Shown here: piece after piece, positions 1-64,000 of the stretch
Position numbering within the stretch: the stretch's first letter is position 1
Layout: each line of letters starts with the position of its first letter
Assembly (NCBI RefSeq): GCF_001494635.1
Contig: NZ_LOJF01000001.1
Span: 434,001-498,000, forward strand
Reading direction: 5' to 3'
Length of the DNA stretch: 64,000 bases
DNA from: Tractidigestivibacter scatoligenes
GTDB taxonomy: Bacteria > Actinomycetota > Coriobacteriia > Coriobacteriales > Atopobiaceae
Translations under genes and position numbers: made by a program
The notes under the pieces: generated by a model
The model's input: the letters and a program-made list of their open reading frames with translations, nothing else
Told to the model about the DNA's origin: nothing
Database searches by the model: none

Positions 1-597
1 ACCAGCGTGCCGCACGTCTTTGCCGCTGGCGACGCTCGTCGCGGGCCCGCTACCGTGGTCAAGGCCATCGCCGACGCCATGACCGTTACTACCGCCATTG
101 CCGGGGCCTCCTTTGACGCCAAGGGCGAGGCAAACGTTAATCCCTGCTACGAGGCGCCCCTTGCGTCCCGTGGCACCCTCGAGGCTGACGTCGCGTCGCT
201 CGTCCACACGCGCTGCCTTGGCTGCGCCACCGTGTGCGAGACCTGCTGTGAGGTCTGCCCCAACCGCGCCAACGTTGCCATCCGCGTGCCCGGCATGCGC
301 GAGCGCCAGATCGTCCACGTGGACGGCATGTGCAACGAGTGCGGTAACTGCGCCGTGTTCTGCCCGTACTCCGAGGGCAGGCCGTACCGAGACAAGCTCA
401 CTCTGTTCTGGAGCAGGGAGGACTTCGACAACTCCCAGAACGAGGGCTTCCTTCCCGTCGAGGGTGGCATGCTCGTGAGGCTTGACGGCACCACTGCGGT
501 CTACGATGTGGATGACGTCACCTGCGGTCTTCCCGAGGCGGTGCGCGCCACCATCGTGGCGGTCCGTGACAGCTACGGCTACCTGCTTGCCAAGTAA
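1..597 (+). CDS. ygfK: YgfK-like FAD/iron-sulfur oxidoreductase, C-terminal part
   Basis: Only the last 198 residues are in the window; the reading frame is open from base 1. The fragment begins with the end of an FAD/NAD(P)-binding fold (VFAAGDARRGPATVVKAIAD, typical of the glutamate synthase small-subunit family). It continues with two cysteine clusters of ferredoxin type (CLGCATVCETCCEVCP and CNECGNCAVFCP, around residues 70-120) and the FWSREDFDNSQNEGF segment characteristic of YgfK. YgfK is one of the genes required for anaerobic urate/purine breakdown in gut bacteria and was earlier annotated as a putative selenate reductase subunit. It probably moves electrons between NAD(P)H, ferredoxin-type centres and the purine ring chemistry. 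A four-cluster ferredoxin and a molybdenum hydroxylase follow on the same strand, so the three probably form one operon and electron-transfer unit. The exact reaction is not established by sequence. Confidence 0.88.
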   Translation, partial: TSVPHVFAAGDARRGPATVVKAIADAMTVTTAIAGASFDAKGEANVNPCYEAPLASRGTLEADVASLVHTRCLGCATVCETCCEVCPNRANVAIRVPGMRERQIVHVDGMCNECGNCAVFCPYSEGRPYRDKLTLFWSREDFDNSQNEGFLPVEGGMLVRLDGTTAVYDVDDVTCGLPEAVRATIVAVRDSYGYLLAK

Positions 598-673
598 GCG
601 CGGAGCCACGAGAAACACACGGGCGGGGCGGCTGCGTGTCCGTCCCGCCGCAACGCATACGGGGGACTGAGAT

Positions 674-1144
674 ATGGCACGTAAGAGGGACATGGTCGCG
701 GTTGTGAGGTGCGCAGGGGGACCCGCGCCCGACCGCTGTTCATATGGGTGCATTGGGTGTGGCGCGTGTGTTGCCGCCTGCCGCATGCACGCGATCGAGC
801 TCAACGAGAACGGCGTGGCGCACGTGAACCGCGATGCCTGCATCGGCTGCGGCCTGTGCGCACGCATGTGCGAGCAGCACATCATCGACATCGTTCCGCG
901 TCACCAGCGCATCCAGGTGCTCTGCTCCAACCACGAGATTGGTTCTGCGGTGCGCGCGGTGTGCCAGGTAAGCTGCATCGCCTGCGGTGCCTGCGAGCGG
1001 GCCTGCACGTCGGATGCGGTCCACGTGACCGACAACCTTGCGGTTATCGACCAGCAGGACTGCATCTCCTGCGGCATGTGCGCGTCCAAGTGCCCGCGCG
1101 GGGTCATCCACGATGTCTTCGGCGTCATTGCCAAGGGCCTCTAG
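674..1144 (+). CDS. Polyferredoxin, RnfB-C-terminal-like, up to four [4Fe-4S] clusters
   Basis: This 156-residue protein is mostly cysteine motifs: CIGCGACVAAC, CIGCGLCARMC, CIACGACERAC and CISCGMCASKC, each followed after a spacer by a fourth-position Cys region. That is the repeated bacterial ferredoxin pattern of the RnfB C-terminal half. There is no signal peptide or membrane segment, so it should be cytoplasmic. It starts behind a GGGGGACTGAG ribosome binding site and ends 12 bases before the molybdenum hydroxylase gene. It most likely wires electrons between YgfK and the XdhD-like enzyme. The E. coli purine cluster also carries small Fe-S proteins (ygfS type), but I cannot claim orthology. 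It could alternatively be a detached Rnf subunit. Confidence 0.85.
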   Translation: MARKRDMVAVVRCAGGPAPDRCSYGCIGCGACVAACRMHAIELNENGVAHVNRDACIGCGLCARMCEQHIIDIVPRHQRIQVLCSNHEIGSAVRAVCQVSCIACGACERACTSDAVHVTDNLAVIDQQDCISCGMCASKCPRGVIHDVFGVIAKGL

Positions 1145-1156
1145 GGAGGAGGAGAG

Positions 1157-3955
1157 ATGGCAACCTACAGCTTCTATGTGAATGGTCGCGAGGTCACGAC
1201 CGAGGAGAACAAGTCGCTCCTGCGCTTCCTGCGCGATGACCTGCATCTCACCTCCGTGAAGGATGGCTGCTCGGAGGGCGCCTGCGGTACCTGCACCGTG
1301 GTCATCGACGGCATTGCCACCAAGGGCTGCGTCATGACCACCAAGCTTGCCCAGGGCAAGCAGATCCTCACAGTCGAGGGCCTTACCCACGAGGAGCAGG
1401 AGGCGTTCGTCTATGCGTTTGGCGCCGTGGGCGCCGTGCAGTGCGGCTTCTGCATCCCCGGCATGGTGATGAGCGGTGCCGCCCTGGTGCGCCAGAATCC
1501 CAACCCCACCGAGGAGGAGGTCCGTTGGGCCATTCGCGGCAACGTGTGCCGCTGCACCGGCTACAAGAAGATCATCGAGGGCATCCAGCTTGCCGCTGCC
1601 GTCCTTCGTGGCGAGAAGCAGATTGACGAGGACCTCGAGCGCGGCGATGACTACGGCGTGGGCAAGCGCGCCTTCCGCGTGGACGTGCGTCGCAAGGTCC
1701 TGGGCTACGGCAAGTATCCCGATGACCTCGACGAGCGCGACTTCCCGGACATGGCGTACGCGTCTGCCGTGCGCTCCAAGTACCCCCGCGCCCGCGTCCT
1801 CAAGATCGACGCATCCAAGGCAGAGGCCTTGCCTGGCGTTCTTGGCGTCCTTACGGCCAAGGACGTGCCGGTGAACCAGGTTGGCCACCTCATCCAGGAC
1901 TGGGACGTCTTTATCGCCGAGGGCGACATCACCCGCTTTGTGGGCGACGCCATCTGCCTGGTTGTTGCCGAGGACACCAAGACTCTCGAGCGTGCCAAGC
2001 GCCTTGTGCGCGTTGACTACGAGCCCCTCGAGCCCGTGCGCAACATCGCCGAGGCAAAGGCGCCCGATGCCCCAATCATCCACAAGAGCTTCAACGCCTT
2101 TGGCAACCTCGTTGAGCTGCACGACAACGTCTGTCAGAGCCGCCACGTCACCCGCGGCAACGCCAAGGAAGCCCTCGCGCACTCGGCGCACGTGGTCACG
2201 CACACCTTCGAGACTCCCTTCACCGAGCACGCCTTCCTCGAGCCGGAGTGCGCCGTTGCCATTCCCTACAAGGACGGCGTGAAGATCTTCTCGACCGACC
2301 AGGGCGCCTACGACACGCGCAAGGAGGTCGCCCACATGTTTGGCTGGGACAAGACCCCCGAGCGCGTGGTGGTCCAGACCATGCTCGTGGGCGGTGGCTT
2401 TGGCGGCAAGGAGGACGTCTCTGCCCAGCACCTTGCCGCGCTTGCCGCCTACCGCTTCAAGCGTGCAATCAAGTGCCGCTTCACGCGCCAGGAGTCCATC
2501 GACTTCCATCCCAAGCGCCATGCCATGCTGGGCACCTTCACCCTGGGCTGCGACGAGAACGGCAAGTTCACCGGCCTGGACTGCGAGATCAACTTCGACA
2601 CCGGCGCCTACGCGAGCCTCTGTGGCCCGGTGCTCGAGCGCGCCTGCACCCATGCCGTTGGCCCCTACACCTACCAGAACACCGACATCCGCGGTTACGG
2701 CTACTACACCAACAACCCGCCCGCCGGCGCCTTCCGCGGCTTTGGCGTCTGCCAGAGCGAGTTTGCTCTCGAGTGCCTTATCGACCTCCTCGCCGACGAG
2801 GTTGGTATCTCACCGTGGGAGATTCGCTACCGGAATGCCATCGAGCCCGGCGAGGCGCTGCCAAACGGCCAGATAGCCGACTGCTCCACCGCCCTCAAGG
2901 AGACCCTGCTGGCGGTCAAGGATGTGTACGAGAAGAACGCAGACCACGCCGGTCTCGCCTGCGCCATGAAGAACTCCGGCGTGGGCGTTGGCCTGCCCGA
3001 TGCTGGCCGCGCCAACATCCGCGTCGAGGGCGGCCGCGCCGTGATCTACTCGGCTACCTCCGACATTGGCCAGGGCTGCAACACCATCTTCCAGCAGGAC
3101 GTTGCCGAGGCAACGGGCCTTCCCAAGTCTGCCATCGAGAACGGCGAGTGCTCCACCGAGGCCGCGCCGGACTCCGGCACCACCTCGGGCTCGCGTCAGA
3201 CCGTCATCACCGGCGAGGCCGTGCGCGGTGCCGCCTTCCTGCTGCGCGACGCCATGCTTGCCGTCGAGCGCGGCCAGGAGGTTCCTGCGACCCCCGTGTG
3301 CGCCCATGGAGACGGCGCCACCATCGAGTACGACGATGACACCCCCTACGTGGACAACCACCCGGGCGACCTCACGGCCGGCCACGCCGTGGTGCCCCAA
3401 GACCCGGTTGCGGCGCTCGCTGCGCTCGAGGGCCACGAGTTCCGCTATGTCTACTTCGAGCCCACGGACAAGCTGGGTGCCGACAAGCCCAACCCCAAGA
3501 GCCACGTGTGCTACGGCTACGCCACCACCTGCGTGATTCTTGACAAGGACCGCCGTGTGAGCGAGGTCTATGCTGCCCACGACTCGGGCAAGGTCGTGAA
3601 CCCCATCGCCATCCAGGGCCAGATCGAGGGTGGCGTCCTCATGAGCATGGGCTATGCGCTCACCGAGGACTTCCCGCTCAAGGACTGCGTCCCCCAGGCG
3701 CACTATGGCACCCTGGGTCTTCTCCGCGCCAACCAGATCCCCCACATCGATGCCATCTACGTCGAGAAGGAACACCTGCTCCCGGTTGCATACGGCGGCA
3801 AGGGCATTGGCGAGATTGCCACCATTCCCACGGCACCCGCCATCCAGAACGCCTATCACCGGGTCGATGGTGTGCTTCGTACCAAGCTTCCCCTTGAGGG
3901 GACGCCATATTCCCGCAAGAAGACGGCTGGCAAGGAGGCGGAAAAGTCCCGGTAA
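1157..3955 (+). CDS. xdhD: Single-chain molybdenum hydroxylase, XdhD / selenium-dependent xanthine dehydrogenase type
   Basis: A 932-residue fusion of an iron-sulfur subunit and a molybdopterin subunit without an FAD domain, as in XdhD. The plant-type [2Fe-2S] cluster uses C38, C43, C46 and C58. The second cluster sits in QCGFC (C96, C99) and CRCTGY (C131, C133). The molybdopterin half contains GGGFGGKED (about 412-420), GAFRGFG (about 523) and GKGIGE, whose E886 matches the catalytic glutamate of the family. Family knowledge: these enzymes hydroxylate xanthine/hypoxanthine-type rings and many need a labile selenium ligand installed by YqeB/YqeC/SelD-type proteins. Those proteins are all encoded at 53311-59292. 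The lack of an FAD domain fits electron exit through the neighbouring ferredoxin and YgfK. The start is ATG 1157 behind AGGGAGGAGGAGAG. The exact substrate (xanthine, urate or another) is inferred. Confidence 0.9.
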   Translation: MATYSFYVNGREVTTEENKSLLRFLRDDLHLTSVKDGCSEGACGTCTVVIDGIATKGCVMTTKLAQGKQILTVEGLTHEEQEAFVYAFGAVGAVQCGFCIPGMVMSGAALVRQNPNPTEEEVRWAIRGNVCRCTGYKKIIEGIQLAAAVLRGEKQIDEDLERGDDYGVGKRAFRVDVRRKVLGYGKYPDDLDERDFPDMAYASAVRSKYPRARVLKIDASKAEALPGVLGVLTAKDVPVNQVGHLIQDWDVFIAEGDITRFVGDAICLVVAEDTKTLERAKRLVRVDYEPLEPVRNIAEAKAPDAPIIHKSFNAFGNLVELHDNVCQSRHVTRGNAKEALAHSAHVVTHTFETPFTEHAFLEPECAVAIPYKDGVKIFSTDQGAYDTRKEVAHMFGWDKTPERVVVQTMLVGGGFGGKEDVSAQHLAALAAYRFKRAIKCRFTRQESIDFHPKRHAMLGTFTLGCDENGKFTGLDCEINFDTGAYASLCGPVLERACTHAVGPYTYQNTDIRGYGYYTNNPPAGAFRGFGVCQSEFALECLIDLLADEVGISPWEIRYRNAIEPGEALPNGQIADCSTALKETLLAVKDVYEKNADHAGLACAMKNSGVGVGLPDAGRANIRVEGGRAVIYSATSDIGQGCNTIFQQDVAEATGLPKSAIENGECSTEAAPDSGTTSGSRQTVITGEAVRGAAFLLRDAMLAVERGQEVPATPVCAHGDGATIEYDDDTPYVDNHPGDLTAGHAVVPQDPVAALAALEGHEFRYVYFEPTDKLGADKPNPKSHVCYGYATTCVILDKDRRVSEVYAAHDSGKVVNPIAIQGQIEGGVLMSMGYALTEDFPLKDCVPQAHYGTLGLLRANQIPHIDAIYVEKEHLLPVAYGGKGIGEIATIPTAPAIQNAYHRVDGVLRTKLPLEGTPYSRKKTAGKEAEKSR

Positions 3956-3965
3956 CACGCGGATG

Positions 3966-3989
3966 CAACAATTCGTTTGCTCAACTGAC
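3966..3989 (+). promoter_or_regulatory. Candidate purine-regulon operator, site A
   Basis: The sequence CAACAATTCGTTTG followed by CTCAACTGAC lies 36 bases before the ABC transporter ATPase gene. It resembles the stronger palindromes before 20610, 22285 and 36892: an AAC...GTT core followed by a (GC)AGAC/CTGAC block. This is the weakest half-palindrome of the six sites. Confidence 0.4.
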
Positions 3990-4024
3990 GGTTTGATAGC
4001 GTTTGTCGGCGAAAGGCGGTAGGC

Positions 4025-5536
4025 ATGGCCGAGTTGCTGAGAATGGAGAACATCAGCAAGCGCTTCGGTTCGTTCTACGCGAACAAGAACGTGACCTTCG
4101 ACGTTCAGGAGGGGGAGGTGCACACCCTCCTGGGCGAAAACGGCGCAGGCAAGTCCACGCTCATGAACGTCCTCATAGGGCTTTACCAGCCCACCGAGGG
4201 CAAGATCTTCATGCACGGCAAGGAGGTGAGCATCTCCTCGCCGCGAGTGGCCGTGGAGCAGGGCATCGGCATGGTCCACCAGCACTTCATGCTCATCGAT
4301 GACATGACGGGCCTCGAGAATATCATCCTGGGCGACAAGCGCCACAACTCGCCGCTTCTGCAGGAGGGCGAGGATCGCAAGACCGTTGAGGACATCATGG
4401 ACCGCTACGGCCTTGAGATTGACCTCGACGAGAAGGTCGGCGACATGTCCATTGGCATGCAGCAGCGCGTTGAGATTATGAAGGTGCTGTTCCGCGGGGC
4501 AGACCTGCTTATCCTCGACGAGCCCACGGCCGTCCTCACCGACCTCGAGGTCGAGGGCCTCTTCGACATCATGCGTTCGCTCACCGCCGAGGGCAAGGGC
4601 ATCGTCTTCATCTCCCACAAGATGCGCGAGGTCATGCGCATCTCCGACCGCGTCACAGTTCTTCGCCGCGGCGAGACGGTCGAGACGTTGCGCGTTGCCG
4701 ACACCACCGAGCAAGAGCTCGCGGACCTCATGATTGGCCAGAAGTTCGTCGAGAACACCTACGAGAAGGTCACCGGTGCCACAAAGGACGAGTTTGTCCT
4801 CCAGAACGTCTCGTATCACCCCGAGATCAAGCATGGCGGCCTGAAGGACGTCTCGCTCACCATCCACAAGGGAGAGATCCTGGGTGTCGCAGGCATCGAC
4901 GGCAACGGCCAGACGCCCCTGGCCGAGGTCGTGACTGGCCTGGTGAAGCCGGACTCCGGTAAGGTCATTGGCCCCGACGGAACCGAGATTGCGGTCTTCT
5001 CGCCCGAGACCTTCATCGATGCCGGCCTGGGCAACATCCCCGAGGACCGCAACAAGATGGGCCTTGTGGGAGACATGACCATCGCCGAGAACCTCGTGCT
5101 CAAGCAGACCGAGTCCGACCAGTTCTCACTCGGCCATGGCAAGTGGCTCAAGATGGGCGAGATTCACTCCTATGCTGAGCGCCTGCGCGAGGAGAACGAC
5201 ATCCGTTGCACCTCCGTTGACCAGACGGCCCGCAGCCTCTCCGGCGGCAACCAGCAGAAGGTCATTCTTGCCCGTGAGCTTGAGGGGCACCCCAAGCTCC
5301 TCGTGGCGGTCTATCCCACCCGCGGCCTGGACATTGGCGCCACCGAGTTCATCCACAACCAGATCGTGGCCCAGCGCGACGCCGGGTGCGCGGTGCTTCT
5401 CATCTCGGCAGACTTCGACGAGGTGCTCAAGCTTTCCGACCGCATCGTGGTGCTCTTCGAGGGCCAGATCATGGGGACGTACCCGGGTGCGAATCCTCCT
5501 ATCAAGGAGATCTCGCTCGCCATGGCAGGAAAGTAG
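4025..5536 (+). CDS. Nucleoside/purine ABC importer, ATP-binding protein
   Basis: A 503-residue tandem ABC ATPase of the ribose/BMP-lipoprotein importer class. The first domain has Walker A GENGAGKST (37-45), the signature region SIGMQQRVEI and Walker B LLILDEPTAVL. The second domain has the usual degenerate P-loop (GIDGNGQTPLAE) and a real signature LSGGNQQK followed by VYPTRGLDIG, as in NupA/YufO-type proteins that import nucleosides. It powers uptake through the two permeases directly downstream (12-base gap, then overlapping genes). The BMP lipoproteins at 7731 and 9506 probably supply substrate. A candidate purine operator lies just upstream. Substrate choice (nucleoside, free base or urate) is inferred from the operon's surroundings. 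Confidence 0.9.
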   Translation: MAELLRMENISKRFGSFYANKNVTFDVQEGEVHTLLGENGAGKSTLMNVLIGLYQPTEGKIFMHGKEVSISSPRVAVEQGIGMVHQHFMLIDDMTGLENIILGDKRHNSPLLQEGEDRKTVEDIMDRYGLEIDLDEKVGDMSIGMQQRVEIMKVLFRGADLLILDEPTAVLTDLEVEGLFDIMRSLTAEGKGIVFISHKMREVMRISDRVTVLRRGETVETLRVADTTEQELADLMIGQKFVENTYEKVTGATKDEFVLQNVSYHPEIKHGGLKDVSLTIHKGEILGVAGIDGNGQTPLAEVVTGLVKPDSGKVIGPDGTEIAVFSPETFIDAGLGNIPEDRNKMGLVGDMTIAENLVLKQTESDQFSLGHGKWLKMGEIHSYAERLREENDIRCTSVDQTARSLSGGNQQKVILARELEGHPKLLVAVYPTRGLDIGATEFIHNQIVAQRDAGCAVLLISADFDEVLKLSDRIVVLFEGQIMGTYPGANPPIKEISLAMAGK

Positions 5537-5548
5537 GAGGGGGTTAAC

Positions 5549-6640
5549 GTGGCAAAGAAGGCTCTGAGCCCGGAGGAGCGCAGCGAGAGGCGCATGATGA
5601 TCCTCACGCCGGTCGTCGCCGTGCTCCTGGCTCTGATCATCGGCGCAATCATCATCGCATGCCTGGGGAAGAACCCGCTCGAGGGCTATGCGGCCATGAT
5701 CCAGGGTTCCCTGGGTGACGGCGCAAAGCTGAGCAAGACGCTCGAGCGCGCCTGCCCGCTCATCTTCACCGGCCTGTGCGCGGCGTTCGCCTACAAGTGC
5801 GGCGTCTTTAACCTGGGCGGCGAGGGACAGTTCATCATGGGTGGCTGCGCCACCGCAACGTGCGTGCTCGGCCTGGGGCTCGAGGGCCCTGCCGGCCTTG
5901 CGCTGGGGCTTCTCGCCGGCATCGTGGCTGGCGCCATCTGGGGGCTCCTGCCGGGCATCATGAAGATCACCCGCGGCCTCAACGAGATGATTACCACGAT
6001 CATGCTCAACTACGTGGCCATGTACTTCATGGAGTACATCTACAAGAACGTCTACTCCGATAACGGCCTGCCCAAGACCATCGCCATTCCGCAGTCCGCG
6101 CGCCTGCCCGAGGTCTTTGGCACGCACGTGGGCGTCATTCTCGCCATCGTTCTGGGCATCTTCATCTGGTACGTCATCTTCCGCACGTCCTTCGGCTTCA
6201 AGATTCGCGCGGTTGGCATGAACCCCATCGCCTCGAGGGTCAACGGCTTCCCTGTGCGTCGCCTGGTTCTGCTCGCCTTCATCCTCTCGGGCGCCATTGC
6301 GGGCCTGGGCGGTGCCGTCGAGCTCCTCGGCAAGACCCCGTACCGCCTGGCCGATGGCTTTGGCTCGGGCTTTGGCTTTGACGGCGTGGCAATTGCCCTC
6401 ATCGCTCAGCTCAACCCCATCGCTGCCATCTTCGTGGCGTTCTTCTTTGGCGTCCTCTCCACCGGCGGAACCATGATGCAGAGCGTCATTGGGGTTCCCA
6501 CCGCCATCGTCGAGATCATCCGCGGCCTCATCATCATCTTCGCCGTCGCCGGCATGGCCGCCGTCAAGCTCCCCAAGATCAAGGCCTACGTCGCCGCAAG
6601 GCAGGACGCTAAGGCCAAGAAGGCCGAGGTGAACGCGTAA
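5549..6640 (+). CDS. Nucleoside/purine ABC importer, permease 1
   Basis: This 363-residue protein has an N-terminal transmembrane helix at about 22-45 and many later hydrophobic helices. It carries the family signature NLGGEGQFIMGG (periplasmic/cytoplasmic loop of the YufP/NupB type) and GMNPIASRVNGFPV, part of the conserved EAA-like coupling loop. It starts 12 bases after the ATPase stop, behind GGAGGGGG. Its stop codon overlaps the start of the next gene in TAATG, which indicates translational coupling. It forms half of the membrane channel. Confidence 0.9.
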   Translation: MAKKALSPEERSERRMMILTPVVAVLLALIIGAIIIACLGKNPLEGYAAMIQGSLGDGAKLSKTLERACPLIFTGLCAAFAYKCGVFNLGGEGQFIMGGCATATCVLGLGLEGPAGLALGLLAGIVAGAIWGLLPGIMKITRGLNEMITTIMLNYVAMYFMEYIYKNVYSDNGLPKTIAIPQSARLPEVFGTHVGVILAIVLGIFIWYVIFRTSFGFKIRAVGMNPIASRVNGFPVRRLVLLAFILSGAIAGLGGAVELLGKTPYRLADGFGSGFGFDGVAIALIAQLNPIAAIFVAFFFGVLSTGGTMMQSVIGVPTAIVEIIRGLIIIFAVAGMAAVKLPKIKAYVAARQDAKAKKAEVNA

Positions 6641-7572
6641 TGGACTTCATGACTGCACTTCCCACCATCCTCAAGGCCATGACCATGGGCGCCGTGCCTA
6701 TTCTGCTGGCGGCGCTAGGTGAGGTCTTCTCCGAGCGAGCTGGCCTCGTGAACATTGGCCTCGAGGGCGTTATGGCCATTGGCGCATTTGTGGGCTTCGC
6801 CGTTGGCAAGATGACCGGCAACCTCTGGCTGGGCCTTGTCGTTGCCATGCTCGCGGGTGTCCTCATCAACATGCTCTATGCGTTCTGCACGGTCACGCTC
6901 TGTGCCGACCAGGTGGTCACCGGTATGGCAATCAACATCCTGGCGCCGGCCATCGCGCTCTTTGGCTACAACCTCTTCGTCGGCTCCAACTCGGCCAACG
7001 CCACCGGCGACCAGATGGCGAGCATTGCCATTCCGGGGCTCTCGAGCATCCCCTTCATAGGCAACGCGTTCTTTAACCAGACGCTTCTTGCCTACCTGGC
7101 GTTTATCCTGGTCCCCCTGGTGCGCTACTTCTTCAAGCACTTCCGCGCCGGCCTCTCCTTCCGCTCCGTGGGCGAGAACCCCCACGCGGCCGAGACCCTT
7201 GGCATCGACGTCGTGCGCGTTAAGTACCTGGCCTGCATCGTCTGCGGCGCACTCGCCGCTGCCGGCGGCGCGTTCCTCACCCTGTGCTACACGCCCATCT
7301 ACACCGACGGCATCGTGATGGGGCGCGGCTTCATCGCCCTGGCAACGGTAATCTTTGGCCGTTGGAGCGCGCTTGGCGTCCTGGGTGCCAGCCTGCTCTT
7401 TGGCTTCTTCGACGGTCTCAATGTGGCGCTTCAGGCTCAGTTCCAGTCTGCCCCGGTCATGTTCTTCAAGATGATCCCGTACATCTTCACCATCGTGGCA
7501 CTCATCTTCTTTGGCTCCAAGCACGCCGGCCCCAAGGCAAACGGGCAGCCGTACTTCCGCGAGCAGCGCTAG
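6640..7572 (+). CDS. Nucleoside/purine ABC importer, permease 2
   Basis: A 310-residue polytopic protein. The N-terminal region reads PILLAALGEVFSERAGLVNIGLEG, the hallmark of the YufQ/NupC permease, and the coupling loop SVGENPHAAETLGIDV is intact. It overlaps the upstream permease by one base (TAATG). It should pair with that permease to form the heterodimeric membrane domain. The length is normal for the family. The operon probably continues, after a 158-bp gap, into the lipoprotein gene. Confidence 0.9.
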   Translation: MDFMTALPTILKAMTMGAVPILLAALGEVFSERAGLVNIGLEGVMAIGAFVGFAVGKMTGNLWLGLVVAMLAGVLINMLYAFCTVTLCADQVVTGMAINILAPAIALFGYNLFVGSNSANATGDQMASIAIPGLSSIPFIGNAFFNQTLLAYLAFILVPLVRYFFKHFRAGLSFRSVGENPHAAETLGIDVVRVKYLACIVCGALAAAGGAFLTLCYTPIYTDGIVMGRGFIALATVIFGRWSALGVLGASLLFGFFDGLNVALQAQFQSAPVMFFKMIPYIFTIVALIFFGSKHAGPKANGQPYFREQR

Positions 7573-7679
7573 TCCCCCAGAGGTACCCGGCCCGTCACCG
7601 AGGGGTGGGTGCCGCTTAGGTTACTCTGTGGTTTCATTCCCCCTGCGTCCTAGTAACGTTCAGAGGGGAAGAGTTTGGG

Positions 7680-7706
7680 ATGAGGGGCGCACCCTGCGCC
7701 TCTCAT
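7680..7706. other. Hairpin just upstream of the first BMP lipoprotein gene
   Basis: The sequence ATGAGGGGCGC-ACCCT-GCGCCTCTCAT can fold into a near-perfect stem that ends a few bases before the GGAGGAAGG ribosome binding site of the gene at 7731. It sits inside the transporter operon. It could set lipoprotein expression higher than permease expression by stabilising processed mRNA, but this is inference. Confidence 0.45.
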
Positions 7707-7730
7707 AACGGAGGAAGGAAAGGGCACATC

Positions 7731-8855
7731 ATGAGTGAAATCAAGAAGTCTCTGTCCGCCGCTATGCTCGACAGGCGCCAGGCAATCGTCCTGGGACTCG
7801 GCAGCGTGGGCGCGCTCGCCCTTGCCGGCTGCGGCGGCTCTGGCTCCAGCTCCAGCTCGTCCGATAGCTCCGCCTCTGGGTCCGATTCCGAGCAGAGCAG
7901 CTACAAGGTCGCCATGATCATGAGCGGCATCATCACCGACGGCGGCTGGGATCAGGGCCACTATGAGTCCCTCAAGAGGGCCCTGGAGTCTCACCCCAAG
8001 TGGACCATGCTCGAGCCCAAGGAGAACACCGCTGACGCCGACGCTGCAACCGCGGCGCAGACCTACGTCGATCAGGACGTCGACCTCATCATCGGCAACG
8101 GCAACCAGTTTGCCTCCGACTGGGCCGAAGTTGTCGCCGACGCGGCCGACAGCCACCCCAAGGTTCACTTCCTGATCACCAACACCGACCCCACAACCGA
8201 GATGACCGACTACGAGACCCTCGATCCCGTCGAGACGGTTCTTCCCGACTTTCAGCAAACGGGTGCCCTCGCCGGCGTGGTGGCTGGCCTCATGACGCAG
8301 ACCAAGAGCATCGGCTTCATCGGCGGCATGAAGCTCCCCTCCACGATTACCAAGTACTCCGCATACCTGGCGGCGGCGAAGAAGATTGACCCGTCGATTC
8401 AGGGCCAGTACAACTTCGAGGCCGGCTTTACCGATGCGTCTCTCGGCACCAACCTCACGCAGCAGTGGATTGCCTCCAACAACGTCGACGTCATGTGGGG
8501 TGACGCCTCGGCTGTCGACAACGGCGCACGCCAGGCGCTCGAGGCCGCCGGTGCCGACACGCACTTCGACATCGCGCAGCCCATCGACATCGTGGGTGCC
8601 GACCAGCCCACCGTTGTGACCTCCACCGTCACCGACTGGATGATTGGTCAGGCCATGGACGAGATCGAGTCCGGGTCCTTCGGCGGCGGCAAGGCCATTA
8701 CCGGTAACATGGACAACGGTGGCATCACGCTTGGCAAGTTCTCTGACAAGGTCTCCCAGGACGTCCAGGACAAGATCAAGGAGTACTCCGAGCAGATCAA
8801 GGCTGGCACCTTCGTCACCGACGACGAGGTCTCTGCCATTCAGAACACGCTGTAA
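7731..8855 (+). CDS. BMP-family substrate-binding lipoprotein 1 (purine/nucleoside)
   Basis: A 374-residue secreted lipoprotein. The signal sequence has an RR pair at residues 15-16, a hydrophobic stretch and the lipobox LALAGC (lipidated C34), followed by a Ser/Gly/Asp linker. The mature part has the BMP/Med-type fold, with the motifs DGGWDQGHYESL, FIGGM and NNVDVMWGDASAVDNGARQALE. I start at ATG 7731 behind GGAGGAAGG rather than at the upstream ATG 7680, which lies in a hairpin and would bury the signal peptide. It is strongly similar along its length to the protein at 9506. It presents ligand to the ABC permeases upstream, and a terminator follows at 8871. Confidence 0.9.
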   Translation: MSEIKKSLSAAMLDRRQAIVLGLGSVGALALAGCGGSGSSSSSSDSSASGSDSEQSSYKVAMIMSGIITDGGWDQGHYESLKRALESHPKWTMLEPKENTADADAATAAQTYVDQDVDLIIGNGNQFASDWAEVVADAADSHPKVHFLITNTDPTTEMTDYETLDPVETVLPDFQQTGALAGVVAGLMTQTKSIGFIGGMKLPSTITKYSAYLAAAKKIDPSIQGQYNFEAGFTDASLGTNLTQQWIASNNVDVMWGDASAVDNGARQALEAAGADTHFDIAQPIDIVGADQPTVVTSTVTDWMIGQAMDEIESGSFGGGKAITGNMDNGGITLGKFSDKVSQDVQDKIKEYSEQIKAGTFVTDDEVSAIQNTL

Positions 8856-8870
8856 CGCTGCATTGCGTTG

Positions 8871-8904
8871 AAGGCCGTCCCCTCGTTTGGGGGCGGCCTT
8901 TTTT
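8871..8904 (+). terminator. Rho-independent terminator after BMP lipoprotein 1
   Basis: AAGGCCGTCCCC and GGGGGCGGCCTT form a 12-bp stem around a six-base loop, followed directly by a run of six T. It closes the ABC importer operon. Confidence 0.85.
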
Positions 8905-8967
8905 GTAACCGCGAATGTGGCGGCAGGTGGTCTTGCCCGTCGCTGCGAGCCGGAGAGGAGAGAGCGC

Positions 8968-9465
8968 ATGGCGCGCAAGGAGTTCTCGCACGATGAGGAT
9001 CTGGTACTGCTGAGAAGGGCCATAGAGGTCTCTAAGAGCTCGCGCGAGCACGGCAACACGCCCTTTGGGGCAATTCTGGTTTCGCCCGAAGGCACGGTCC
9101 TCCTCGAGCAGGAAAACGTCGAGATCGAGACGCACAAGTGCACCGGACACGCAGAGACGCAGCTCATGGAGCGTGCGAGTCAGCAGTACGAGAAGAGCTA
9201 CCTCTGGGATTGCTCGCTGTACACGTCGGCCGAGCCCTGCTCGATGTGCTCTGGCGCCATCTACTGGGGAAACGTGGGTCGTGTGGTCTATGCTATGACC
9301 GAGCGCAGGCTCCTCGAGCTCACGGGCTCAAATGAGCAAAACCCCACGTTTGACCTGCCGTGCAGGAAGATCTTTGCCGCTGGCCAGAAACCCATCGAGG
9401 TCGTGGGACCGTTCCCCGAGCTCGAGGCTGAGGCGGCAGCCGTTCACGCGGGGTATTGGGACTAG
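8968..9465 (+). CDS. Nucleoside/nucleobase deaminase, cytidine/guanine deaminase superfamily
   Basis: A 165-residue zinc deaminase with CHAE-type motif GHAETQLM and the PCSMC zinc-binding motif (AEPCSMCSGAIYWG), in the usual spacing. It resembles the GuaD/TadA-like small deaminases that act on guanine, guanosine or other free nucleosides. I start at ATG 8968 behind GGAGAGGAGAG; the longer reading from 8887 lies on the terminator. Its position between two BMP lipoprotein genes and near purine oxidation genes argues for a catabolic purine deaminase rather than tRNA editing. A second, unrelated guanine deaminase of the amidohydrolase type lies at 12598, so this one may use a different base or nucleoside. 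Confidence 0.82.
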   Translation: MARKEFSHDEDLVLLRRAIEVSKSSREHGNTPFGAILVSPEGTVLLEQENVEIETHKCTGHAETQLMERASQQYEKSYLWDCSLYTSAEPCSMCSGAIYWGNVGRVVYAMTERRLLELTGSNEQNPTFDLPCRKIFAAGQKPIEVVGPFPELEAEAAAVHAGYWD

Positions 9466-9505
9466 AGCAGGCATAGGGAGGACTGCCTGGGAGAGGGAGG
9501 TTGCT

Positions 9506-10594
9506 ATGGCAACAAACGTTACGCGTAGGGATGCCATCTCGCTTGGTCTGGGAGGGACCGTTGCCGCATGCGGGCTTTCACTTGCGGGATGCGGGTCCTC
9601 GTCTGACGGATCCGGCACGGACTCTGCTGAGAAGAGCAGCTACAAGGTGGCCATGGTCATCAGCGGGCCCAAGAACGACGGCGGCTGGGGTCAGGGGCAC
9701 TACGAGTCTCTTACCAAGGCCATCGAATCACATCCCAACTGGGAGATGCTTGAGCCTAAGGAGAACACTGCCTCTGCCGATGCGGCCTCTGCGGCGCAGT
9801 CCTATGTGGACCAGGACGTCGACCTTATCATCGCTGCCGGCAATGAGTTTGTCTCAGCTTGGGGCGACGTTGTTGCCGAGGCGGCGGATTCAAACCCCAA
9901 CGTGCACTTCCTCATGACCAACACCGATCCCGCCACCGACCTTGCAGACTACGAGACCCTCGAGAAGGTCGAGACGGTGCAGGTGAACCTCAAGCAGACC
10001 GGTGCCCTTGCCGGTGTGGTGGCTGGCCTCATGACCAACGCGGGCCAGATTGGTTTCATTGGCGGGATGCGCCTTCCCACCACACTCACCAAGTACGCTG
10101 CCTACCTTGCTGCCGCGCAGAAGGTGAACCCGCAGGTCGAGGGTCATTACAACTTTGATGCGGGCTTCACCGATGCGTCCTTTGGCACCAACATCACCAA
10201 CCAGTGGATTGCATCGAACAACGTCGACGTCATGTGGGGTGACGCCTCCGCCGTCGACAACGGCGCGCGCCAGGCGCTCGAGGAGGCGGGCGTCGACACG
10301 CACTTCGATATCGCTCAGCCCATCGACTCGGTGGGGCCCGACAACCCCAGCGTGATTACCTCAACCGTTACCGACTGGATGTTTGGCCAGGCCATGGACG
10401 AGGTCGAGGCCGGCTCCTTTGGCAACGGTGCCGTGATAGAGGCCAACATGGACAACGGCGGTGTCTACCTGGGCAGCTACTCCGACAAGGTCTCGCAGGA
10501 GGTCCAGGACAAGATTGCGAAGTACACCGAGCAGATCAAGGCGGACACGTTCCTCTCCGACGACGACGTCGATGCGATAAAGAGCACGCTGTAG
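9506..10594 (+). CDS. BMP-family substrate-binding lipoprotein 2 (paralogue of the gene at 7731)
   Basis: A 362-residue lipoprotein with twin arginines (TRRDAISLG), lipobox LSLAGC (C29) and a short Ser/Gly linker. The mature sequence parallels the protein at 7731 almost motif for motif (NDGGWGQGHYESL, LIIAAGNEFVSAWGD, IGFIGGMRLPTTLTKYAAYL, NVDVMWGDASAVDNGARQAL). The start ATG 9506 follows GAGAGGGAGG. The two genes look like a tandem duplication separated by the deaminase gene. Having two binding proteins for one importer suggests broadened ligand range or different affinities. Confidence 0.9.
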   Translation: MATNVTRRDAISLGLGGTVAACGLSLAGCGSSSDGSGTDSAEKSSYKVAMVISGPKNDGGWGQGHYESLTKAIESHPNWEMLEPKENTASADAASAAQSYVDQDVDLIIAAGNEFVSAWGDVVAEAADSNPNVHFLMTNTDPATDLADYETLEKVETVQVNLKQTGALAGVVAGLMTNAGQIGFIGGMRLPTTLTKYAAYLAAAQKVNPQVEGHYNFDAGFTDASFGTNITNQWIASNNVDVMWGDASAVDNGARQALEEAGVDTHFDIAQPIDSVGPDNPSVITSTVTDWMFGQAMDEVEAGSFGNGAVIEANMDNGGVYLGSYSDKVSQEVQDKIAKYTEQIKADTFLSDDDVDAIKSTL

Positions 10595-10637
10595 CAGCGC
10601 TGACGTCTGGGACGACGTTCCTGCTGGTCGCATGATG

Positions 10638-10735
10638 AAAACGGGCCTTCCGGCGAGAATCTGACGCCCGAAGGCCCGTTTTGGCAGCGACCACGTACGA
10701 AAGCGCCTCTCGGGCGCCGTTTTCTCGCCCTTCCG
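10638..10735. terminator. Bidirectional terminator and dispersed terminator-like repeat, copy 1
   Basis: AAAACGGGCCTTC (10638-10650) and GAAGGCCCGTTTT (10670-10682) form a perfect 13-bp stem with T/A runs at both ends, so it can stop transcription in either direction. The block up to about 10735, including GGCGCCGTTTTCT, is repeated with clear similarity at 28506-28606 behind an unrelated gene. Confidence 0.75.
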
Positions 10736-10875
10736 TTAATCATTTCTATGTATAACGGTAAATCAATCTTCAAATAATATGCAGCCGCTTGCGGAGTAGT
10801 GCCTACCGCCTGCGGGCGCGATGACACCAATCAGAAACGTTTCCTTAATATCGACATTACAAAAAACAAATAGTG
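10736..10875. other. Intergenic stretch between lipoprotein 2 and the AzgA-type permease (left part)
   Basis: No gene seen. This stretch is AT-rich. It contains two small adjacent hairpins, CCGCTTGCGG and CCGCCTGCGG, near 10785-10818. The purine riboswitch core (conserved loops plus the CUACC joining strand) could not be matched convincingly, so none is annotated. Confidence 0.4.
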
Positions 10876-10900
10876 CGATAACAAAACTTGTTGGTAGACC
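10876..10900 (+). promoter_or_regulatory. Candidate purine-regulon operator, site B
   Basis: TAACAAAACTTGTTGGTAGA contains the palindrome AACAA-AAC-TTGTT followed by GGTAGAC, matching the sites at 22202 and 36811. It lies 271 bases before the chosen start of the AzgA-type permease, so either a long leader is transcribed or translation starts further upstream. Confidence 0.6.
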
Positions 10901-11170
10901 CCAAGCAAAACGGCACGACGATGGTGCAGAGCAATGCCCGCCATCACCCGTTGAGACGAGAAGCCCTTCCAGCAAGCAACCTACCTCGAATGTCAGTTCA
11001 ACCGCGCACCTGCCGGCAGTCACGATGGCTGCATGAGCGAGACCCGATGGCTCGCCAAGAGCGCGGCACCTTCAGACACACATCAAGCGTGGAACCAACC
11101 CGCGGACGCTGCCAAGGCCGTCTGCGGGCAGTACGTGTTGGCATCCAACAACGAGAAAGTGGTGTGTGAC

Positions 11171-12553
11171 ATGGAGAGTGCACTTGATAAGTTCTTCCAC
11201 CTCAAGGAGCGTGGAACCACCGTAAGGACCGAGCTTCTCGCCGGCCTTACAACGTTCATCACGGCGGCGTATATCCTTGCCGTGAACCCCTCGGTCCTCT
11301 CGGCCACGGGCATGCCGCAGGACGCCCTGTTCACCGCGACGGTCCTCATCTCCACCATCGGCACCTTGATGATGGCGTTTCTCACCAACTACCCCTTCAT
11401 CCTGGCGCCGGGCATGGGCATCAACGCCTACTTCGCCTACACGGTGTGCTTGGGCATGGGCTACTCCTGGCAGACGGCGCTCACCGCGATCTTTGTCGAG
11501 GGCATCATCTTTGTGATCCTCTCGCTTACCAACGTGCGTGAGGCCATCTTCAACGCCATCCCCATGAACCTCAAGTACGCAATCACCGCCGGCGTGGGCC
11601 TGTTCATCACGATCATCGGCCTCAAGAACTCCGGCCTGGTCATCTCCAATGAGGCCACGCTTGTCTCGATGTTCTCGTTCCATGGCTCTATCGAGGCGGG
11701 CACCTTCTCGACCTCCGGCATTTCGGCGCTGCTTGCCCTTATCGGCATCATCATCACCGCAATCCTGGTGTGCAACAACGTGCGTGGCAACATCCTGCTT
11801 GGCATCCTCATCACCTGGGGCATCGGCATCATCTGCCAGCTCACCGGCGTCTACGTGCCCAACCCCGACGCCGGCTTCGCAAGCCTCCTGCCCGACTTCT
11901 CGCGCGGCCTCTCGGTTCCCTCGATTGAACCCATTGCCTTCAAGCTGGATTTCTCCAACTTCTTCTCGGTTGGCTTTGCGTCCGTGGTCTTTGCGTTCCT
12001 CTTCACCAACCTCTTTGACACCATTGGCACGCTGATCGGCTCCGCGTCCAAGGCAGACCTTCTCGACGAGAACGGCAAGCTTCCCAACGTGAAGGGCGCC
12101 CTGCTCGCCGAGTCCCTGGCCACCACGTTTGCCGGCCTCATTGGCACCTCGTCTACCGCGACCGCCGTCGAGTGCACCGCAGGCATCGCCCAGGGCGGAC
12201 GCACCGGCCTCACGGGCATCACAACGGCCATCCTCTTCCTGCTGTCGCTGTTCCTCTCGCCGATTTTCCTTGCCATCCCGTCGTTCGCCACGGCGCCTGC
12301 CCTTGTCATCGTGGGCTTCATGATGTTTGGCGCCGTCACGCAGATTGACTGGGCCACCGCGACCGAGGCCGTGCCTGCGTTTGTCGCCATTGTTGCTATG
12401 CCCTTCATGTACTCTATCGCCGAGGGCATCTCTCTGGGCATCATCTCCTACGTGGCAATCAACGCTTGCTCGGGTGCTGAGAACCGCAAGAAGATCTCTG
12501 GCGTGATGTGGGTTCTGTTCGTGCTGTTCTGCATCAAGTATTTCTTCATCTAG
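11171..12553 (+). CDS. NCS2 permease, AzgA-type adenine/guanine/hypoxanthine transporter
   Basis: A 460-residue polytopic proton-coupled purine permease. It opens with LDKFFHLKERGTTVRTELLAGLTTFITAAYI, the classical AzgA/PbuG start, and keeps LAPGMGINAYFAYTV and the helix 8-10 region with LFTNLFDTIGTLIG and GTSSTATAVEC. I chose ATG 11171 because homologues begin at this point; the frame stays open upstream to ATG 11033, but that sequence is not hydrophobic or conserved. The ribosome binding site (GAGAAAG) is modest. It imports free bases for guanine deaminase, encoded 44 bases downstream, and for the xanthine dehydrogenases. E. coli has the same guaD/ghxQ pairing in its purine cluster. Confidence 0.9.
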   Translation: MESALDKFFHLKERGTTVRTELLAGLTTFITAAYILAVNPSVLSATGMPQDALFTATVLISTIGTLMMAFLTNYPFILAPGMGINAYFAYTVCLGMGYSWQTALTAIFVEGIIFVILSLTNVREAIFNAIPMNLKYAITAGVGLFITIIGLKNSGLVISNEATLVSMFSFHGSIEAGTFSTSGISALLALIGIIITAILVCNNVRGNILLGILITWGIGIICQLTGVYVPNPDAGFASLLPDFSRGLSVPSIEPIAFKLDFSNFFSVGFASVVFAFLFTNLFDTIGTLIGSASKADLLDENGKLPNVKGALLAESLATTFAGLIGTSSTATAVECTAGIAQGGRTGLTGITTAILFLLSLFLSPIFLAIPSFATAPALVIVGFMMFGAVTQIDWATATEAVPAFVAIVAMPFMYSIAEGISLGIISYVAINACSGAENRKKISGVMWVLFVLFCIKYFFI

Positions 12554-12597
12554 TCGGTGGCACACGCGCTGTGCGCCTTATGTGAGGGGAGTACGTC

Positions 12598-13881
12598 ATG
12601 AACGAGAACGCATTTGCAATCAAGGGCGACATCGTCTGGTCGCGCCACAATCACACGCTCTCTTGGGCAAAGGACGGCTACCTGGTAGTTGTTGATGGTG
12701 TTGTCCAGGGCGTTTACCAGGAGCTTCCTGCCGAGTACGAGGGCATTCGCATTGTTGACCACACGGGCAAGCTCGTTATCCCTGGCATGAACGACATCCA
12801 CGTCCACGCCCCGCAGTACAGCTTCCGTGGCATGGGCATGGACCTCGAGCTTCTCGAGTGGCTCAACACCCACACGTTCCCCGAGGAGAGCAAGTACGCG
12901 GACCTCTCGTACGCCGAGCGTGCCTACGACATCTTTAGCGACGACCTGCTTCACTCGCCTACCACGCGTGCGGTTGTCTTTGGCACCATGCACGTGGAGC
13001 CCACCGAGCTCCTCATGGACAAGCTCGAGGCAACGGGCCTCAAGACCTATGTGGGCAAGGTCAACATGGACCGCAACAGCCCGGATTATCTATGCGAGAA
13101 GGACGCCGCCACCTCGCTTGCCGACACGGTGCGCTGGCTCAACGACGTCGAGGCCAAGGGCTACGCCAACACCAAGCCCATCCTTACGCCGCGCTTCACC
13201 CCCACCTGCTCCGACGAGCTCATGGAGGGCCTGGGCAAGCTCAAGCAGGAGAGGGGCCTGCCCTTGCAGTCGCACCTCTCCGAGAACCTGTCCGAGATTG
13301 ACTGGGTGCATGGCCTGGCGCCGTGGTCGACCTGCTACGGCCAGACCTACGAGCACTTTGGCCAGCTTGACGGCGAGGGCAAGACCGTGATGGCCCACTG
13401 CAACTACTCCACGGACGAGGAGATCGCCATCCTCAAGAAGCACAACGTCTTTATCGCAACCTGCCCGCAGTCCAACATGCAGCTGTCCTCGGGCATCGCT
13501 CCCATTCGCCGCTACCTGGTCGAGGGCATGAACGTTGGCCTTGGCACCGATGTTGCGGGCGGCGCGTCGCTTTCGATGTTCCGTGCGGTGGCAGACCTGG
13601 TGGGCTGTTCCAAGCTTCGCTGGCGCCTGGTGGACCAGAACCTCAAGCCGCTCTCTACCGCCGAGGCGTTCTACATTGCCACGGTTGGCGGCGGGGCGTT
13701 CTTTGGTAAGGTGGGCACCTTCGAGCAGGGCTATGACGCGGACGTCCTGGTCCTGGATGACTCCGGCCTGCGTACGACGCTCGAGTGCAACCCCGCCGAG
13801 CGCGTCGAGCGCTACATGTACCTCGCCGAGGAGGGCGGGCGCATCGTCGAGAAGTACGTTGCGGGTACGCGCGTGCTGTAG
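12598..13881 (+). CDS. guaD: Guanine deaminase (amidohydrolase type)
   Basis: This 427-residue zinc amidohydrolase converts guanine to xanthine and ammonia. It has the metal site HVH (H68, H70) in the guanine-deaminase-specific context HVHAPQYSFRGMGMDLELLEWLNTHTFPEE, then QSHLSEN, AHCNYSTDEE and GTDVAGGASLSMF. The HAPQ motif and the LEWL..TFPEE run separate it from SsnA, which is otherwise expected in such clusters. It starts 44 bases after the permease, behind GAGGGGAG. It feeds xanthine to the dehydrogenase encoded downstream. A strong terminator at 13899 separates it from xdhA. Confidence 0.92.
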   Translation: MNENAFAIKGDIVWSRHNHTLSWAKDGYLVVVDGVVQGVYQELPAEYEGIRIVDHTGKLVIPGMNDIHVHAPQYSFRGMGMDLELLEWLNTHTFPEESKYADLSYAERAYDIFSDDLLHSPTTRAVVFGTMHVEPTELLMDKLEATGLKTYVGKVNMDRNSPDYLCEKDAATSLADTVRWLNDVEAKGYANTKPILTPRFTPTCSDELMEGLGKLKQERGLPLQSHLSENLSEIDWVHGLAPWSTCYGQTYEHFGQLDGEGKTVMAHCNYSTDEEIAILKKHNVFIATCPQSNMQLSSGIAPIRRYLVEGMNVGLGTDVAGGASLSMFRAVADLVGCSKLRWRLVDQNLKPLSTAEAFYIATVGGGAFFGKVGTFEQGYDADVLVLDDSGLRTTLECNPAERVERYMYLAEEGGRIVEKYVAGTRVL

Positions 13882-13898
13882 GTTGCGCTGGTGTTGCA

Positions 13899-13930
13899 GC
13901 GCCGGACGCCCCTGCGTCCGGCGCTTCTTT
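13899..13930 (+). terminator. Terminator after guaD
   Basis: GCGCCGGACGC-CCCT-GCGTCCGGCGC is a perfect 11-bp stem with a four-base loop followed by TTCTTTG. Confidence 0.8.
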
Positions 13931-14065
13931 GCTCTAGGGGGCGTTGCTTTTTTACGTGAATAACGCCCAGCTCAGAGGGTATGTGAGACGATTGCAGATA
14001 GATGAACGGTCGGCAGCGGTTTGTGACCATTCGCCGCTGCCACACCGCGGCCCCTCGCGGGGTCA

Positions 14066-14090
14066 CTAACATTTTGTTATGCAGCAATAC
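14066..14090 (+). promoter_or_regulatory. Candidate purine-regulon operator, site F
   Basis: TAACATTTTGTTATGCAGC contains the perfect palindrome TAACA-TTT-TGTTA followed by a TGCAGCAATAC block resembling the GCAGAC block of the other sites. It ends 26 bases before the xdhA start, where a repressor would block the ribosome binding site region or a proximal promoter. A GC-rich hairpin (GGCAGCGG...CCGCTGCC, 14012-14041) lies upstream. Confidence 0.55.
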
Positions 14091-14115
14091 ATGTTTCTAG
14101 GAGAGGGAGCTTGTC

Positions 14116-16458
14116 ATGGAACAGCTGAGGGAGGTTGGACGTCCCATCACGCGTGTCGATGCGTACGACAAGGTCACGGGGCGTGCCAAGTTCACCGACG
14201 ACCTCTGCCCCAAGCCCTGCCTTGAGGCAAGGATCCTCCACTCGACGATCGGCAACGGGCGGGTGGTTTCGATTGACACCACCGAGGCCAAGAAGGTTCC
14301 CGGTGTGGTGGCGGTCTTCACCTGCTTCGACGTGCCCGATAGGCCCTACCCTGTGGCGGGCCACCCCTGGTACGCCGACAGCCACGCCGAGAAGCGCGAC
14401 CTTGCGGACAGGAAGCTCCTCGACGACCGCATTCGCATCTATGGCGACAACATCGCCGTGGTCGTGGCCGAAGACACCGTGGCCTGCGACCGCGCCTTGC
14501 GCAAGATCAAGGTCGAGTACGAGGAGTGGCCGGTCGTCTACGACCCCAAGGAGTCGCTCAAGGGTACCGAGCACCCGGTTCAGGACATCAAGCCAGACAA
14601 CCTGGTGGCCCACACCTGCGCGCTCACCAGCCCCGAGAACCTCGCCAAGTACGGTTACAAGACGGTGGACGACGCCATCAACGACCCCGCGTACCACCAC
14701 ATCGCCATCCACACCGAGACGGGCGAGCAGTCCCAGGTTCACATCGAGACCTGCACCTCGTTCTGCTACATGGAGGGCGGCAAGATCGTCTGCGTGGCCT
14801 CCACCCAGATCCCGCACATCATGCGCCGCGTGATTGGCCAGGCCCTGGGCATCCCTTGGGGCGACGTGCGCGTGATCAAGCCCTACATCGGTGGCGGCTT
14901 TGGCACCAAGCAGGACATCCACTACGAGCCGCTCAACGCTTGGATCTGCCAGCAGCTCGGCGGGCGCTGCGTGCGCCTCGAGCTCTCGCGCGAGGAGCTC
15001 TTCTGGGACACCTCGGGCCGTCAGCCCAAGTCCTTTGACGTCGAGGCCTCCTACGGAGACGACATGCTCCTGCATGCCCGTTCCATCCGTGGCTGGTCCA
15101 ACACCGGCGGCTACATCCACCACGGACATGCACTGGTGCTCAACTCGGTGAACTCGTTCCGCTGGCTCTACCACACCAACGAGGTGGCCTCCAGAAGCGA
15201 GGCCTGGACCGTCTACACCAACGGACCGCACACGGGCGCCATGCGCGCCTACGGCGTGCCCGAGGGCGTCTGGACGGCCGAGTGCCTCATGGGCGACATC
15301 GCCCATGACAACGGGTGGGACGGTGTCGAGTTCCGCCTCAAGAACTGCATCCGCGAGGGCTTCGTGGACGAGTTCACGCCCGGTGGCGCCGTTGCCGCCC
15401 ACACCTGCACGCTTCCGCAGTGCGTGGAGAAGGGCAAGGAGTGGATTCACTGGGACGAGAAGAAGCGCGAGTACGCCAACCAGACAGGCCCCATCCGCCA
15501 CGGCGTTGGCGTTGCGTTCTTCGTGTACAAGACGGCGGTCGCGCCGTTCGCGCTCGAGACGGCAACGTCGCGTGTGACGCTCAACCAGGACGGCTCGGTG
15601 CAGCTCCAGATGGGTGCCACCGAGATTGGCCAGGGCGCCGACACGGTCTTCTCGCAGATGGCTGCCGAGGCAATTGGCGTCGACACCGAGGACGTCCACA
15701 TCGTCTCGTTCCAGGATACCGACGTGGCTCCATATGACGCTGGCGCCTACGCGTCGCGCCAGACCTACGTCTCTGGCACGGCCGTCAAGAAGGCGGGCCT
15801 TGAGCTGCGCGAGAAGATCCTCGCCTTTGCGCACCGCCTGTATCCGGCCGCCGGCGAGAACCTCGACCTTCGTGACCACGCCATCTGGGACGCCACCGGC
15901 CGCCAGGTATGCACGCTTGCCTCGCTCGCCCTTGAGGCCTACTACAACGTGGACGCGAACGACCAGCTAAGCGCCTACGCCACGGCCAACGTCCACACCA
16001 ACGCCATTGCCACGGGCTGCACCTTTGCCGACGTCACGGTGGATATGCCGCTTGGCAAGGTGACGGTCAACAGGATCATCTCCGTACAGGACAACGGCCG
16101 CCTGATCAACCCCAAGCTCGTGGAGCAGCAGGTGCACGGCGGCATGGGCCAGTCCATTGGCTTTGCGCTCTCCGAGGAGGTCCAGGTGGACCCCAAGACC
16201 GGGCGCGTGCTCAACGATACCCTGCTCGACTACAAGATCCCCACGATGATGGACCTGCCCGACCTCAAGGCCGACTTCGTCGAGTCCGACGACCCCACGG
16301 GCCCCTACGGCAACAAGGCCGTTGGCGAGACCCCCATCATCTCCCCGGCGCCCGCCATCCGCGACGCCATTCTCGACGCCACCGGCGTGAAGTTCTATCA
16401 CATGCCCATGACCCCGCAGCGTCTTGTTGAGGGCTTCAAGAGGGAGGGGCTGATCTGA
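14116..16458 (+). CDS. xdhA: Xanthine dehydrogenase, molybdopterin-binding subunit
   Basis: A 780-residue large subunit that carries the molybdenum cofactor. It starts with the aldehyde oxidase/xanthine dehydrogenase hammerhead domain (DVGRPITRVDAYDKVTGRAKFTDDL) and contains GGGFGTKQD at about 258, GAMRAYGVPEG, GATEIGQGADTVF and GNKAVGETP, whose E738 is the catalytic base position. It belongs to the three-subunit form: FAD and iron-sulfur subunits follow, each overlapping by one base (TGATG, TAATG). The start ATG 14116 follows GGAGAGGGAG. Whether it needs the selenium ligand cannot be told from sequence. Confidence 0.9.
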   Translation: MEQLREVGRPITRVDAYDKVTGRAKFTDDLCPKPCLEARILHSTIGNGRVVSIDTTEAKKVPGVVAVFTCFDVPDRPYPVAGHPWYADSHAEKRDLADRKLLDDRIRIYGDNIAVVVAEDTVACDRALRKIKVEYEEWPVVYDPKESLKGTEHPVQDIKPDNLVAHTCALTSPENLAKYGYKTVDDAINDPAYHHIAIHTETGEQSQVHIETCTSFCYMEGGKIVCVASTQIPHIMRRVIGQALGIPWGDVRVIKPYIGGGFGTKQDIHYEPLNAWICQQLGGRCVRLELSREELFWDTSGRQPKSFDVEASYGDDMLLHARSIRGWSNTGGYIHHGHALVLNSVNSFRWLYHTNEVASRSEAWTVYTNGPHTGAMRAYGVPEGVWTAECLMGDIAHDNGWDGVEFRLKNCIREGFVDEFTPGGAVAAHTCTLPQCVEKGKEWIHWDEKKREYANQTGPIRHGVGVAFFVYKTAVAPFALETATSRVTLNQDGSVQLQMGATEIGQGADTVFSQMAAEAIGVDTEDVHIVSFQDTDVAPYDAGAYASRQTYVSGTAVKKAGLELREKILAFAHRLYPAAGENLDLRDHAIWDATGRQVCTLASLALEAYYNVDANDQLSAYATANVHTNAIATGCTFADVTVDMPLGKVTVNRIISVQDNGRLINPKLVEQQVHGGMGQSIGFALSEEVQVDPKTGRVLNDTLLDYKIPTMMDLPDLKADFVESDDPTGPYGNKAVGETPIISPAPAIRDAILDATGVKFYHMPMTPQRLVEGFKREGLI

Positions 16459-17339
16459 TGTACGACATTGAATCCCTGTACGAGGCGACGAGCGTCGAGG
16501 ACGCCTGCCGCGCCCTGGCCGAGGACCCCCAGGCCATCGTGATTGCCGGCGGCACCGACGTGCTCGTAAAGGTGCGCGGCGGCAAGCTTGCGGGCGCACA
16601 CCTGGTCTCGATTCACAACCTGCACGACGAGCTGGATGGCGTGACCCTGGCCGACGACGGCACGGTCGAGATTGGCCCCATCACGTGGTTCCACCACGTC
16701 ACTACGAGCCCCGTCATCCAGGCTACGGTTCCCACGCTGGGCGAGGCCTGCGACACGCCGGGTGGCCCGCAGCTGCGCGTCTCGGGAACCATTGGCGGAA
16801 ACGTGTGCAACGCTGCCACCTCGGCAGACAGCGCCTCGACGCTCTTTGCGTACGGCGCCCTGCTCGACGTGGTGAGCACGCGCGGCAAGCGCACCATCCC
16901 CATTGAGGAGTGGTATGCCGGCCCTGGTCGTTCCTACAGGGAGCGCGACGAGGTGCTGGTCAAGATTCGTATCCCGCGTGACCACTATGAGGGCTTCACC
17001 GGCCATTACTTCAAGTACGGCAAGCGTCGTGCGCTCGAGATCGCAACCATGGGCTGCTGCTGCCTGGTCAAGCTCGGCGCCGACAAGTCCACGATTGACG
17101 ACATCCGCCTCGCCTTTGGCGTCGCCGCCCCTACGCCCATGCGTGCCACGGGTGCCGAGGACGCGGTGCGCGGCCTTTCCGTGGCCGAGGCAGTCGAGAA
17201 GATCGGCGAGCTTGCCCAGGCCGAGACGCACCCGCGCGACTCCTGGCGCGCGTCGAAGGACTTCCGCCTGCAGCTTATTGGCGAGATGTCGCGTCGCTCG
17301 CTCATCGAGGCCGCGCGCAAGGGAGGGGCTGATATCTAA
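16458..17339 (+). CDS. xdhB: Xanthine dehydrogenase, FAD-binding subunit
   Basis: This 293-residue protein has the CO-dehydrogenase flavoprotein fold: IVIAGGTDVLVK (about 27-38) and the second FAD motif TIGGNVCNAATSADS (about 112-126), with the C-terminal FAD subunit domain (KYGKRRALEIATMGCC). It carries electrons from the iron-sulfur subunit to the final acceptor. The genes on both sides overlap by one base, so the three subunits are translated together. Confidence 0.9.
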   Translation: MYDIESLYEATSVEDACRALAEDPQAIVIAGGTDVLVKVRGGKLAGAHLVSIHNLHDELDGVTLADDGTVEIGPITWFHHVTTSPVIQATVPTLGEACDTPGGPQLRVSGTIGGNVCNAATSADSASTLFAYGALLDVVSTRGKRTIPIEEWYAGPGRSYRERDEVLVKIRIPRDHYEGFTGHYFKYGKRRALEIATMGCCCLVKLGADKSTIDDIRLAFGVAAPTPMRATGAEDAVRGLSVAEAVEKIGELAQAETHPRDSWRASKDFRLQLIGEMSRRSLIEAARKGGADI

Positions 17340-17845
17340 TGGCAATGCGCATTCTCAAGTGCACCATCAACGGCAAGCCGGTGGAGGTTGGCTACGACCC
17401 TCGCGAGTCGCTGCTCGACACGCTGCGCGATCGCCTTCACCTCACGGGCACCAAGCGTGGCTGCGAGGTTGGCGAGTGTGGTGCGTGCACCGTCCTCATC
17501 GACGGCGTGGCAACCGACTCCTGCCTCTACCTCACGGACTGGGCACAGGGCAAGGACATCCTCACCATCGAGGGCGTCCAGAAGGCGGACGGCTCGCTTG
17601 ACCCGGTTCAGCAGGCCTTCATTGACGAATTTGCCGTTCAGTGCGGCTTCTGCATCCCCGGCATCATCATGAGCGCCATCGAGATGGAGCGCACGGGCAA
17701 GACCTACACCCGTGACGAGATCCGCAAGCAGCTCTCGGGCCACCTGTGCCGTTGCACGGGCTACGAGAACATCGTGAACGCGGTGGAAAAGGCCGTCGAC
17801 GTGATGGACGGTGTCGTGGGCGAGGGAACCGAGAAGAGCGCGTAG
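17339..17845 (+). CDS. Xanthine dehydrogenase, [2Fe-2S] iron-sulfur subunit
   Basis: A 168-residue two-cluster protein. The plant-type cluster is at C42, C47, C50 and C62 (GCEVGECGACTVL), and the second cluster is at C102, C105, C137 and C139 (QCGFCIPG, CRCTGY). Length and motif spacing are normal. It transfers electrons from molybdenum to the FAD subunit. It is the last gene of the xdhA-xdhB-iron-sulfur operon and is followed by a palindromic repeat. Confidence 0.92.
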   Translation: MAMRILKCTINGKPVEVGYDPRESLLDTLRDRLHLTGTKRGCEVGECGACTVLIDGVATDSCLYLTDWAQGKDILTIEGVQKADGSLDPVQQAFIDEFAVQCGFCIPGIIMSAIEMERTGKTYTRDEIRKQLSGHLCRCTGYENIVNAVEKAVDVMDGVVGEGTEKSA

Positions 17846-17862
17846 CTCTGACCGGCATATCG

Positions 17863-17891
17863 TGAGACAAAGGGAAACTCCCTTTGTCTCA
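17863..17891. repeat. GAGACAAAGGGA palindrome, copy 1
   Basis: TGAGACAAAGGGA and its inverse TCCCTTTGTCTCA flank the three bases AAC. The same 13-bp arms recur at 22071, 54051, 54114, 59293 and 60622. Here it may also act as the transcription end of the xdh operon. Confidence 0.85.
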
Positions 17892-17896
17892 TCTGA

Positions 17897-17936
17897 GGGC
17901 GCGTCACACAATCGGAGACGAATGTGTGACGCGCCC
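17897..17936. repeat. Perfect 14-bp inverted repeat containing GACGAATGTGTG
   Basis: GGGCGCGTCACACA and TGTGTGACGCGCCC enclose 12 bases. The right half overlaps the motif GACGAATGTGT, which is found again at 17957 and in inverted form at 31267. No T run follows, so terminator function is uncertain. Confidence 0.6.
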
Positions 17937-18060
17937 TGCTTGTTACAGAATCGTGCGACGAATGTGTCGCAAAGTGAGGCCATACGGACGGGCATTGATG
18001 CTCTGGCAGACGATGCCCAACCGCAAATTCGTGCCAGGGTGGAGGAGACCCCCCTCGTTT

Positions 18061-18567
18061 CTAGCCCCAGCTCACCACGACGGTGCTGTTGTCATGCACG
18101 CCCTCGGCAGCAAGCTCATCACCGGCCTTTACGTCGTAGCCGGCTCGGCGCAGGCGCCTAAGGAACGCCACGAGCTTGGCGTTGTACTCGTTGAGCAGGC
18201 GCATCTCCTGCAGGGGAGAGATGAGTCCCTGCGGCCGGCCGTGGATGATGTTCGAGATGGCATCGGCCACCAGGACGTTGCTGTTAGCGAGAAGGTCATT
18301 GTAGAAGGCGTTGCCCGCGCCAGCGCAGTCGGTCTCGCCGGGCGCAAACTTGAGCATCACTGACGTCCTGCCGTACATGGCGTACGTGCGGATGCGCGTG
18401 CTGGTCTGACCCTCCGCGTTATGCATGGCCCAGCGCAGGGCATTCGCGGCAAGGGTGTCTGCCTCGGCCTGCGAGCGGCCGGGCTTGGCAGTTGCAGTGA
18501 GGGCGCGCGCGTCATCGGCGGAGATGAGCTCCGTTGGCTGCGGCATCTTGGCGTTTGTCTCGTTCAT
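18061..18567 (-). CDS. Hypothetical protein
   Basis: This is a 168-residue protein read on the minus strand from ATG 18567, behind CGGAG. The longer reading to 18744 has low-complexity, unlikely N-terminal sequence. I recognise no family. The protein is soluble, mixed alpha/beta in appearance, with a basic LRRLRRAGYDVKAG segment near the C-terminus and no signal peptide or membrane helix. It lies between the xdh operon and the double-cubane protein gene, divergent from the latter, so its expression is independent of both purine operons. Confidence 0.6.
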   Translation of the reverse strand: MNETNAKMPQPTELISADDARALTATAKPGRSQAEADTLAANALRWAMHNAEGQTSTRIRTYAMYGRTSVMLKFAPGETDCAGAGNAFYNDLLANSNVLVADAISNIIHGRPQGLISPLQEMRLLNEYNAKLVAFLRRLRRAGYDVKAGDELAAEGVHDNSTVVVSWG

Positions 18568-18825
18568 GGCTTCTCCGTTCTGGCGTCGCATTGCGGGCGG
18601 CGCACCTGGCGGGACGTTGGTTTGCTGAGCAGATAATACTGCGATGTGTCTTTGCGCTGGGGGCAGTTCGCTTGGGGGCGCGAGGCCACCGCTCGCCGTG
18701 CTTTGCGGTCTCTTTTCATCCTTACGGCACCGACCGTCTGCCATACGCCCAATAGATAGTCTGGCAACCTTACAAACCGTTATGATGATGTGGTACCACC
18801 GATATTCAAATAATTAGATAACGGT
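18568..18825. other. Divergent intergenic region left of the structured leader
   Basis: No gene seen. The right part is AT-rich (TATTCAAATAATTAGATAA near 18805) and probably holds the promoter of the gene at 18971. A weak relative of the purine operator, ACAAACCGTTATG, lies near 18771. Confidence 0.3.
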
Positions 18826-18958
18826 GGACGCATAGAGATTGCCCGTCCGGGCTGGGTTGGCGTGAGGACGCTCCCAGACGGGTTCAGTGCTGCAGCTATG
18901 TGGGTCTCTCGCAAGGTTCTGCCTGGACGTGAGGACGTCGGCCATGCGTGGACACAGG
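18826..18958 (+). promoter_or_regulatory. Highly structured 5' leader, possible RNA regulator
   Basis: The stretch before the double-cubane protein gene can fold into nested helices. CCCGT...ACGGG encloses CTGGG...CCCAG, which encloses GCGT-GAGG-ACGC. A second hairpin GACGT-GAGG-ACGTC has the same GAGG loop. AGAGA/TCTCT and ACGCAT/ATGCGT can close the whole into a multibranched structure ending just before the ribosome binding site. I matched it to no riboswitch class I know. Confidence 0.4.
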
Positions 18959-18970
18959 AGAGGAGTCACC

Positions 18971-20254
18971 ATGGCAGACGAGTACGACTACCACAAGATG
19001 TGGGGCGACCTGGGCATGGACGTTGAGGCACACGATGGCCTTCTAGGCGTTGTGGGCGAGATGTACCAGACCATGTTCCTCACCCAGAAGAACAGGCCCG
19101 CATCCACATCCTATCTGGACGGCGTTGCCGCGAACTTGCACTCCGGCCGCATCCGTGAGATGGTCGACGGCCGCAGCGAGGGCAACCCCAAGAAGATCAT
19201 CGGCAGCTTCTGCCTCTACGTGCCCGAGGAGGTTGTGACTGCCGCGGGTGCCGTGGAGGTTGGCCTCTGCGCCGGTGCCGAGTGGGCGCCCGAGGACGCC
19301 GAGAGGTACGTGCCGCGCAACACCTGCCCGCTCATCAAGGGCTTCATGGGCTTCAAGCTGGGTCGCGTGTGCCCCTACATCGAGAGCGCCGACCTCGTGG
19401 TTGGCGAGAACACCTGCGATGGCAAGAAGAAGGCCTACGAGCAGTTCTCCAAGCTCAAGCCCATGTACATCATGGACGTGCCGCACGTGAGGAACGATGA
19501 TACCAAGCTCCAGTGGCGCCACCAGGTTCACGCGCTTGCTGCGCGCATCGAGGAGGAGACCGGCCAGAAGATCACCGAGGAGAGCCTGCGCGCAGCCATC
19601 AAGCTTGCCAACGACAAGCGCCGTGCCCTGCAGCGCCTCTCGGCCACCCGCGCGGCCGACCCCGTGCCCATCTCGGGCCTTGACTGCCTGCTTACCGTGC
19701 AAGCAGCGTTCATGGATGACTCGGCGCGCCTAACCGGCGCAATCAACCAGATGGCCGACGAGTGCGAGAAGCGTGCGGCAGAGGGCATTGGCGCGGCACC
19801 CAAGGGCGCCAAGCGCATCCTCTACACCGGCACGCCAATGGCCGTGCCCAACTGGAAACTCTTCAACATCATCGAGAAGGCCGGTGGCGTGGTGGTAGGC
19901 GAGGAGTGCTGCACCGGTAGCCGCTACTACAAGGATCTCGTGCCCGAGGACGGTGCCACCGTCGATGAGATGCTCGACGACATCGCAGACCGCTACCTCA
20001 ACATCCAGTGCGCCATCTTCACGCCCAACCAGGGCCGTCGCGACGACGTCATTCGCATGGCGCGCGAGCTCCACGCCGACGGCATCATCGACGCGTCTCT
20101 CTCGTTCTGCACCATCTACGAGATGGAGGCGTTCGACATGGAGAAGGCCGCGCAGGAGGCTGGCATCCCCTACATGCACCTCTCGACCGACTACTCCGCC
20201 GAGGGCGACGGCCAGCTCACAACGCGCATTCAGGCCTTCCTCGAGATGATCTAG
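18971..20254 (+). CDS. Double-cubane-cluster / 2-hydroxyacyl-CoA dehydratase D-family protein
   Basis: A 427-residue cytoplasmic protein of the HgdB/YjiM type. Conserved pieces include GSFCLYVPEEVVTAAGAVEVGLCAGAEW, RNTCPLIKGFMGF, CPYIESADLVVGENTCDGKKKAYE and, in the second domain, GEECCTGSRYY and SFCTIYEME. The repeated cysteines fit a double-cubane [8Fe-9S] or dehydratase [4Fe-4S] site. Family members perform low-potential reductions or dehydrations and need an ATP-driven activator; none is encoded in this window. The start is ATG 18971 behind GAGAGGAGT. It lies between purine oxidation and purine uptake genes and has its own leader and terminator, so a role in reducing a purine-derived ring or acid is attractive but unproven. 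Confidence 0.82.
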   Translation: MADEYDYHKMWGDLGMDVEAHDGLLGVVGEMYQTMFLTQKNRPASTSYLDGVAANLHSGRIREMVDGRSEGNPKKIIGSFCLYVPEEVVTAAGAVEVGLCAGAEWAPEDAERYVPRNTCPLIKGFMGFKLGRVCPYIESADLVVGENTCDGKKKAYEQFSKLKPMYIMDVPHVRNDDTKLQWRHQVHALAARIEEETGQKITEESLRAAIKLANDKRRALQRLSATRAADPVPISGLDCLLTVQAAFMDDSARLTGAINQMADECEKRAAEGIGAAPKGAKRILYTGTPMAVPNWKLFNIIEKAGGVVVGEECCTGSRYYKDLVPEDGATVDEMLDDIADRYLNIQCAIFTPNQGRRDDVIRMARELHADGIIDASLSFCTIYEMEAFDMEKAAQEAGIPYMHLSTDYSAEGDGQLTTRIQAFLEMI

Positions 20255-20276
20255 CAGCTTGCAGCATTTTCCCTGT

Positions 20277-20310
20277 GGGGCCGGGTGGCCGATGGTTGCC
20301 CGGCCCCTTC
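20277..20310 (+). terminator. Terminator after the double-cubane protein gene
   Basis: GGGGCCGGG and CCCGGCCCC form a 9-bp GC stem around a 13-base loop, followed by TTCTGTGTC. Confidence 0.65.
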
Positions 20311-20317
20311 TGTGTCT

Positions 20318-20404
20318 CTCGTTCTTTAGCGGTATGTGAGAATCACGATGCTCGCCAACTGGGCAAACGCGACCTCAGATTCTCAAATACCGATAAAGAA
20401 CGAG
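20318..20404. repeat. Long imperfect inverted repeat
   Basis: A 27-base arm (20318-20344, starting CTCGTTCTTTAGCGG) and its inverse (20378-20404) differ at two positions and enclose 33 bases. It lies directly behind the terminator in a 355-bp gap with no gene. It could be a small mobile palindromic element or an extended bidirectional terminator. Confidence 0.6.
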
Positions 20405-20490
20405 GGTAGAGCAGCCGTGGCTCGGAGGGCGAGGGGCGAAAGGCTCACCGCTGGCGGGCGTATTCCTACCGTTGGGGGTCCCCAGTCGAT

Positions 20491-20516
20491 TGTCAAACAA
20501 TTTGTATGACAAGCAG
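20491..20516 (+). promoter_or_regulatory. Candidate purine-regulon operator, site C
   Basis: TGTCAAACAATTTGTATGACA has nested symmetry (TGTCA...TGACA around CAAA-CAA-TTTG) and is followed by AGCAGAC, exactly as in site E. It lies 94 bases before the xanthine permease start. Confidence 0.6.
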
Positions 20517-20609
20517 ACTAATAATTTGACGCGGCAAAGCGGCCTATGGCACGCTTGAGCACGTCAAGGACATCCGACGGGGCGTAGAGGCGCCCGGGGG
20601 AGGGCTCAC

Positions 20610-22004
20610 ATGGCAGCACAGGCAGAGGCAGAGCAGGAGCTCGACGAGTCGCTCTTCAGACGAGACGGTCTACCGCCGGTAGGGTCGCTTGTCCCCATGT
20701 CTCTCCAGCACGTCCTGGCCTCGTTTGCAGGTGTCATCACGCCGGCGATGATGATAGCCACCACCTGCGGATTCACCCAGGAGCAGGAGACGGCCATCAT
20801 CCAGGTGGCACTCATCCTCTCGGCCATCGATACGTTGCTGCAGCAGTTCCCGCTCTTTGGTCGCATTGGTTCGGGCCTTCCCATCCTTACCGGTGTCTCG
20901 TTTGCCTTCCTGCCTGCGTTTCAGGCAGTGGGCGCGCAGTTTGGCTTCTCGGTGCTTCTCGGCGCCGAGCTCGTAGGCGGCATCGTTGCCATACTCTTTG
21001 GCATCTTCTACAGCAAGGTGCGTAGCCTCTTTCCGCCGCTGGTAACCGGTACCGTGATCTTCACCATCGGCGTCTCGCTGTATCCCACGGCAATCAAGTA
21101 CATGGCTGGCGGCGCCGGTTCGGCAAACTTCGGTGGCATCTACAACTGGATTGTTGGCCTCATCACCTTTGCCGTTGTCTTTGCGCTCGCCAACTTTGGC
21201 AAGGGCGTGCTCAAGCTCGGCTCAATCTTCTTTGGCATCATTATTGGCTGCATCGTGGCCATCCCATTTGGCATGGTGGATGGCTCCGAGGTGCTGAGCG
21301 CCGGCTGGTTCTCGCTTCCACAGTTCATGCCCTACGCCATCGAGTTCAATCCGGCCGCCTGTATCACGCTCGGAGTGGTCTACATCATGGTCAACGTGCA
21401 GCTTATCGGCGACCTCTCCGCGGCATCCGCGGGCTCGATGGATCGCATGCCTACCGAGCGCGAGATTGGCGGCGCCATCAAGGCCCAAGGTATGGTGAGC
21501 ATTATCTCGTCCTTCTTCGGCGGCCTTCCCACCTCGGCCTTTGGCCAGAACGTGGGTATCATCGTGAGCACCAAGGTCATCAACAAGTGGGTCTTTGGCG
21601 GCGCGGCGTTTGTGTTTCTCGCCGCGGGACTCTGCCCCAAGCTCTCGGCGCTCTTGCTCATGATCCCCCAGCCGGTCATTGGCGGCGCCACCATCAGCGT
21701 CTTTGGCACCATCACCCTGAACGGCATCCGAATCCTGGTGAAGGACGGCCTTACCCCACGTGCCTGCACCGTCTTTGGCATCTCGGTGGCATTTGGCATC
21801 GGCATCGCGCAGGTCTCCGGCTCGCTGGCCGGCCCTGGCATGCCCGAGTGGATCTCCACCATCTTTGGCACTTCGGCCATCACACCGTGCGCGGTTATGG
21901 CAATCATCCTGAACAGCGTCCTGCCGCCCGAGGACAACACGCCCGAGCAGCGCAACCTCAAGCCGCTCCGGAATGGCGGCAACGGCTCGAGTGACGAGAA
22001 GTAA
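20610..22004 (+). CDS. NCS2 permease, UraA/XanQ-type (xanthine, urate or uracil)
   Basis: A 464-residue polytopic symporter distinct from the AzgA type at 11171. It opens with GLPPVGSLVPMSLQHVLASFAGVITPAM. It holds the substrate-site region around LGVVYIMVNVQLIGDLSA (the helix 8 acidic position of this family appears as a Q/D pair) and FGGLPTSAFGQNVGIIVSTKV, the hallmark NxGxxxxT-type motif, here QNVGIIVST. In E. coli the homologues XanQ and UacT sit in the corresponding purine cluster. It starts behind GGGGGAGGG and a candidate operator. Xanthine or urate is the most likely cargo. Confidence 0.9.
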   Translation: MAAQAEAEQELDESLFRRDGLPPVGSLVPMSLQHVLASFAGVITPAMMIATTCGFTQEQETAIIQVALILSAIDTLLQQFPLFGRIGSGLPILTGVSFAFLPAFQAVGAQFGFSVLLGAELVGGIVAILFGIFYSKVRSLFPPLVTGTVIFTIGVSLYPTAIKYMAGGAGSANFGGIYNWIVGLITFAVVFALANFGKGVLKLGSIFFGIIIGCIVAIPFGMVDGSEVLSAGWFSLPQFMPYAIEFNPAACITLGVVYIMVNVQLIGDLSAASAGSMDRMPTEREIGGAIKAQGMVSIISSFFGGLPTSAFGQNVGIIVSTKVINKWVFGGAAFVFLAAGLCPKLSALLLMIPQPVIGGATISVFGTITLNGIRILVKDGLTPRACTVFGISVAFGIGIAQVSGSLAGPGMPEWISTIFGTSAITPCAVMAIILNSVLPPEDNTPEQRNLKPLRNGGNGSSDEK

Positions 22005-22039
22005 TTCCCCGTTGCACAACCTGCACCAAAAAGCTCGCC

Positions 22040-22104
22040 GCCCCGCAGGATTGCCTGCGGGGCAGCGTCGATGAGACAAAGGGACTGTCCCTTTGTCTCA
22101 TTTT
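22040..22104 (+). terminator. Terminator region with GAGACAAAGGGA palindrome, copy 2
   Basis: A 10-bp hairpin GCCCCGCAGG-ATTG-CCTGCGGGGC (22040-22063) is followed by the perfect palindrome with arms ATGAGACAAAGGGAC and GTCCCTTTGTCTCAT (22071-22101) and a T run. Together they should end the permease transcript. Confidence 0.75.
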
Positions 22105-22201
22105 TGTCTCATCCGTCCCGTCCAAAGGCTGCGACCGACCTTTTGCCGGCGGGGCGACAATAGCCCTTGCAATGTGTCCCGGAAGTGGTGTAATTGGTGT
22201 G

Positions 22202-22228
22202 CTAACAAAAAGTTTGGCAGTAAGACAG
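22202..22228 (+). promoter_or_regulatory. Candidate purine-regulon operator, site D
   Basis: TAACAAAAAGTTTGGCAGTA is followed by AGACAG and lies 57 bases before ygeX. The core AAC-AAAAA-GTT is identical to site E. Confidence 0.65.
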
Positions 22229-22284
22229 TTTTTCTTTTTCTAGTCCATTGGGCGCCGGGGTCGGCGCGTAGAGAGGGGAGCACC

Positions 22285-23508
22285 ATGGAGCCTAAGTTCA
22301 AGTGGGTCACCAATCACATGCCCAAGAGCGAGGACAAGAACCTGCAGGTCATGAGCTTGGAGAACGTTGCCAAGGCCCGCGCGTTCCACAAGAGCTTTCC
22401 GCAGTACTCCGTGACTCCGCTCGCCAACCTCTCCGGCATGGCCAGCCGCCTTGGCCTGGGCGGTCTCTACGTGAAGGACGAGAGCTACCGCTTTGGCCTC
22501 AATGCGTTCAAGGTGCTCGGCGGCTCCTTTGCCATGGCGCGCTACATCGCCGAGGAGACCGGCCGCGACGTGGCGGACTGCGACTTTGACTACCTCACGT
22601 CCGACCAGCTCGAGCACGACTTTGGCCACGCGACCTTCTTCACCGCAACCGATGGCAACCACGGTCGCGGCGTGGCATGGGCTGCCCACCGCCTGCACCA
22701 GAACGCTGTGGTGCACATGCCCAAGGGCTCCACGAAGACCCGCTTCGACAACATCGCCAAGGAGGGCGCCAAGGTCACGATCGAGGAGCTCAACTACGAC
22801 GACTGCGTGCGCCTTGCTGCCAAGGAGGCCGAGCAGACCGAGCATGGCGTGATCGTGCAGGACACCGCGTGGGAGGGCTACACCAAGATTCCGTCGTGGA
22901 TTATGCAGGGCTACGGCACCATGGCCGCCGAGGCCGCGGACCAGCTGCGCCAGCTTGAGGTCAACCGTCCTACTCACGTCTTTGTCCAGGCTGGCGTGGG
23001 CTCGCTCGCAAGCTCCATGGTCGGCTTCTTCTCCAACCTCTTCCCGAGCAACCCGCCCAAGTTCGTGATCATGGAGGCCGGCGCCGCCGACTGCCTCTAC
23101 CAGGGCGCCGTTGCCGCGGATGGCAACCCGCGCATCGTGGGTGGCGACCTCCAGACCATCATGGCCGGCCTCGCCTGCGGCGAGCCCAACACCATTGGCT
23201 GGGACATCCTGCGCAACCACGCGGACGCCTTCGTGAGCTGCCCCGACTGGGTCTCCTCCAAGGGTATGCGCATGCTTGCCGCGCCCGTGAAGGGTGACCC
23301 CGCGGTCACCTCTGGCGAGTCCGGTGCCGTGGGCATGGGCGTCATCTCCACGCTCATGACCGATCCGGCCTACGCTGAGCTGCGCGAGGCACTCGAGCTT
23401 GGTCCCGACTCCCAGGTGCTTCTCTTCTCGACCGAGGGCGACACTGATCCCGTTCGCTACCGCCAGATCGTCTGGGACGGCGCGTGGCAGAGCGCGGACG
23501 CCGAGTAG
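22285..23508 (+). CDS. ygeX: Diaminopropionate ammonia-lyase
   Basis: A 407-residue PLP enzyme of the tryptophan synthase beta superfamily that splits 2,3-diaminopropionate into pyruvate and two ammonia. The PLP lysine is K76 in NAFKVLGGSFA. Other landmarks are ATDGNHGRGVAW and QAGVGSLA...EAGAADC. The start is ATG 22285 behind GAGAGGGGAG; the upstream in-frame sequence is non-conserved leader. YgeX is an essential step in bacterial urate/purine breakdown and delivers pyruvate to fermentation. Its partners ygeY and ygeW are about 13 kb away here, separated by unrelated genes, whereas in E. coli the three are contiguous. A shared upstream operator with ygeY suggests co-regulation despite the split. 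Confidence 0.93.
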   Translation: MEPKFKWVTNHMPKSEDKNLQVMSLENVAKARAFHKSFPQYSVTPLANLSGMASRLGLGGLYVKDESYRFGLNAFKVLGGSFAMARYIAEETGRDVADCDFDYLTSDQLEHDFGHATFFTATDGNHGRGVAWAAHRLHQNAVVHMPKGSTKTRFDNIAKEGAKVTIEELNYDDCVRLAAKEAEQTEHGVIVQDTAWEGYTKIPSWIMQGYGTMAAEAADQLRQLEVNRPTHVFVQAGVGSLASSMVGFFSNLFPSNPPKFVIMEAGAADCLYQGAVAADGNPRIVGGDLQTIMAGLACGEPNTIGWDILRNHADAFVSCPDWVSSKGMRMLAAPVKGDPAVTSGESGAVGMGVISTLMTDPAYAELREALELGPDSQVLLFSTEGDTDPVRYRQIVWDGAWQSADAE

Positions 23509-23568
23509 GGCCACCTCAGCGCCTGAGGGCGTCATTGCAAAGGACGAGCCCTGCCTCCCAGGGCTACA

Positions 23569-23604
23569 GCGGCCGGTGCGCGCAAGCGTGCCGGCCGCGT
23601 CCTT
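23569..23604 (+). terminator. Probable terminator after ygeX
   Basis: GCGGCCGG and CCGGCCGC form an 8-bp GC stem enclosing a further TGCGCGCAAGCGTG fold, followed by GTCCTTCT. The T content is modest. Confidence 0.5.
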
Positions 23605-23658
23605 CTCGATGCTAGGATTGTCCGTACGAGATAACCAAGTCTGGATGCGGAGGGCGCG

Positions 23659-24336
23659 ATGGCCAATCTCTACCTCGTTGAGGATGACCCCAGCGTGCGC
23701 GAGCAGCTGTCGGTACTTCTCTCAAACGCTGGTCACCACGTCCAGTGCGCCACCCACTTTGACCACCTGGTCGAGGACATCACTGCCGCCTCGCCCGATG
23801 CCGTAGTGCTTGACCTGGGCCTTCCTGGAACCGACGGCCAGTACGTGGCTCGTGCCCTCAGGCAGAGGAGCGACGTTCCCATCATGGTGCTCACCAGCCG
23901 CACCTCCGAGCTTGACGAGCTCATGAGCCTCTCGATGGGCGCCGATGACTTTGTGGCCAAGTCCGCAAACCCGCAGCTCATCCTTGTGCACCTTGAGGCG
24001 CTGCTGCGCCGCAGACAGCCGAGCAAGGCTTCCCGTGTCAGCGCGGGTGGCCTGAGCCTCGACGTGGTGCGCGCAGAGGCAAGCTACGGCGGCAAGACCG
24101 TCGAGCTCTCCCGCAATGAGCTGCGCATTCTCGAGTGCCTCATGCGCCAGCCGGGCGCCATTGTCTCTCGCGAGGACCTCATGGAGGCTCTCTGGGCAAC
24201 CGACGCCTTTGTGGACGACAACACCCTTACGGTCAACGTCACCCGCCTGCGCCAGGCGCTTGGAAAGGTGGGACTGCCGCACGCCATCACAACGCATCGC
24301 GGCATGGGCTACTCGCTGCGGGTCGATAACGTATGA
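23659..24336 (+). CDS. Response regulator, OmpR/BceR type
   Basis: A 225-residue regulator with an N-terminal receiver (acidic EDD, phospho-acceptor in VLDLGLPG at about D53, K in DDFVAKSANP) and a C-terminal winged helix of the OmpR class (SRNELRILECLMRQPGAIVSREDLMEALW). It overlaps the kinase gene by four bases (ATGA). With the kinase and the ABC pair downstream it forms a Bce-type module that senses and resists cell-wall-active peptides. The divergent K-S-A-N in place of the usual K-P-F after the lysine is a minor oddity. Confidence 0.9.
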   Translation: MANLYLVEDDPSVREQLSVLLSNAGHHVQCATHFDHLVEDITAASPDAVVLDLGLPGTDGQYVARALRQRSDVPIMVLTSRTSELDELMSLSMGADDFVAKSANPQLILVHLEALLRRRQPSKASRVSAGGLSLDVVRAEASYGGKTVELSRNELRILECLMRQPGAIVSREDLMEALWATDAFVDDNTLTVNVTRLRQALGKVGLPHAITTHRGMGYSLRVDNV

Positions 24337-25385
24337 GCCCTCTTACGTACCTTCGCAGCCACGCGCTGCGGCTAGTCTGCTCCGTGGCAGTGGTTGCCCT
24401 GCTCGCCGTCATGCTGCCTATGGTTGGCGTGGAGACGGGCGCTACTCAACTCGTGGTGCTTCTCGTTGCTGTGCTTGAACTGGTGAGCATTGTGTGGGAG
24501 TGGCTGCGCGAGCGCTCGTTTATGCGGGGACTTGCGCGGCTGGCCGAGGGTGAGGGCGACGTGCTCGATGCCGTCGACACCCTGCCGGAGCCCAGCTACC
24601 CCGAGGGCGAGCTTGCTTGGGATGCGCTGCAGAGCGTGGCCCAGGCCTCGCACCGAAAGGGTGCCGAGCTTGCGGAGGAGATGCAGGACTATCGCCGCTA
24701 CGTCGAGCTTTGGGTCCACGAGATTAAGACTCCGCTTGCCGCGATGAACCTCACGCTGGCAAACAGCCGCGGCGAGGACGCTCGGTCCCTCTCGCGCGAG
24801 GTTGCCCGCGTGGAGGCGGACGTGGAGAACGCCCTCTACTATGCGCGCAGCACCTCGGTGGCCGAGGACTACCTCCTGCGCCGCTGCAATCTGGCCGACC
24901 TGGTGCGTGAGGCCGTGAAGTCCCGCGCGCGTTCTCTCATCGAGGCGCATATGGCCGTTGACCTGGGCGTCCTTGAAGGCGAGAATGACCTCTGGGTCTT
25001 CTGCGACCCTAAGTGGATGGTCTTCATCTTGGGACAGCTCATCGACAACGCCGTGCGCTACCGCGCCGTGCCCGAGCACGACGGGCGAGAGGCGCGACTG
25101 AGCTTCTCGGCACGCGTCGAGGGTGCCGGCAGCGCCAGCGAGCGCGTGGTGCTCAACGTGGCCGACAATGGGTGCGGAATCTCCGAGGCGGACCTTGGCC
25201 GCATCTTCGAACGCGGCTTTACCGGCACCAATGGCCGGTCGCACGAGCGCTCTACCGGCATGGGGCTCTACCTTGTGCGGACGCTCTGCGAGAAGATGGG
25301 CCTTGCCGTGGGGGCCACAAGCGCCGTAGGCGTTGGCACGACCATGAGTATCGCCTTTCCCAGGGAGCGGTCGCGCGTCGTATAG
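24333..25385 (+). CDS. Sensor histidine kinase, intramembrane-sensing BceS type
   Basis: A 350-residue kinase with two N-terminal membrane helices (about 12-35 and 38-58) joined by an extremely short loop, so it has no extracytoplasmic sensor. The H-box WVHEIKTPLAAM and the ATPase boxes (QLIDNAVRY, DNGCGISEADLGRIFERGFTG, STGMGLYLVRTLCEKMG) are intact. Such kinases receive their signal through the partner ABC permease, here the protein at 26345. It overlaps the regulator gene by four bases. Confidence 0.9.
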   Translation: MSPLTYLRSHALRLVCSVAVVALLAVMLPMVGVETGATQLVVLLVAVLELVSIVWEWLRERSFMRGLARLAEGEGDVLDAVDTLPEPSYPEGELAWDALQSVAQASHRKGAELAEEMQDYRRYVELWVHEIKTPLAAMNLTLANSRGEDARSLSREVARVEADVENALYYARSTSVAEDYLLRRCNLADLVREAVKSRARSLIEAHMAVDLGVLEGENDLWVFCDPKWMVFILGQLIDNAVRYRAVPEHDGREARLSFSARVEGAGSASERVVLNVADNGCGISEADLGRIFERGFTGTNGRSHERSTGMGLYLVRTLCEKMGLAVGATSAVGVGTTMSIAFPRERSRVV

Positions 25386-25412
25386 CAGGCGCTTCTCGTG
25401 CCGTGCGAGACA

Positions 25413-25436
25413 TGACACAAACGTAAGGTTGTGTCA
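25413..25436. promoter_or_regulatory. Candidate operator before the Bce-type transporter
   Basis: TGACACAA-N8-TTGTGTCA is a perfect 8-bp inverted repeat in the 157-bp gap between the kinase and the ABC genes. This is the expected place and general shape for the binding site of a BceR-type regulator. Confidence 0.55.
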
Positions 25437-25542
25437 CGGCAATCGATGGCAGCCCAGACGGCTGCGGTCCACCATGTATCTCGCAATCACAAGGCGGGCG
25501 GCCGCAACGGCCCACCTGCACCAACACGAGAAGGAGCCACAC

Positions 25543-26355
25543 ATGGCACGCCATATGGACAGCGACAGCGCGAGCATGGCCCACGGCGCCCCGGCGCCCG
25601 TGCTCGAGGTGCGCGACGTGACGAAGACCTACGGCGGTCACAGCGCCACCACGCACGCACTTAACGGCATCAACCTTACCATTGCGGCGGGGGAGTTCGT
25701 CGCCCTCATGGGCCCCTCGGGCTCGGGCAAGTCCACGCTGCTCAACTGCATTGCCACGATCGACGCGCCCACCTCGGGCACCATCATGCTTGCGGGGACG
25801 AACGTCTCGCGCATCTCCCGCTCGCGCCTGGCGGACTTTCGCCGAGAGAAGCTCGGGTTCATCTTCCAGGACTCCAACCTGCTGGACAGCCTTACCGCGC
25901 GCGAGAACATCTCGCTGCCGCTGACCATTGGGCGCGTGCCCGCCGCACAGATTGAGGCCGACGTGGTTGCGGCAGCCACCTCGCTGGGCATCGAGGAGGT
26001 GCTCGACAAGTATCCCTATCAGATGTCCGGCGGACAGCGCCAGCGCGTTGCCGCCGCGCGTGCCCTAGTCACCAACCCGGAGCTGGTGCTGGCCGACGAG
26101 CCCACCGGCGCCCTTGACTCCAAGAACGCCAAGCTCCTGCTCGAGAGCCTTGAGTCAATCAACCAGTCGAGAGGTGCCACCGTCCTCATGGTTACCCACG
26201 ACGAGACCGCCGCGAGCTACTGCCGCCGCGTGCTCTTCATTCGTGACGGGCGTGTCTTCACCGAGCTCGACCGCGGCAGCGACTCCCGTCACGCCTTCTT
26301 CGAGCGGATCATGCAGGTTGTGGCCGTGCAGGGAGGGGTCGACGATGCTCGCTAA
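25543..26355 (+). CDS. Peptide-detoxification ABC transporter, ATP-binding protein (BceA type)
   Basis: A 270-residue single-domain ABC ATPase. It has Walker A GPSGSGKST, signature SGGQRQRVAAARA, Walker B LVLADEPTGALDS and the H-loop VTHDE. The start ATG 25543 follows AAGGAG; residues before VLEVRDVTKTYGG form a short polar extension, and in-frame ATGs at 25555 and 25576 are alternatives. It overlaps the permease gene by 11 bases and drives the FtsX-type permease that detoxifies antimicrobial peptides and signals to the kinase. Confidence 0.9.
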   Translation: MARHMDSDSASMAHGAPAPVLEVRDVTKTYGGHSATTHALNGINLTIAAGEFVALMGPSGSGKSTLLNCIATIDAPTSGTIMLAGTNVSRISRSRLADFRREKLGFIFQDSNLLDSLTARENISLPLTIGRVPAAQIEADVVAAATSLGIEEVLDKYPYQMSGGQRQRVAAARALVTNPELVLADEPTGALDSKNAKLLLESLESINQSRGATVLMVTHDETAASYCRRVLFIRDGRVFTELDRGSDSRHAFFERIMQVVAVQGGVDDAR

Positions 26356-28402
26356 GCTTGCCTTTGGCAACATGCGCAAGCTCCTGCATGACTATGCCGT
26401 GTACTTCCTCACGCTCGTGCTGGGCGTGGCCGTGTTCTATGCGTTCAACACCATGAGCATCCAGGGCGACTTTCTCCGCGGCGACGTGGGCGAGACGCTC
26501 AGCCAGGTGGGACAGATCCTCGATGGGCTTACCGTCTTTCTCGCCGTGATCCTTGGCTTTCTCATGGTGTACGCGAACAACTTCCTCATGCGCAGGCGCA
26601 AGAAGGAGCTTGGCCTCTACCAGGTGTTGGGTATGCGTACGGGGCAGGTGAACGTGGTTCTTGCGCTGGAAACGCTGCTGGTGGCCGCAGTCTCGTTTGG
26701 CGTGGGCATTGCCCTGGGGGTGCTTGTCTCGCAGGTCCTGCTCTTTGTCACGGCTCGCATGTTTGCGACGACCGTCCAGCATTTCTCGTTCTTCTTCTCA
26801 ACGGACGCGTTTATGCTCACCCTGGTGTGCTTTGGCGTGATCTTTGTTGTGATGATGCTCTTCAACTGGATAACGCTGCGCCGCGTGAGGCTCATCGACC
26901 TCATGAGCTCTGCGCGACAGAACGAGAAGCAGTTTGTGCGCAGGCTGCCGCTCTCCATTGTGTTGACGGCGGCGGGCCTTGTGCTCATGGGCGTTGCGTA
27001 CTGGCGCCTTATCAGGGACGGATTCCCCATGGATAACTCCATGCAGGGGGGCTTCATTATCACCACCGTCATGGTCGCAGTAGGCACGTTCGTCTTCTTC
27101 TATGGCCTTGCAGGCACGCTTACCGCGCTGCTCACGCACATGAGGGGCTTCTATTGGCGCGATCTCCACATGTTCACGACGCGACAGATTGCCTCTCGCG
27201 TGAACACCACCGCGCTCTCCATGGGGGTCATTGCGCTCATACTCTTCCTTGCCATGACGGCCATGACCACGGGCATGAGCATCTGCAACACCCTCAACGC
27301 CATGGCCGAGAAGGGAACCCCCTACAGCGCGTCGATCTCGGTGCTCCCGACGGACCCCGTTGCGGACCCCATAGACCTTGAGGCAGAGGTTGCAAAGGTG
27401 GGCGTCGACCTCTCTGCGGTGGGAAGCCACGCCACGGTGAGAATTGCCGTTGTCCCGTCCGAGCTCGAGGGCGACACCTCGACCCTCCAGCGCATCTCGG
27501 AACTTACTGGGGAGACCATCCCCAAGGGGTTCGAGCACGCCATGGTTGGTGAGGTCGTGAGCCTGTCCGACTTCAACGCCGTCCGTGCGCTGCTGGGAAT
27601 GGAGCCCGTATCGCTGGATGAGGGCCAGTACCTCCTGCTCTGCAACATGGACCAGGTCGAGCCATTTGTGAACGGGGGGCTTGAGAAGGGCTTCTCTGTC
27701 ACGGTGGGTGCGGCCACGCTCACGCCCGCTCGTACCACGGTGATCGACGACGCCTCAGCAGTGCTCCAGGACAACGGCCTGGGGGCCAATCCCGGCACGT
27801 TTGTAGTGGCAGATGACCTGGCGGCGAGCTTGCCCACGTACCAGCAGGTGGTTGACGTTATGTACGCTGGCCCCACCGAGGAGGGCGACGCCGCGCTCAA
27901 GGGGTTGGAGGAGAGACTGGGCGATAGCCTGGGCGAGCGATCGGCGCTTACGACCGTCGACACCGTCACGAGTGTGCTTGCCGATGGCACAACCACAACG
28001 GGGCTCATCTCGTACATGGCCATCTACATTGGATTTGTGCTGGTCATTGCCTGCGCCGCCATTCTCGCCATCCAGCAGCTCTCCAACGCGAGCGATTCTG
28101 CGGGCAGCTATCGCACCCTCTCTGAGCTGGGGTGCTCCGAGCGTCTAATCTTTGGGTCGCTGCGGGCGCAGGTGGCCATTGCCTTCGTGCTGCCGCTTGC
28201 CGTGGGGCTCTCACACTCGCTCTGCGCAATCAGCGTGGTGAACGAGCTGGTGAGTGCCTTTGGGTACAGCGACGCGCTTGACGGGATGACCCTGGGGCTG
28301 GTGCTGTTTGCGCTGGTGTACGGCGGGTACCTGGCACTTACGTACCGGATGGCCCACGGAATCGTGCGCTCCGCCGTGCGCACCACGCGCCGCGCGCTGT
28401 AG
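26345..28402 (+). CDS. FtsX-family ABC permease, BceB type
   Basis: A 685-residue permease with about ten membrane helices. One helix precedes NNFLMRRRKKELGLYQVLGMRTGQV, the FtsX coupling motif, and a long soluble extracytoplasmic domain (about residues 325-540) lies between helices 7 and 8, as in BceB. That large loop is where bacitracin-like ligands or lipid-peptide complexes are thought to be sensed. The start ATG 26345 lies inside the end of the ATPase gene, behind GGGAGGGG. Peptide specificity cannot be read from the sequence. Confidence 0.88.
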   Translation: MLAKLAFGNMRKLLHDYAVYFLTLVLGVAVFYAFNTMSIQGDFLRGDVGETLSQVGQILDGLTVFLAVILGFLMVYANNFLMRRRKKELGLYQVLGMRTGQVNVVLALETLLVAAVSFGVGIALGVLVSQVLLFVTARMFATTVQHFSFFFSTDAFMLTLVCFGVIFVVMMLFNWITLRRVRLIDLMSSARQNEKQFVRRLPLSIVLTAAGLVLMGVAYWRLIRDGFPMDNSMQGGFIITTVMVAVGTFVFFYGLAGTLTALLTHMRGFYWRDLHMFTTRQIASRVNTTALSMGVIALILFLAMTAMTTGMSICNTLNAMAEKGTPYSASISVLPTDPVADPIDLEAEVAKVGVDLSAVGSHATVRIAVVPSELEGDTSTLQRISELTGETIPKGFEHAMVGEVVSLSDFNAVRALLGMEPVSLDEGQYLLLCNMDQVEPFVNGGLEKGFSVTVGAATLTPARTTVIDDASAVLQDNGLGANPGTFVVADDLAASLPTYQQVVDVMYAGPTEEGDAALKGLEERLGDSLGERSALTTVDTVTSVLADGTTTTGLISYMAIYIGFVLVIACAAILAIQQLSNASDSAGSYRTLSELGCSERLIFGSLRAQVAIAFVLPLAVGLSHSLCAISVVNELVSAFGYSDALDGMTLGLVLFALVYGGYLALTYRMAHGIVRSAVRTTRRAL

Positions 28403-28505
28403 GGGAGGGTGTCTTCTCGCCTGGCGCCGGGCGCCGTGCGGGGCCAACGCGCGGGGCGCGGGGCGCCCAAGGGTCCCTTTTCGACGAGAAAGCCGCTGGA
28501 ACCTT

Positions 28506-28606
28506 CCTTCGGGCGTCATTTTGACGCCCGAAGGGCCGTTTTCGCAGCAAGTGCGTACAACCCTCGCTCCGGCGCCGTTTTCTTGCCGGAAGGCGCATTT
28601 TTGCAG
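28506..28606. terminator. Terminator after the Bce module; dispersed terminator-like repeat, copy 2
   Basis: CCTTCGGGCGTCA-TTT-TGACGCCCGAAGG is a perfect 13-bp hairpin followed by GCCGTTTT. The following block with GGCGCCGTTTTCTTGCC parallels 10655-10735 behind the BMP lipoprotein. Confidence 0.7.
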
Positions 28607-28640
28607 GTCGATGTATCTCCTTACGCGAACGGAATACGTC

Positions 28641-28805
28641 ATGGAACTCTTGCTTGCCATCACCGTATTTGCCGTCATCGTACCCGTGGGCCTGATGGCT
28701 CTCGTCTTCAGGATTTCCGCGGGGATCGTCGGATGGGTCTTTGGCGCGGGCTGTTCGGTTGCGCCGGTGCTTCTCGTCCTGGTGCAGTGCCTTGCCCTTG
28801 GTTGA
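28641..28805 (+). CDS. Small hydrophobic membrane protein
   Basis: A 54-residue reading frame predicted to be two membrane helices (about 3-22 and 27-50), ending VLVQCLALG. There is only a weak ribosome binding site (CGGAAT). It lies behind the Bce terminator. It could be a real microprotein, but there is no homology support. Confidence 0.35.
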   Translation: MELLLAITVFAVIVPVGLMALVFRISAGIVGWVFGAGCSVAPVLLVLVQCLALG

Positions 28806-28840
28806 CGGTGAGGTTCCGGGCCCTGTTTGCCCTTCTCTGC

Positions 28841-28920
28841 GGAGAATAGCTCCTTTTCTTAAACGGTCGCCGCGTTTCCGCAGGTCGGCGATTTTCGTTT
28901 TAAGAAATGGAGCTAAACTC
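28841..28920. repeat. 80-bp hairpin repeat flanking the fic gene, copy 1
   Basis: It begins GGAGAATAGCTCCTTTTCTT and ends AAGAAATGGAGCTAAACTC. Its ends are inverted repeats (TAGCTCCTTTTCTTAAA with one mismatch), and an inner CGC..CAGGTCGGCG segment lies between. A nearly identical copy in the same orientation lies at 30057-30135. Confidence 0.8.
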
Positions 28921-28972
28921 CGACGAGCGGGCTCTTACCGGCCTCCGCCGGGGGACGGCAGCGACCGCACGG

Positions 28973-29941
28973 CTACTCTGCTGGTCCCTCTCGCACGAGC
29001 CACGTACCTGCTCTTGCGCTGCCTTCTCTCTTTAGAAATCCCTTGTCTTTCAGTTGTGCCACGAGGCGCTCTGCGCTTCTCTGCGAGCATCCCATCTCTT
29101 GTGCGAGCGATGGGATAGTTCCGCGAGGGTTCCTCTTGAAGAAGTCAAGAGCGACGCTCGTCTCGGTCTGAGGCTTGCTCGCCGTTCTCGCAAACGGAAG
29201 CATGGCGTCGCGAATACACTCGAGCATGAGCTCCACAAAGATCTCGCTTGACCCCTCCGCGTCGGATTGTGCGAGGGCAGCGTAGTAGTCTGCCTGCCGT
29301 CTTCTGATGGTGCTCTCAATGGGGAGCCAGGCTAGCACCGGCCTCCATCTGGAAAGGAGGAGGGTGTGCCAGAGCCTGCCCGTTCTGCCGTTTCCATCGG
29401 AGAAGGGATGGCAGAACTCGAACTCAAAGTGAAAGACGCAGGAGGCAAGAAGGGGATGCATGGACGTTGACCCCAGCCAGTCGAAGATGTCTTTCATTAC
29501 CTGCGGCACATACTTTGCGGGCGTGCCCGTATGGATGAGATTTTCGCCGTCAAATACCCCCACATTGCCTGAGCGGAATCGACCGGCCTCGGGAACAAGC
29601 CCTTCCATCATGGTGCGGTGGGCAAGAAGAAGGTCATCGAGGGAGAGCGGATTGAGTTCTGGAATGAGGTCGTATGCGCGCTTGGCATTTTCCACCTCGA
29701 GGATGTCATGCTTGTCGCCAAGAACGCGCCTGCCGTCGAGAATTGCGGTCACCGCTCCCTCGTCGAGCCCGTTTCCTTCGATGAGAAGCGAGGAATGGAT
29801 GGTCTTAATCCTAAGCTCACGATGCAAGGTAGGGCTTTTTGCGAGCGGTGCCTGCGGGGAGAGGGAACCGACAAGCTCCGCAATCTCCATGCAGAGTGAA
29901 TCGATGTTGTCGTTGCGCTCGAATGGCGGCTCGTACGGCAT
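28973..29941 (-). CDS. Fic-domain protein with N-terminal inhibitory helix and C-terminal winged helix
   Basis: A 322-residue protein. The catalytic motif HPFSDGNGRTGR (178-189) is complete, so AMP transfer (or another nucleotide transfer) to a target hydroxyl should be possible. The inhibitory motif S-x-x-x-E-G is present in the same chain at residues 51-56 (SLLIEG), placing it with the self-inhibited class II Fic proteins rather than with two-gene toxin-antitoxin pairs. Residues from about 255 on form a winged helix (GTIPSLAQEMGCSQRSAERLVAQLKDKGFL), which suggests autoregulation. A palindrome overlapping the promoter supports that. It is bracketed by two copies of an 80-bp hairpin repeat and is transcribed against its neighbours. 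Confidence 0.9.
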   Translation of the reverse strand: MPYEPPFERNDNIDSLCMEIAELVGSLSPQAPLAKSPTLHRELRIKTIHSSLLIEGNGLDEGAVTAILDGRRVLGDKHDILEVENAKRAYDLIPELNPLSLDDLLLAHRTMMEGLVPEAGRFRSGNVGVFDGENLIHTGTPAKYVPQVMKDIFDWLGSTSMHPLLASCVFHFEFEFCHPFSDGNGRTGRLWHTLLLSRWRPVLAWLPIESTIRRRQADYYAALAQSDAEGSSEIFVELMLECIRDAMLPFARTASKPQTETSVALDFFKRNPRGTIPSLAQEMGCSQRSAERLVAQLKDKGFLKREGSARAGTWLVREGPAE

Positions 29942-29954
29942 CCTGGCCTCCTCT

Positions 29955-29986
29955 TTACCGCCAAGATTATACCGCCAATGGCGGTA
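29955..29986 (-). promoter_or_regulatory. Promoter and operator of the fic gene
   Basis: TACCGCCAATGGCGGTA (29970-29986) is a perfect palindrome, and another half-site TTACCGCCAAG lies at 29955-29965. On the minus strand a TATAAT box (29966-29971) lies between and partly inside them, so binding would block transcription of fic. The winged helix of Fic itself is the obvious candidate binder. Confidence 0.65.
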
Positions 29987-30056
29987 ATCGTTGTGGCACG
30001 GTGTCGCCGGGTGCTACGCCGCTGCGCCCGGCGGTACTCGGTGCTGACCCTTGCGC

Positions 30057-30135
30057 GGAGAATAGCTCCTTTTCTTAATCGCCGGCCGCGTTTCCGCAGG
30101 TCGGCGATTTTCGTTTTAAGAAATGGGCTAAACTC
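30057..30135. repeat. 80-bp hairpin repeat flanking the fic gene, copy 2
   Basis: Direct copy of 28841-28920, differing at a few positions, with the same terminal inverted repeats and the same CGCGTTTCCGCAGGTCGGCG core. It lies between the fic promoter and the small membrane protein genes. Confidence 0.8.
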
Positions 30136-30250
30136 GGGCGAGAGTCCAACAAACTTGGTTACAAAGCTGGGTGCGGCTTCCGCTAACGCGGCACAACAAC
30201 GTACAATGAAACGCACAAGTGTCGACCACACCCTAACGAAGGGATTTGCC

Positions 30251-30625
30251 ATGGCTTGCTTTGTCGTACCCGCCGCCGAGGGCGCCGCTGTGAAGGTCAT
30301 CGAGCAGAAGGCCAAGAAGAGCGGCGAGAACACCGAGGCATGCGCCCGCCGTGTCGAGCGTCTCGGCTGGCTCTCCAAGATGCTCTGGGGCGGCAGCGCC
30401 CTTCTCGCCTTTGAGCACGTCTGGCATGGCGAGGTCGTGCCGTTCTTCCCGTTCCTTTCTGCCATGGCCACGCCTGCGGACGCTGCGGCGATGCTTGGCG
30501 AGATGGCGACGACCGGCGTCGCGATGGCCGTCGTGGTGACCGCCGCCTGGGGTGGCCTGTGCGCCGTCGCGAACGCGATTGAGCAGCGCGCTGCCTCCGA
30601 GCAGGCCCCGGCGCTTGAGGTGTAG
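30251..30625 (+). CDS. Hypothetical membrane protein
   Basis: This 124-residue protein has a basic, charged N-terminal third (AVKVIEQKAKKSGENTEACARRVERLGWL) and two predicted membrane helices (about 42-60 and 85-108). I recognise no family. The start ATG 30251 follows GAAGGG; an upstream in-frame ATG at 30206 is less likely. Its stop lies three bases before the next gene, so the two small membrane proteins form an operon and may interact. Confidence 0.65.
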   Translation: MACFVVPAAEGAAVKVIEQKAKKSGENTEACARRVERLGWLSKMLWGGSALLAFEHVWHGEVVPFFPFLSAMATPADAAAMLGEMATTGVAMAVVVTAAWGGLCAVANAIEQRAASEQAPALEV

Positions 30626-30628
30626 CCG

Positions 30629-30943
30629 ATGACGCTTGCCATCACCGTCCTGGTGGCCGTCGCCTTCACGCTTGTGTGGTACTTGCGCCGCGACGACGAC
30701 CTCTGCCTGGGTCTGCCGTGCCTCATGTTCTGGGGCGCGTCGCTCATGTGGCTGGTCGACGCGGTGGCCGAGTATCTTCAGGAGGGCGTGGCCATCTTCC
30801 AGCCGTCTGGCGAGCAACTATCCAACGACGCGTTCCTCGGTGTTTGCGTGGTTGCTCTTGGGCTGGTCATCTGGGTTGTGACGCTTCTGGTGAAAGACCC
30901 GCGCGGACGCGTGCGCGCGGCGGTGACACACCAGCAGCAGTAG
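30629..30943 (+). CDS. Hypothetical small membrane protein
   Basis: This 104-residue protein has three predicted membrane helices (2-18, 28-50 and 70-90). No family is recognised. The C-terminal QQQ and the stop codon are supplied by the first bases of a 300-bp repeat that also ends the glycoside hydrolase gene at 36363. The gene follows the previous one by three bases. Confidence 0.6.
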   Translation: MTLAITVLVAVAFTLVWYLRRDDDLCLGLPCLMFWGASLMWLVDAVAEYLQEGVAIFQPSGEQLSNDAFLGVCVVALGLVIWVVTLLVKDPRGRVRAAVTHQQQ

Positions 30944-31256
30944 CGCTGCCGAGAAGAACGTGGGGCCCTGGCCCCGGCGGCATCTTGTCGCCGGGGCCTT
31001 TGCGTGGTGCGGGGTCCGTCTCGGCCTGCTGAACTCGCCGACCGCCTGCGCGGGCCGCCGTCCCCGCCGCGTGGGCCGCCGTCCCCGCCGCACTCGCCGT
31101 TCCCCGCCGACTGCCTCGAGGGAAACCTGCGGCTTAGTAGAAGTCGCGAGCGGGGCCTGTCGAGAAGAACCGCAGGTAGATGGCCCGGCCCTTCTCGGCG
31201 CACTGCTATTAACCCGCAGGTTTGGCCGGGGACGCCCCCAACGCCCCTTCGCGGGC
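30931..31256 (+). repeat. About 300-bp direct repeat, left copy, containing a terminator
   Basis: It starts CCAGCAGCAGTAGCGCTGCC and is nearly identical to 36351-36653 except for an insertion of about 23 bases in a CCGTCCCCGCCG tract. It includes a strong hairpin terminator (GGCCCCGGCG...CGCCGGGGCC, 30970-30998, then TTT) and the 101-bp palindromic element at 31123-31223. The two copies bracket the LytTR system and the glycoside hydrolase. Confidence 0.9.
31123..31223. repeat. 101-bp element with 18-bp terminal inverted repeats, copy 1
   Basis: The ends are AAACCTGCGGCTTAGTAG and CTATTAACCCGCAGGTTT. An inner CCGCAGGTAGATGGCC segment breaks the symmetry and gives orientation. Copies occur at 36520-36620 (same orientation) and 53149-53250 (opposite orientation). 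There is no coding capacity, so it is MITE-like. Confidence 0.8.
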
Positions 31257-31378
31257 CTCCCGCCGCCACACATTCGTCTCGCGAACCTGTACCGTCCTGT
31301 GCGGGATACGCAATCGGGTCCGAATGTGTAGCGCCCCGCCCCGAGCCGCCCCGCCCCGAGGCGCGTCGCTCTCCGCAC
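31257..31378. other. Intergenic stretch right of the 300-bp repeat
   Basis: No gene seen. An inverted pair CACACATTCG...CGAATGTGTA (31267 and 31321) carries the GACGAATGTGT motif also present at 17917 and 17957. The rest is very GC-rich CCCCGCCCCGAG sequence. Confidence 0.4.
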
Positions 31379-32713
31379 CTACAGCATGATGTCGAGACAG
31401 AACGTTCCATCCTCTGCCCGCGCAACCAGCGTGCCGCCGTACCGCTCTGCTATCGCGCGCATTGAGCGCATGCCAAACCCGTGGTTGGCCTTGTCGGCCT
31501 TTGTCGTCTGCGGCAGGCCGTCTTCAAAGGTGGGTTGGGCGCCCAGGTCGTAGTAGTTCTCGACGCTTATCGACGTAACGCCCATCGTACGGCGCACTAC
31601 CACGGAAATCGACCGCCGGCTCGCCCAGCGAGCAGCATCGACGGCGTTGTCCAGGGCGTTGCCAAAGAGCGCGTAGATGTCTGCCGGCGCCATGAAGTCG
31701 AGTGCCGAGCCGTCTGCCACGCAGGTGAGCGTGATGCCCTCGCGCTGGCATACCAGACTCTTCTCGGTAAGTATCGTATCCAGCGCCTCGTTGCCCGTGC
31801 GAACTGCCGCATCGTACACGTCGACCTCACGTGCGACGTCTGCTAACGCGGTCGGATCAACCACGGCACCCCCGTTTGCCAGCGCTCGTATCTGATGGCG
31901 CAGGTCGTGGCACTTGATGTTGATTGCCTCGATACTCTCGCGGCTCTGCTCGTACTGGCGCTCGCGCTCGGCGAGCACGCGCTCGGTGGTATCCCGCTCG
32001 GAGGCAAGCTTGCGGTTAACCAGCAGCTCGTACTCCATCCACACGGTGAAGACGCAGATAAACCCATGGACAAGCCGAAGGAGCACCGCGTAGGCAACGG
32101 GGATGCCCATCTCGCAGAGGCCCTTGATCACCAGGTCAAACCCTATGACCATGAGAATGACCACGGCCATCATCGTGATCATCGACCGGTCGCTTACCTG
32201 CTCTAGTCCGCGCTTGCTCAGCCTACGTGTGACTAGCGGGTAGGCAATGGCATAGGTCCCAAGCGTGACCAGCCACGTGAGCAGGGCAAACGTGCTTAGG
32301 GGCGTTTCGCGCGAAAGAGCTGCTGCCGGGCCTGTTCCCTCAACAAACAGCCAGATGAACTCACCCAAGCCAGAGGCTAGGTTCTGTATCGCGTACCCAG
32401 CGGAGCAGCAGAAGAGCGCCGTCCATATGGAGGCGTCAAACAGGTAGGTCACCGCAAATGAGCAGGCAACAAGCAGGGCCGAGAAAAGCATTACTTCGAC
32501 GACATACGTCTGCGAGCGTGACAGAGCTGGGGATGCGATTCCTGCAGACAAGACCAGTGCAATCGCGAAGACGAGAAGGAGCGCGATAACCAGCATACGC
32601 CGTGCGAAGTGCTCGCGCGGGGTTAGCGCTCCCGCAAAGAGGGCTATCCCCAAGGCAACGCGCACGAGTAGACCAGTCATGCTGAGTACTGCGGGCAACA
32701 GCTGCTCCATCAT
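31379..32713 (-). CDS. Sensor histidine kinase, GHKL/AgrC-LytS-like, partner of LytTR regulator
   Basis: A 444-residue kinase with six or seven N-terminal membrane helices (about 1-215), a coiled-coil linker (LASERDTTERVLAERERQYEQSRESIEAI), a phospho-acceptor region KCHDLRHQIRAL and a GHKL ATPase domain (FGNALDNAVDAARWA, NHGFGMRSMRAIAERYGGTL). This architecture is typical of peptide- or metabolite-sensing kinases paired with LytTR regulators. It overlaps the regulator gene by four bases (ATGA on the minus strand). No peptide pheromone gene was found nearby. Confidence 0.88.
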   Translation of the reverse strand: MMEQLLPAVLSMTGLLVRVALGIALFAGALTPREHFARRMLVIALLLVFAIALVLSAGIASPALSRSQTYVVEVMLFSALLVACSFAVTYLFDASIWTALFCCSAGYAIQNLASGLGEFIWLFVEGTGPAAALSRETPLSTFALLTWLVTLGTYAIAYPLVTRRLSKRGLEQVSDRSMITMMAVVILMVIGFDLVIKGLCEMGIPVAYAVLLRLVHGFICVFTVWMEYELLVNRKLASERDTTERVLAERERQYEQSRESIEAINIKCHDLRHQIRALANGGAVVDPTALADVAREVDVYDAAVRTGNEALDTILTEKSLVCQREGITLTCVADGSALDFMAPADIYALFGNALDNAVDAARWASRRSISVVVRRTMGVTSISVENYYDLGAQPTFEDGLPQTTKADKANHGFGMRSMRAIAERYGGTLVARAEDGTFCLDIML

Positions 32714-33426
32714 GCGCTCCGTCCAACGTAAGCGGCAAGGCGCTCGAGCGCTGCCTTTCGCTGTGACCTGCTGTAGAAGAGCTCCGTTCCGTCCGACATG
32801 ACCACCGAAGTCGAGCGTATCCGTGCTACCTGCGCCATGTTGATCACGCAGCTGGCGGCAATCTTGAGGAAGCCCTTGTCGGCCAGCTCCTCTGCGACTT
32901 TGGCGATTGTTCCTCGCACGCGCAGCGGGTTATTCTCGCCGGCAAGGTGATAGTGCAGGTCATGCTTCATGATGTCGATGTAGAGAACGTCCTCGAGTCG
33001 CACCACGCGAATGCCGTCTTGAGTGGGAATGGCCACGGTGCCCTTGGACGTCCGCTTGACCAGGCGCATGGCGCGGTCCATGCGAAGCGAGAAGTCATCG
33101 TACTGGACGGGCTTCACCATGAAGTCGAGGGCATCTACCTGGTATCCCTTGATGGCGTACTGTGCCAGGTTGGTCACAAACACTAGCGGTGTCTGCTCGT
33201 CGTAGCCACGAAGAATCTGCGCCGCCTCCATGCCGTTGATGCCTGGAAGGTCTATGTCCATGAAGATGAGGTCTGCCGGGTGGCTTCCGTTCACGAACTC
33301 CACCGCCGAGGAGAGTACGGTCACGGCAAACGAGAGACCCCTCTCTGCTGCATAGCGGTCTAGATGCCCTCGAAGGACGTCCGCCTCTGCGGGGGAGTCT
33401 TCCACGATAAGAATTCGGTATGCCAC
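32710..33426 (-). CDS. LytTR-family response regulator
   Basis: This 238-residue regulator has a receiver domain (IVEDSPAEAD, phospho-acceptor in IFMDIDLPGINGMEAA at about D57, K in VKPVQYDDF) and a C-terminal LytTR DNA-binding domain (LEDVLYIDIMKHDLHYHL...FLKIAASCVINMAQV). It is first in a two-gene minus-strand operon and divergent from the glycoside hydrolase gene with a 147-bp gap, so it may control that gene. I did not find a clear LytTR direct-repeat target there. Confidence 0.9.
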   Translation of the reverse strand: MAYRILIVEDSPAEADVLRGHLDRYAAERGLSFAVTVLSSAVEFVNGSHPADLIFMDIDLPGINGMEAAQILRGYDEQTPLVFVTNLAQYAIKGYQVDALDFMVKPVQYDDFSLRMDRAMRLVKRTSKGTVAIPTQDGIRVVRLEDVLYIDIMKHDLHYHLAGENNPLRVRGTIAKVAEELADKGFLKIAASCVINMAQVARIRSTSVVMSDGTELFYSRSQRKAALERLAAYVGRSA

Positions 33427-33573
33427 GGTTGCCTCCCAACTAAGTCGTGGCCCTCACCCGATTATGACAGCAGCCCCCAGTCTGCGGGGGTCCTGACCAT
33501 CATGGGACCATCTAGCGGAACTCCCACCGCGATCATGCGGCGGGAAGGCAAGATCCCAGGGGAAAGGGGAGAG

Positions 33574-36363
33574 ATGGCAGACGAGAAGGACAAGCCGACA
33601 AAACCGACCAAGCCGGTAAAGCGTCCCAAGAAGGCGCTGTTTGTGATCATGTGCATCCTGTCGGTGCTCGTGGTTGCGGTGACACTTGTGGTGGGAGTTG
33701 TGGCGTCTCCGTACTTTGACCTTGTGACAACGTTTACAACGAAGCCGGATATGGCATCAACCGAGGTCCAGCAGGCAAGCCAGGCCACGCGCGATATCAC
33801 CGAGGAGGTGGAGGCGGAAGGCGTCACGCTGCTCAAGAACGAGAATGACGCCCTGCCGCTCGAGGGCGTGACCAAGGTGAACGTGTTTGGCTCGACCGCA
33901 GACAACAACTTCAGCTATGGCGGGACGGGCTCCGGATCTGGCGACACCAGCAAGAACGTGACCTTCTACCAGGGGCTTGAGGATGCGGGCCTCTCCGTGA
34001 ACCCCAACCTCAAGCAGTTCTACGATGAGAATGCCATCTCTGCCCAAGACATGGGCCTCGTTGGCACGGACTGGAACCTCTACGAGCTGCCGCAGTCCAG
34101 CTACACCCAGGACGTCATCGACGACGCCAAGGCGTACTCGGATACAGCGATCGTGGTTCTCACCCGCAAGGGCGGCGAAGGTTTTGACCTTCCCACGGAC
34201 ATGGCCGCCTATGAGGGCTCCGAGGCCGGCCGCAGCTACCTTGAGCTTTCGCCCAACGAGGAGGACCTTCTCGCCATGGTCGAGGGGAACTTTGACCGCG
34301 TAATCGTGGTGCTCAATAGTCCTAACGCTATGGAGCTTGGCTTTGTTGACGCCCCCCAGGTGGACGCGGCCCTGTGGGTGGGCACGCCTGGCGCTACGGG
34401 CTGCGAGGCCATTGGCAAGGTACTCACCGGTGCCGTGAACCCCAGCGGTCGCACCGTGGACACCTTCCCATACGATGTTGAGAGCGCCCCAAGTTACTAC
34501 AACTTTGGTGCACACGATTACTCAAATGTGCAGCACACCAACCAGTCCATGTTCGCTGGCTCTGGCGACGCGACTGCCGGCACGGAGAACGTCCACTTTG
34601 TGGACTACGTCGAGGGCATCTACGTGGGCTACCGCTACTACGAGACCGCCGCGGCAGATGGCTACATCGACTACGACGCAACGGTTCAGTACCCGTTTGG
34701 CTACGGCCTCTCGTATACCACCTTCGACGAGAAGATCGCGGACTTCTCGGACGACGGCACCACCATCACGATGACCGTCGACGTGACCAACACCGGTGAC
34801 GTTGCGGGCAAGGACGTTGTCGAGGCCTACTACAGCGCACCCTACACGCCCGGCGGCATCGAGAAGAGCGCCGTTGTTCTCGCCGGCTTTGACAAGACAA
34901 AACTGCTTGAGCCTGGGGAGACCCAGACGCTCAAGATCAGCTGGACGCACGAGGACATGGCCAGCTACGACTACACTGGCGTCAAGGCCAAGGGCGGCGC
35001 CTACGTCCTGGAGGCCGGCGACTACCAGGTGAGCCTGCGTCGCAACTCTCACGACGTGGTGGATACCCGTACGGTGACCATCGACCGTGACTACATCTAC
35101 AACGACGCCAACGACGGTGCCCGCTCCTCTGACGGCGTGGCTGCAACCAACCAGTTTGACGACGTGAGCTTTGACGGCGGCGTCACGTACCTCTCGCGTG
35201 CGGATTGGGCCGGCACCTTCCCCACGATGGCCCCTGCCGAGAAGGAGGCCCCTGCCGAAATCAAGGACGCGCTGGACAACCCCGCGCCAGTCGAGAACCC
35301 TGACGTCGACGACGTGACCTATGGCGCGAAGAACGGCCTTACCCTGGCCGACATGACCGGCCTGAGCTATGACGACCCCCAGTGGGACAAGCTCCTCGAC
35401 CAGATGACGCTTAACGAGCAGAAGATGCTCGTCTCCAACGGCGGCTGGATGACCTTCTCGGCCAAGAGCGTGGGCAAGCCCGCGATTGTCGAGTGCGACG
35501 GTCCCAATGGCGTGAACAACATCATGGCGAGCTACAACGGCACGCAGCTCACGGGCCAGAGCGTGCTTGGCTACACCTGGAACAAGGAGCTTGCGCAGCG
35601 CGTGGGCGAGCTGTTTGCCCAGGAGGCAACGGCGCTCAAGGTCGGCGGCCTGTACGCCCCCGGTGCCGACACGCACCGCTCGCCCTTTGGCGGCCGCAAC
35701 TACGAGTACGTGAGCGAGGACGGTCTGCTCACCGGCGAGATCGTTGCTGCCGAGGTCCGCGGCATCCAGTCGCAGGGCGTGTACTGCTACGTCAAGCACT
35801 TTGCCCTGAACGACCAGGAGACGCACCGCGGCGATGCCGGCGGCCTTGTGACCTGGGCAAACGAGCAGTCCATGCGCGAGATCTACCTGCGCCCGTTCGA
35901 GATTGCCGTGAAGGACGGCGGCACCATGGCGATAATGAGCTCCTACAACCGCCTGGGCACCACGCCCACTGCCGAGAGCCACGCGCTGCTCACCCAGGTG
36001 CTGAGGAACGAGTGGGGCTTCCGCGGGTCCGTCGTGACGGACTGCATACTGTCCGCTGATACTGTGAACATCAACCGCGGGCTGCGCGCGGGCAATGACC
36101 TCTACCTGGCGTTCATGCAGAACAATATGCTCACCAGCGACACGCTGGAAACGGCAGCCGGGCACCAGGCGCTGCGTAACGCTTGCCACAACATCTTCTA
36201 TACCGAGGCGAACTCCTCGAGCACGTTTACGGTGGGGATGTTTGGGCAGAGTCCGCTAATCACCGCGGTTGAGGTTGTGCTTGCGGCAATCATTGCCCTG
36301 CTGGGCACGTACTTCGTGCGTCGCCACATGAAGATGAAGCGCTGGCGCGCCCAGCAGCAGTAG
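33574..36363 (+). CDS. Membrane-anchored glycoside hydrolase family 3 protein with permuted domain order
   Basis: A 929-residue protein. A Lys/Pro/Thr-rich cytoplasmic tail precedes a membrane helix (about 24-47). Then come the GH3 C-terminal sandwich domain (VTLLKNENDALPL...GDTSKNVTFYQGL), a fibronectin-III-like domain (FGYGLSYTTF...TVDVTNTGDVAGKDVVEAYYSAP) and only then the catalytic TIM barrel. The barrel carries ECDGPNGVN, GRNYEYVSEDGLLTGE, KHFALNDQETHR and the nucleophile D823 in GSVVTDC. The order is the reverse of classical GH3. A second membrane helix (about 893-915) with a basic tail ends the chain, so both termini are probably cytoplasmic and the enzyme is outside. Activity is probably beta-glucosidase- or beta-xylosidase-like. 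The start ATG 33574 follows GGGGAGAG. Confidence 0.88.
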   Translation: MADEKDKPTKPTKPVKRPKKALFVIMCILSVLVVAVTLVVGVVASPYFDLVTTFTTKPDMASTEVQQASQATRDITEEVEAEGVTLLKNENDALPLEGVTKVNVFGSTADNNFSYGGTGSGSGDTSKNVTFYQGLEDAGLSVNPNLKQFYDENAISAQDMGLVGTDWNLYELPQSSYTQDVIDDAKAYSDTAIVVLTRKGGEGFDLPTDMAAYEGSEAGRSYLELSPNEEDLLAMVEGNFDRVIVVLNSPNAMELGFVDAPQVDAALWVGTPGATGCEAIGKVLTGAVNPSGRTVDTFPYDVESAPSYYNFGAHDYSNVQHTNQSMFAGSGDATAGTENVHFVDYVEGIYVGYRYYETAAADGYIDYDATVQYPFGYGLSYTTFDEKIADFSDDGTTITMTVDVTNTGDVAGKDVVEAYYSAPYTPGGIEKSAVVLAGFDKTKLLEPGETQTLKISWTHEDMASYDYTGVKAKGGAYVLEAGDYQVSLRRNSHDVVDTRTVTIDRDYIYNDANDGARSSDGVAATNQFDDVSFDGGVTYLSRADWAGTFPTMAPAEKEAPAEIKDALDNPAPVENPDVDDVTYGAKNGLTLADMTGLSYDDPQWDKLLDQMTLNEQKMLVSNGGWMTFSAKSVGKPAIVECDGPNGVNNIMASYNGTQLTGQSVLGYTWNKELAQRVGELFAQEATALKVGGLYAPGADTHRSPFGGRNYEYVSEDGLLTGEIVAAEVRGIQSQGVYCYVKHFALNDQETHRGDAGGLVTWANEQSMREIYLRPFEIAVKDGGTMAIMSSYNRLGTTPTAESHALLTQVLRNEWGFRGSVVTDCILSADTVNINRGLRAGNDLYLAFMQNNMLTSDTLETAAGHQALRNACHNIFYTEANSSSTFTVGMFGQSPLITAVEVVLAAIIALLGTYFVRRHMKMKRWRAQQQ

Positions 36364-36653
36364 CGCTGCCGAGAAGAACGTGGAGCCTAGGCCCCGGCGG
36401 CATCTTGTCGCCGGGGCCCTTTCGTGGCGCGGGGTCCGTCTCGCCCAGCTGAACTCGCCGACCGCCTGCGCGGGCCGTCCCCCGCCGCGTGTGCCGTCCC
36501 CCGCCGACTGCCCCGAGGGAAACCTGCGGCTTAGTAGAAGTCGCGAGCGGGGCCTGTCGAGAAGGACCGCAGGTAGATGGCCCGGCCCTTCTCGGCGCAC
36601 TGCTATTAACCCGCAGGTTTGGCCGGGGACGCCCCCAACGCCCCTTCGCGGGC
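36351..36653 (+). repeat. About 300-bp direct repeat, right copy, containing a terminator
   Basis: Near-identical to 30931-31256. Its first bases encode the last QQQ and stop of the glycoside hydrolase. The hairpin GGCCCCGGCG...CGCCGGGGCC (36390-36418, then CTTT) terminates that gene. Confidence 0.9.
36520..36620. repeat. 101-bp element with terminal inverted repeats, copy 2
   Basis: Same ends and orientation as the copy at 31123, carried inside the 300-bp repeat, so it was duplicated together with it. Confidence 0.8.
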
Positions 36654-36810
36654 TGCAACCTGTCTCGTGCCGCGGCCCGCTCCGATTCCCGAGCGGGGAA
36701 GCACCCTTCGCACCCACCGTCTACCGCGTCAAAAAGACCGTCTGCGAGAAAAGTGAACAGTTTGCCAAAGGCCCTTGAATTCCCTCTCGCACGTGCTTTA
36801 ATAAGGTCAA

Positions 36811-36836
36811 CCAAACAAAAAGTTTGGTAAGCAGAC
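36811..36836 (+). promoter_or_regulatory. Candidate purine-regulon operator, site E (best copy)
   Basis: CCAAACAAAAAGTTTGG is a perfect 17-bp palindrome followed by TAAGCAGAC. It lies 56 bases before ygeY. It matches the sites before ygeX and the two permeases. Confidence 0.7.
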
Positions 36837-36891
36837 TTATTGTTTATGGTGCTAAGTCAGCAAGAACGTTGCTCGATGCGAGGAGGACCCA

Positions 36892-38274
36892 ATGAAGGAA
36901 CTCGACTACGACAAGATCAAGGAAGCGGCGAAGGCCTACAACGCGGACATGACCGCGTTCCTGCGCGCCATGATCTCCCACCCCAGCGAGTCCTGCGAGG
37001 AGGGCGACGTTGTGGCCTGCATCAAGGCCGAGATGGAGAAGCTCGGCTTTGACGAGGTCAAGGTCGACGGTCTCGGCAACGTGATGGGCTTCATGGGCAC
37101 GGGCGACAAGATCATCGCCATCGACGGCCACATCGACACCGTGGGCATTGGCAACCGCGACAACTGGGACTTCGACCCTTACGAGGGCTTTGAGGACGAC
37201 CAGCTCATCGGAGGCCGTGGCGGCTCCGACCAGGAGGGCGGAGTTGCCTCCGCTACCTACGCGGCCAAGATGATGAAGGACATGGACCTCATCCCCGAGG
37301 GCTACAAGATCATGGTCGTGGGCACCGTCCAGGAAGAGGACTGCGACGGCATGTGCTGGCAGTACATCTACAACGTCGATGGCATCAAGCCCGAGTTCGT
37401 CATCTCCACCGAGCCCACCGATGGCGGCATCTACCGTGGTCACCGCGGCCGCATGGAGATCCGCGTCGACGTGAAGGGCGTCTCCTGCCACGGCTCCGCG
37501 CCCGAGCGCGGCGACAACGCCATCTACAAGATGGCCGACATCATCAACGACGTCCGCGCCCTCAACAACAACGGCTGCGACGAGTCCACCTCCATCAAGG
37601 GCCTCGTCAAGATGCTCGATCCCAAGTACAACCCCGAGCACTACGAGGACGCCCGCTTCCTGGGCCGCGGCACCTGCACCGTCTCCCAGATCTTCTACAC
37701 CAGCCCCTCGCGCTGCGCCGTGGCTGACTCCTGCGCCATCTCCATCGACCGCCGCATGACCGCCGGCGAGACCTACGAGTCCTGCCTCGAGGAGGTCCGC
37801 AACCTCCCCGCCGTCAAGAAGTACGGCGACGACGTGAAGGTCTCCATGTACATGTACGACCGTCCCAGCTGGACCGGCGAGGTCTACGAGACCGAGGCCT
37901 ACTTCCCCACGTGGATCAACAAGGAGAGCGCGCCGCACGTCAAGGCACTGGTCGACGCCCACAAGGCCCTCTTTGGCGACAAGCGCATCGGCTGCGAGAA
38001 GTCCATGGACAAGCGTGAGGGCAGGCCTCTGTGCGACAAGTGGACCTTCTCCACGAACTGCGTCTCCATCCAGGGCCGCTATGGCATCCCCTGCGTTGGC
38101 TTTGGCCCCGGCGCCGAGTCCCAGGCGCACGCGCCCAACGAGGTCACCTACAAGCAGGACCTCTCCACCTGCGCCGCGCTCTACGTTGCGGCCGTGAACC
38201 TCTACGACCCCAGCCAGGCCACCGGCGATGCCACCGAGTTCCGCGCCAGCCTCACCGGCAACGACATCAAGTAA
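36892..38274 (+). CDS. ygeY: M20-family metallohydrolase YgeY
   Basis: A 460-residue zinc hydrolase of the ArgE/DapE/M20 family. The metal and catalytic residues lie in IDGHIDTVG (about H82, D84), [20 protein letters not shown] (catalytic and metal Glu pair) and STEPTDG. YgeY is one of the conserved urate-degradation proteins and probably hydrolyses an amide or ureido intermediate that leads to diaminopropionate. It is first in an apparent run ygeY-ygeW-arcC-mocA fusion-hyuA-ridA. The start ATG 36892 follows GAGGAGGA, downstream of the best copy of the candidate operator. Confidence 0.92.
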
Positions 38275-38284
38275 TTAACTGCGT

Positions 38285-38313
38285 CCCGGTCGCGGCGCAC
38301 CGCTGCGACCGGG
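38285..38313 (+). other. Hairpin between ygeY and ygeW
   Basis: CCCGGTCGC and GCGACCGGG form a 9-bp stem with an 11-base loop. No T run follows, so it may adjust mRNA stability rather than terminate transcription. Confidence 0.5.
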
Positions 38314-38380
38314 TCCTCTGCACGTAGACCCAGCGGTCACCGGGAAGACCCAGTCACGCGTATCAAAGAAAGGGAAACGA

Positions 38381-39583
38381 ATGGACGCCACGTTCCAGAA
38401 CTACCTCGACCAGCTCGAGAAGCTCGACTACTCCAAGATGTACAACAGCGACTTCCTGCACACGTGGGACAAGACCACCGACGAGCTCCGCGCCCTCTAC
38501 CTGGTCGCCGATGCCCTTCGCAACCTGCGCGAGCGCAACATCTCCACGCGCATCTTCGACTCGGGCCTCGCGGTCTCCAACTTCCGCGACAACTCCACCC
38601 GCACGCGCTTCTCGTTTGCCTCCGGCACCAACATGCTGGGCCTGCAGCTCCAGGACCTCGACGAGTCCAAGTCGCAGATTGCCCACGGCGAGACCGTGCG
38701 CGAGACCGCCACGATGATCAGCTTCATGGCTGACGTCATCGGCATCCGCGACGACAAGTTCATCGGCGAGGGTGACGCGTACATGAAGGAGGTCGCGGAG
38801 TCCGTGGCGCAGTCCTACGCCGACGGCATCCTCGACCACCGTCCCACGCTCGTCTCGCTGCAGTCCGACTCCGATCACCCCACGCAGTCTTCGGCTGACC
38901 TGCTCTACCTCATCAACGAGTTTGGTGGTCTCGACAACCTCAAGGGCAAGAAGGTCGCCGTCACCTGGGCCTATAGCCCCTCCTACGGCAAGCCCCTCTC
39001 CTGCCCGCAGTCGCTCATCATGCTGCTCACCCGCTTTGGCATGAACGTCACCCTGGCTCACCCCGAGGGCTACGACCTCATGCCCGAGCTGGTCAAGCAG
39101 GCCGGCGTCTACGCTCAGGAGTCTGGCGCCACGTTCACCCAGGCCCACTCCATGGAGGAGGCCTTCGAGGGCGCTGACATCGTGATCCCCAAGAGCTGGG
39201 CTCCTTACGCGGCCATGGAGAAGCGCACCAAGCTCTACGCCGCCGGCGACTCCGAGGGTATCGACACCCTGGAGAAGGAGCTTCTTGCCCAGAACGCCAC
39301 CCACATGGACTGGCACTGCACGCCCGAGCTCATGACCAAGACCGCAAACGGGATGGACACCATCTACATGCACCCGCTGCCGGCCGACATCGAGGGCGTC
39401 TCCTGCGAGCACGGCGAGGTTGCCAACGAGGTCTTTGAGGCCCACCGCGATGGCCTGTACAAGGAGGCCAGCTACAAGCCGTACGCAGTGGCAGCCATGA
39501 TCTTCCTGCAGAAGGCCAAGGATCCTGTTGCCATGCTCAAGGAGCTCGAGCAGCGCGGCCGCAGCCGCTGGCTCGAGGCCTAA
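38381..39583 (+). CDS. ygeW: Knotted carbamoyltransferase YgeW
   Basis: A 400-residue member of the aspartate/ornithine carbamoyltransferase superfamily, YgeW branch. The carbamoyl-phosphate loop is STRTRFS (72-78). The second conserved site is HPLPADIEG, which differs from the HCLP of ornithine carbamoyltransferase as in YgeW. In purine breakdown it should run phosphorolytically, splitting a carbamoylated intermediate (a ureido acid such as carbamoyl-diaminopropionate has been proposed) to carbamoyl phosphate. The carbamate kinase encoded next then uses this to make ATP. The start is behind AAAGGGAAA. Confidence 0.92.
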   Translation: MDATFQNYLDQLEKLDYSKMYNSDFLHTWDKTTDELRALYLVADALRNLRERNISTRIFDSGLAVSNFRDNSTRTRFSFASGTNMLGLQLQDLDESKSQIAHGETVRETATMISFMADVIGIRDDKFIGEGDAYMKEVAESVAQSYADGILDHRPTLVSLQSDSDHPTQSSADLLYLINEFGGLDNLKGKKVAVTWAYSPSYGKPLSCPQSLIMLLTRFGMNVTLAHPEGYDLMPELVKQAGVYAQESGATFTQAHSMEEAFEGADIVIPKSWAPYAAMEKRTKLYAAGDSEGIDTLEKELLAQNATHMDWHCTPELMTKTANGMDTIYMHPLPADIEGVSCEHGEVANEVFEAHRDGLYKEASYKPYAVAAMIFLQKAKDPVAMLKELEQRGRSRWLEA

Positions 39584-39625
39584 AGCCGGGTATCGGGGCG
39601 ACTGGCGCAGTACCCACAAGGGAAC

Positions 39626-39681
39626 GCGCGGGCTGGTCGGGCCGAGCCGGTGAGCTCGGTTGGCCGGCCCGCGCTCTTTTT
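39626..39681 (+). terminator. Terminator or attenuator between ygeW and arcC
   Basis: GCGCGGGC...GCCCGCGC encloses a second helix GCCGAG...CTCGGT and is followed by TCTTTTT. It lies inside the run of purine genes, so it probably reduces rather than abolishes downstream transcription. Confidence 0.7.
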
Positions 39682-39718
39682 CACACGAACACGACTAGGG
39701 GAGAACGGAGAGGAACGC

Positions 39719-40660
39719 ATGGGCAAGAGAATCGTCGTCGCACTGGGCGGCAACGCGTTGGGGAAGAACCTGCCAGAGCAGATGGCGGCCGTGAAGCACA
39801 CGTCCAAGGCCATCGTCGACCTTATTGCCGAGGGCAACGAGGTTATCGTGGCGCACGGCAACGGACCGCAGGTGGGCATGATCCAGGAGGCCATGACCCA
39901 GCTCACACGCTCTGATCCCGAGAAGTACATCCCCTGCCCGCTTTCGGTCTGCGTTGCCATGAGCCAGGGCTACATTGGCTACGACCTCCAGAACGCCATC
40001 CGCGAGGAGCTGGCCAACCGCGACATCCACCACGGCGTGACCACGGTGCTCACTCAGGTCGAGGTCGACCCAAACGACCCTGCCTTCGAGCACCCCACCA
40101 AGCCTATTGGTGCCTTCATGACCAAGGAGGAGGCCGACCGTATGGTGGCCGAGCGCGGCTACACGGTGGTCGAGGACTCCGGCCGCGGCTGGCGCCGTGT
40201 GGTCGCAAGCCCCAAGCCCCAGGCCATCGTCGAGCTTGACACCATCCGCTCGCTGGTCGAGGCCGACCACGTGGTTATTGCTTGCGGTGGCGGCGGCATT
40301 CCCGTCTACCACACCGAGGGCCACCACCTGAAGGGCGCTGCTGCCGTCATCGACAAGGACTTTGCCGCAGCCCGCCTTGCCGAGCAGCTTGATGCCGACG
40401 CGCTTGTCATCCTCACGGCCGTCGAGAAGGTCGCCATCCACTTTGGCAAGCCCGACCAGACCGAGCTTGACGAGCTCACGCCCGAGACTGCCCAGCGCTA
40501 TATTGACGCGGGCGAGTTTGCGCCCGGCTCGATGCTGCCCAAGGTCCAGGCGGCGCTGCAGTTTGCACAGTCCGGCTCCGGACGTATGTCGCTCATCACC
40601 GAGCTCGACCGTGCGGCGGACGGTATTGCCGGCAAGACTGGTACCATCGTCCGTGGGTAG
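39719..40660 (+). CDS. arcC: Carbamate kinase
   Basis: A 313-residue amino acid kinase-fold enzyme that transfers phosphate from carbamoyl phosphate to ADP, giving ATP, CO2 and ammonia. It carries VALGGNALGK near the N-terminus, AHGNGPQVG, and CGGGGIPVY and DKD in the nucleotide site. It starts at ATG 39719 behind GGAGAGGAA, not at the upstream TTG-type start. It is the energy-conserving step of the purine pathway and is also found next to ygeW/hyuA in E. coli (yqeA). Confidence 0.93.
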   Translation: MGKRIVVALGGNALGKNLPEQMAAVKHTSKAIVDLIAEGNEVIVAHGNGPQVGMIQEAMTQLTRSDPEKYIPCPLSVCVAMSQGYIGYDLQNAIREELANRDIHHGVTTVLTQVEVDPNDPAFEHPTKPIGAFMTKEEADRMVAERGYTVVEDSGRGWRRVVASPKPQAIVELDTIRSLVEADHVVIACGGGGIPVYHTEGHHLKGAAAVIDKDFAAARLAEQLDADALVILTAVEKVAIHFGKPDQTELDELTPETAQRYIDAGEFAPGSMLPKVQAALQFAQSGSGRMSLITELDRAADGIAGKTGTIVRG

Positions 40661-40701
40661 CATGTAGACATCGCAACGGCAATGCGCACGAGGTGAGGGC
40701 C

Positions 40702-41718
40702 ATGGAACCACGGGTATTCTCGTTCCTCATTGATGAGGATGGCGGGCGCTTCTTTGGCCCGGGTCCCATGGCCCTGCTCGCTGGCGTTCGCGAGACGGGT
40801 AGTCTTTCTGCCTCCGCCAAGGCCATGGACATGAGTTACACCAAGGCCATGCGCATTCTGCATGATGCCGAGCGTGCCCTGGGATGCTCTCTTACCGTGC
40901 GCTCAATTGGTGGCGAAAAGGGCGGGAGCTCGAGCCTTACGCCCGAGGGGGAGGACTTCCTCCATCGCTACGAGGCGTGGCGACAAGGCGTTACCGCTGC
41001 GGCAAACGTGGGCTTCTCGGCAGCGTTTGCCGGCGTTGCTGGGGTGCCCAGGCTGGGCTGCGTGGTCATGGCAAACGGCGAGGCTACGCGCTTTGGCAGG
41101 CAAAAGCTCGTGGAGCCGCTGCGTGGCCGGGCGGTGGTCTCGCACACGCTTGACGCACTGGTGTCACCGCGCCTGGACGTGGTGGTCTCCACAAGGTGGA
41201 ATCGCGTCCGAGCTGTGTGCGAGGCCAGGCATGTGGCCTGCGCGGAGCCTGCGGGGGCGCTCCAGAGCCAGACCGTCCATGCAGGTGTCAAGGCGCTGGG
41301 CACGCGCGCGGGCTACCTCTTTGTGCAGGGCGACCAGCCGCTGCTCTCTGGCGCGAGTGTCGAGGCCCTGCTCGACGAGTTTGCCGCACATCCTGACTGC
41401 GTGGCGCGCCTCGCGTGGCAGGGCAAGCCAGGGAGCCCCGTGATCTTTCCGGGCTACCTGGCAGACGCACTTCTCGGCCTCGAGGGAGACGTGGGTGGAG
41501 GCGAGCTGCTGCGTAGGAATCCAGACCTTGCTGCTGCCACGCGGCTCGTCGAGGCGCGCTACCCGGCCGAGCTAGATGACATTGACACCCCATCCGACCT
41601 CGAGCGGGTTGCCAGCGAGCTGGTGGCTGTGCGCGAGGCCATAGAATCCGGGCAGGACATATGGCCCGCTGCGGGCGAGAAGGACAGCGCCCCCGGCGAG
41701 CTGGGCTCTTCTCTGTAA
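40702..41718 (+). CDS. ModE-like winged helix fused to MocA-type molybdenum cofactor nucleotidyltransferase
   Basis: This 338-residue fusion has two halves. Residues 1-95 form a LysR/ModE-type helix-turn-helix (GSLSASAKAMDMSYTKAMRILHDAERALG, then SSLTPEGEDFLHRYEAW), as in the DNA-binding half of the molybdate regulator ModE. From about 118 a MobA/MocA nucleotidyltransferase follows (VVMANGEATRFGRQKLVEPLRG, FVQGDQPLLS, GSPVIFPG, DIDTPSDLE). MocA adds CMP to molybdopterin to make the cofactor used by xanthine dehydrogenase-family enzymes. The fusion could let cofactor or molybdate status act on transcription, but there is no molybdate-binding domain. It starts at ATG 40702 behind GAGGTGA; a GTG three codons earlier is possible. 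In E. coli the counterpart ygfJ lacks the helix-turn-helix. Confidence 0.85.
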   Translation: MEPRVFSFLIDEDGGRFFGPGPMALLAGVRETGSLSASAKAMDMSYTKAMRILHDAERALGCSLTVRSIGGEKGGSSSLTPEGEDFLHRYEAWRQGVTAAANVGFSAAFAGVAGVPRLGCVVMANGEATRFGRQKLVEPLRGRAVVSHTLDALVSPRLDVVVSTRWNRVRAVCEARHVACAEPAGALQSQTVHAGVKALGTRAGYLFVQGDQPLLSGASVEALLDEFAAHPDCVARLAWQGKPGSPVIFPGYLADALLGLEGDVGGGELLRRNPDLAAATRLVEARYPAELDDIDTPSDLERVASELVAVREAIESGQDIWPAAGEKDSAPGELGSSL

Positions 41719-41730
41719 GGGGATGGTTGT

Positions 41731-43116
41731 ATGGTCGCACAGGCACGCAAGGTCCTGAGGCACGGCCAGCTGGTCACGCCGAAGGGAGTCTTTCTCGGCG
41801 ACGTGGTCATCGAGGGCGCCAAGATCGCGGACGTTGTTCCCGGTGGCGTCGACGAGGCGCAGCTTGCGGACGCTGAGGTCTTCGACGCCACGGGCTGCTG
41901 GGTCTACCCGGGCTTCATTGATGCGCACACACACATGCAGTGCTGGACGGGCATGGACTGGACCGCTGACAGCTTCGAGACGGGCACGCGCGCCGCGGCC
42001 TGCGGCGGTACCACAACCATCGTGGACTACGCCACGCAGGACAAAGGCATGACCCTTCACCAGGCGCTCGACGAGTGGCACAAGCGCGCCGATGGAACCT
42101 GCACGGCTAACTATGCCTTCCACATGGCCATCGCAGACTGGAACGACCATACCCGCGAGGAGATCGCGGACATGCGCGAAGCGGGCATCACTTCGTTCAA
42201 GACGTACTTTGCTTACGATCACCTGCGCCTGGATGATGCCCAGACCATGGAGGTGCTCGAGGCCATCAAGCCCTTCGATGGCATTCTCTGCGTGCACTGC
42301 GAGAACGGCACGCTTGTCAACGAGCTGCAGCGCAGGGTGCTTGCCGAGGGCATCACAGGGCCCGAGGGGCACCCGCTGAGCCGCCCTGCCGAGTGCGAGG
42401 CCGAGGCCATCAGCCGCCTGATGTACCTCTCCGAGCTTACGGGCGCTCGCGTGAACGTGGTGCACTGCTCTACGCGCCTGGGCCTTGAGCAGGTGCGTGC
42501 TGCCCGCGAGCGCGGCGTGCGCGTGTCGCTCGAGACCTGCCCGCAGTACCTGCTGCTGGACGATACCCGCTACCTGGAGCAGGGCGAGGACGGCTTTGCC
42601 GGCGCCAAGTACGTGATGAGCCCGCCGCTGCGCAAGCCCACGGACATCGCGGCGTTGCGCGAGGCCGTGGCAGACGGCGAGGTGGACCAGATCTCGACCG
42701 ACCACTGCTCGTTTAATCTGCATGGCCAGAAGGATCGCGGCCGTGGCGACTTCACCAAGATCCCCAACGGGGGACCTGGCGTTGAGCACAGGCCGGCGCT
42801 CATCATGACAACGTTCGAGGGGCAGCTTGGTCCCATGGACTATCTGCACCTGCTCTCCGAGGGCCAGGCGCGCGTGTTTGGCATGTACCCGCGCAAAGGC
42901 GCGCTTGCCGCTGGCTCCGACGCGGACATCTGCGTGTGGGATCCCTCGGCGCGCTGGACCATCAGCGCGGCCAACCAGCACCAGGCCGTCGACTACACCA
43001 CCTACGAGGGCTTTGAGGCGCACGGGCGCGCCAAGCTCGTCTTTGTGAACGGCACGCTTGCCGTGCGCGACGGCGAGCCCACGGGCGAGAAGCCCGGCCG
43101 CTACGTGGCCCGCTAG
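41731..43116 (+). CDS. hyuA: Dihydropyrimidinase / D-hydantoinase family amidohydrolase
   Basis: This 461-residue cyclic amidohydrolase has metal ligands in DAHTHMQ (H66, H68), the carboxylated lysine K157 in SFKTYFAYD, and later VVHCSTR and STDHCSF. The length and fold match dihydropyrimidinases. In urate/purine breakdown HyuA opens a hydantoin-like ring intermediate. It starts 12 bases after the MocA fusion, behind AAGGGGA, in the same operon. Substrate is inferred from the cluster. Confidence 0.9.
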   Translation: MVAQARKVLRHGQLVTPKGVFLGDVVIEGAKIADVVPGGVDEAQLADAEVFDATGCWVYPGFIDAHTHMQCWTGMDWTADSFETGTRAAACGGTTTIVDYATQDKGMTLHQALDEWHKRADGTCTANYAFHMAIADWNDHTREEIADMREAGITSFKTYFAYDHLRLDDAQTMEVLEAIKPFDGILCVHCENGTLVNELQRRVLAEGITGPEGHPLSRPAECEAEAISRLMYLSELTGARVNVVHCSTRLGLEQVRAARERGVRVSLETCPQYLLLDDTRYLEQGEDGFAGAKYVMSPPLRKPTDIAALREAVADGEVDQISTDHCSFNLHGQKDRGRGDFTKIPNGGPGVEHRPALIMTTFEGQLGPMDYLHLLSEGQARVFGMYPRKGALAAGSDADICVWDPSARWTISAANQHQAVDYTTYEGFEAHGRAKLVFVNGTLAVRDGEPTGEKPGRYVAR

Positions 43117-43217
43117 GGCCGTGCGCGCCGCGGGCAGCGAGCTCCGCGGGTTTCTCGGCCCCGTTTTCTCATCCATAGGTCGTCCGCGTTTGCGGGCAGG
43201 AAGCGAAGGAGTTTCTC

Positions 43218-43598
43218 ATGAGCAAGACCGCCATCGTCACCGATAAGGCCCCCAAGGCGCTTGGCCCCTATTCTGCGGGTGTCGCGTCCAACGGCTCCAT
43301 CAACGTGTCCGGCCAGCTGGGCATCGACCCTGCTACCGGCAAGCTCGCCGGCGACGACATCCAGAGCCAGACCCGCCAGAGCCTGACCAACGTGAAGAAC
43401 ATCCTCGAGGCCGCTGGCGCCTCCATGGCCGACGTGGTCGAGACCACCGTCCTTCTCGCCGACATCAACGAGTTTGGCGCCATGAACGAGATCTACGCCG
43501 AGTTCTTTGAGGCCCCGTATCCCGCGCGTGCGGCGTTCCAGGTGGCTGCGCTCCCCGGTGGCGGCAAGGTCGAGATCAAGGCTGTCGCGAGGGTGTAG
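43218..43598 (+). CDS. ridA: RidA-family enamine/imine deaminase
   Basis: A 126-residue protein of the YjgF/YER057c/UK114 family. It has the conserved GPYSAGV start, QLGIDPATGKL and the C-terminal YPARAAFQVAALPGGGKVEIKAVA with the catalytic arginine. It hydrolyses reactive 2-aminoacrylate. That intermediate is made by YgeX from diaminopropionate, which explains its place at the end of the purine operon. A good terminator follows. Confidence 0.92.
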   Translation: MSKTAIVTDKAPKALGPYSAGVASNGSINVSGQLGIDPATGKLAGDDIQSQTRQSLTNVKNILEAAGASMADVVETTVLLADINEFGAMNEIYAEFFEAPYPARAAFQVAALPGGGKVEIKAVARV

Positions 43599-43631
43599 GT
43601 CTGGTCCGTTCAGTAGTATTGCTCCCCAAGG

Positions 43632-43668
43632 CGGGCGGTGCTGGCTGGTGCTGGCGCCGCCCGTTTTT
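43632..43668 (+). terminator. Terminator after ridA
   Basis: CGGGCGG and CCGCCCG form the stem, followed by TTTTT. It ends the ygeY-ridA run. Confidence 0.8.
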
Positions 43669-43816
43669 CTCGGCGTGTGGGACGGCTGCGGTCGCGGAAA
43701 GTGACAATGAAAAACGCGGAAAGTGACAACGAGATTGACAATACATGCAAACTATGAAGTAAATAGCTAAATATATATACATAATGGAATATGTGTTATA
43801 AAAATATTCCTATAGT
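43669..43816. other. AT-rich spacer between purine operon and PTS locus
   Basis: No gene seen. A tract of TATATATACATAATGGAATATGTG type is much richer in A+T than the surroundings and marks the left edge of the PTS region. A GTGACAA motif is repeated twice (near 43701 and 43723: GAAAGTGACAA). Confidence 0.5.
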
Positions 43817-43848
43817 AACAGCCCCTCGCAGTGGTGCGAGGGGCTGTT
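43817..43848. terminator. Terminator of the minus-strand EIIA gene
   Basis: AACAGCCCCTCGCA and TGCGAGGGGCTGTT form a perfect 14-bp stem with a four-base loop and AT-rich flanks. It ends the EIIA gene (43895) on the minus strand and could work in both directions. Confidence 0.8.
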
Positions 43849-43894
43849 TAATCTGGGTTGCCAAACGTTCCGAGGAGCAATAGTTCGGATTTGG

Positions 43895-44374
43895 TTAGTC
43901 CTCGTCCTCGTCGTCTTCAATGGAAGAAACGCCCTCGTCTACGCGCTTGGCAATTGCCACTGCATCATTCGAATTGCGTACGAACTCTCTAAAGTCCGGT
44001 TCCATAAGAAGAATGGCAGTTTTAGAGAGAAGCTTAAGATGAGTGGTGCCCGCTTCTGCCTCGGGAACCAAGAGAGCTATTGAGATGTCAACAGGTTTCC
44101 CATCGAAAGACGGCCACTCTAGCGCCTTCTTGGTCTTAAATACAATGACTGATGCATACTTGATTGCTGCCGATTTTGCATGGGGAACGGCAAATCCATC
44201 TTCCATCCCGGTCTCGCACTGGTTTTCGCGCCAGAGAAATGCCTGAAACACTGCCTCTGCGTCATCGGTGATACCAAGCTGCTCTGCACGCTTTGAAATT
44301 GCCTTAAGAACATCGATACGAGAATCCTCGTCCTGGTCCACAAATACGTTCTTGCTGGAAATGAATTCACCCAT
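43895..44374 (-). CDS. PTS EIIA component, fructose/mannitol family
   Basis: A 159-residue EIIA domain with the phosphorylated histidine H65 in DGFAVPHAK and the preceding RENQCETGMEDG. It receives phosphate from HPr and passes it to the EIIB encoded at 47664. The last residues are strongly acidic (SSIEDDEDED), matching the acidic tail of the EIIC encoded at 47999. It is divergent from the DeoR gene, with a 308-bp shared control region. Confidence 0.88.
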   Translation of the reverse strand: MGEFISSKNVFVDQDEDSRIDVLKAISKRAEQLGITDDAEAVFQAFLWRENQCETGMEDGFAVPHAKSAAIKYASVIVFKTKKALEWPSFDGKPVDISIALLVPEAEAGTTHLKLLSKTAILLMEPDFREFVRNSNDAVAIAKRVDEGVSSIEDDEDED

Positions 44375-44682
44375 AGCATGTCTCCAAGGTCACTCTATAT
44401 ACTCCGCCCATAGGACAGAGCTATTAACTGTTCATTCCGATGGTTGCAGGCGAATCGGCGTTTTTCAAAGTAACGGTTCGTACCCTAGAAGTGATGAGAT
44501 GCTTTGAGATGAGCAATAAGGTGAAAGTAATGAAAAAGTCGGTGAAAGAAATAACTCAGAATTATGAAAGCATATCGAAGATAATAATAGAGAATAACAA
44601 AAGAACGTTTGTGTTGCTGCCCGACGACATCATCTGCTGCCAAGACTCCCGAAATTAGTGACCGTAGAGAGAGGAGCTCCGC
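44375..44682. promoter_or_regulatory. Divergent control region between EIIA and DeoR genes
   Basis: No convincing gene. A 72-codon frame at 44440 lacks a good ribosome binding site. The sequence is A/G-rich with repeated TGAAAG/TGAAAA units (44521-44575, e.g. GGTGAAAGTAATGAAAAAG), plausible operators for the DeoR-type regulator. Confidence 0.4.
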
Positions 44683-45486
44683 ATGACTGCAGGAGAAATA
44701 GGTGAGCCGAGAGAGCTTAGGTCTGATGACAGGCGCAAGGCAATGGTCGAGCGCTTAAACGATGGCAACAGAATTACCGTAAAGGAAATGGCCAAAGAAT
44801 TTGGCGTCTCTGAGGTAACGATACGGTCTGATCTTGAAGTTCTTGAGCGGGGAGGAAAGCTCAAACGAGTTCGTGGCGGAGCCGTAATGCTAGACCGTAT
44901 GCGAGATGTTGCCGACATCCAGAGCAGAATGACCATTAATGTTGACAAGAAAAAGGTAATCGCTCAGCTTGCAAACTCATTGGTGTCAGATGGTGACTCA
45001 ATCATCATTGACTCAGGATCGACAGCGTTTGAGTTTGCCAAGACTTTGGTCAACAAGAGGCACATTACCGTGCTTACGCAAGACATCAACACGGCAATGT
45101 TCATAGATTCCGAATTGCCGAGTGCATCTGTGGTGCTGTTGGGGGGAGCCCTTCGGCCTAGACACGGTTATTGTTGGGGGCCCCTGACGATTGGCGTGAT
45201 AAACCAGTTATACGTAGACAAAGCCTTTATTGGCTCAAACGGGTTCTCTCCATCTCAAGGCTTCATGACCGAGAACCCGTATGGGAGTGAAGTGAAGCGA
45301 TCCTTCATAGAGCATGCTCGTCATTCAATCATTCTCATTGATTCGAGCAAAATCGGCATTCATAGCTTTATTAAGTTTGCTGATATCGGCGAAGTTGATC
45401 ATGTGGTAATGGACAGCGATCCTGAGGGTCTTGTATCAAGGGCTGCTAGCACGGTGTATCCTTCGCCAAGCATTTTGCTTCCATAG
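44683..45486 (+). CDS. DeoR-family transcriptional regulator
   Basis: A 267-residue regulator with an N-terminal DeoR helix-turn-helix (RRKAMVERLNDGNRITVKEMAKEFGVSEVTIRSDLEVLE, about 15-55). The C-terminal sugar-phosphate-binding domain has the family motifs DSGSTAFEFAK, TQDINTAMFI, LLGGALRPRHGYCWGPL and DKAFIGSNGFSPSQGFMTENP. It starts behind GAGAGGAG. It very probably represses the PTS and ketose genes around it and is released by a phosphorylated sugar. Confidence 0.92.
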   Translation: MTAGEIGEPRELRSDDRRKAMVERLNDGNRITVKEMAKEFGVSEVTIRSDLEVLERGGKLKRVRGGAVMLDRMRDVADIQSRMTINVDKKKVIAQLANSLVSDGDSIIIDSGSTAFEFAKTLVNKRHITVLTQDINTAMFIDSELPSASVVLLGGALRPRHGYCWGPLTIGVINQLYVDKAFIGSNGFSPSQGFMTENPYGSEVKRSFIEHARHSIILIDSSKIGIHSFIKFADIGEVDHVVMDSDPEGLVSRAASTVYPSPSILLP

Positions 45487-45739
45487 AAACGAAAATACTA
45501 CGCGTCGATGTAAACGCCAATAAATAGCTGGTAAATTGTGCACGGCCAGATTACATCGAAGCTCATCTTTCGAAACTGACGAATATCTACCAGTAACTGC
45601 CGCCTACGACTTACGAAACATTTTCAAACTATTGTGCATTCCTTTCGATATATTGAGTCCAGTTGCAAGCGATACGACGGACACGGTTTCCTAAAGGCGC
45701 GTAAGTAATCTTCAACAGGATGCAAGCGAAAGGGATGCC
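45487..45739. promoter_or_regulatory. Promoter region of the ketose catabolic operon
   Basis: A 253-bp gene-free, AT-rich stretch. It contains the inverted pair TCGATGTAA (45506) / TTACATCGA and at least four CGAAA-type units (ACGAAAA near 45489, TCGAAAC near 45571, ACGAAAC near 45615, CTTTCGAT near 45643), consistent with repeated DeoR-type binding sites before the gene at 45740. Confidence 0.45.
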
Positions 45740-46645
45740 ATGAGAAAGTTTGATTTCGGCGTCGACACCTTTATCTGGAGCGAGGATTTCTCCGAGAAAG
45801 ACCTGTGGGTCATCCGCAAGGCAAGCGATCTTGGATTTCATAGTATTGACTTCGCCGTGGCGCACCCTGACACCTTTCCTGTCCAGGAGGTTGCCGAGGA
45901 GCTTTCAAAGACCGGTCTTACACCCGTAACAACAACCACACTTGGGGCGGACACAAACCCCATCTCGCCTAATCCCGAGGTGAGGGCAGCTGCTGTAGCT
46001 CATATGAAGCGCATGGTGGATATCTCCAAGGCGCTGGGAGCGAAAGTGACCGGGGGCGTGAACTATGCAGGGTGGGGCTACCTCACTGGCAAGATGAAGA
46101 CGCGCCAGGAATGGAACTGGTCCGTTTCCTGCATGCGAGATGTTGCCAACTATGCGCTCGACACCTATCCCGAACTGCGCATTTGCGTAGAGCCTTGCAA
46201 CCGTTTCGAGACGCACTTCCTCAACACCGCGGTGGAGGCGGTCGAGTACTGCAAGGCTGTGGGTACCCCTAATATGGGGGTGCACCTCGATTGTTTCCAT
46301 ATGTCTCACGAGGAAAGCAACTGGACTGATCCAGTCTTCACGTGCGGTAAGCAGTGGCTTGGTTACGTGCATGTCAACGAGAACCAACGCGGAATCCCTG
46401 GTACCGGCATGGTTAACTTTCATGCGTTCTTTAACGCACTGGAAGATATCGACTACGAAGGACATTGCGTCATCGAGTCCTTTGACCCGAACTTCGAGGA
46501 GCTGTCGCGCAACTGCGCTATCTGGAGGCGTTTTGCTCCGACGGGTGAGGAGCTTGCAGTTAAGGGTCTCGCGAATCTGCGCCGCATTGCAGATGAGGTA
46601 GATTCCCGCAGGGATTCCCAGCTTGATCTCCAACTGGCTGATTAG
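45740..46645 (+). CDS. Ketose (phosphate) 3-epimerase-like TIM-barrel protein
   Basis: A 301-residue sugar isomerase/epimerase of the D-tagatose/psicose 3-epimerase family. The metal-binding residues are visible in order: VEPCNRFETHF (Glu), VHLDCFHM (Asp/His), YVHVNENQRGIPGTG (His) and VIESFDP (Glu). Related proteins epimerise free ketoses or tetrulose phosphates (LerI/EryC-like). It heads the operon with aldolase and PTS genes. The mixture of a PTS and a DhaK-type kinase leaves its substrate open. Confidence 0.85.
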   Translation: MRKFDFGVDTFIWSEDFSEKDLWVIRKASDLGFHSIDFAVAHPDTFPVQEVAEELSKTGLTPVTTTTLGADTNPISPNPEVRAAAVAHMKRMVDISKALGAKVTGGVNYAGWGYLTGKMKTRQEWNWSVSCMRDVANYALDTYPELRICVEPCNRFETHFLNTAVEAVEYCKAVGTPNMGVHLDCFHMSHEESNWTDPVFTCGKQWLGYVHVNENQRGIPGTGMVNFHAFFNALEDIDYEGHCVIESFDPNFEELSRNCAIWRRFAPTGEELAVKGLANLRRIADEVDSRRDSQLDLQLAD

Positions 46646-46743
46646 GCGCATTTTCGATATGTGGCATCACTTGGCAGAGCGAATTTGCCTGCCAATTAAT
46701 GACGTGTGGGCCTAGTGCACCCACCCAACGAGAGGAGACATCA

Positions 46744-47601
46744 ATGCTTGTTAACATGACTCAGATTCTGAAGGACGCCGAGGCAGGCGGCTATGCCATT
46801 GGCTGCATCAACACCCCCAACCTTGAGACGATTCGCGGGGTCCTCGCCGCAGCGGAAGAGGTTAACGTCCCCATCATCATCGATCACGCTCAGGTCCATG
46901 ATGAGAACGGCATCAAGGTCGAGGTTATTGGGCCCCTGATGGTGGAGTATGCTAAGAAGGCAAAGGTTCCCGTCTGCGTTCACGTTGACCACGGCTCTGA
47001 CTTCTCCTTCATCATCCGCTGCCTGCGCGCCGGCTTCTCCTCGGTCATGTATGACCTCTCTGCGCTTCCCTACGAGCAGAACCTTTCCAAGGTCAAGGAG
47101 TTTACTGAGTATGCCCACAAGGCAGGCATCTCTGTGGAGGCAGAGCTTGGCATCATGACTCTCGCTATGGGTGAGGGCTGGACACACGAGACGATCAAGA
47201 CCACCTTCACTGATCCTCAGCAGGCTGCGGATTTCGCTGAGCGCTCTGGCGTTGATGCCCTCGCAGTCTGCTTTGGCACTGCCCATGGTATCTATGCCGA
47301 GCCGCCTGTTCTGGATATCCAGCGCGTTCGCGACATCCGTGCGGCCATGCCAGACACGACTCGCGTTGTTATGCACGGCGGCTCCGGCGTTGATGAGAAG
47401 CAGGTCCAGGAGGCCATCACCGCTGGCGTCTCCAAGCTCAACTACTACAGCTATCTGGGCATGGCTGCCACCGAAAACATGGCGAAGATGCTGAGCGGCG
47501 AAGGTCGCCAGCGCCAGTGGCACGAGAACCAGGAGGCGCAGGTCGACTTCATCAAGGAGTATGCAAAGCACGTGCTCACCGTATTCAAGAACGGCAAGTA
47601 G
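46744..47601 (+). CDS. Class II ketose-bisphosphate aldolase family protein
   Basis: A 285-residue zinc aldolase of the FbaA/GatY/KbaY group: VHVDHGSDF (zinc His and catalytic Asp), EAELGIM, FGTAHGIY and MHGGSGV are all present. The region after the last motif reads GVSKLNYYSYLGMAA, where most members have K(I/V)N-(I/V)-x-T; the departure hints at a non-standard substrate. The start ATG 46744 follows GAGAGGAGA. It should split a ketose phosphate into two trioses or a triose and smaller fragment. Confidence 0.86.
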   Translation: MLVNMTQILKDAEAGGYAIGCINTPNLETIRGVLAAAEEVNVPIIIDHAQVHDENGIKVEVIGPLMVEYAKKAKVPVCVHVDHGSDFSFIIRCLRAGFSSVMYDLSALPYEQNLSKVKEFTEYAHKAGISVEAELGIMTLAMGEGWTHETIKTTFTDPQQAADFAERSGVDALAVCFGTAHGIYAEPPVLDIQRVRDIRAAMPDTTRVVMHGGSGVDEKQVQEAITAGVSKLNYYSYLGMAATENMAKMLSGEGRQRQWHENQEAQVDFIKEYAKHVLTVFKNGK

Positions 47602-47663
47602 CCTTCGAGGTTTGAACACGACGACAGCTCGTGCCGGCCGGGCTGTCATTTTGGGAGGGGAAC

Positions 47664-47957
47664 ATGTACGTCATAGGAGTGACTTCGTGTGCGACAGGCA
47701 TAGCTCACACGTATATGGCAGCAAATGCAATTCGCAAGGCGTGCAAGAAGCGCGGCTATAAGGTCAAGGTCGAGACGCAAGGCGCAGTTGGAGTCGAGCA
47801 CCGCCTAACCGAAGAGAACATCAAGGCGGCAGACTTAATCGTCTTTGCGAACGATGTCCAGATTACTGACATGGGGCGCTTCAAGGGGTACGAGGACAAG
47901 ATCAAGCGTATTACGCCTGATGGAGTAATTCGTAACCCCGATTCAATTTTTGATTAA
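47664..47957 (+). CDS. PTS EIIB component, fructose family
   Basis: This 97-residue EIIB has the phosphorylated cysteine C9 in VTSCATGIAHTYMAA, the classical fructose EIIB signature. It takes phosphate from the EIIA encoded at 43895 and phosphorylates the sugar bound by the EIIC encoded 41 bases downstream. The start ATG 47664 follows GGGAGGGG. Confidence 0.92.
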   Translation: MYVIGVTSCATGIAHTYMAANAIRKACKKRGYKVKVETQGAVGVEHRLTEENIKAADLIVFANDVQITDMGRFKGYEDKIKRITPDGVIRNPDSIFD

Positions 47958-47998
47958 ATAGAGCATTTTGTTGTGAGCCACAGCAAAGGAGAGAGAAC

Positions 47999-49111
47999 AT
48001 GGCATCAGAGAAGCAGAGTGTCGGGCGCCAAATCCAAAGCGCCCTGCTCACCGGCGTTTCCTACATGCTTCCGTTTGTCATTGGCGGCGGCATCCTTATT
48101 GCACTTGGATTCTTGTTCGGAACATATCAGGTCCCCAGCGTTGAGCCCTACGGATCTACGTTTGCGTCGACGGTGTTCTGGCTCGGCAAGGGCGCGTTCA
48201 GCTACATGGTGCCAATAGTTGCCGCCTTCATCGCCTATGGAATAGCTGACAAACCGGCTATCGCGGTTGGTATGCTCGGCGGGTTCCTTGCCGGCGATCC
48301 TTGGGGTGTTGGCCAGGCGTCTGGTTTCATCGGTGGCATCATCGCCGGTATTCTCGCTGGATACATTGTCCTGCTCCTCAAGAAGATCAAGCTTCCCAAG
48401 GGCTTTGAATCTATCGTTCCCACCCTCATCATCCCGGTAGTTGGCATGCTAATTGAGGGCTGCCTCATGTTCTACGTGATTGGGGCTCCCCTTTCTGCCC
48501 TGACCGCTGCACTCACCAATTGGCTGAACGGTCTCGCCGGAGGCTCTGCAGTGCTCCTCGGAATTGTCCAGGGCTGCATGCTTGCATTCGATATGGGCGG
48601 AACCGTAAACAAGGTTGCCTATGCCTTCGCCCTTGCCGCAATGGATGCCAACAACTTCGCTCCTATGGCTGCAAACTTCATTGGTTCGATGACTCCGCCC
48701 CTCGGCATTGCGATTGCCGTTCTGATTAGCAACAAGATGGGGCTGCACAAGTGGAACGCGGAAGAGAAGAGTTCCGGCAGCATCATCGGTCTGTTCACTG
48801 GCGCCATTGCAATGGTTACCGAGTACGCTATCCCCTATGCCGTAGCCGACCCCCTGCGCGTAATTCCCGCTCTTATGGCCGGTTCCGCAACTGGCTGCGC
48901 ACTCTCGTATGCCTTTGGCCTCACCATGATGGCTCCCCATGGTGGCCTGTTCGTTCTCTTCGCTCTTAACAACGTGCCCCTGTTCCTCCTCGCACTCATC
49001 ATTGGCGCGCTTGTTACGACGGTGCTCCTTCTGGCACTCAAGAAGAAGGTCGATCCTGAGGATGAGGTTGAGTACCTCGATGATGACGACGAGGACGATG
49101 ACGAGGAGTAG
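47999..49111 (+). CDS. PTS EIIC component, fructose family
   Basis: A 370-residue membrane transporter with about nine helices. It begins LLTGVSYMLPFVIGGGILIALGF, typical of fructose EIIC, and includes LAFDMGGTVNKVAYAF, which contains the conserved sugar-site GG(P)xNK-type motif, here GGTVNK. A long acidic tail (EDEVEYLDDDDEDDDEE) ends the chain, echoing the EIIA tail. The split of EIIA, EIIB and EIIC over three genes, with EIIA divergent, is unusual for a fructose system, where they are commonly fused. Confidence 0.9.
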   Translation: MASEKQSVGRQIQSALLTGVSYMLPFVIGGGILIALGFLFGTYQVPSVEPYGSTFASTVFWLGKGAFSYMVPIVAAFIAYGIADKPAIAVGMLGGFLAGDPWGVGQASGFIGGIIAGILAGYIVLLLKKIKLPKGFESIVPTLIIPVVGMLIEGCLMFYVIGAPLSALTAALTNWLNGLAGGSAVLLGIVQGCMLAFDMGGTVNKVAYAFALAAMDANNFAPMAANFIGSMTPPLGIAIAVLISNKMGLHKWNAEEKSSGSIIGLFTGAIAMVTEYAIPYAVADPLRVIPALMAGSATGCALSYAFGLTMMAPHGGLFVLFALNNVPLFLLALIIGALVTTVLLLALKKKVDPEDEVEYLDDDDEDDDEE

Positions 49112-49181
49112 ACGCTAGCACTCTGAAACGTTCTATCTCCCTCAGGTTGTAGTCAAAATAGTCAACGAAAGAAGTAGTGAT

Positions 49182-50096
49182 ATGGCAAAGCTTGCAGATA
49201 TTCTCGAGCACTTCCCGTTTGACCCCGACAAGAAGGCTCCCACGCTTATCCGACAGCAGGACTATTCGACGGCGCTCTATCCGCCAAACGATGCCTCCAC
49301 CTCTGACAACACGTTTACAATCATCTCCACCGATACCTTTATGCTGGGAATCTACGAGCTGGCACCTGGATCGTGCTTCATGCCGCTCGATATCCACCCC
49401 GGGGATGAGTCTTACTACATCCTGGATGGCCCCGTCATTCAGCGTAGCGGCAACGGACAGTTCGTATGGCTTGATACCGGCGATGGCCTGTGCATGCCGA
49501 AGGGCGCCTGGCACAGTGGCCACAACTTTACCGACCACAAGACGCGCATTCTGTACTTCATTGCGCCCAAGGCTTGGAGCAAGGACATTCCGCCCGCAGT
49601 GATTCCCTCCGACGAGGAGACCAAGTACTACAAGGGCAAGAACAATGACAACCTGCCCGATATGCGTGGAGCAATCGCGGGGCTTGGTCGTCCGGCCTGC
49701 ACCGATGACATCGGCCACTTCCCAGCCGAGGGCGAAGAAATGCGCAAGACTGGCGCAATCTACGCAGTGCACAATTATGACAAGCTAAACAACATTCACG
49801 GTACCAAGCATCCCATGCTGCTCCGTTTCATTACGAGCAATGACTTCGGAAACTTTGGCGAGATGATCCTTCCTGCGGGAGGGTTTGGACCTCGTTATTC
49901 TGAGCCAGATAAGCATGAAGGCGATGGTTGCCTGTACTGCGTGGATGGCCCCATCACAGTGAACCTTAACGAGCTTGAGGAAAGCTTCGTACTTCAAGAG
50001 GGCGATACGTTCTTCTTGCCTGCGGGGACCTCGTATCAGCTTGTGAATTTTGAAGCTAAGCCTGTAAAGGCAGTATTTGGAATTACCAAGCTCTAA
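49182..50096 (+). CDS. Double-cupin protein, possible sugar isomerase or sugar-binding enzyme
   Basis: A 304-residue protein with two cupin folds. The first (about 50-130) has PLDIHPGDESYYILDGPV and GDGLCMPKGAWHSGHN, where H, E and H could bind a metal. The second (about 210-300) has GPRYSEPDKHEGDGCLYCVDGP and EGDTFFLPAGTSYQLVN, with a more degenerate site. I know no exact function. Cupin enzymes include sugar isomerases and epimerases, so it could convert the imported sugar. It lies between PTS and RpiB-like genes. Confidence 0.7.
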   Translation: MAKLADILEHFPFDPDKKAPTLIRQQDYSTALYPPNDASTSDNTFTIISTDTFMLGIYELAPGSCFMPLDIHPGDESYYILDGPVIQRSGNGQFVWLDTGDGLCMPKGAWHSGHNFTDHKTRILYFIAPKAWSKDIPPAVIPSDEETKYYKGKNNDNLPDMRGAIAGLGRPACTDDIGHFPAEGEEMRKTGAIYAVHNYDKLNNIHGTKHPMLLRFITSNDFGNFGEMILPAGGFGPRYSEPDKHEGDGCLYCVDGPITVNLNELEESFVLQEGDTFFLPAGTSYQLVNFEAKPVKAVFGITKL

Positions 50097-50154
50097 CAGT
50101 TGGTTCAGACGGGGATGCGGATGCATCCCCGTCGTTTCTGAGGGGGGTGTCGCG

Positions 50155-50616
50155 ATGAAGATTGCGATTGGGAGCGATGAGGCTGGGTTCAGCCTGAAGG
50201 AACAGCTGAAGGGCTACCTCACATCGAAGGGGCAGGAAATCATCGACGTTGGGTGCTACTCTACCGACCCCGTCCTGTATCCCGATATTGCAGAGGCTGC
50301 CTGCGAGAAGATAGTATCCGGGGAGGCCGAGCGTGCTGTGCTCGTCTGCGGCACGGGAATCGGAATGGCAATTACAGCCAACAAGATTCCGGGCATTCGG
50401 GCAGCCGTGGGACATGACGCCTACTCAGTCGAGCGCAGTGTGTGCAGCAACGACTGCCAAGTCATTACCTTCGGCGCAAGGATTGTCTCGTATGTGTACG
50501 TGACTAGGATGCTTGACGAGTGGCTTGGGCTCGAGTTTGCAGGGGGCGGCAGCGCACCCAAGGTCAGGGAGATAGCAGAGGTCGAGAGCCGGCACGCGGG
50601 GGAGGCGGTGCGGTAA
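50155..50616 (+). CDS. RpiB/LacAB-family sugar-phosphate isomerase
   Basis: A 153-residue isomerase: GSDEAGFSLKE at the N-terminus, YPDIAEAACEKI, VLVCGTGIGMAITANKIPGIRAA with the catalytic cysteine (CGTG), and SNDCQVITFGAR. Family members interconvert aldose and ketose phosphates of four to six carbons (RpiB, LacAB, DerI/EryI). With the epimerase and the DhaKL-type kinase it resembles the erythrulose-phosphate set. The start ATG 50155 follows GGGGGGTG. The gene overlaps the next by one base (TAATG). Confidence 0.88.
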   Translation: MKIAIGSDEAGFSLKEQLKGYLTSKGQEIIDVGCYSTDPVLYPDIAEAACEKIVSGEAERAVLVCGTGIGMAITANKIPGIRAAVGHDAYSVERSVCSNDCQVITFGARIVSYVYVTRMLDEWLGLEFAGGGSAPKVREIAEVESRHAGEAVR

Positions 50617-51620
50617 TGCAACGAGTGATCAACGATCCGGATATGCTCGTGGAGGACATGCTGCCCGGCTTTCTTGAGGCGAACAAGTCGCTGGTACATG
50701 CCTCGAGTGAAAATCCGAGGACGGTTGTCTCGAATTTTGTCGGCCAGGGCGCTCCGCGTGTTGGTATTGTCTCCGGTGGCGGTTCGGGCCACTGGCCAGC
50801 GTTCATCGGCTACTGCGGACAGAACATGGTAGATGCGGTTGCTGTCGGTGAGATTTTCTCGTCTCCGACGGCTAAGGCATTCGAGCAGTGCATCCGCGAG
50901 GCGGACAGTGGCAAGGGCGTGGCAGTTCTCTACGGCAACTACGCTGGTGACAACATGAACGTGAAGATGGCGCTGCGCCGCGTGGAGAAGGAGGGTATCC
51001 ACGTCGCGACTGTGGTGGCGAACGACGATGTCGCGTCAGCCCCCTCCGACCAGCGCGACAGGCGCAGGGGCGTCGCGGGCGAGGTCCTCATGTGGAAGTG
51101 CGGTGGCGCTCGCGCCGCAATGGGTGGCAGCCTTGAAGAGGTTATTGCTTGCGCTCAGAAGGCAATCGATAACACGCGCTCCATTGGAATTGGTCTCTCT
51201 CCCTGCACCATTCCCTCGTACGGCAAGCCGAACTTCTCGATTGAGCCCGGATCTATGGAGGTAGGCATTGGCCACCACGGAGAGCCAGGCATCAAAGTCG
51301 AGCCCCTGAAGGATGCCAACGGCATGGCGGACGAGATGGTCGAGGCGGTATGCTCCGACCTTCCATTTGGGAGTGGGGATGACGTAGTTGTTCTCATTTC
51401 TGGTTTGGGCGCCACTCCGGTGATGGAGCAGTACATCCTTTCAGCAAGAGTTTTCTCGGACCTGAAGGATCGCGGTATTTCAGTGTACAAGTCTTACGTG
51501 GGCAATTGGTTTACCTCGCTTGAGATGGGAGGGGTGACGCTCACTCTCATGAAGCTAGATGACGAGCTGAGGGAGTGTGTGGACTTTTCAGTGAACACTC
51601 CTGCCCTAGTGCAGCTCTAG
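50616..51620 (+). CDS. DhaK-type kinase subunit (dihydroxyacetone or erythrulose kinase)
   Basis: A 334-residue DhaK fold. The substrate histidine that forms the hemiaminal with the ketone is in GIGHHGEPG (H221). The SGGGSGHWPAF motif carries Trp where most DhaK proteins have Glu-Pro-Ala (SGGGSGHEPA), a change next to the substrate pocket. It should bind a short ketose (dihydroxyacetone, erythrulose or a related compound). The ATP-binding DhaL partner follows. It starts in the TAATG overlap with the isomerase gene. Confidence 0.88.
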   Translation: MQRVINDPDMLVEDMLPGFLEANKSLVHASSENPRTVVSNFVGQGAPRVGIVSGGGSGHWPAFIGYCGQNMVDAVAVGEIFSSPTAKAFEQCIREADSGKGVAVLYGNYAGDNMNVKMALRRVEKEGIHVATVVANDDVASAPSDQRDRRRGVAGEVLMWKCGGARAAMGGSLEEVIACAQKAIDNTRSIGIGLSPCTIPSYGKPNFSIEPGSMEVGIGHHGEPGIKVEPLKDANGMADEMVEAVCSDLPFGSGDDVVVLISGLGATPVMEQYILSARVFSDLKDRGISVYKSYVGNWFTSLEMGGVTLTLMKLDDELRECVDFSVNTPALVQL

Positions 51621-51654
51621 GCCGTTGCCATTCGATTGATTGGTGGTGGGACGA

Positions 51655-52299
51655 ATGTCCGAGAAGTTTTCGAACGCGGGCAGCGCTGACATCGTGCTCG
51701 CCCTGTGCGCCGCAATCCACGAGAGTAAAGACTACCTCAGCGAAGTGGATGGAGCCATCGGAGATGGTGACCACGGCGTGAACATGAATAAGGGCTTTAC
51801 ACTTGCCAGCCAGCGCATCGACGCGAGCTCATCGTTCTCAGATGCTCTTGAAGTGCTCGCGGATACTCTAGTGGATGACATCGGCGGTTCGATGGGGCCA
51901 ATCTACGGAACTTTCTTCATGAGTCTTTCAGAGAACCTCTCGTCTTCTGATGAGATTAATGCTAAGGAGTTTGGTAATTCTCTCGCAGACGCTGCACAAG
52001 CGCTTGAGGACCTTGCCGGAGCCAGGCCCGGCGACAAGACGCTAGTGGACGTGGCGGTGCCCGCAAGTGAAGCATTCCAGGCCGCAGAGCAGAGGGGCGA
52101 TGGCTTCTCGTCTTGCCTCTCTGCAATGGCAGAGGCTTCCGAGGCAGGTTGGAAGAGCACGGAGGGCATGCAGGCTCGGCTCGGTCGCGCAGCTAGGCTG
52201 GGGGAGCGTAGCATCGGTCATCTCGATGCGGGTGCCACCTCTTGCAATGTGATTCTGCAGACCATGGCGAAGGAAATCTCTGCAAAGCTTCAAGGCTAG
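51655..52299 (+). CDS. DhaL-type ATP-binding kinase subunit
   Basis: A 214-residue DhaL domain with the Mg-nucleotide site DGAIGDGDHGVNMNKG (the three Asp ligands) and later DDIGGSMGPIYGTFF and GARPGDKTLVDV. It phosphorylates the ketose held by DhaK, using ATP if free or acting with a PTS protein DhaM in other systems; no DhaM is present, so ATP is likely. The ATG at 51655 is chosen over the TTG at 51640. It is the last gene of the ketose operon. Confidence 0.9.
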   Translation: MSEKFSNAGSADIVLALCAAIHESKDYLSEVDGAIGDGDHGVNMNKGFTLASQRIDASSSFSDALEVLADTLVDDIGGSMGPIYGTFFMSLSENLSSSDEINAKEFGNSLADAAQALEDLAGARPGDKTLVDVAVPASEAFQAAEQRGDGFSSCLSAMAEASEAGWKSTEGMQARLGRAARLGERSIGHLDAGATSCNVILQTMAKEISAKLQG

Positions 52300-52441
52300 A
52301 AAGGTGTCTCTGCTTGGCGTGAATGGCGCTCACCTTGCCTTGACGGGTGTCCGAGAGTAAGAGAGCGCGCTGTTCTCGCTCACATCGGATGCCCATGCAG
52401 ATAGGGCCATGCTACATCTAGCCTCCTGCTATTATCAGATT

Positions 52442-52473
52442 GCCGCGGGGTTCTCGTAACGAGGCCCCGCGGC
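52442..52473. other. Hairpin before the membrane protein gene at 52494
   Basis: GCCGCGGGG and CCCCGCGGC form a 9-bp stem, extendable by AGAT/ATCT. It ends just before the AAAGGGAGG ribosome binding site and has no T run, so it may be a leader hairpin or read-through terminator. Confidence 0.45.
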
Positions 52474-52493
52474 ATCTGTAAAGGGAGGCCATT

Positions 52494-53066
52494 GTGGACG
52501 CGATTGCTTTTGAGCAGATGAGACAGGGGCACGCGCTCATGGCTGCGTGCTGTGCGCTGTATCTTGCCTGGTGGGTCATCTTCTTCTGGCCCAAGGTGAG
52601 CGGGGGTTCTGCGCACGGGGTGCTGAGGACCATCGGCATCGTGGCCATTCTCGGCTCGGTGGCGTGCGGCGTCTTTGGGGCCACGCGCACCTGCGGGGGA
52701 GCGGCAAGCCTAGCTCCAACGGGGGTTGTGGTTGGGTGCCTGGTTGGCGCCGTTGTTCTCTACCTGGCGCTTCTCGGCATCACGCAGCGCATGTTCCAGC
52801 GTCAGCCCACCACCGAGCTGGTGCTCTTTGTGGCGTGGCTTGGCATGGAGGTCTGCTGCGCGCTGGCCCTTGGAGGCGCGGGACAGACCGGGGCCGCCGC
52901 GCTGGTGGCTGTCCTTGCAGTTGTGGGGTTTGTCGTGAGCCTGGTGTGCTACGTGCTCTACTACCGGCTCGAGCCGCTGCCGTCGTTTGTCGACGGGTGC
53001 GTGCCGCTGGCGCTTATCGGCGTCGTGAGTGTTGTGATAGCGTGCTGTCTGCCCGCTGGGGCGTAG
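52494..53066 (+). CDS. Hypothetical polytopic membrane protein
   Basis: A 190-residue protein with six predicted membrane helices (about 14-33, 42-62, 72-97, 103-120, 128-150 and 160-186) and no recognised family. It starts at GTG 52494 behind AAAGGGAGG. It separates the ketose locus from the selenium genes. Its high GC content agrees with the surrounding chromosome rather than with the PTS region. Confidence 0.65.
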   Translation: MDAIAFEQMRQGHALMAACCALYLAWWVIFFWPKVSGGSAHGVLRTIGIVAILGSVACGVFGATRTCGGAASLAPTGVVVGCLVGAVVLYLALLGITQRMFQRQPTTELVLFVAWLGMEVCCALALGGAGQTGAAALVAVLAVVGFVVSLVCYVLYYRLEPLPSFVDGCVPLALIGVVSVVIACCLPAGA

Positions 53067-53148
53067 GCCCTATTGGGCCCCGCTGGGTTTTTGGCAGGGC
53101 TTCCCGCTGCGTCCGAAACGCCCCCCTCGCTCCGCCCCCTCTCTTGGC

Positions 53149-53250
53149 AAACCTGCGACTTAATAGCACACCCCCGAAAAGGCCGTAAGCCGTCTACCTG
53201 CGGATTCTCTCAGCGACGCACGAGGCTAACTGCTATTAAGCCGCAGGTTT
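53149..53250. repeat. 102-bp element with terminal inverted repeats, copy 3 (inverted orientation)
   Basis: The ends AAACCTGCGACTTAATAG and CTATTAAGCCGCAGGTTT are an 18-bp inverted repeat with mismatches. The inner TCTACCTGCGG segment is the complement of that in the copies at 31123 and 36520, so this copy is reversed and more diverged. It lies at the end of the membrane protein gene, before the convergent yqeC. Confidence 0.75.
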
Positions 53251-53310
53251 CTGGGAGACCAGGGCCGAGAATCGCCCGCGCCGAGAAGCGCCCGCGGAAC
53301 CGGCCTCGCG

Positions 53311-54018
53311 CTACACCCGCTCCAGGCGGTGCTCGCGCACGGAGCCGGCAGCGACGGGCGTCTCGTCCCCGCACGCGCGCAGCTCGGCGGCAAACCGCAC
53401 GGCAAGCTCAATGCCGGCCTGGTCATCGGCCTGGTTCACCACGATGTCGTCCGCGCGCACCACGCCAGCCGCGTGCTCTGCAGCAACAAAGCGCGCGTAC
53501 AGCTCGGGCGTGCACTCGTCGCTCGCGGAGCAGCCCACGGCTGCGCACATGAGCTCCGGCCGATGCACAACTTCGCCCACGCACCCGCCAAACCCCGATG
53601 CTCCCACCACCTGGATGGTCTGGCTGCTCTCGGCCGGAACCACGGGCTCGTGTGCAGCGTGTGCCTTGTGGGGCAGTCTGCGTGCGCCATCGGCCTCTAC
53701 CAGCACGCGGTCGGCAAGCACGGCGAGCGTGCCAAAGCCAAGCGACGGCGCGCACAGCTTTCCGGCGGCTCCCTCCGCGCCCGGTGCGCGAGTCCCCACA
53801 CAGACAACGCGGGTGTACCAGAGCGCCTGCTCAACGTCGAGCTCCGTAGCGTCAAGCAAGAGCGGACAGCCCTCGGGCGCCAGCATATGCGTGGACGTGG
53901 TGATGACCACGGTGCATCCCAGTTCGCGTGCCAGCTCGTTCACGAGGGTTGACTTGCCCCCGCTCCCAACCACTGATAGAACGCCGCTATCCGTTCGCAG
54001 CAAATCCGCAAGATTCAT
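53311..54018 (-). CDS. yqeC: Selenium-dependent molybdenum hydroxylase accessory protein YqeC
   Basis: A 235-residue P-loop protein with Walker A GSGGKSTLVN at the N-terminus, ITTSTHM, VEADGARRLPHKAHAAHEPVVP and VVNQADD, the pattern of the YqeC family. YqeC occurs only in genomes with selenium-dependent molybdenum hydroxylases and is thought to help insert or activate the labile selenium. It is divergent from yedF, with two GAGACAAAGGGA palindromes in the shared 217-bp gap. Confidence 0.9.
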   Translation of the reverse strand: MNLADLLRTDSGVLSVVGSGGKSTLVNELARELGCTVVITTSTHMLAPEGCPLLLDATELDVEQALWYTRVVCVGTRAPGAEGAAGKLCAPSLGFGTLAVLADRVLVEADGARRLPHKAHAAHEPVVPAESSQTIQVVGASGFGGCVGEVVHRPELMCAAVGCSASDECTPELYARFVAAEHAAGVVRADDIVVNQADDQAGIELAVRFAAELRACGDETPVAAGSVREHRLERV

Positions 54019-54050
54019 GAGGAACCCTTACAAAAAGTCATATGCTCTAA

Positions 54051-54144
54051 TGAGACCAGGGGACAGTCCCTTTGTCTCACAAAGGGAGTTTCCCTTGCCC
54101 CATAGCATACCGGATGAGACAAAGGGACTGTCCCTTTGTCTCAT
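54051..54144. repeat. GAGACAAAGGGA palindromes, copies 3 and 4
   Basis: A slightly degenerate copy at 54051-54079 (arms TGAGACCAGGGGA and TCCCTTTGTCTCA) and a perfect one at 54114-54144 lie between divergent yqeC and yedF. A third partial unit, TTTGTCTCACAAAGGGAGTT, overlaps the first. Confidence 0.85.
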
Positions 54145-54235
54145 TTCGGCCCAACGTTATACACTCGTGTGGTTAACGCCCGACGTCGCCTGACATCAGT
54201 CGCAGCGCTCCGCCGGCAAACAGATTGGAGTCACC

Positions 54236-54847
54236 ATGAAGATCGATGCACGCAACCTCACCTGCCCCAAGCCCGTCGTGCTCACGCTGGAGGCTCTGCC
54301 CAAGCTCGCAGCCGGCGAGTCTCTCGAGGTCGTTGTCAACGACTCTGTTGCCCTGGGTAACCTCACGCGTCTGGCGGCTGAGAAGAACTGCGACCTCACT
54401 ACTACCGCATCTGGTGACGAGACCACCCTTACCCTCACCCCGCGCGGTGAGGTGAGCGCTTCCGAGAATGCCGCCTCCGAGGCTCAAGCCTTCTGCGACC
54501 TGCCTGCTACCGGTGCCTCCGTCATTGCCGTGGACACCGACACCATGGGTCGCGGTGACGAGAAGCTCGGCCACATCCTCATGAAGGGGCTCATCTACGC
54601 CCTGGCGCACGGCGAGTCCGTTCCCAAGAAGATGATCTTCTTCAACGGCGGCGCGCACCTTACCTGCGAGGGCTCGGAGTCGCTCGAGGACATCAAGGAG
54701 CTCGAGAGCCGCGGTACGCAGATCCTCACCTGCGGCACCTGCCTGGACTTCTACGGTATTCGCGAGAAGCTCGCCGTGGGCGGCGTGACCAACCTGTACG
54801 AGATTGCCAAGGTCATGGCGGGCGAGCCGGGTGTTACCACCCTGTAG
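54236..54847 (+). CDS. yedF: Selenium metabolism protein YedF
   Basis: A 203-residue protein whose N-terminal domain is TusA-like with the CPxP motif (LTCPKPVV, C10) and whose C-terminal domain is DsrE-like, with FNGGAHLTCEGSESLEDIKEL and TCGTCLDFYG. This two-domain YedF form travels with selD and YqeB/YqeC and probably hands selenium (as a persulfide-like selenide) to cofactor maturation. It starts behind GGAGTC and is the first gene of a six-gene selenium operon. Confidence 0.9.
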   Translation: MKIDARNLTCPKPVVLTLEALPKLAAGESLEVVVNDSVALGNLTRLAAEKNCDLTTTASGDETTLTLTPRGEVSASENAASEAQAFCDLPATGASVIAVDTDTMGRGDEKLGHILMKGLIYALAHGESVPKKMIFFNGGAHLTCEGSESLEDIKELESRGTQILTCGTCLDFYGIREKLAVGGVTNLYEIAKVMAGEPGVTTL

Positions 54848-54863
54848 CGACAAGGCCTGCACC

Positions 54864-56063
54864 ATGATTTACCTCAACTGCGCCGCCACGTCGTACCAGC
54901 GTCCCGAGTGCGTGATTGACGCCGTCGCGGACGCCCTGCGCACCTTTGGCTCGTGCGGCCGCGGCGCCCACGAGTCCGAGCTTGCCGCGGCTCGCTCCAT
55001 CGCCCTTGCGCGGGAGCGGGTCTCGGCCCTTCTCGGCTTTGGCCACCCCGAGCGGCTAGTCTTTGCCGCCAACGCTACCGAGGCGCTCAACATGGCCATC
55101 CTGGGCACGGTGCCTGATGGCGGGCGCGTGGTGGCAACGGACTGGGACCACAACTCGATCCTGCGGCCGCTCTACCGCCTTAGGGACGAGAGGGGCGTGA
55201 CCCTGAGCTTCGCGGCAGCAGACCGCCGCGGCGTGCTTGACATAGACGCCCTGGTAAACGCTATCGTGCCTGGTACGAGCCTCGTGTGCCTCACGCATGC
55301 CTCGAACCTCACGGGCAACGTCCTCTCACGCGAGGAGCTGGCGCGCGTGGTTAAGGCGGCGCATGGCGTGGGGGCGCCGGTGCTTCTCGACTGCGCGCAG
55401 ACGGCGGGTGCTCGCCCCATCTGCATGGACGAGCTGGGCATTGACCTCGTGGCCTTCACGGGGCACAAGGCCCTCATGGGGCCGCAGGGCACGGGCGGCC
55501 TTGCCGTGGCGCCTGGCGTGGACGTTCACCCGGTGCTGCGCGGCGGCACGGGCGTGCTCTCCTTCGAGGAGGGCCAGCCCGCGGGCTACCCCGAGCACCT
55601 GGAGGCAGGCACGCTCAACGGCCATGGCATCGCGGGCCTCTCGGCTGCGGCGGCATGGATCGCCGAGAAGGGCCTCGACACCATCCACGCGCACGACCTC
55701 GCGCTTGTGAGGCGTTTCGTGACGGGTGTGCGCCGTGTGGGCGCCACGATCTATGGCAACTTCCCGGCAACGGAGGAGGGGCTTCTCGCCCCCGGCTTTG
55801 ACCACGCGCCGGTGGTGAGCGTGAACCTGCCGGGCTGGGATTCCTCCGAGGTTGCGGATGCCCTTGGGCATGACTACGACATCGCCGTGCGCGCGGGCGG
55901 CCACTGCGCGCCGCGCATGCACCGGGCGCTGGGGACGCAGGACTCGGGTGCGGTGCGCTTCTCGTTTGGGTGCTTTACCACCGAGGAGGACGTGGACGCG
56001 GCGCTTACCGCCCTGGCCGAGCTGGCCGCAGAGGGGGAGGGCGACGACGATGTCACGTCATAG
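54864..56063 (+). CDS. Cysteine desulfurase / selenocysteine lyase family protein
   Basis: A 399-residue class V PLP aminotransferase. The PLP lysine is K202 in FTGHKALMGPQGTGGL. The reactive cysteine is C348 in RAGGHCAPRMH, in the position of the SufS/CsdA catalytic cysteine. It releases sulfur or selenium from (seleno)cysteine, and between yedF and selD selenium mobilisation is the likely role. The start ATG 54864 lies 16 bases after yedF. The next gene starts 14 bases before this one stops. Confidence 0.9.
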   Translation: MIYLNCAATSYQRPECVIDAVADALRTFGSCGRGAHESELAAARSIALARERVSALLGFGHPERLVFAANATEALNMAILGTVPDGGRVVATDWDHNSILRPLYRLRDERGVTLSFAAADRRGVLDIDALVNAIVPGTSLVCLTHASNLTGNVLSREELARVVKAAHGVGAPVLLDCAQTAGARPICMDELGIDLVAFTGHKALMGPQGTGGLAVAPGVDVHPVLRGGTGVLSFEEGQPAGYPEHLEAGTLNGHGIAGLSAAAAWIAEKGLDTIHAHDLALVRRFVTGVRRVGATIYGNFPATEEGLLAPGFDHAPVVSVNLPGWDSSEVADALGHDYDIAVRAGGHCAPRMHRALGTQDSGAVRFSFGCFTTEEDVDAALTALAELAAEGEGDDDVTS

Positions 56064-56289
56064 GCGCGAGCCACGCGTTGTTGCGTCGTTTGACTCGACG
56101 CACGAGGCGCTGGCCTGCGAGGCTGCCTGCAAGGAGGCGGGCGTCGCGGGAAGGATTATCCCAACGCCCGTGAGCATCCGCGCGGACTGCGGGCTTGCCT
56201 GGTCCATGCCGCCGGAGGTGCGCGGTGACTTCGAGCGGCTCGCAAAGGGCCGCTTTGCCTGCGCTGGATTGTACGAGCTAGAACTCTAG
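56050..56289 (+). CDS. Small DUF3343-type protein of the selenium operon
   Basis: A 79-residue protein: VVASFDSTHEALACEAACKEAGVAGRIIPTPVSIRADCGLAWSMP. The conserved ADCGLAW cysteine and the overall pattern match the DUF3343 family, which is found next to YedF and cysteine desulfurase genes. The conserved cysteine suggests it accepts or carries sulfur or selenium. The ATG 56050 overlaps the end of the desulfurase gene by 14 bases. Confidence 0.8.
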   Translation: MSRHRREPRVVASFDSTHEALACEAACKEAGVAGRIIPTPVSIRADCGLAWSMPPEVRGDFERLAKGRFACAGLYELEL

Positions 56290-56323
56290 GGGCGTCTGCT
56301 CCTAGTTGGACGGAGGGGGAGAC

Positions 56324-57130
56324 ATGCTGGTTGTTGTGAGAGGGGCGGGAGACATTGCCTCGGGCATTGCCGTGAGGCTCCACCGCTCGGGAGCGTCCAT
56401 CGTGATGCTGGACGTGGCGGTGCCAACCTCGGTGCGCCGCACCGTGTGCTTCTCGGAGGCCGTGCGTCTTGGCGAGGCCGAGGTCGAGGGCATCCGCGCC
56501 GTGCGCTGCGAGAGCGCGTCCGAGGCGGCCGAGGTCGCGGCCACAGGTACCATCGCCGTGCTGGTGGACCCCAAGGGGGAGAGTATTCCCGAGTTGGCGC
56601 CCGAGGCCGTGGTTGACGCCATTCTCGCCAAAGAGAACCTGGGGACCACCAAGGACATGGCGCCCGTGGTGATTGGCGTGGGTCCGGGCTTCCACGCGGG
56701 CGAGAACTCCAGCGCGGACTGCCATGCCGCCATCGAGACCAAGCGCGGCCACTACCTGGGGCGCGTTATCTACGACGGCTCGCCCATCCCCAACACCGGT
56801 GTGCCGGGAAACATTGGCGGCTACACCACCGAGCGCGTGCTGCGCGCGCCGGCAGACGGCCCCTTTGAACCCATCGCAAAGATTGGCGACCAGGTCAAGA
56901 AGGGCGACCTCGTGGCCAAGGTCTCTGGCGAGCCCCTCTACGCGACCATCGACGGCGTGCTGCGCGGCCTTCTCCAGGAGGGCCGCCCTGTCACCAAGGG
57001 CATGAAGTCCGGGGACATCGACCCGCGCTGCAAGGTGGGGCACTGCTTCAGCGTCTCCGACAAGGCGCGCGCCGTAGGAGGCGGCGTCCTCGAGGCGCTG
57101 CTGCACTTCTCGCACAGGCTGGAGGGATAG
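56324..57130 (+). CDS. yqeB: Selenium-dependent molybdenum hydroxylase maturation protein YqeB
   Basis: A 268-residue protein that begins VVVRGAGDIASGIAVRLHRSG (Rossmann-like nucleotide-binding start) and contains GVGPGFHAGENSSADCHAAIET, RGHYLGRVI and the C-terminal biotinyl-like GDQVKKGDLVAKV. These features define the EF2563/YqeB family, a marker of selenium-dependent molybdenum hydroxylases. The start ATG 56324 follows GGAGGGGGAG. It lies three bases before selD. Confidence 0.92.
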   Translation: MLVVVRGAGDIASGIAVRLHRSGASIVMLDVAVPTSVRRTVCFSEAVRLGEAEVEGIRAVRCESASEAAEVAATGTIAVLVDPKGESIPELAPEAVVDAILAKENLGTTKDMAPVVIGVGPGFHAGENSSADCHAAIETKRGHYLGRVIYDGSPIPNTGVPGNIGGYTTERVLRAPADGPFEPIAKIGDQVKKGDLVAKVSGEPLYATIDGVLRGLLQEGRPVTKGMKSGDIDPRCKVGHCFSVSDKARAVGGGVLEALLHFSHRLEG

Positions 57131-57132
57131 CA

Positions 57133-58212
57133 ATGGCAGAGAACAACGTGGCATCCGCTGGCGGCAACGACGTCAAGCTCACCAAGCTCGCCGAGTGTGC
57201 CGGCTGCGGCGCAAAGGTGGGCGCGGGCGAGCTTGCGAAGCTCCTCAAGGACATCAAGGTCCAGCGTGACCCCAACCTCCTGGTTGGCTTTGACAAGTCG
57301 GACGATGCGGCGGTCTACCGCGTGACCGACGACGTGGCCATTGTTGAGACGGTCGACTTCTTCCCGCCCATTGCCGATGACCCCTACACCTACGGTGCCA
57401 TTGCCGCAACCAACGCGCTTTCGGACGTCTATGCCATGGGTGGCGAGCCCAAGGTGGCGCTCAACGTGATGGCCGTGCCCGAGGACATGTCCTCCGACGT
57501 TGTCCACGAGATCCTGCGAGGCGGCTACGAAAAGGTCTACGAGGCGGGTGCCTCCATCGTTGGCGGCCACAGCATCTACGACGAGGAGCCCAAGTACGGT
57601 CTGGCAGTCACGGGCTTTGTGGACCCGCACCGCATGCTCACCAACTCGGGCGCGCACCCGGGCGACGTCCTGGTGCTCACCAAGGCGCTCGGCGTGGGCG
57701 TCATCACCACTGCCGAGAAGGGCGGCCTGGCAGACCCCGCGGACGTCGCGGCGGCGGAGCGCCAGATGATGTGCCTCAACCGCTGGGCGCGTGACGTGAT
57801 CGTGCGCCACGACGTCCACGCGACCACCGACGTCACGGGCTTTGGTCTCATGGGCCACTCGCTTGAGATGGCCCAGGGCGCAGACGTTCGTGTGGCGATC
57901 GACGCCGGCGCGCCGGCGCTTCTCGCCCACGCGCGCGACTGGGCGCGTTTGGGCATTCTGCCTGCGGGAATGTATCGCAACCGTCACTTTGCCGAGGCAT
58001 CCGTGGACGCGATGGGCGTGCCGCAGGACCTTGCCGACCTCCTCTTCTGCCCGGAGACCTCGGGTGGCCTTCTGGTTGCCGTTGCGGAGGACGATGCGGA
58101 CTCGCTGATTGCCGACCTTCTCGCCGACGGACGCGTTCCGGACGCGCGCGTGGTGGGCCGTGTGGAGGCCTACGACGGCGGCCCGCGCATCCGCTTGAGC
58201 TTTGCTGGGTAG
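57133..58212 (+). CDS. selD: Selenophosphate synthetase (cysteine form)
   Basis: A 359-residue ATP-dependent enzyme that makes selenophosphate. The active-site loop is AECAGCGAKVG, with catalytic C25 and K28, so this enzyme has Cys and not selenocysteine at position 17 (E. coli numbering). The second cysteine of the usual GCGCK is alanine here. DKSDDAAVY, NALSDVYAMGG, GGHSIYDEEPKYG and DVTGFGLMGHSLEMA are the other hallmark motifs. Its neighbours indicate that selenophosphate is used for the labile selenium cofactor. Use for selenocysteine tRNA cannot be excluded, because selA/selB/selC could lie elsewhere. Confidence 0.95.
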   Translation: MAENNVASAGGNDVKLTKLAECAGCGAKVGAGELAKLLKDIKVQRDPNLLVGFDKSDDAAVYRVTDDVAIVETVDFFPPIADDPYTYGAIAATNALSDVYAMGGEPKVALNVMAVPEDMSSDVVHEILRGGYEKVYEAGASIVGGHSIYDEEPKYGLAVTGFVDPHRMLTNSGAHPGDVLVLTKALGVGVITTAEKGGLADPADVAAAERQMMCLNRWARDVIVRHDVHATTDVTGFGLMGHSLEMAQGADVRVAIDAGAPALLAHARDWARLGILPAGMYRNRHFAEASVDAMGVPQDLADLLFCPETSGGLLVAVAEDDADSLIADLLADGRVPDARVVGRVEAYDGGPRIRLSFAG

Positions 58213-58263
58213 AAGCGTCTTGACACATCTAACGCCAACCAAACGAATGGCAGGTAGAACCCT

Positions 58264-59292
58264 ATGACAGACTCGCACGAGACCCTGCGCGACATCGCAT
58301 TTGTAGGACGTCTCCTAAGGGAGGCCGAGGAGGGCCGGGCCTTTGCCCTCGCAAGCATCCTTGCCACACGCGGTTCCATGCCACGTGGCGCGAGCGCGCG
58401 CATGGCGCTTCTCGCCGATGGAACCTGGCTGGGCACTATTGGCGGCGGCCGCATAGAGCAGCAGATGCAGGAGAGGTGCCAGCACGTGCTGGCAGGCGAG
58501 GAGCCCAACCAGCTGGAGTGGATGACGCATGCCAAGACGGGCATGGCTTGCGGCGGCGACGCCCTGGTGGGCGTGAAGCTGTGGGAGCCCACGTTTGCCA
58601 AGGACGTGCTTGGTGACCTGCTGGAGCACCTGCGCTCTGGCAAGCCATTCGTGATCACTGAGCACTGGGCGGACCTCTCGGACGTGACCCTTGAGCTTGC
58701 CAGCCTCGACGAGCTGCCCCAGGGTGACCCCCGTGCTACTACGGAGACAACCCTTTGGGACGAGGAGAGCAAGACCTACGCAGAGCCTGCCGGTCCCGAC
58801 CCCATTGCCTACATCTTTGGCGGCGGACACGTTGGTCGTGCCCTTACTCCCGTCCTTGCCAGCGTGGGCTTTAGGGTGGTGGTCTTCGACGACCGCGAGG
58901 GCGTTGCGGTCTCTGGAGACTTCCCGGCGGCGGAGCGCGTGGTGCTCGGCGACTTCACGAAGCTCGATGAGAAGTCGCAGGTGACGTCGCGCGACTACGT
59001 GGTGGTGACCACGCACGGGCACGCATGGGATATCGACGTGCTCGAGCAGGTTGCGCGCGTGCACCCCGCCTATGTGGGCTGCATTGGCAGTAGGGGTAAG
59101 GCGGCCTTTGCGCGCAAGACCCTGAAGGAGCGCGGGGTCGACCCCACCTGGGTCGACGAGGGCATTCACCTGCCCATTGGCGACCCCATCCTTGCGGTGA
59201 CGCCCCCCGAGATCGCCATCTCGATTGCGGCGGAGATGATTCGCTGCCGTGCGGAACTGCGCCCCGCTTCCGAGCGCCCGCACCAGCACTAG
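58264..59292 (+). CDS. xdhC: XdhC/CoxI-family molybdenum cofactor sulfurylation/insertion protein
   Basis: A 342-residue protein with the N-terminal XdhC domain (FALASILATRGSMPRGASARMALLADGTWLGTIGGG RIE-type motif) and a C-terminal Rossmann domain (YIFGGGHVGRAL, VVFDDREGVA, GCIGSRGKAAFARKTLKERG). XdhC binds molybdopterin, helps exchange oxygen for a sulfur (or selenium) ligand and inserts the cofactor in xanthine dehydrogenases. It ends the selenium operon. A GAGACAAAGGGA palindrome follows immediately after the stop. Confidence 0.9.
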   Translation: MTDSHETLRDIAFVGRLLREAEEGRAFALASILATRGSMPRGASARMALLADGTWLGTIGGGRIEQQMQERCQHVLAGEEPNQLEWMTHAKTGMACGGDALVGVKLWEPTFAKDVLGDLLEHLRSGKPFVITEHWADLSDVTLELASLDELPQGDPRATTETTLWDEESKTYAEPAGPDPIAYIFGGGHVGRALTPVLASVGFRVVVFDDREGVAVSGDFPAAERVVLGDFTKLDEKSQVTSRDYVVVTTHGHAWDIDVLEQVARVHPAYVGCIGSRGKAAFARKTLKERGVDPTWVDEGIHLPIGDPILAVTPPEIAISIAAEMIRCRAELRPASERPHQH

Positions 59293-59321
59293 TGAGACAA
59301 AGGGAGTTCCCCTTTGTCTCA
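59293..59321. repeat. GAGACAAAGGGA palindrome, copy 5
   Basis: Arms TGAGACAAAGGGA and CCCTTTGTCTCA begin one base after the xdhC stop codon and probably terminate the selenium operon. Confidence 0.85.
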
Positions 59322-59411
59322 TTGCCCGCACCAGCCCTAAAGGCGCCGTTGCCCTGTTCACTCAGGGCTTCCGCCCTTGTCCTAAAAGACGACCCCCGGC
59401 GGCTCTGAACT

Positions 59412-59464
59412 GCCTCCCATTTCTTGGACACGGAAATTGAAGTCCAAGGAATGGGAGGCCTTTT
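59412..59464. other. Inverted repeat at the left edge of the transposase remnant
   Basis: GCCTCCCATTTCTTGGAC and GTCCAAGGAATGGGAGGC (one mismatch) enclose 12 bases and are followed by TTTTT. It can act as a terminator that shields the transposase gene from outside transcription. It probably includes the left end of the insertion sequence. Confidence 0.5.
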
Positions 59465-59465
59465 T

Positions 59466-60014
59466 ATGGCATCTGACCTGAGGTGCAGGCACGACGAGTC
59501 GCTCCGGCCCAGGCCGAAGGGCAGGCCCAGGGGCTCCGGCCCCAAGGCAGCCCCGAGGACGCGCGAGCAGGAGCTCGAGGAGCGCGTCCGCAGGCTCGAG
59601 GCGCAGGTGGCGATGGAGCTGCGCGCCGTCGACGGCGCCCGCATAGCGGACAAGACGGTGCTCAAGATGATGAACGAGATGGGGCTCAGGTGCGGCATCC
59701 GCAGGGAGACCGACCACCACCGGTACAACTCATACAGGGGCGTCGTCGGCGAGGTGTTCGAGAACGTGCTCGGACGCGACTTCTCCGCGGACGGCCCGTG
59801 GCAGAAGATGGGCACTGACGTCACCGAGTTCAAGCGCTCCTTCGGCAAGGCCTACCTCGCGCCGGTCTACGACTTCGGCAGCAAGGAGATCGTCGCGTGG
59901 TCCATCTCGGAGAGCCCGGGCCTCGCCCAGCAGGAGGAAGTGTCCGCCATGCCCATGGCGGCGAAGCCAGAGGGCGCGAGCCCCATCCTGCACTCCGACA
60001 TGGGACGGATCTAA
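59466..60014 (+). pseudogene. IS3-family transposase remnant (OrfA/OrfB internally deleted and truncated)
   Basis: The 182-residue frame joins the end of an OrfA-like sequence (basic start, coiled-coil REQELEERVRRLEAQVAMEL) directly to an OrfB-like integrase core (KTVLKMMNEMGLRCGIRR, then GTDVTEFK with the first catalytic Asp, YDFGSKEIVAWSIS and ILHSDMG with the second). The N-terminal OrfB helix-turn-helix part and everything after the second Asp, including the third catalytic Glu, are missing. The element cannot transpose by itself. Its end runs straight into another broken gene. Confidence 0.75.
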
Positions 60015-60015
60015 C

Positions 60016-60624
60016 TGGGTTGTAGAGATGGACGACAACCCGTGAGATGCCTTCTCGGACTTCCAGATCACGGTCATGCAGAGCTATGGCGACGGCTACC
60101 TCATGTTGGGCACCGATGATGCCTACCAGGTAACGGATGACGGTAATATCGCGGTGGACTTTGACGGCGAGTGGCTCTCGATTGACGGCAGCTTCTTCTC
60201 GTTCTAATGCGACGAGCCCGAGGAGACCGAGGATGGCGAGATTCGCTACTCCGGAACCATTCCGGCGATTCTCAACGACGGAGAGCGGATCGATTTGGTG
60301 GTGACCTGGCCCACGGCGAGCGAGCGCGGTGATGGCGAGGCCATCGGGTATGTCCAGGGCTACCGGATGTCTGGACAGGGCTACGTCCTCGGTCGCGGCC
60401 TTGGGCAGCTCAAGGCAGGCGACACGCTGACGCCGGTCTTTGACTACTTCGATTCCGAGGGCAACTGGGTCGAAACCCTTCAAGGCGATGCCATCACGGC
60501 GTTCGACCCATCGAACGTCGAGGTGCGCTACGAGGACGCTGGCGATGCTGACGTGGTGTTCTGGGGAACGCTGACCACGGTCTATGGCTCCCAGGTTGAT
60601 ACCGAGGTCTTGACCACGGAGTGA
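60016..60624 (+). pseudogene. Broken gene for an acidic, probably secreted beta-rich protein
   Basis: One frame stays coherent over 203 codons but is interrupted by TGA at 60043 (in a context that reads NP-stop-DAFSDF) and TAA at 60205 (FSF-stop-CDEPEE). The 5' part is missing, replaced by the transposase remnant. The remaining sequence is acidic and rich in aromatic and beta-type segments (QVTDDGNIAVDFDGEWLSID, PVFDYFDSEGNWVETLQ). It resembles C-terminal regions of secreted peptidases of the clostripain group, but that is a guess. Confidence 0.6.
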
Positions 60625-60650
60625 GACAAAGGGAGTCTCCCTTTGTCTCA
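60622..60650. repeat. GAGACAAAGGGA palindrome, copy 6
   Basis: Arms TGAGACAAAGGGA and TCCCTTTGTCTCA around GTC. The first three bases are the stop codon of the broken gene. Confidence 0.85.
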
Positions 60651-60735
60651 TGCGCACAAGGTAATGCGATGAGTGCGGCTGGGCCCTCTACTACAATGGG
60701 TTGCATGTCAAGTCCCGTATTCTTGGGGAGCGCCC

Positions 60736-61254
60736 ATGCATATCCGTCCAGCTACGACTTCAGACCTCGACGGCGCCCGTGCCGTGTACGAGAGAGCTCG
60801 AGCCTTCATGCGAGAGGCCGGCAACCCCAACCAGTGGGGAAACTCCTTCCCGTCGCGCGGGCTGGTGGAGCAGGACATCGCCACGGGCGTCCCGCGCGTT
60901 TGCGTGGACGAGAACGGCAACGTCCTTGGCTGCTTCGCGTTCCTCCCCGGGCCGGAGCCTGACTACGCACACATCTACGAGGGTGCCTGGCCAAACGACG
61001 AGCCCTATGACCTCGTGCATCGCTTTGCGGTACTTCGCCAGGGGCGTGGCGTTGGCGGCGCGATGCTCGACTGGGCGCTTGAGCACGGGCGCAACCTTCG
61101 CGCGGACACCCATCGGGACAACAGGCCCATGCAGGGGCTTCTCGCCAGCAGGGGTTTCTCGTACTGCGGCGTCATCAGGCTGGGCCGCAACGGCGACGAG
61201 CGCCTGGCCTACGCATGCTGCGACCCCAAGGCACGGGAGGTCCCAGAGCGATGA
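60736..61254 (+). CDS. GNAT-family N-acetyltransferase
   Basis: A 172-residue acetyltransferase beginning MHIRPATTSDLDGARAVYERA. The acetyl-CoA-binding motif RFAVLRQGRGVGGAMLDWAL matches the Q/R-x-x-G-x-G/A pattern, followed by LRADTHRDNRPMQGLLASRGF. The acceptor is unknown. The start ATG 60736 follows GGGGAG. Its TGA overlaps the ATG of the kinase gene downstream (ATGA), so the two are translationally coupled. Confidence 0.88.
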   Translation: MHIRPATTSDLDGARAVYERARAFMREAGNPNQWGNSFPSRGLVEQDIATGVPRVCVDENGNVLGCFAFLPGPEPDYAHIYEGAWPNDEPYDLVHRFAVLRQGRGVGGAMLDWALEHGRNLRADTHRDNRPMQGLLASRGFSYCGVIRLGRNGDERLAYACCDPKAREVPER

Positions 61255-62849
61255 GGCACGAGTCGGTTATCCAATCCGGGCACCTCTCATCAATCGTCGA
61301 GTTTCGCGAGAGGCTGTCCTGCGGTACCCGCCACGTCGTCGACGCCATCGTGATGGTTGGGCTCCTTGTGGTTGCGACGGCCGTGGGCATTGGGTTTGAT
61401 TCCCTCGGGATGGGTGCTGCGTCAATCGTTGTGGTCTACGTGCTCTCCGTACAGCTAGTTGCGCTCTTCACAAACAGCCGCCTCCTCAGCGTGATTTCTA
61501 CTGCCCTCTCGGTACTCGCGTTTAATTACTTCTTCACGTCACCGCGACTCTCCTTTGCGGCATGGGGCAGCCAGTATCCCGGAGAGTTCATCGTCATGTG
61601 TATAGTCGCGTTCGTCTCGAGCGAGCTTTCCGTAGAGCTGCGTCAGCGGATTCGAGGAGAGCAGGAGACCTCAAGGCTCCTGAGAGTGCTCCTCGAGACC
61701 GATCACATGCTCCAGGGGCTCGAGGGACCCACGGAGGTTCTCGAGGCGACAGGAGCCCAGCTCGCTAAGCTCCTCGACCGGGATGTGGTCTGGTATGAGT
61801 CAACGGGCGAGAAGGTCGAGCCTCGACGGAGCTTCACCCCTGCTGGGGAGAGCCCGGCTTGGGGTCTTGATGTGCTAACCGAACCGTCGGTCGCGATGTG
61901 CGCCTTCGAAAATGGCGAGCCGGCGGGAGAAGGCACGCCCCGCTTCTCCTCTGCCTCCGGACTCTACTTGCCCGTAGGGGACAAGCGACCGCCTGAGGGC
62001 GTCATGGGCATCCTCATGGGCGACCGGCCCCTCGAACCCAACGAGAGAAGTGTCGCCTCGGCCGTCATTGGTGAGGCGACACTCGCACTGGGTCGTATTC
62101 GAGCGCTTAGGGAACGCGAGGAGGCGCAAATGAGCGCGGAGAAGGAGCGGCTCCGTGCCAATCTCCTCCGCTCCATTTCGCATGACCTGAGGACGCCTCT
62201 GACCTCGATCATCGGTAGCGCCGACATTCTTCTCGACAGGGATGGGTCTCTCGGTGTCACTGAGTCCCGTCGTCTCCTCGAGGGCGTGCGGTCTGATGCA
62301 GCTTGGCTCAGTGAAACCGTGGAGAACCTCCTGGCAATCACCCGCCTAGAGAATGGGGGGATGCGTCTTAATACCAGCCTCGAGCTCATGGATGACGTAG
62401 TCGAGGAAGCACTTCGCCACGTGGACAGGCGCGTCTCGGAGCATTCGCTCGTCGTTGAGCCTTCGGATGGCGACTGCCTGGTAGACGTGGACGCGCGTCT
62501 CATGGTGCAGGTGATAGTAAACCTGGTGAACAATGCGGTAAAGTACACGCCGGCTGGCTCGCACATCACGATTGCCCTGCGGAGAGACGGCAGCTGGGTG
62601 AAGACCAGCGTATCGGACGATGGCCCGGGGATACCGCCCGGGGATCGTGATGGGGTCTTCGATACCTTCTATACTGTGGGCCATGGTCTCGCCGATGGTC
62701 GTAGGAGCTTCGGCCTTGGACTTTCGCTTTGCAAGTCTATAGTTGAGGCTCATGGTGGCTCGATTCGCCTTGATTCCGCTAGGCCGCATGGGTGCGTGTT
62801 CACCTTTACGCTTCCCGCGCGGGACCTGTCTGGAGGGGAATGCCGGTGA
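61251..62849 (+). CDS. KdpD-like sensor histidine kinase lacking the N-terminal KdpD domain
   Basis: This 532-residue protein has four closely spaced membrane helices (about 30-125, DUF4118 type, with LAFNYFFTSPRLSF), a GAF-like domain (about 160-290), then the HisKA box (ISHDLRTPLTSIIGSADILLD) and ATPase boxes (VNLVNNAVKYTP, DDGPGIPPGDRDGVFDTF, FGLGLSLCKSIVEAHGG). These match the C-terminal two thirds of KdpD. The cytoplasmic KdpD/USP-like N-terminal sensor is absent. No kdpABC genes are in the window. It overlaps both neighbours. Confidence 0.88.
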   Translation: MRHESVIQSGHLSSIVEFRERLSCGTRHVVDAIVMVGLLVVATAVGIGFDSLGMGAASIVVVYVLSVQLVALFTNSRLLSVISTALSVLAFNYFFTSPRLSFAAWGSQYPGEFIVMCIVAFVSSELSVELRQRIRGEQETSRLLRVLLETDHMLQGLEGPTEVLEATGAQLAKLLDRDVVWYESTGEKVEPRRSFTPAGESPAWGLDVLTEPSVAMCAFENGEPAGEGTPRFSSASGLYLPVGDKRPPEGVMGILMGDRPLEPNERSVASAVIGEATLALGRIRALREREEAQMSAEKERLRANLLRSISHDLRTPLTSIIGSADILLDRDGSLGVTESRRLLEGVRSDAAWLSETVENLLAITRLENGGMRLNTSLELMDDVVEEALRHVDRRVSEHSLVVEPSDGDCLVDVDARLMVQVIVNLVNNAVKYTPAGSHITIALRRDGSWVKTSVSDDGPGIPPGDRDGVFDTFYTVGHGLADGRRSFGLGLSLCKSIVEAHGGSIRLDSARPHGCVFTFTLPARDLSGGECR

Positions 62850-63595
62850 CAACTGCCAATGGCCAGCCCAGAATACTCGTAGTCGAGGACGACGCAGCAG
62901 TGCGCAACCTCATCGTGACCGCTCTGGACTCATATGGTTACGCGCGCGTCGTCGCCGTCACCGGTCGCGAGGCAATAGCGCGGGCAGCAACGGACAACCC
63001 AGATCTGGTTCTCCTTGACCTTGGACTTCCCGACATCGATGGCGTGGAGGTCGTGCGCTCAATACGCGGGTGGTCGCAGATGCCCATCATCGTCGTAAGC
63101 GCCAGAGCGGAAGATGCCGACAAGATCGACGCCCTGGACGCCGGTGCCGACGACTATGTGACAAAGCCCTTCTCGGTGGGGGAACTTCTCGCCCGTATTC
63201 GCAGCGCTCTGCGTCGGCTGAGCTATGCCGGGGCAGCCGCTACTGAGGCCACCCCCAGCCCGTCTGTCTTCGAGGACGGCGACCTTCGCATCGACTACGA
63301 CGCGGGAATCGTGACGCTGGCTGGCAATGAGGTGCATCTCACCCCCATCGAGTACAAGCTCCTCTGCCTCCTCTCGCACAACGTCGGGAAGGTCCTCACC
63401 CACGACTACATCCTCCACGAGGTGTGGGGAGATGGCCAAGGGGGCGACCTTGCCTCGCTTCGGGTGTACATGGGGTCTCTCCGCAAGAAGATCGAGGCCG
63501 ATACCGCCCATCCTCGTTACATCCAGACGCATGTTGGCGTTGGCTACCGCATGGTTGGCATGGGCCAGGGTGAGGGCGCCACGCGCGACGCCTAG
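62840..63595 (+). CDS. KdpE-like OmpR-family response regulator
   Basis: A 251-residue regulator with a receiver (VVEDDAAVRN, phospho-acceptor in LVLLDLGLPDIDG, K in YVTKPFSVGELLARI) and an OmpR winged helix (LTPIEYKLLCLLSHNVGKVLTHDYILHEVWG, then YIQTHVGVGYRM), closest to KdpE. The start ATG 62840 follows GGAGGGG and lies 10 bases inside the kinase gene. The downstream P-type ATPase gene is a natural candidate target. Confidence 0.9.
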   Translation: MPVTTANGQPRILVVEDDAAVRNLIVTALDSYGYARVVAVTGREAIARAATDNPDLVLLDLGLPDIDGVEVVRSIRGWSQMPIIVVSARAEDADKIDALDAGADDYVTKPFSVGELLARIRSALRRLSYAGAAATEATPSPSVFEDGDLRIDYDAGIVTLAGNEVHLTPIEYKLLCLLSHNVGKVLTHDYILHEVWGDGQGGDLASLRVYMGSLRKKIEADTAHPRYIQTHVGVGYRMVGMGQGEGATRDA

Positions 63596-63879
63596 CCCAA
63601 AGAGGCTTGGGATGGGTAATAGCGCTTCCGGGCTGGCTCTCGCTCAATAAGGAATAACAAAATAGATCACATATACTATTACCTGCGGCTTTAATGGCAT
63701 CTTTATCGTTGATTCATTAGTTTTTTATGCTGCAGATATGCTGAATTCGGCCGCGCTCTCAAACTTGGTGTCGGGATGTGCCGCCATGGATAGGCTTTCC
63801 TTTGCGTCGGCGTCATCGTCGATGCCATGCGCGCCGCCCATGTCGGGACGGCGTGCACCTAGTTGAAAGGAGGGCCTTC
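63596..63879. other. Intergenic leader before the P-type ATPase gene
   Basis: No gene seen. A small CCCAA...TTGGG hairpin follows the regulator stop. An AT-rich part with TTGATTCATTAG follows, then a GC-rich leader of about 130 bases that could be structured. No known metal riboswitch was recognised. Confidence 0.4.
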
Positions 63880-64000
63880 GTGGAAGCTCCCAAGCAGGTT
63901 TCGTCCTCTCCAATCGAGGAGATAGCGAAGCTCACGCCTGACAAGGTCTTCTCTGCGATGGGAACGGCTTCGGCTGGTCTCGCGTCCAACGAGGCAGCAA
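63880..64000 (+). CDS. Start of a probable P-type cation-transporting ATPase (cut by window end)
   Basis: From GTG 63880 behind AAAGGAGGG, 40 codons are visible: PIEEIAKLTPDKVFSAMG...GLASNEAA. The pattern of a short polar start, a helix with VFSAMGT and GL(S/A)SNEAA matches the N-terminal cation-ATPase domain that precedes the first membrane helices of Mg2+/H+-type P-ATPases. Only a small piece is seen, so the class is uncertain. Confidence 0.5.
   Translation, partial: MEAPKQVSSSPIEEIAKLTPDKVFSAMGTASAGLASNEAA

Follow-up and report, generated by a model that had tools for sequence, protein, structure and literature searches.

A ten-gene operon of Tractidigestivibacter scatoligenes unites a fructose-family PTS and a class II aldolase with a set of enzymes whose predicted substrates are C4 sugars. 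We consider the chances about even that this operon performs PTS-dependent catabolism of a long ketose, in the simplest case a C7 heptulose, yielding two central intermediates. The IIABC transporter would import the ketose as its 1-phosphate, which the class II aldolase would cleave, leaving DHAP and a tetrose that carries no phosphate. This tetrose would be isomerised to erythrulose by the bicupin, the ketose 3-epimerase would turn L-erythrulose into D-erythrulose, DhaKL would phosphorylate this with ATP to D-erythrulose 4-phosphate and the RpiB-family isomerase would form erythrose-4-phosphate. As a C7 ketose-1-phosphate would be split so that only one piece is phosphorylated, the pairing of a PTS with a second kinase would no longer be paradoxical. 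The predicted C4 half of the pathway is well supported by active-site residues, while we infer the C7 chain length, the bicupin reaction and the L-configuration of the tetrose. One candidate substrate is perseulose (L-galacto-heptulose), which suits FBA-type stereochemistry with an L-threose half.

An earlier note on this DNA had suggested that a PTS-made ketose phosphate is cleaved and that DhaKL phosphorylates a released dihydroxyacetone or tetrulose. Cleavage, and phosphorylation by DhaKL of the second product, now probably a tetrulose, are retained here as probable; release of dihydroxyacetone is not, as the DhaK and RpiB residues indicate C4 rather than C3 and the C3 product of the aldolase should be DHAP. 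That no described pathway has exactly this set agrees with the literature searched, in which we found no description of a heptulose PTS, an erythrulose PTS or this combination of genes.

Gene content and conservation of the locus

The operon occupies the following positions of the window (the whole 64,000-nucleotide stretch analysed). Families were assigned by Pfam matches above curated cut-offs, which confirmed at these coordinates all the families named previously (PTS, epimerase, aldolase, double cupin, RpiB, DhaKL).

43895..44374, minus strand: PTS IIA, fructose family (PF00359; TIGR00848 above cut-off)
44683..45486, plus strand: DeoR-family regulator (PF00455/PF08220)
45740..46645, plus strand: ketose 3-epimerase, TIM barrel (PF01261, AP_endonuc_2); proposed L-erythrulose to D-erythrulose
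46744..47601, plus strand: class II aldolase (PF01116, F_bP_aldolase); proposed ketose-1-phosphate substrate
47664..47957, plus strand: PTS IIB, fructose family (PTS_IIB; TIGR00829 above cut-off)
47999..49111, plus strand: PTS IIC, fructose family (PTS_EIIC; TIGR01427 above cut-off)
49182..50096, plus strand: bicupin (Cupin_2, two stretches); proposed aldose-ketose isomerase, tetrose to erythrulose
50155..50616, plus strand: RpiB-family isomerase (LacAB_rpiB; catalytic Cys kept; E10, S99, S134, K137 signature)
50616..51620, plus strand: DhaK-type kinase subunit (PF02733, Dak1); proposed D-erythrulose 4-kinase
51655..52299, plus strand: DhaL, ATP-binding kinase subunit (PF02734, Dak2; TIGR02365 above cut-off)

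Eight genes (45740-52299) lie on the same strand with intergenic gaps of at most about 100 nt. The DeoR gene is upstream of this run, separated by 253 nt, and the IIA gene is divergent. Improved start codons were assigned to the aldolase (46744), IIB (47664), RpiB (50155), DhaK (50616) and DhaL (51655). A search for promoters, terminators and operator repeats near 45.5-45.7 kb gave no convincing candidates.

Conserved neighbourhoods were sought with the bicupin alone as bait. This retrieved 20 further loci in Coriobacteriales, Erysipelotrichaceae and Lachnospiraceae, every one of which has the aldolase and PTS genes in shuffled orders. Culturable carriers include Longicatena caecimuris, Merdibacter massiliensis and Anaerostipes butyraticus. 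Retention of these genes despite shuffling indicates that the set works together. The gene set is rare and patchy in distribution, and its co-occurrence is far above chance. IIA is 47-48% identical to that of three of these loci (L008, L016 and L019). An orthologue of the DeoR regulator occurs in the three coriobacterial loci; in the loci of Firmicutes its place is taken by a PRD-type regulator whose C-terminal domain is IIA-like. RpiB was not found within the stretches retrieved for L017 and L018. A HAD phosphatase, which has no role in the proposed pathway, accompanies approximately 11 of the 21 loci, and a split transketolase lies downstream in L013.

An unlikely alternative, in our judgement, is that two linked modules are merely co-regulated, with the PTS and aldolase serving a ketose-1-phosphate and the epimerase, bicupin, DhaKL and RpiB handling erythrulose or tetroses of other origin. 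DhaKL does occur with RpiB and/or a TIM-barrel protein, and apart from a PTS and aldolase, in Salmonella, R. etli and P. multocida. However, aldolase, PTS and bicupin are together in 21/21 loci, and the conserved set contains no second transporter.

Substrate of the aldolase

The operon aldolases retain the zinc ligands and the GGSG/N..S site for DHAP, but both contacts to the second phosphate of a bisphosphate are gone: S61 is replaced by A and R331 by H (FbaA numbering without Met) in 15/15 aligned sequences. In the same 15 proteins the DPR motif for distal-phosphate binding, characteristic of the ketose-bisphosphate aldolases Fba, GatY and KbaY, is replaced by QWH/YHE. Loss of the S61 and R331 equivalents is shared with YdjI, to which E. 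coli annotation assigns cleavage of a ketose-1-phosphate (octuluronate). From the shared loss, the substrate should be a ketose-1-phosphate rather than a bisphosphate, which is what a fructose-type PTS would supply. Since the site for the DHAP phosphate is kept, the C3 product should be DHAP.

Evidence for C4 substrates

His102/H99 is the ring-opening residue of RpiB (PMC4783025, PMC3212906), and this histidine is lost from the operon protein. A tetrulose 4-phosphate needs no ring opening, and the loss thus fits a C4 substrate. A C. immitis structure has the same Asp/Ser/Ser/Lys set, for which the authors suspected shorter-chain substrates (PMC3212906). The window RpiB and the main operon type carry E10 together with C66 and S99, while a variant in L009 and L012 has P10. 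Ser99 and Ser134 without His10 were found in all operon RpiBs and in 6/6 independent erythritol/erythrulose/apionate-type loci, compared with 0/8 others. A C4 substrate for RpiB is therefore a prediction supported by these residues. The NCBIfam DerI model was matched below its cut-off; in one NCBIfam subfamily test the score was 134 bits against 240, which rules out membership of the subfamily but not the function.

The kinase points less strongly in the same direction. DhaK has the DhaK fold and keeps the covalent His218, His56 and Asp109, while Lys104, which binds dihydroxyacetone, is replaced by Gly. Judged by context, departure from Lys104 may mark erythrulose kinases. The nearest grouping of the protein is with DhaKs from other sugar clusters, among them one beside rpiB and tal, and K104G is common to the operon DhaK and the DhaK of this Salmonella cluster. 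The glycine, and the absence of DhaM from the operon already remarked on in the earlier note, distinguish it from the dihydroxyacetone kinase DhaKLM. The host genome has a separate canonical RpiB and no other DhaK.

These residues bear on a Hers-type hexulose route, in which a ketohexose-1-phosphate would give DHAP and glyceraldehyde, the bicupin or epimerase would form dihydroxyacetone and DhaKL would phosphorylate the triose. Proteins of the DHA-kinase family do act on trioses and the aldolase residues also fit a hexulose-1-phosphate. We nevertheless regard this route as quite unlikely, as it would leave RpiB and the LerI-type TPI superfluous and the K104G replacement and His-less RpiB indicate C4. 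Very unlikely, in our view, is a branched or other C4/C5 substrate with a different split, such as an apiulose-like sugar. AplK, the apiulose kinase, is a DhaK-family protein, an RpiB with the same signature is found in an oiaX apionate-type locus and the split transketolase of L013 might fit such a route. Yet the transketolase pair is present in only 1/21 loci, and erythrulose phosphates are themselves intermediates of the published oiaX pathway.

The epimerase and bicupin

The epimerase is nearest to D-psicose/tagatose/L-ribulose 3-epimerases and keeps their metal and catalytic residues (motifs VEPCNRFET, HLDCFHM, YVHVNEN and VIESF); the NCBIfam D-psicose 3-epimerase model was matched below cut-off. 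EryC was considered as a counterpart and dropped, as similarity to R. leguminosarum EryC was not clear. The epimerase is present in 18/21 loci. In the other three, a TPI paralogue of the LerI/EryH clade adjoins the bicupin, in convergent rather than co-directional orientation. LerK-LerI-DerI is a described route from L-erythrulose to erythrose-4-phosphate (PMC10733421), and by this analogy the LerI/EryH-type TPI that replaces the epimerase would be the other known way between these compounds. The swap probably took place only once, among related Lachnospiraceae.

The bicupin is the best conserved protein of the set, with 70-86% identity across phyla. A sequence search of solved structures gave no specific relative, and fold matches of a moderate-confidence model were to generic bicupins only; neither sequence nor the folds listed for this model matched a cupin sugar isomerase of the L-ribose/D-lyxose type. 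Split relatives (41-44% identity) adjoin araD and ribulokinase in rhizobia, where no isomerase is listed. We propose the bicupin as a tetrose isomerase of the aldose-ketose type.

A further reading, which we put somewhat below even odds, is that gut and oral anaerobes possess an undescribed heptulose pathway. The PTS would deliver heptulose 1-phosphate, from which DHAP would be split off an L-tetrose. A new family of bicupins would isomerise this tetrose, and epimerisation between L- and D-erythrulose followed by DerK/DerI would lead to erythrose 4-phosphate; the C4 salvage would exist in two versions that can replace one another.

Comparison with known sugar pathways

Likeness to the LerI/DerI/LerK pathways, proposed earlier, is borne out by the RpiB signature and the three TPI-containing loci. 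The erythritol, threitol and erythrulose systems (EryABCHI of Brucella and Rhizobium; LerK-LerI-DerI; DerK-DerI) share a DhaK-type kinase and an RpiB-type isomerase leading through D-erythrulose 4-phosphate to erythrose 4-phosphate, and RpiB of the R. leguminosarum ery locus likewise has Ser99/Ser134 and has lost His10. Unlike them, the operon has neither polyol dehydrogenase nor polyol kinase (no erythritol kinase/EryB), adds a PTS, an aldolase, a bicupin and a free-sugar type of 3-epimerase and would obtain its erythrulose from aldol cleavage. To judge by the literature searched, the C4 half is undescribed in this setting.

Release of formaldehyde from erythrulose-1-phosphate after uptake by an erythrulose PTS is highly improbable: this reaction is known (EC 4.1.2.2 when run as a cleavage), and several E. 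coli DHAP aldolases gave it in the synthetic direction (PMC10733421), but DhaKL would be redundant and the set has no formaldehyde enzyme. Ordinary fructose or tagatose uptake with accessory genes, the simple role that could have undone the earlier note's proposal, was rejected as similarly improbable; the IIABC is fructose-family and the aldolase FBA-family, as in fruKA and PTS-tagatose/galactitol operons, but this operon lacks 1-phosphofructokinase and tagatose-6-phosphate kinase (LacC), has lost the distal-phosphate site and adds C4 enzymes, and the genome has a canonical fruKA-type operon (IIBC, IIA and a 1-phosphofructokinase-like kinase) and a lacAB/tagatose-type locus elsewhere. A PfkB-type kinase adjoins another IIBC/IIA at L070.

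If the heptulose pathway is true, rare sugars would have a new point of entry to the pentose phosphate pathway in gut anaerobes, and a highly conserved, uncharacterised bicupin family would gain a function. His or Ser at position 99 would also be a simple active-site test separating likely erythrulose-phosphate isomerases from genes annotated as ribose-5-phosphate isomerase B.

Two further clusters share parts of the set. In the E. coli ydj cluster, too, the class II aldolase lacks the bisphosphate residues S61/R331 and, by annotation, acts on a long ketose-1-phosphate; this cluster differs in using a sugar kinase and YdjE/YdjK-type transporters and has neither PTS nor erythrulose module. The DhaKL-TIM-RpiB-TPI-tal-tkt cluster of Pasteurella multocida (L051) shares DhaKL, an RpiB of approximately 50% identity with the same signature, a TIM-barrel protein and a link to E4P-consuming enzymes. 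Its TIM-barrel protein is unrelated in sequence to the operon's epimerase, and it has TRAP transporters and PdxA where the operon has a PTS and aldolase.

Operon content and conservation

The sugar operon of T. scatoligenes most likely brings known enzyme families together in a new way, and a literature search found no description of such a pathway. The gene set recognized at 43895-52299 in the earlier note was confirmed, with every family above its Pfam cut-off, PTS components of the fructose family and no DhaM within the operon:

43895-44374, minus strand: IIA
next: DeoR-type regulator, followed by eight co-directional genes
first, plus strand: ketose 3-epimerase
from 46744, plus strand: class II aldolase
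from 47664, plus strand: IIB
next, plus strand: IIC
49182-50096, plus strand: double-cupin protein (bicupin)
from 50155, plus strand: RpiB-family isomerase
from 50616, plus strand: DhaK
from 51655, plus strand: DhaL
(starts of aldolase, IIB, RpiB, DhaK and DhaL are refined)

The window's IIA is inverted relative to other coriobacterial loci, in which it is co-directional with the DeoR gene.

Using the bicupin by itself as bait, we found 13 loci in a species-level genome collection, one more in Lachnospiraceae and six in later family and order scans, in addition to the window. Bicupin identity was 70-86% within this set and ~44% or below for other bicupins, with a clean gap between. The distribution is rare and patchy (4/395 genomes of the window's order, T. 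scatoligenes included; 7/272 in the family of Merdibacter; 0/7 congeners searched). The families form a conserved neighbourhood, a check the earlier note had suggested: aldolase, IIA and IIB occur in all 21 loci, IIC likewise unless the contig ends before it, and DhaKL in 19, the contigs of the remaining two ending. Content is kept while order shifts (epimerase-aldolase-IIABC-bicupin-RpiB-DhaKL in L010; aldolase-bicupin-HAD-epimerase-RpiB-DhaKL-IIABC in L111), which argues for one shared function.

Proposed pathway

A C7 ketose would be taken up by the PTS as its 1-phosphate and cleaved by the aldolase to DHAP and a tetrose, which the bicupin would convert to erythrulose; the epimerase step would give D-erythrulose, and DhaKL and RpiB would act last to yield erythrose 4-phosphate. 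This model uses each gene once and accounts for a PTS alongside a second kinase. We consider the C4 half highly probable, and give the whole C7 chain an even chance. The earlier interpretation is borne out in part: uptake as a ketose phosphate, cleavage and a tetrulose as DhaKL substrate are retained, and dihydroxyacetone as the kinase substrate is not. On paper, and assuming FBA-type stereochemistry, L-galacto-heptulose would be the sugar whose tetrose half is L-threose.

Some features do not fit the model, namely HAD phosphatases of two different subfamilies beside the operon in ~11 loci (L010, L011, L013-L016, L019, L108-L111), a YggP-resembling dehydrogenase immediately 3' of it in two Anaerostipes loci, and the lack of RpiB in the examined stretch of L017 and L018.

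Aldolase

Fifteen operon aldolases were aligned with E. coli FbaA, GatY, KbaY and YdjI (FbaA numbering without Met). All 15 retain the zinc histidines, catalytic Asp and DHAP-phosphate site, and in all of them Ser61 is replaced by Ala and Arg331 by His. In Fba these two residues serve the recognition of bisphosphate substrates, Arg331 binding the distal phosphate. YdjI, annotated as L-glycero-L-galacto-octuluronate-1-phosphate aldolase, likewise lacks both. From these residues, the substrate should be a ketose-1-phosphate, matching the product of a fructose-type PTS.

Elsewhere in the genome (contig 1, 113.5-124 kb), a second fructose-family IIBC is accompanied by a GntR-like regulator and another class II aldolase (39% to that of the operon; likewise no DPR motif; NYFT replacing NYYS). 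No sugar kinase was seen in the stretch examined, and this is possibly a further ketose-1-phosphate PTS/aldolase pair.

Tetrose and erythrulose steps

As the tetrose has to become erythrulose, the bicupin is assigned by elimination as the aldose-ketose isomerase. Its predicted structure (moderate confidence, pLDDT 67) matches bicupins of all functions. Split relatives (41-44%) adjoin araD and ribulokinase on rhizobial plasmids with no other isomerase listed, giving weak support to this role. The rhizobial operon (L033 10489-18939, and L034) comprises a dipeptidase, two single-cupin genes, a ribose-type ABC transporter, AraD and ribulokinase, and the two cupins may together make up a new pentose isomerase.

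In RpiB enzymes the furanose ring is opened by His99, E. coli numbering (PMC4783025). Operon RpiBs carry Ser at positions 99 and 134, lack His at position 10 and retain catalytic Cys66; T. scatoligenes has another, canonical RpiB with both His residues. Ser99/Ser134 occurred in 6/6 RpiBs from loci of independent erythrulose-phosphate-type context (R. leguminosarum erythritol, Roseibium erythritol-type, oiaX of apionate type, Rhizobium TPI/fba/tkt, P. multocida DhaKL-TPI-tal-tkt and Salmonella DhaKL-rpiB-tal) and either residue in 0/8 from elsewhere, a contrast carrying no formal probability because some of the rows are related to one another; of these RpiBs, two in the first group and four in the second were retrieved once the signature was already defined. 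Loss of the ring-opening His is understandable for a tetrulose phosphorylated at position 4, which is unable to close into a furanose. The authors of one solved fungal RpiB structure, in which these four residues are the same, suspected shorter-chain substrates (PMC3212906).

All operon DhaKs have Gly for the DHA-binding Lys104 of E. coli DhaK and retain His56, Asp109 and His218. The main operon type groups with relatives from Salmonella, R. etli and Roseibium, which have the same Gly. Since the operon DhaK is the genome's sole Dak1 protein, the operon is not a spare DHA kinase locus. A Salmonella IncI1 plasmid (MOB-suite) carries tal, rpiB, two dehydrogenases, an MFS transporter and DhaKL, likely for tetritol/erythrulose catabolism.

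Three Lachnospiraceae loci (L009, L012, L020) lack the epimerase; no relative was detectable in two of these genomes, and the third has only a 28% one. Their DhaK and RpiB are of a different subtype (the L020 RpiB lying ~10 kb further upstream), and a convergent triosephosphate isomerase paralogue adjoins the bicupin. This paralogue falls together with EryH from the erythritol locus and with the TPIs found in the oiaX and P. multocida loci, apart from the canonical TpiAs that these Lachnospiraceae also encode. L-erythrulose 1-phosphate, the LerK product, is converted to erythrose 4-phosphate by LerI and DerI (PMC10733421); epimerase plus D-erythrulose kinase ends at the same point, so both versions most simply begin at L-erythrulose. 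The swap is probably a single event among related organisms, to be counted as one observation. HPr-like and enzyme I genes lie between IIC and bicupin in these three loci, and the PTS may thus own its phosphoryl chain.

Genomic setting

Upstream of the operon (39650-43598) are carbamate kinase, a protein whose C-terminal domain resembles molybdenum-cofactor cytidylyltransferase (scoring below the cut-off of that model), dihydropyrimidinase and a RidA-like protein; downstream (53311-57130) are YqeC, YedF, a cysteine desulfurase-family protein and YqeB. Both flanks consist of genes of an island of the selenium-dependent molybdenum hydroxylase type, into which the operon may have been inserted.
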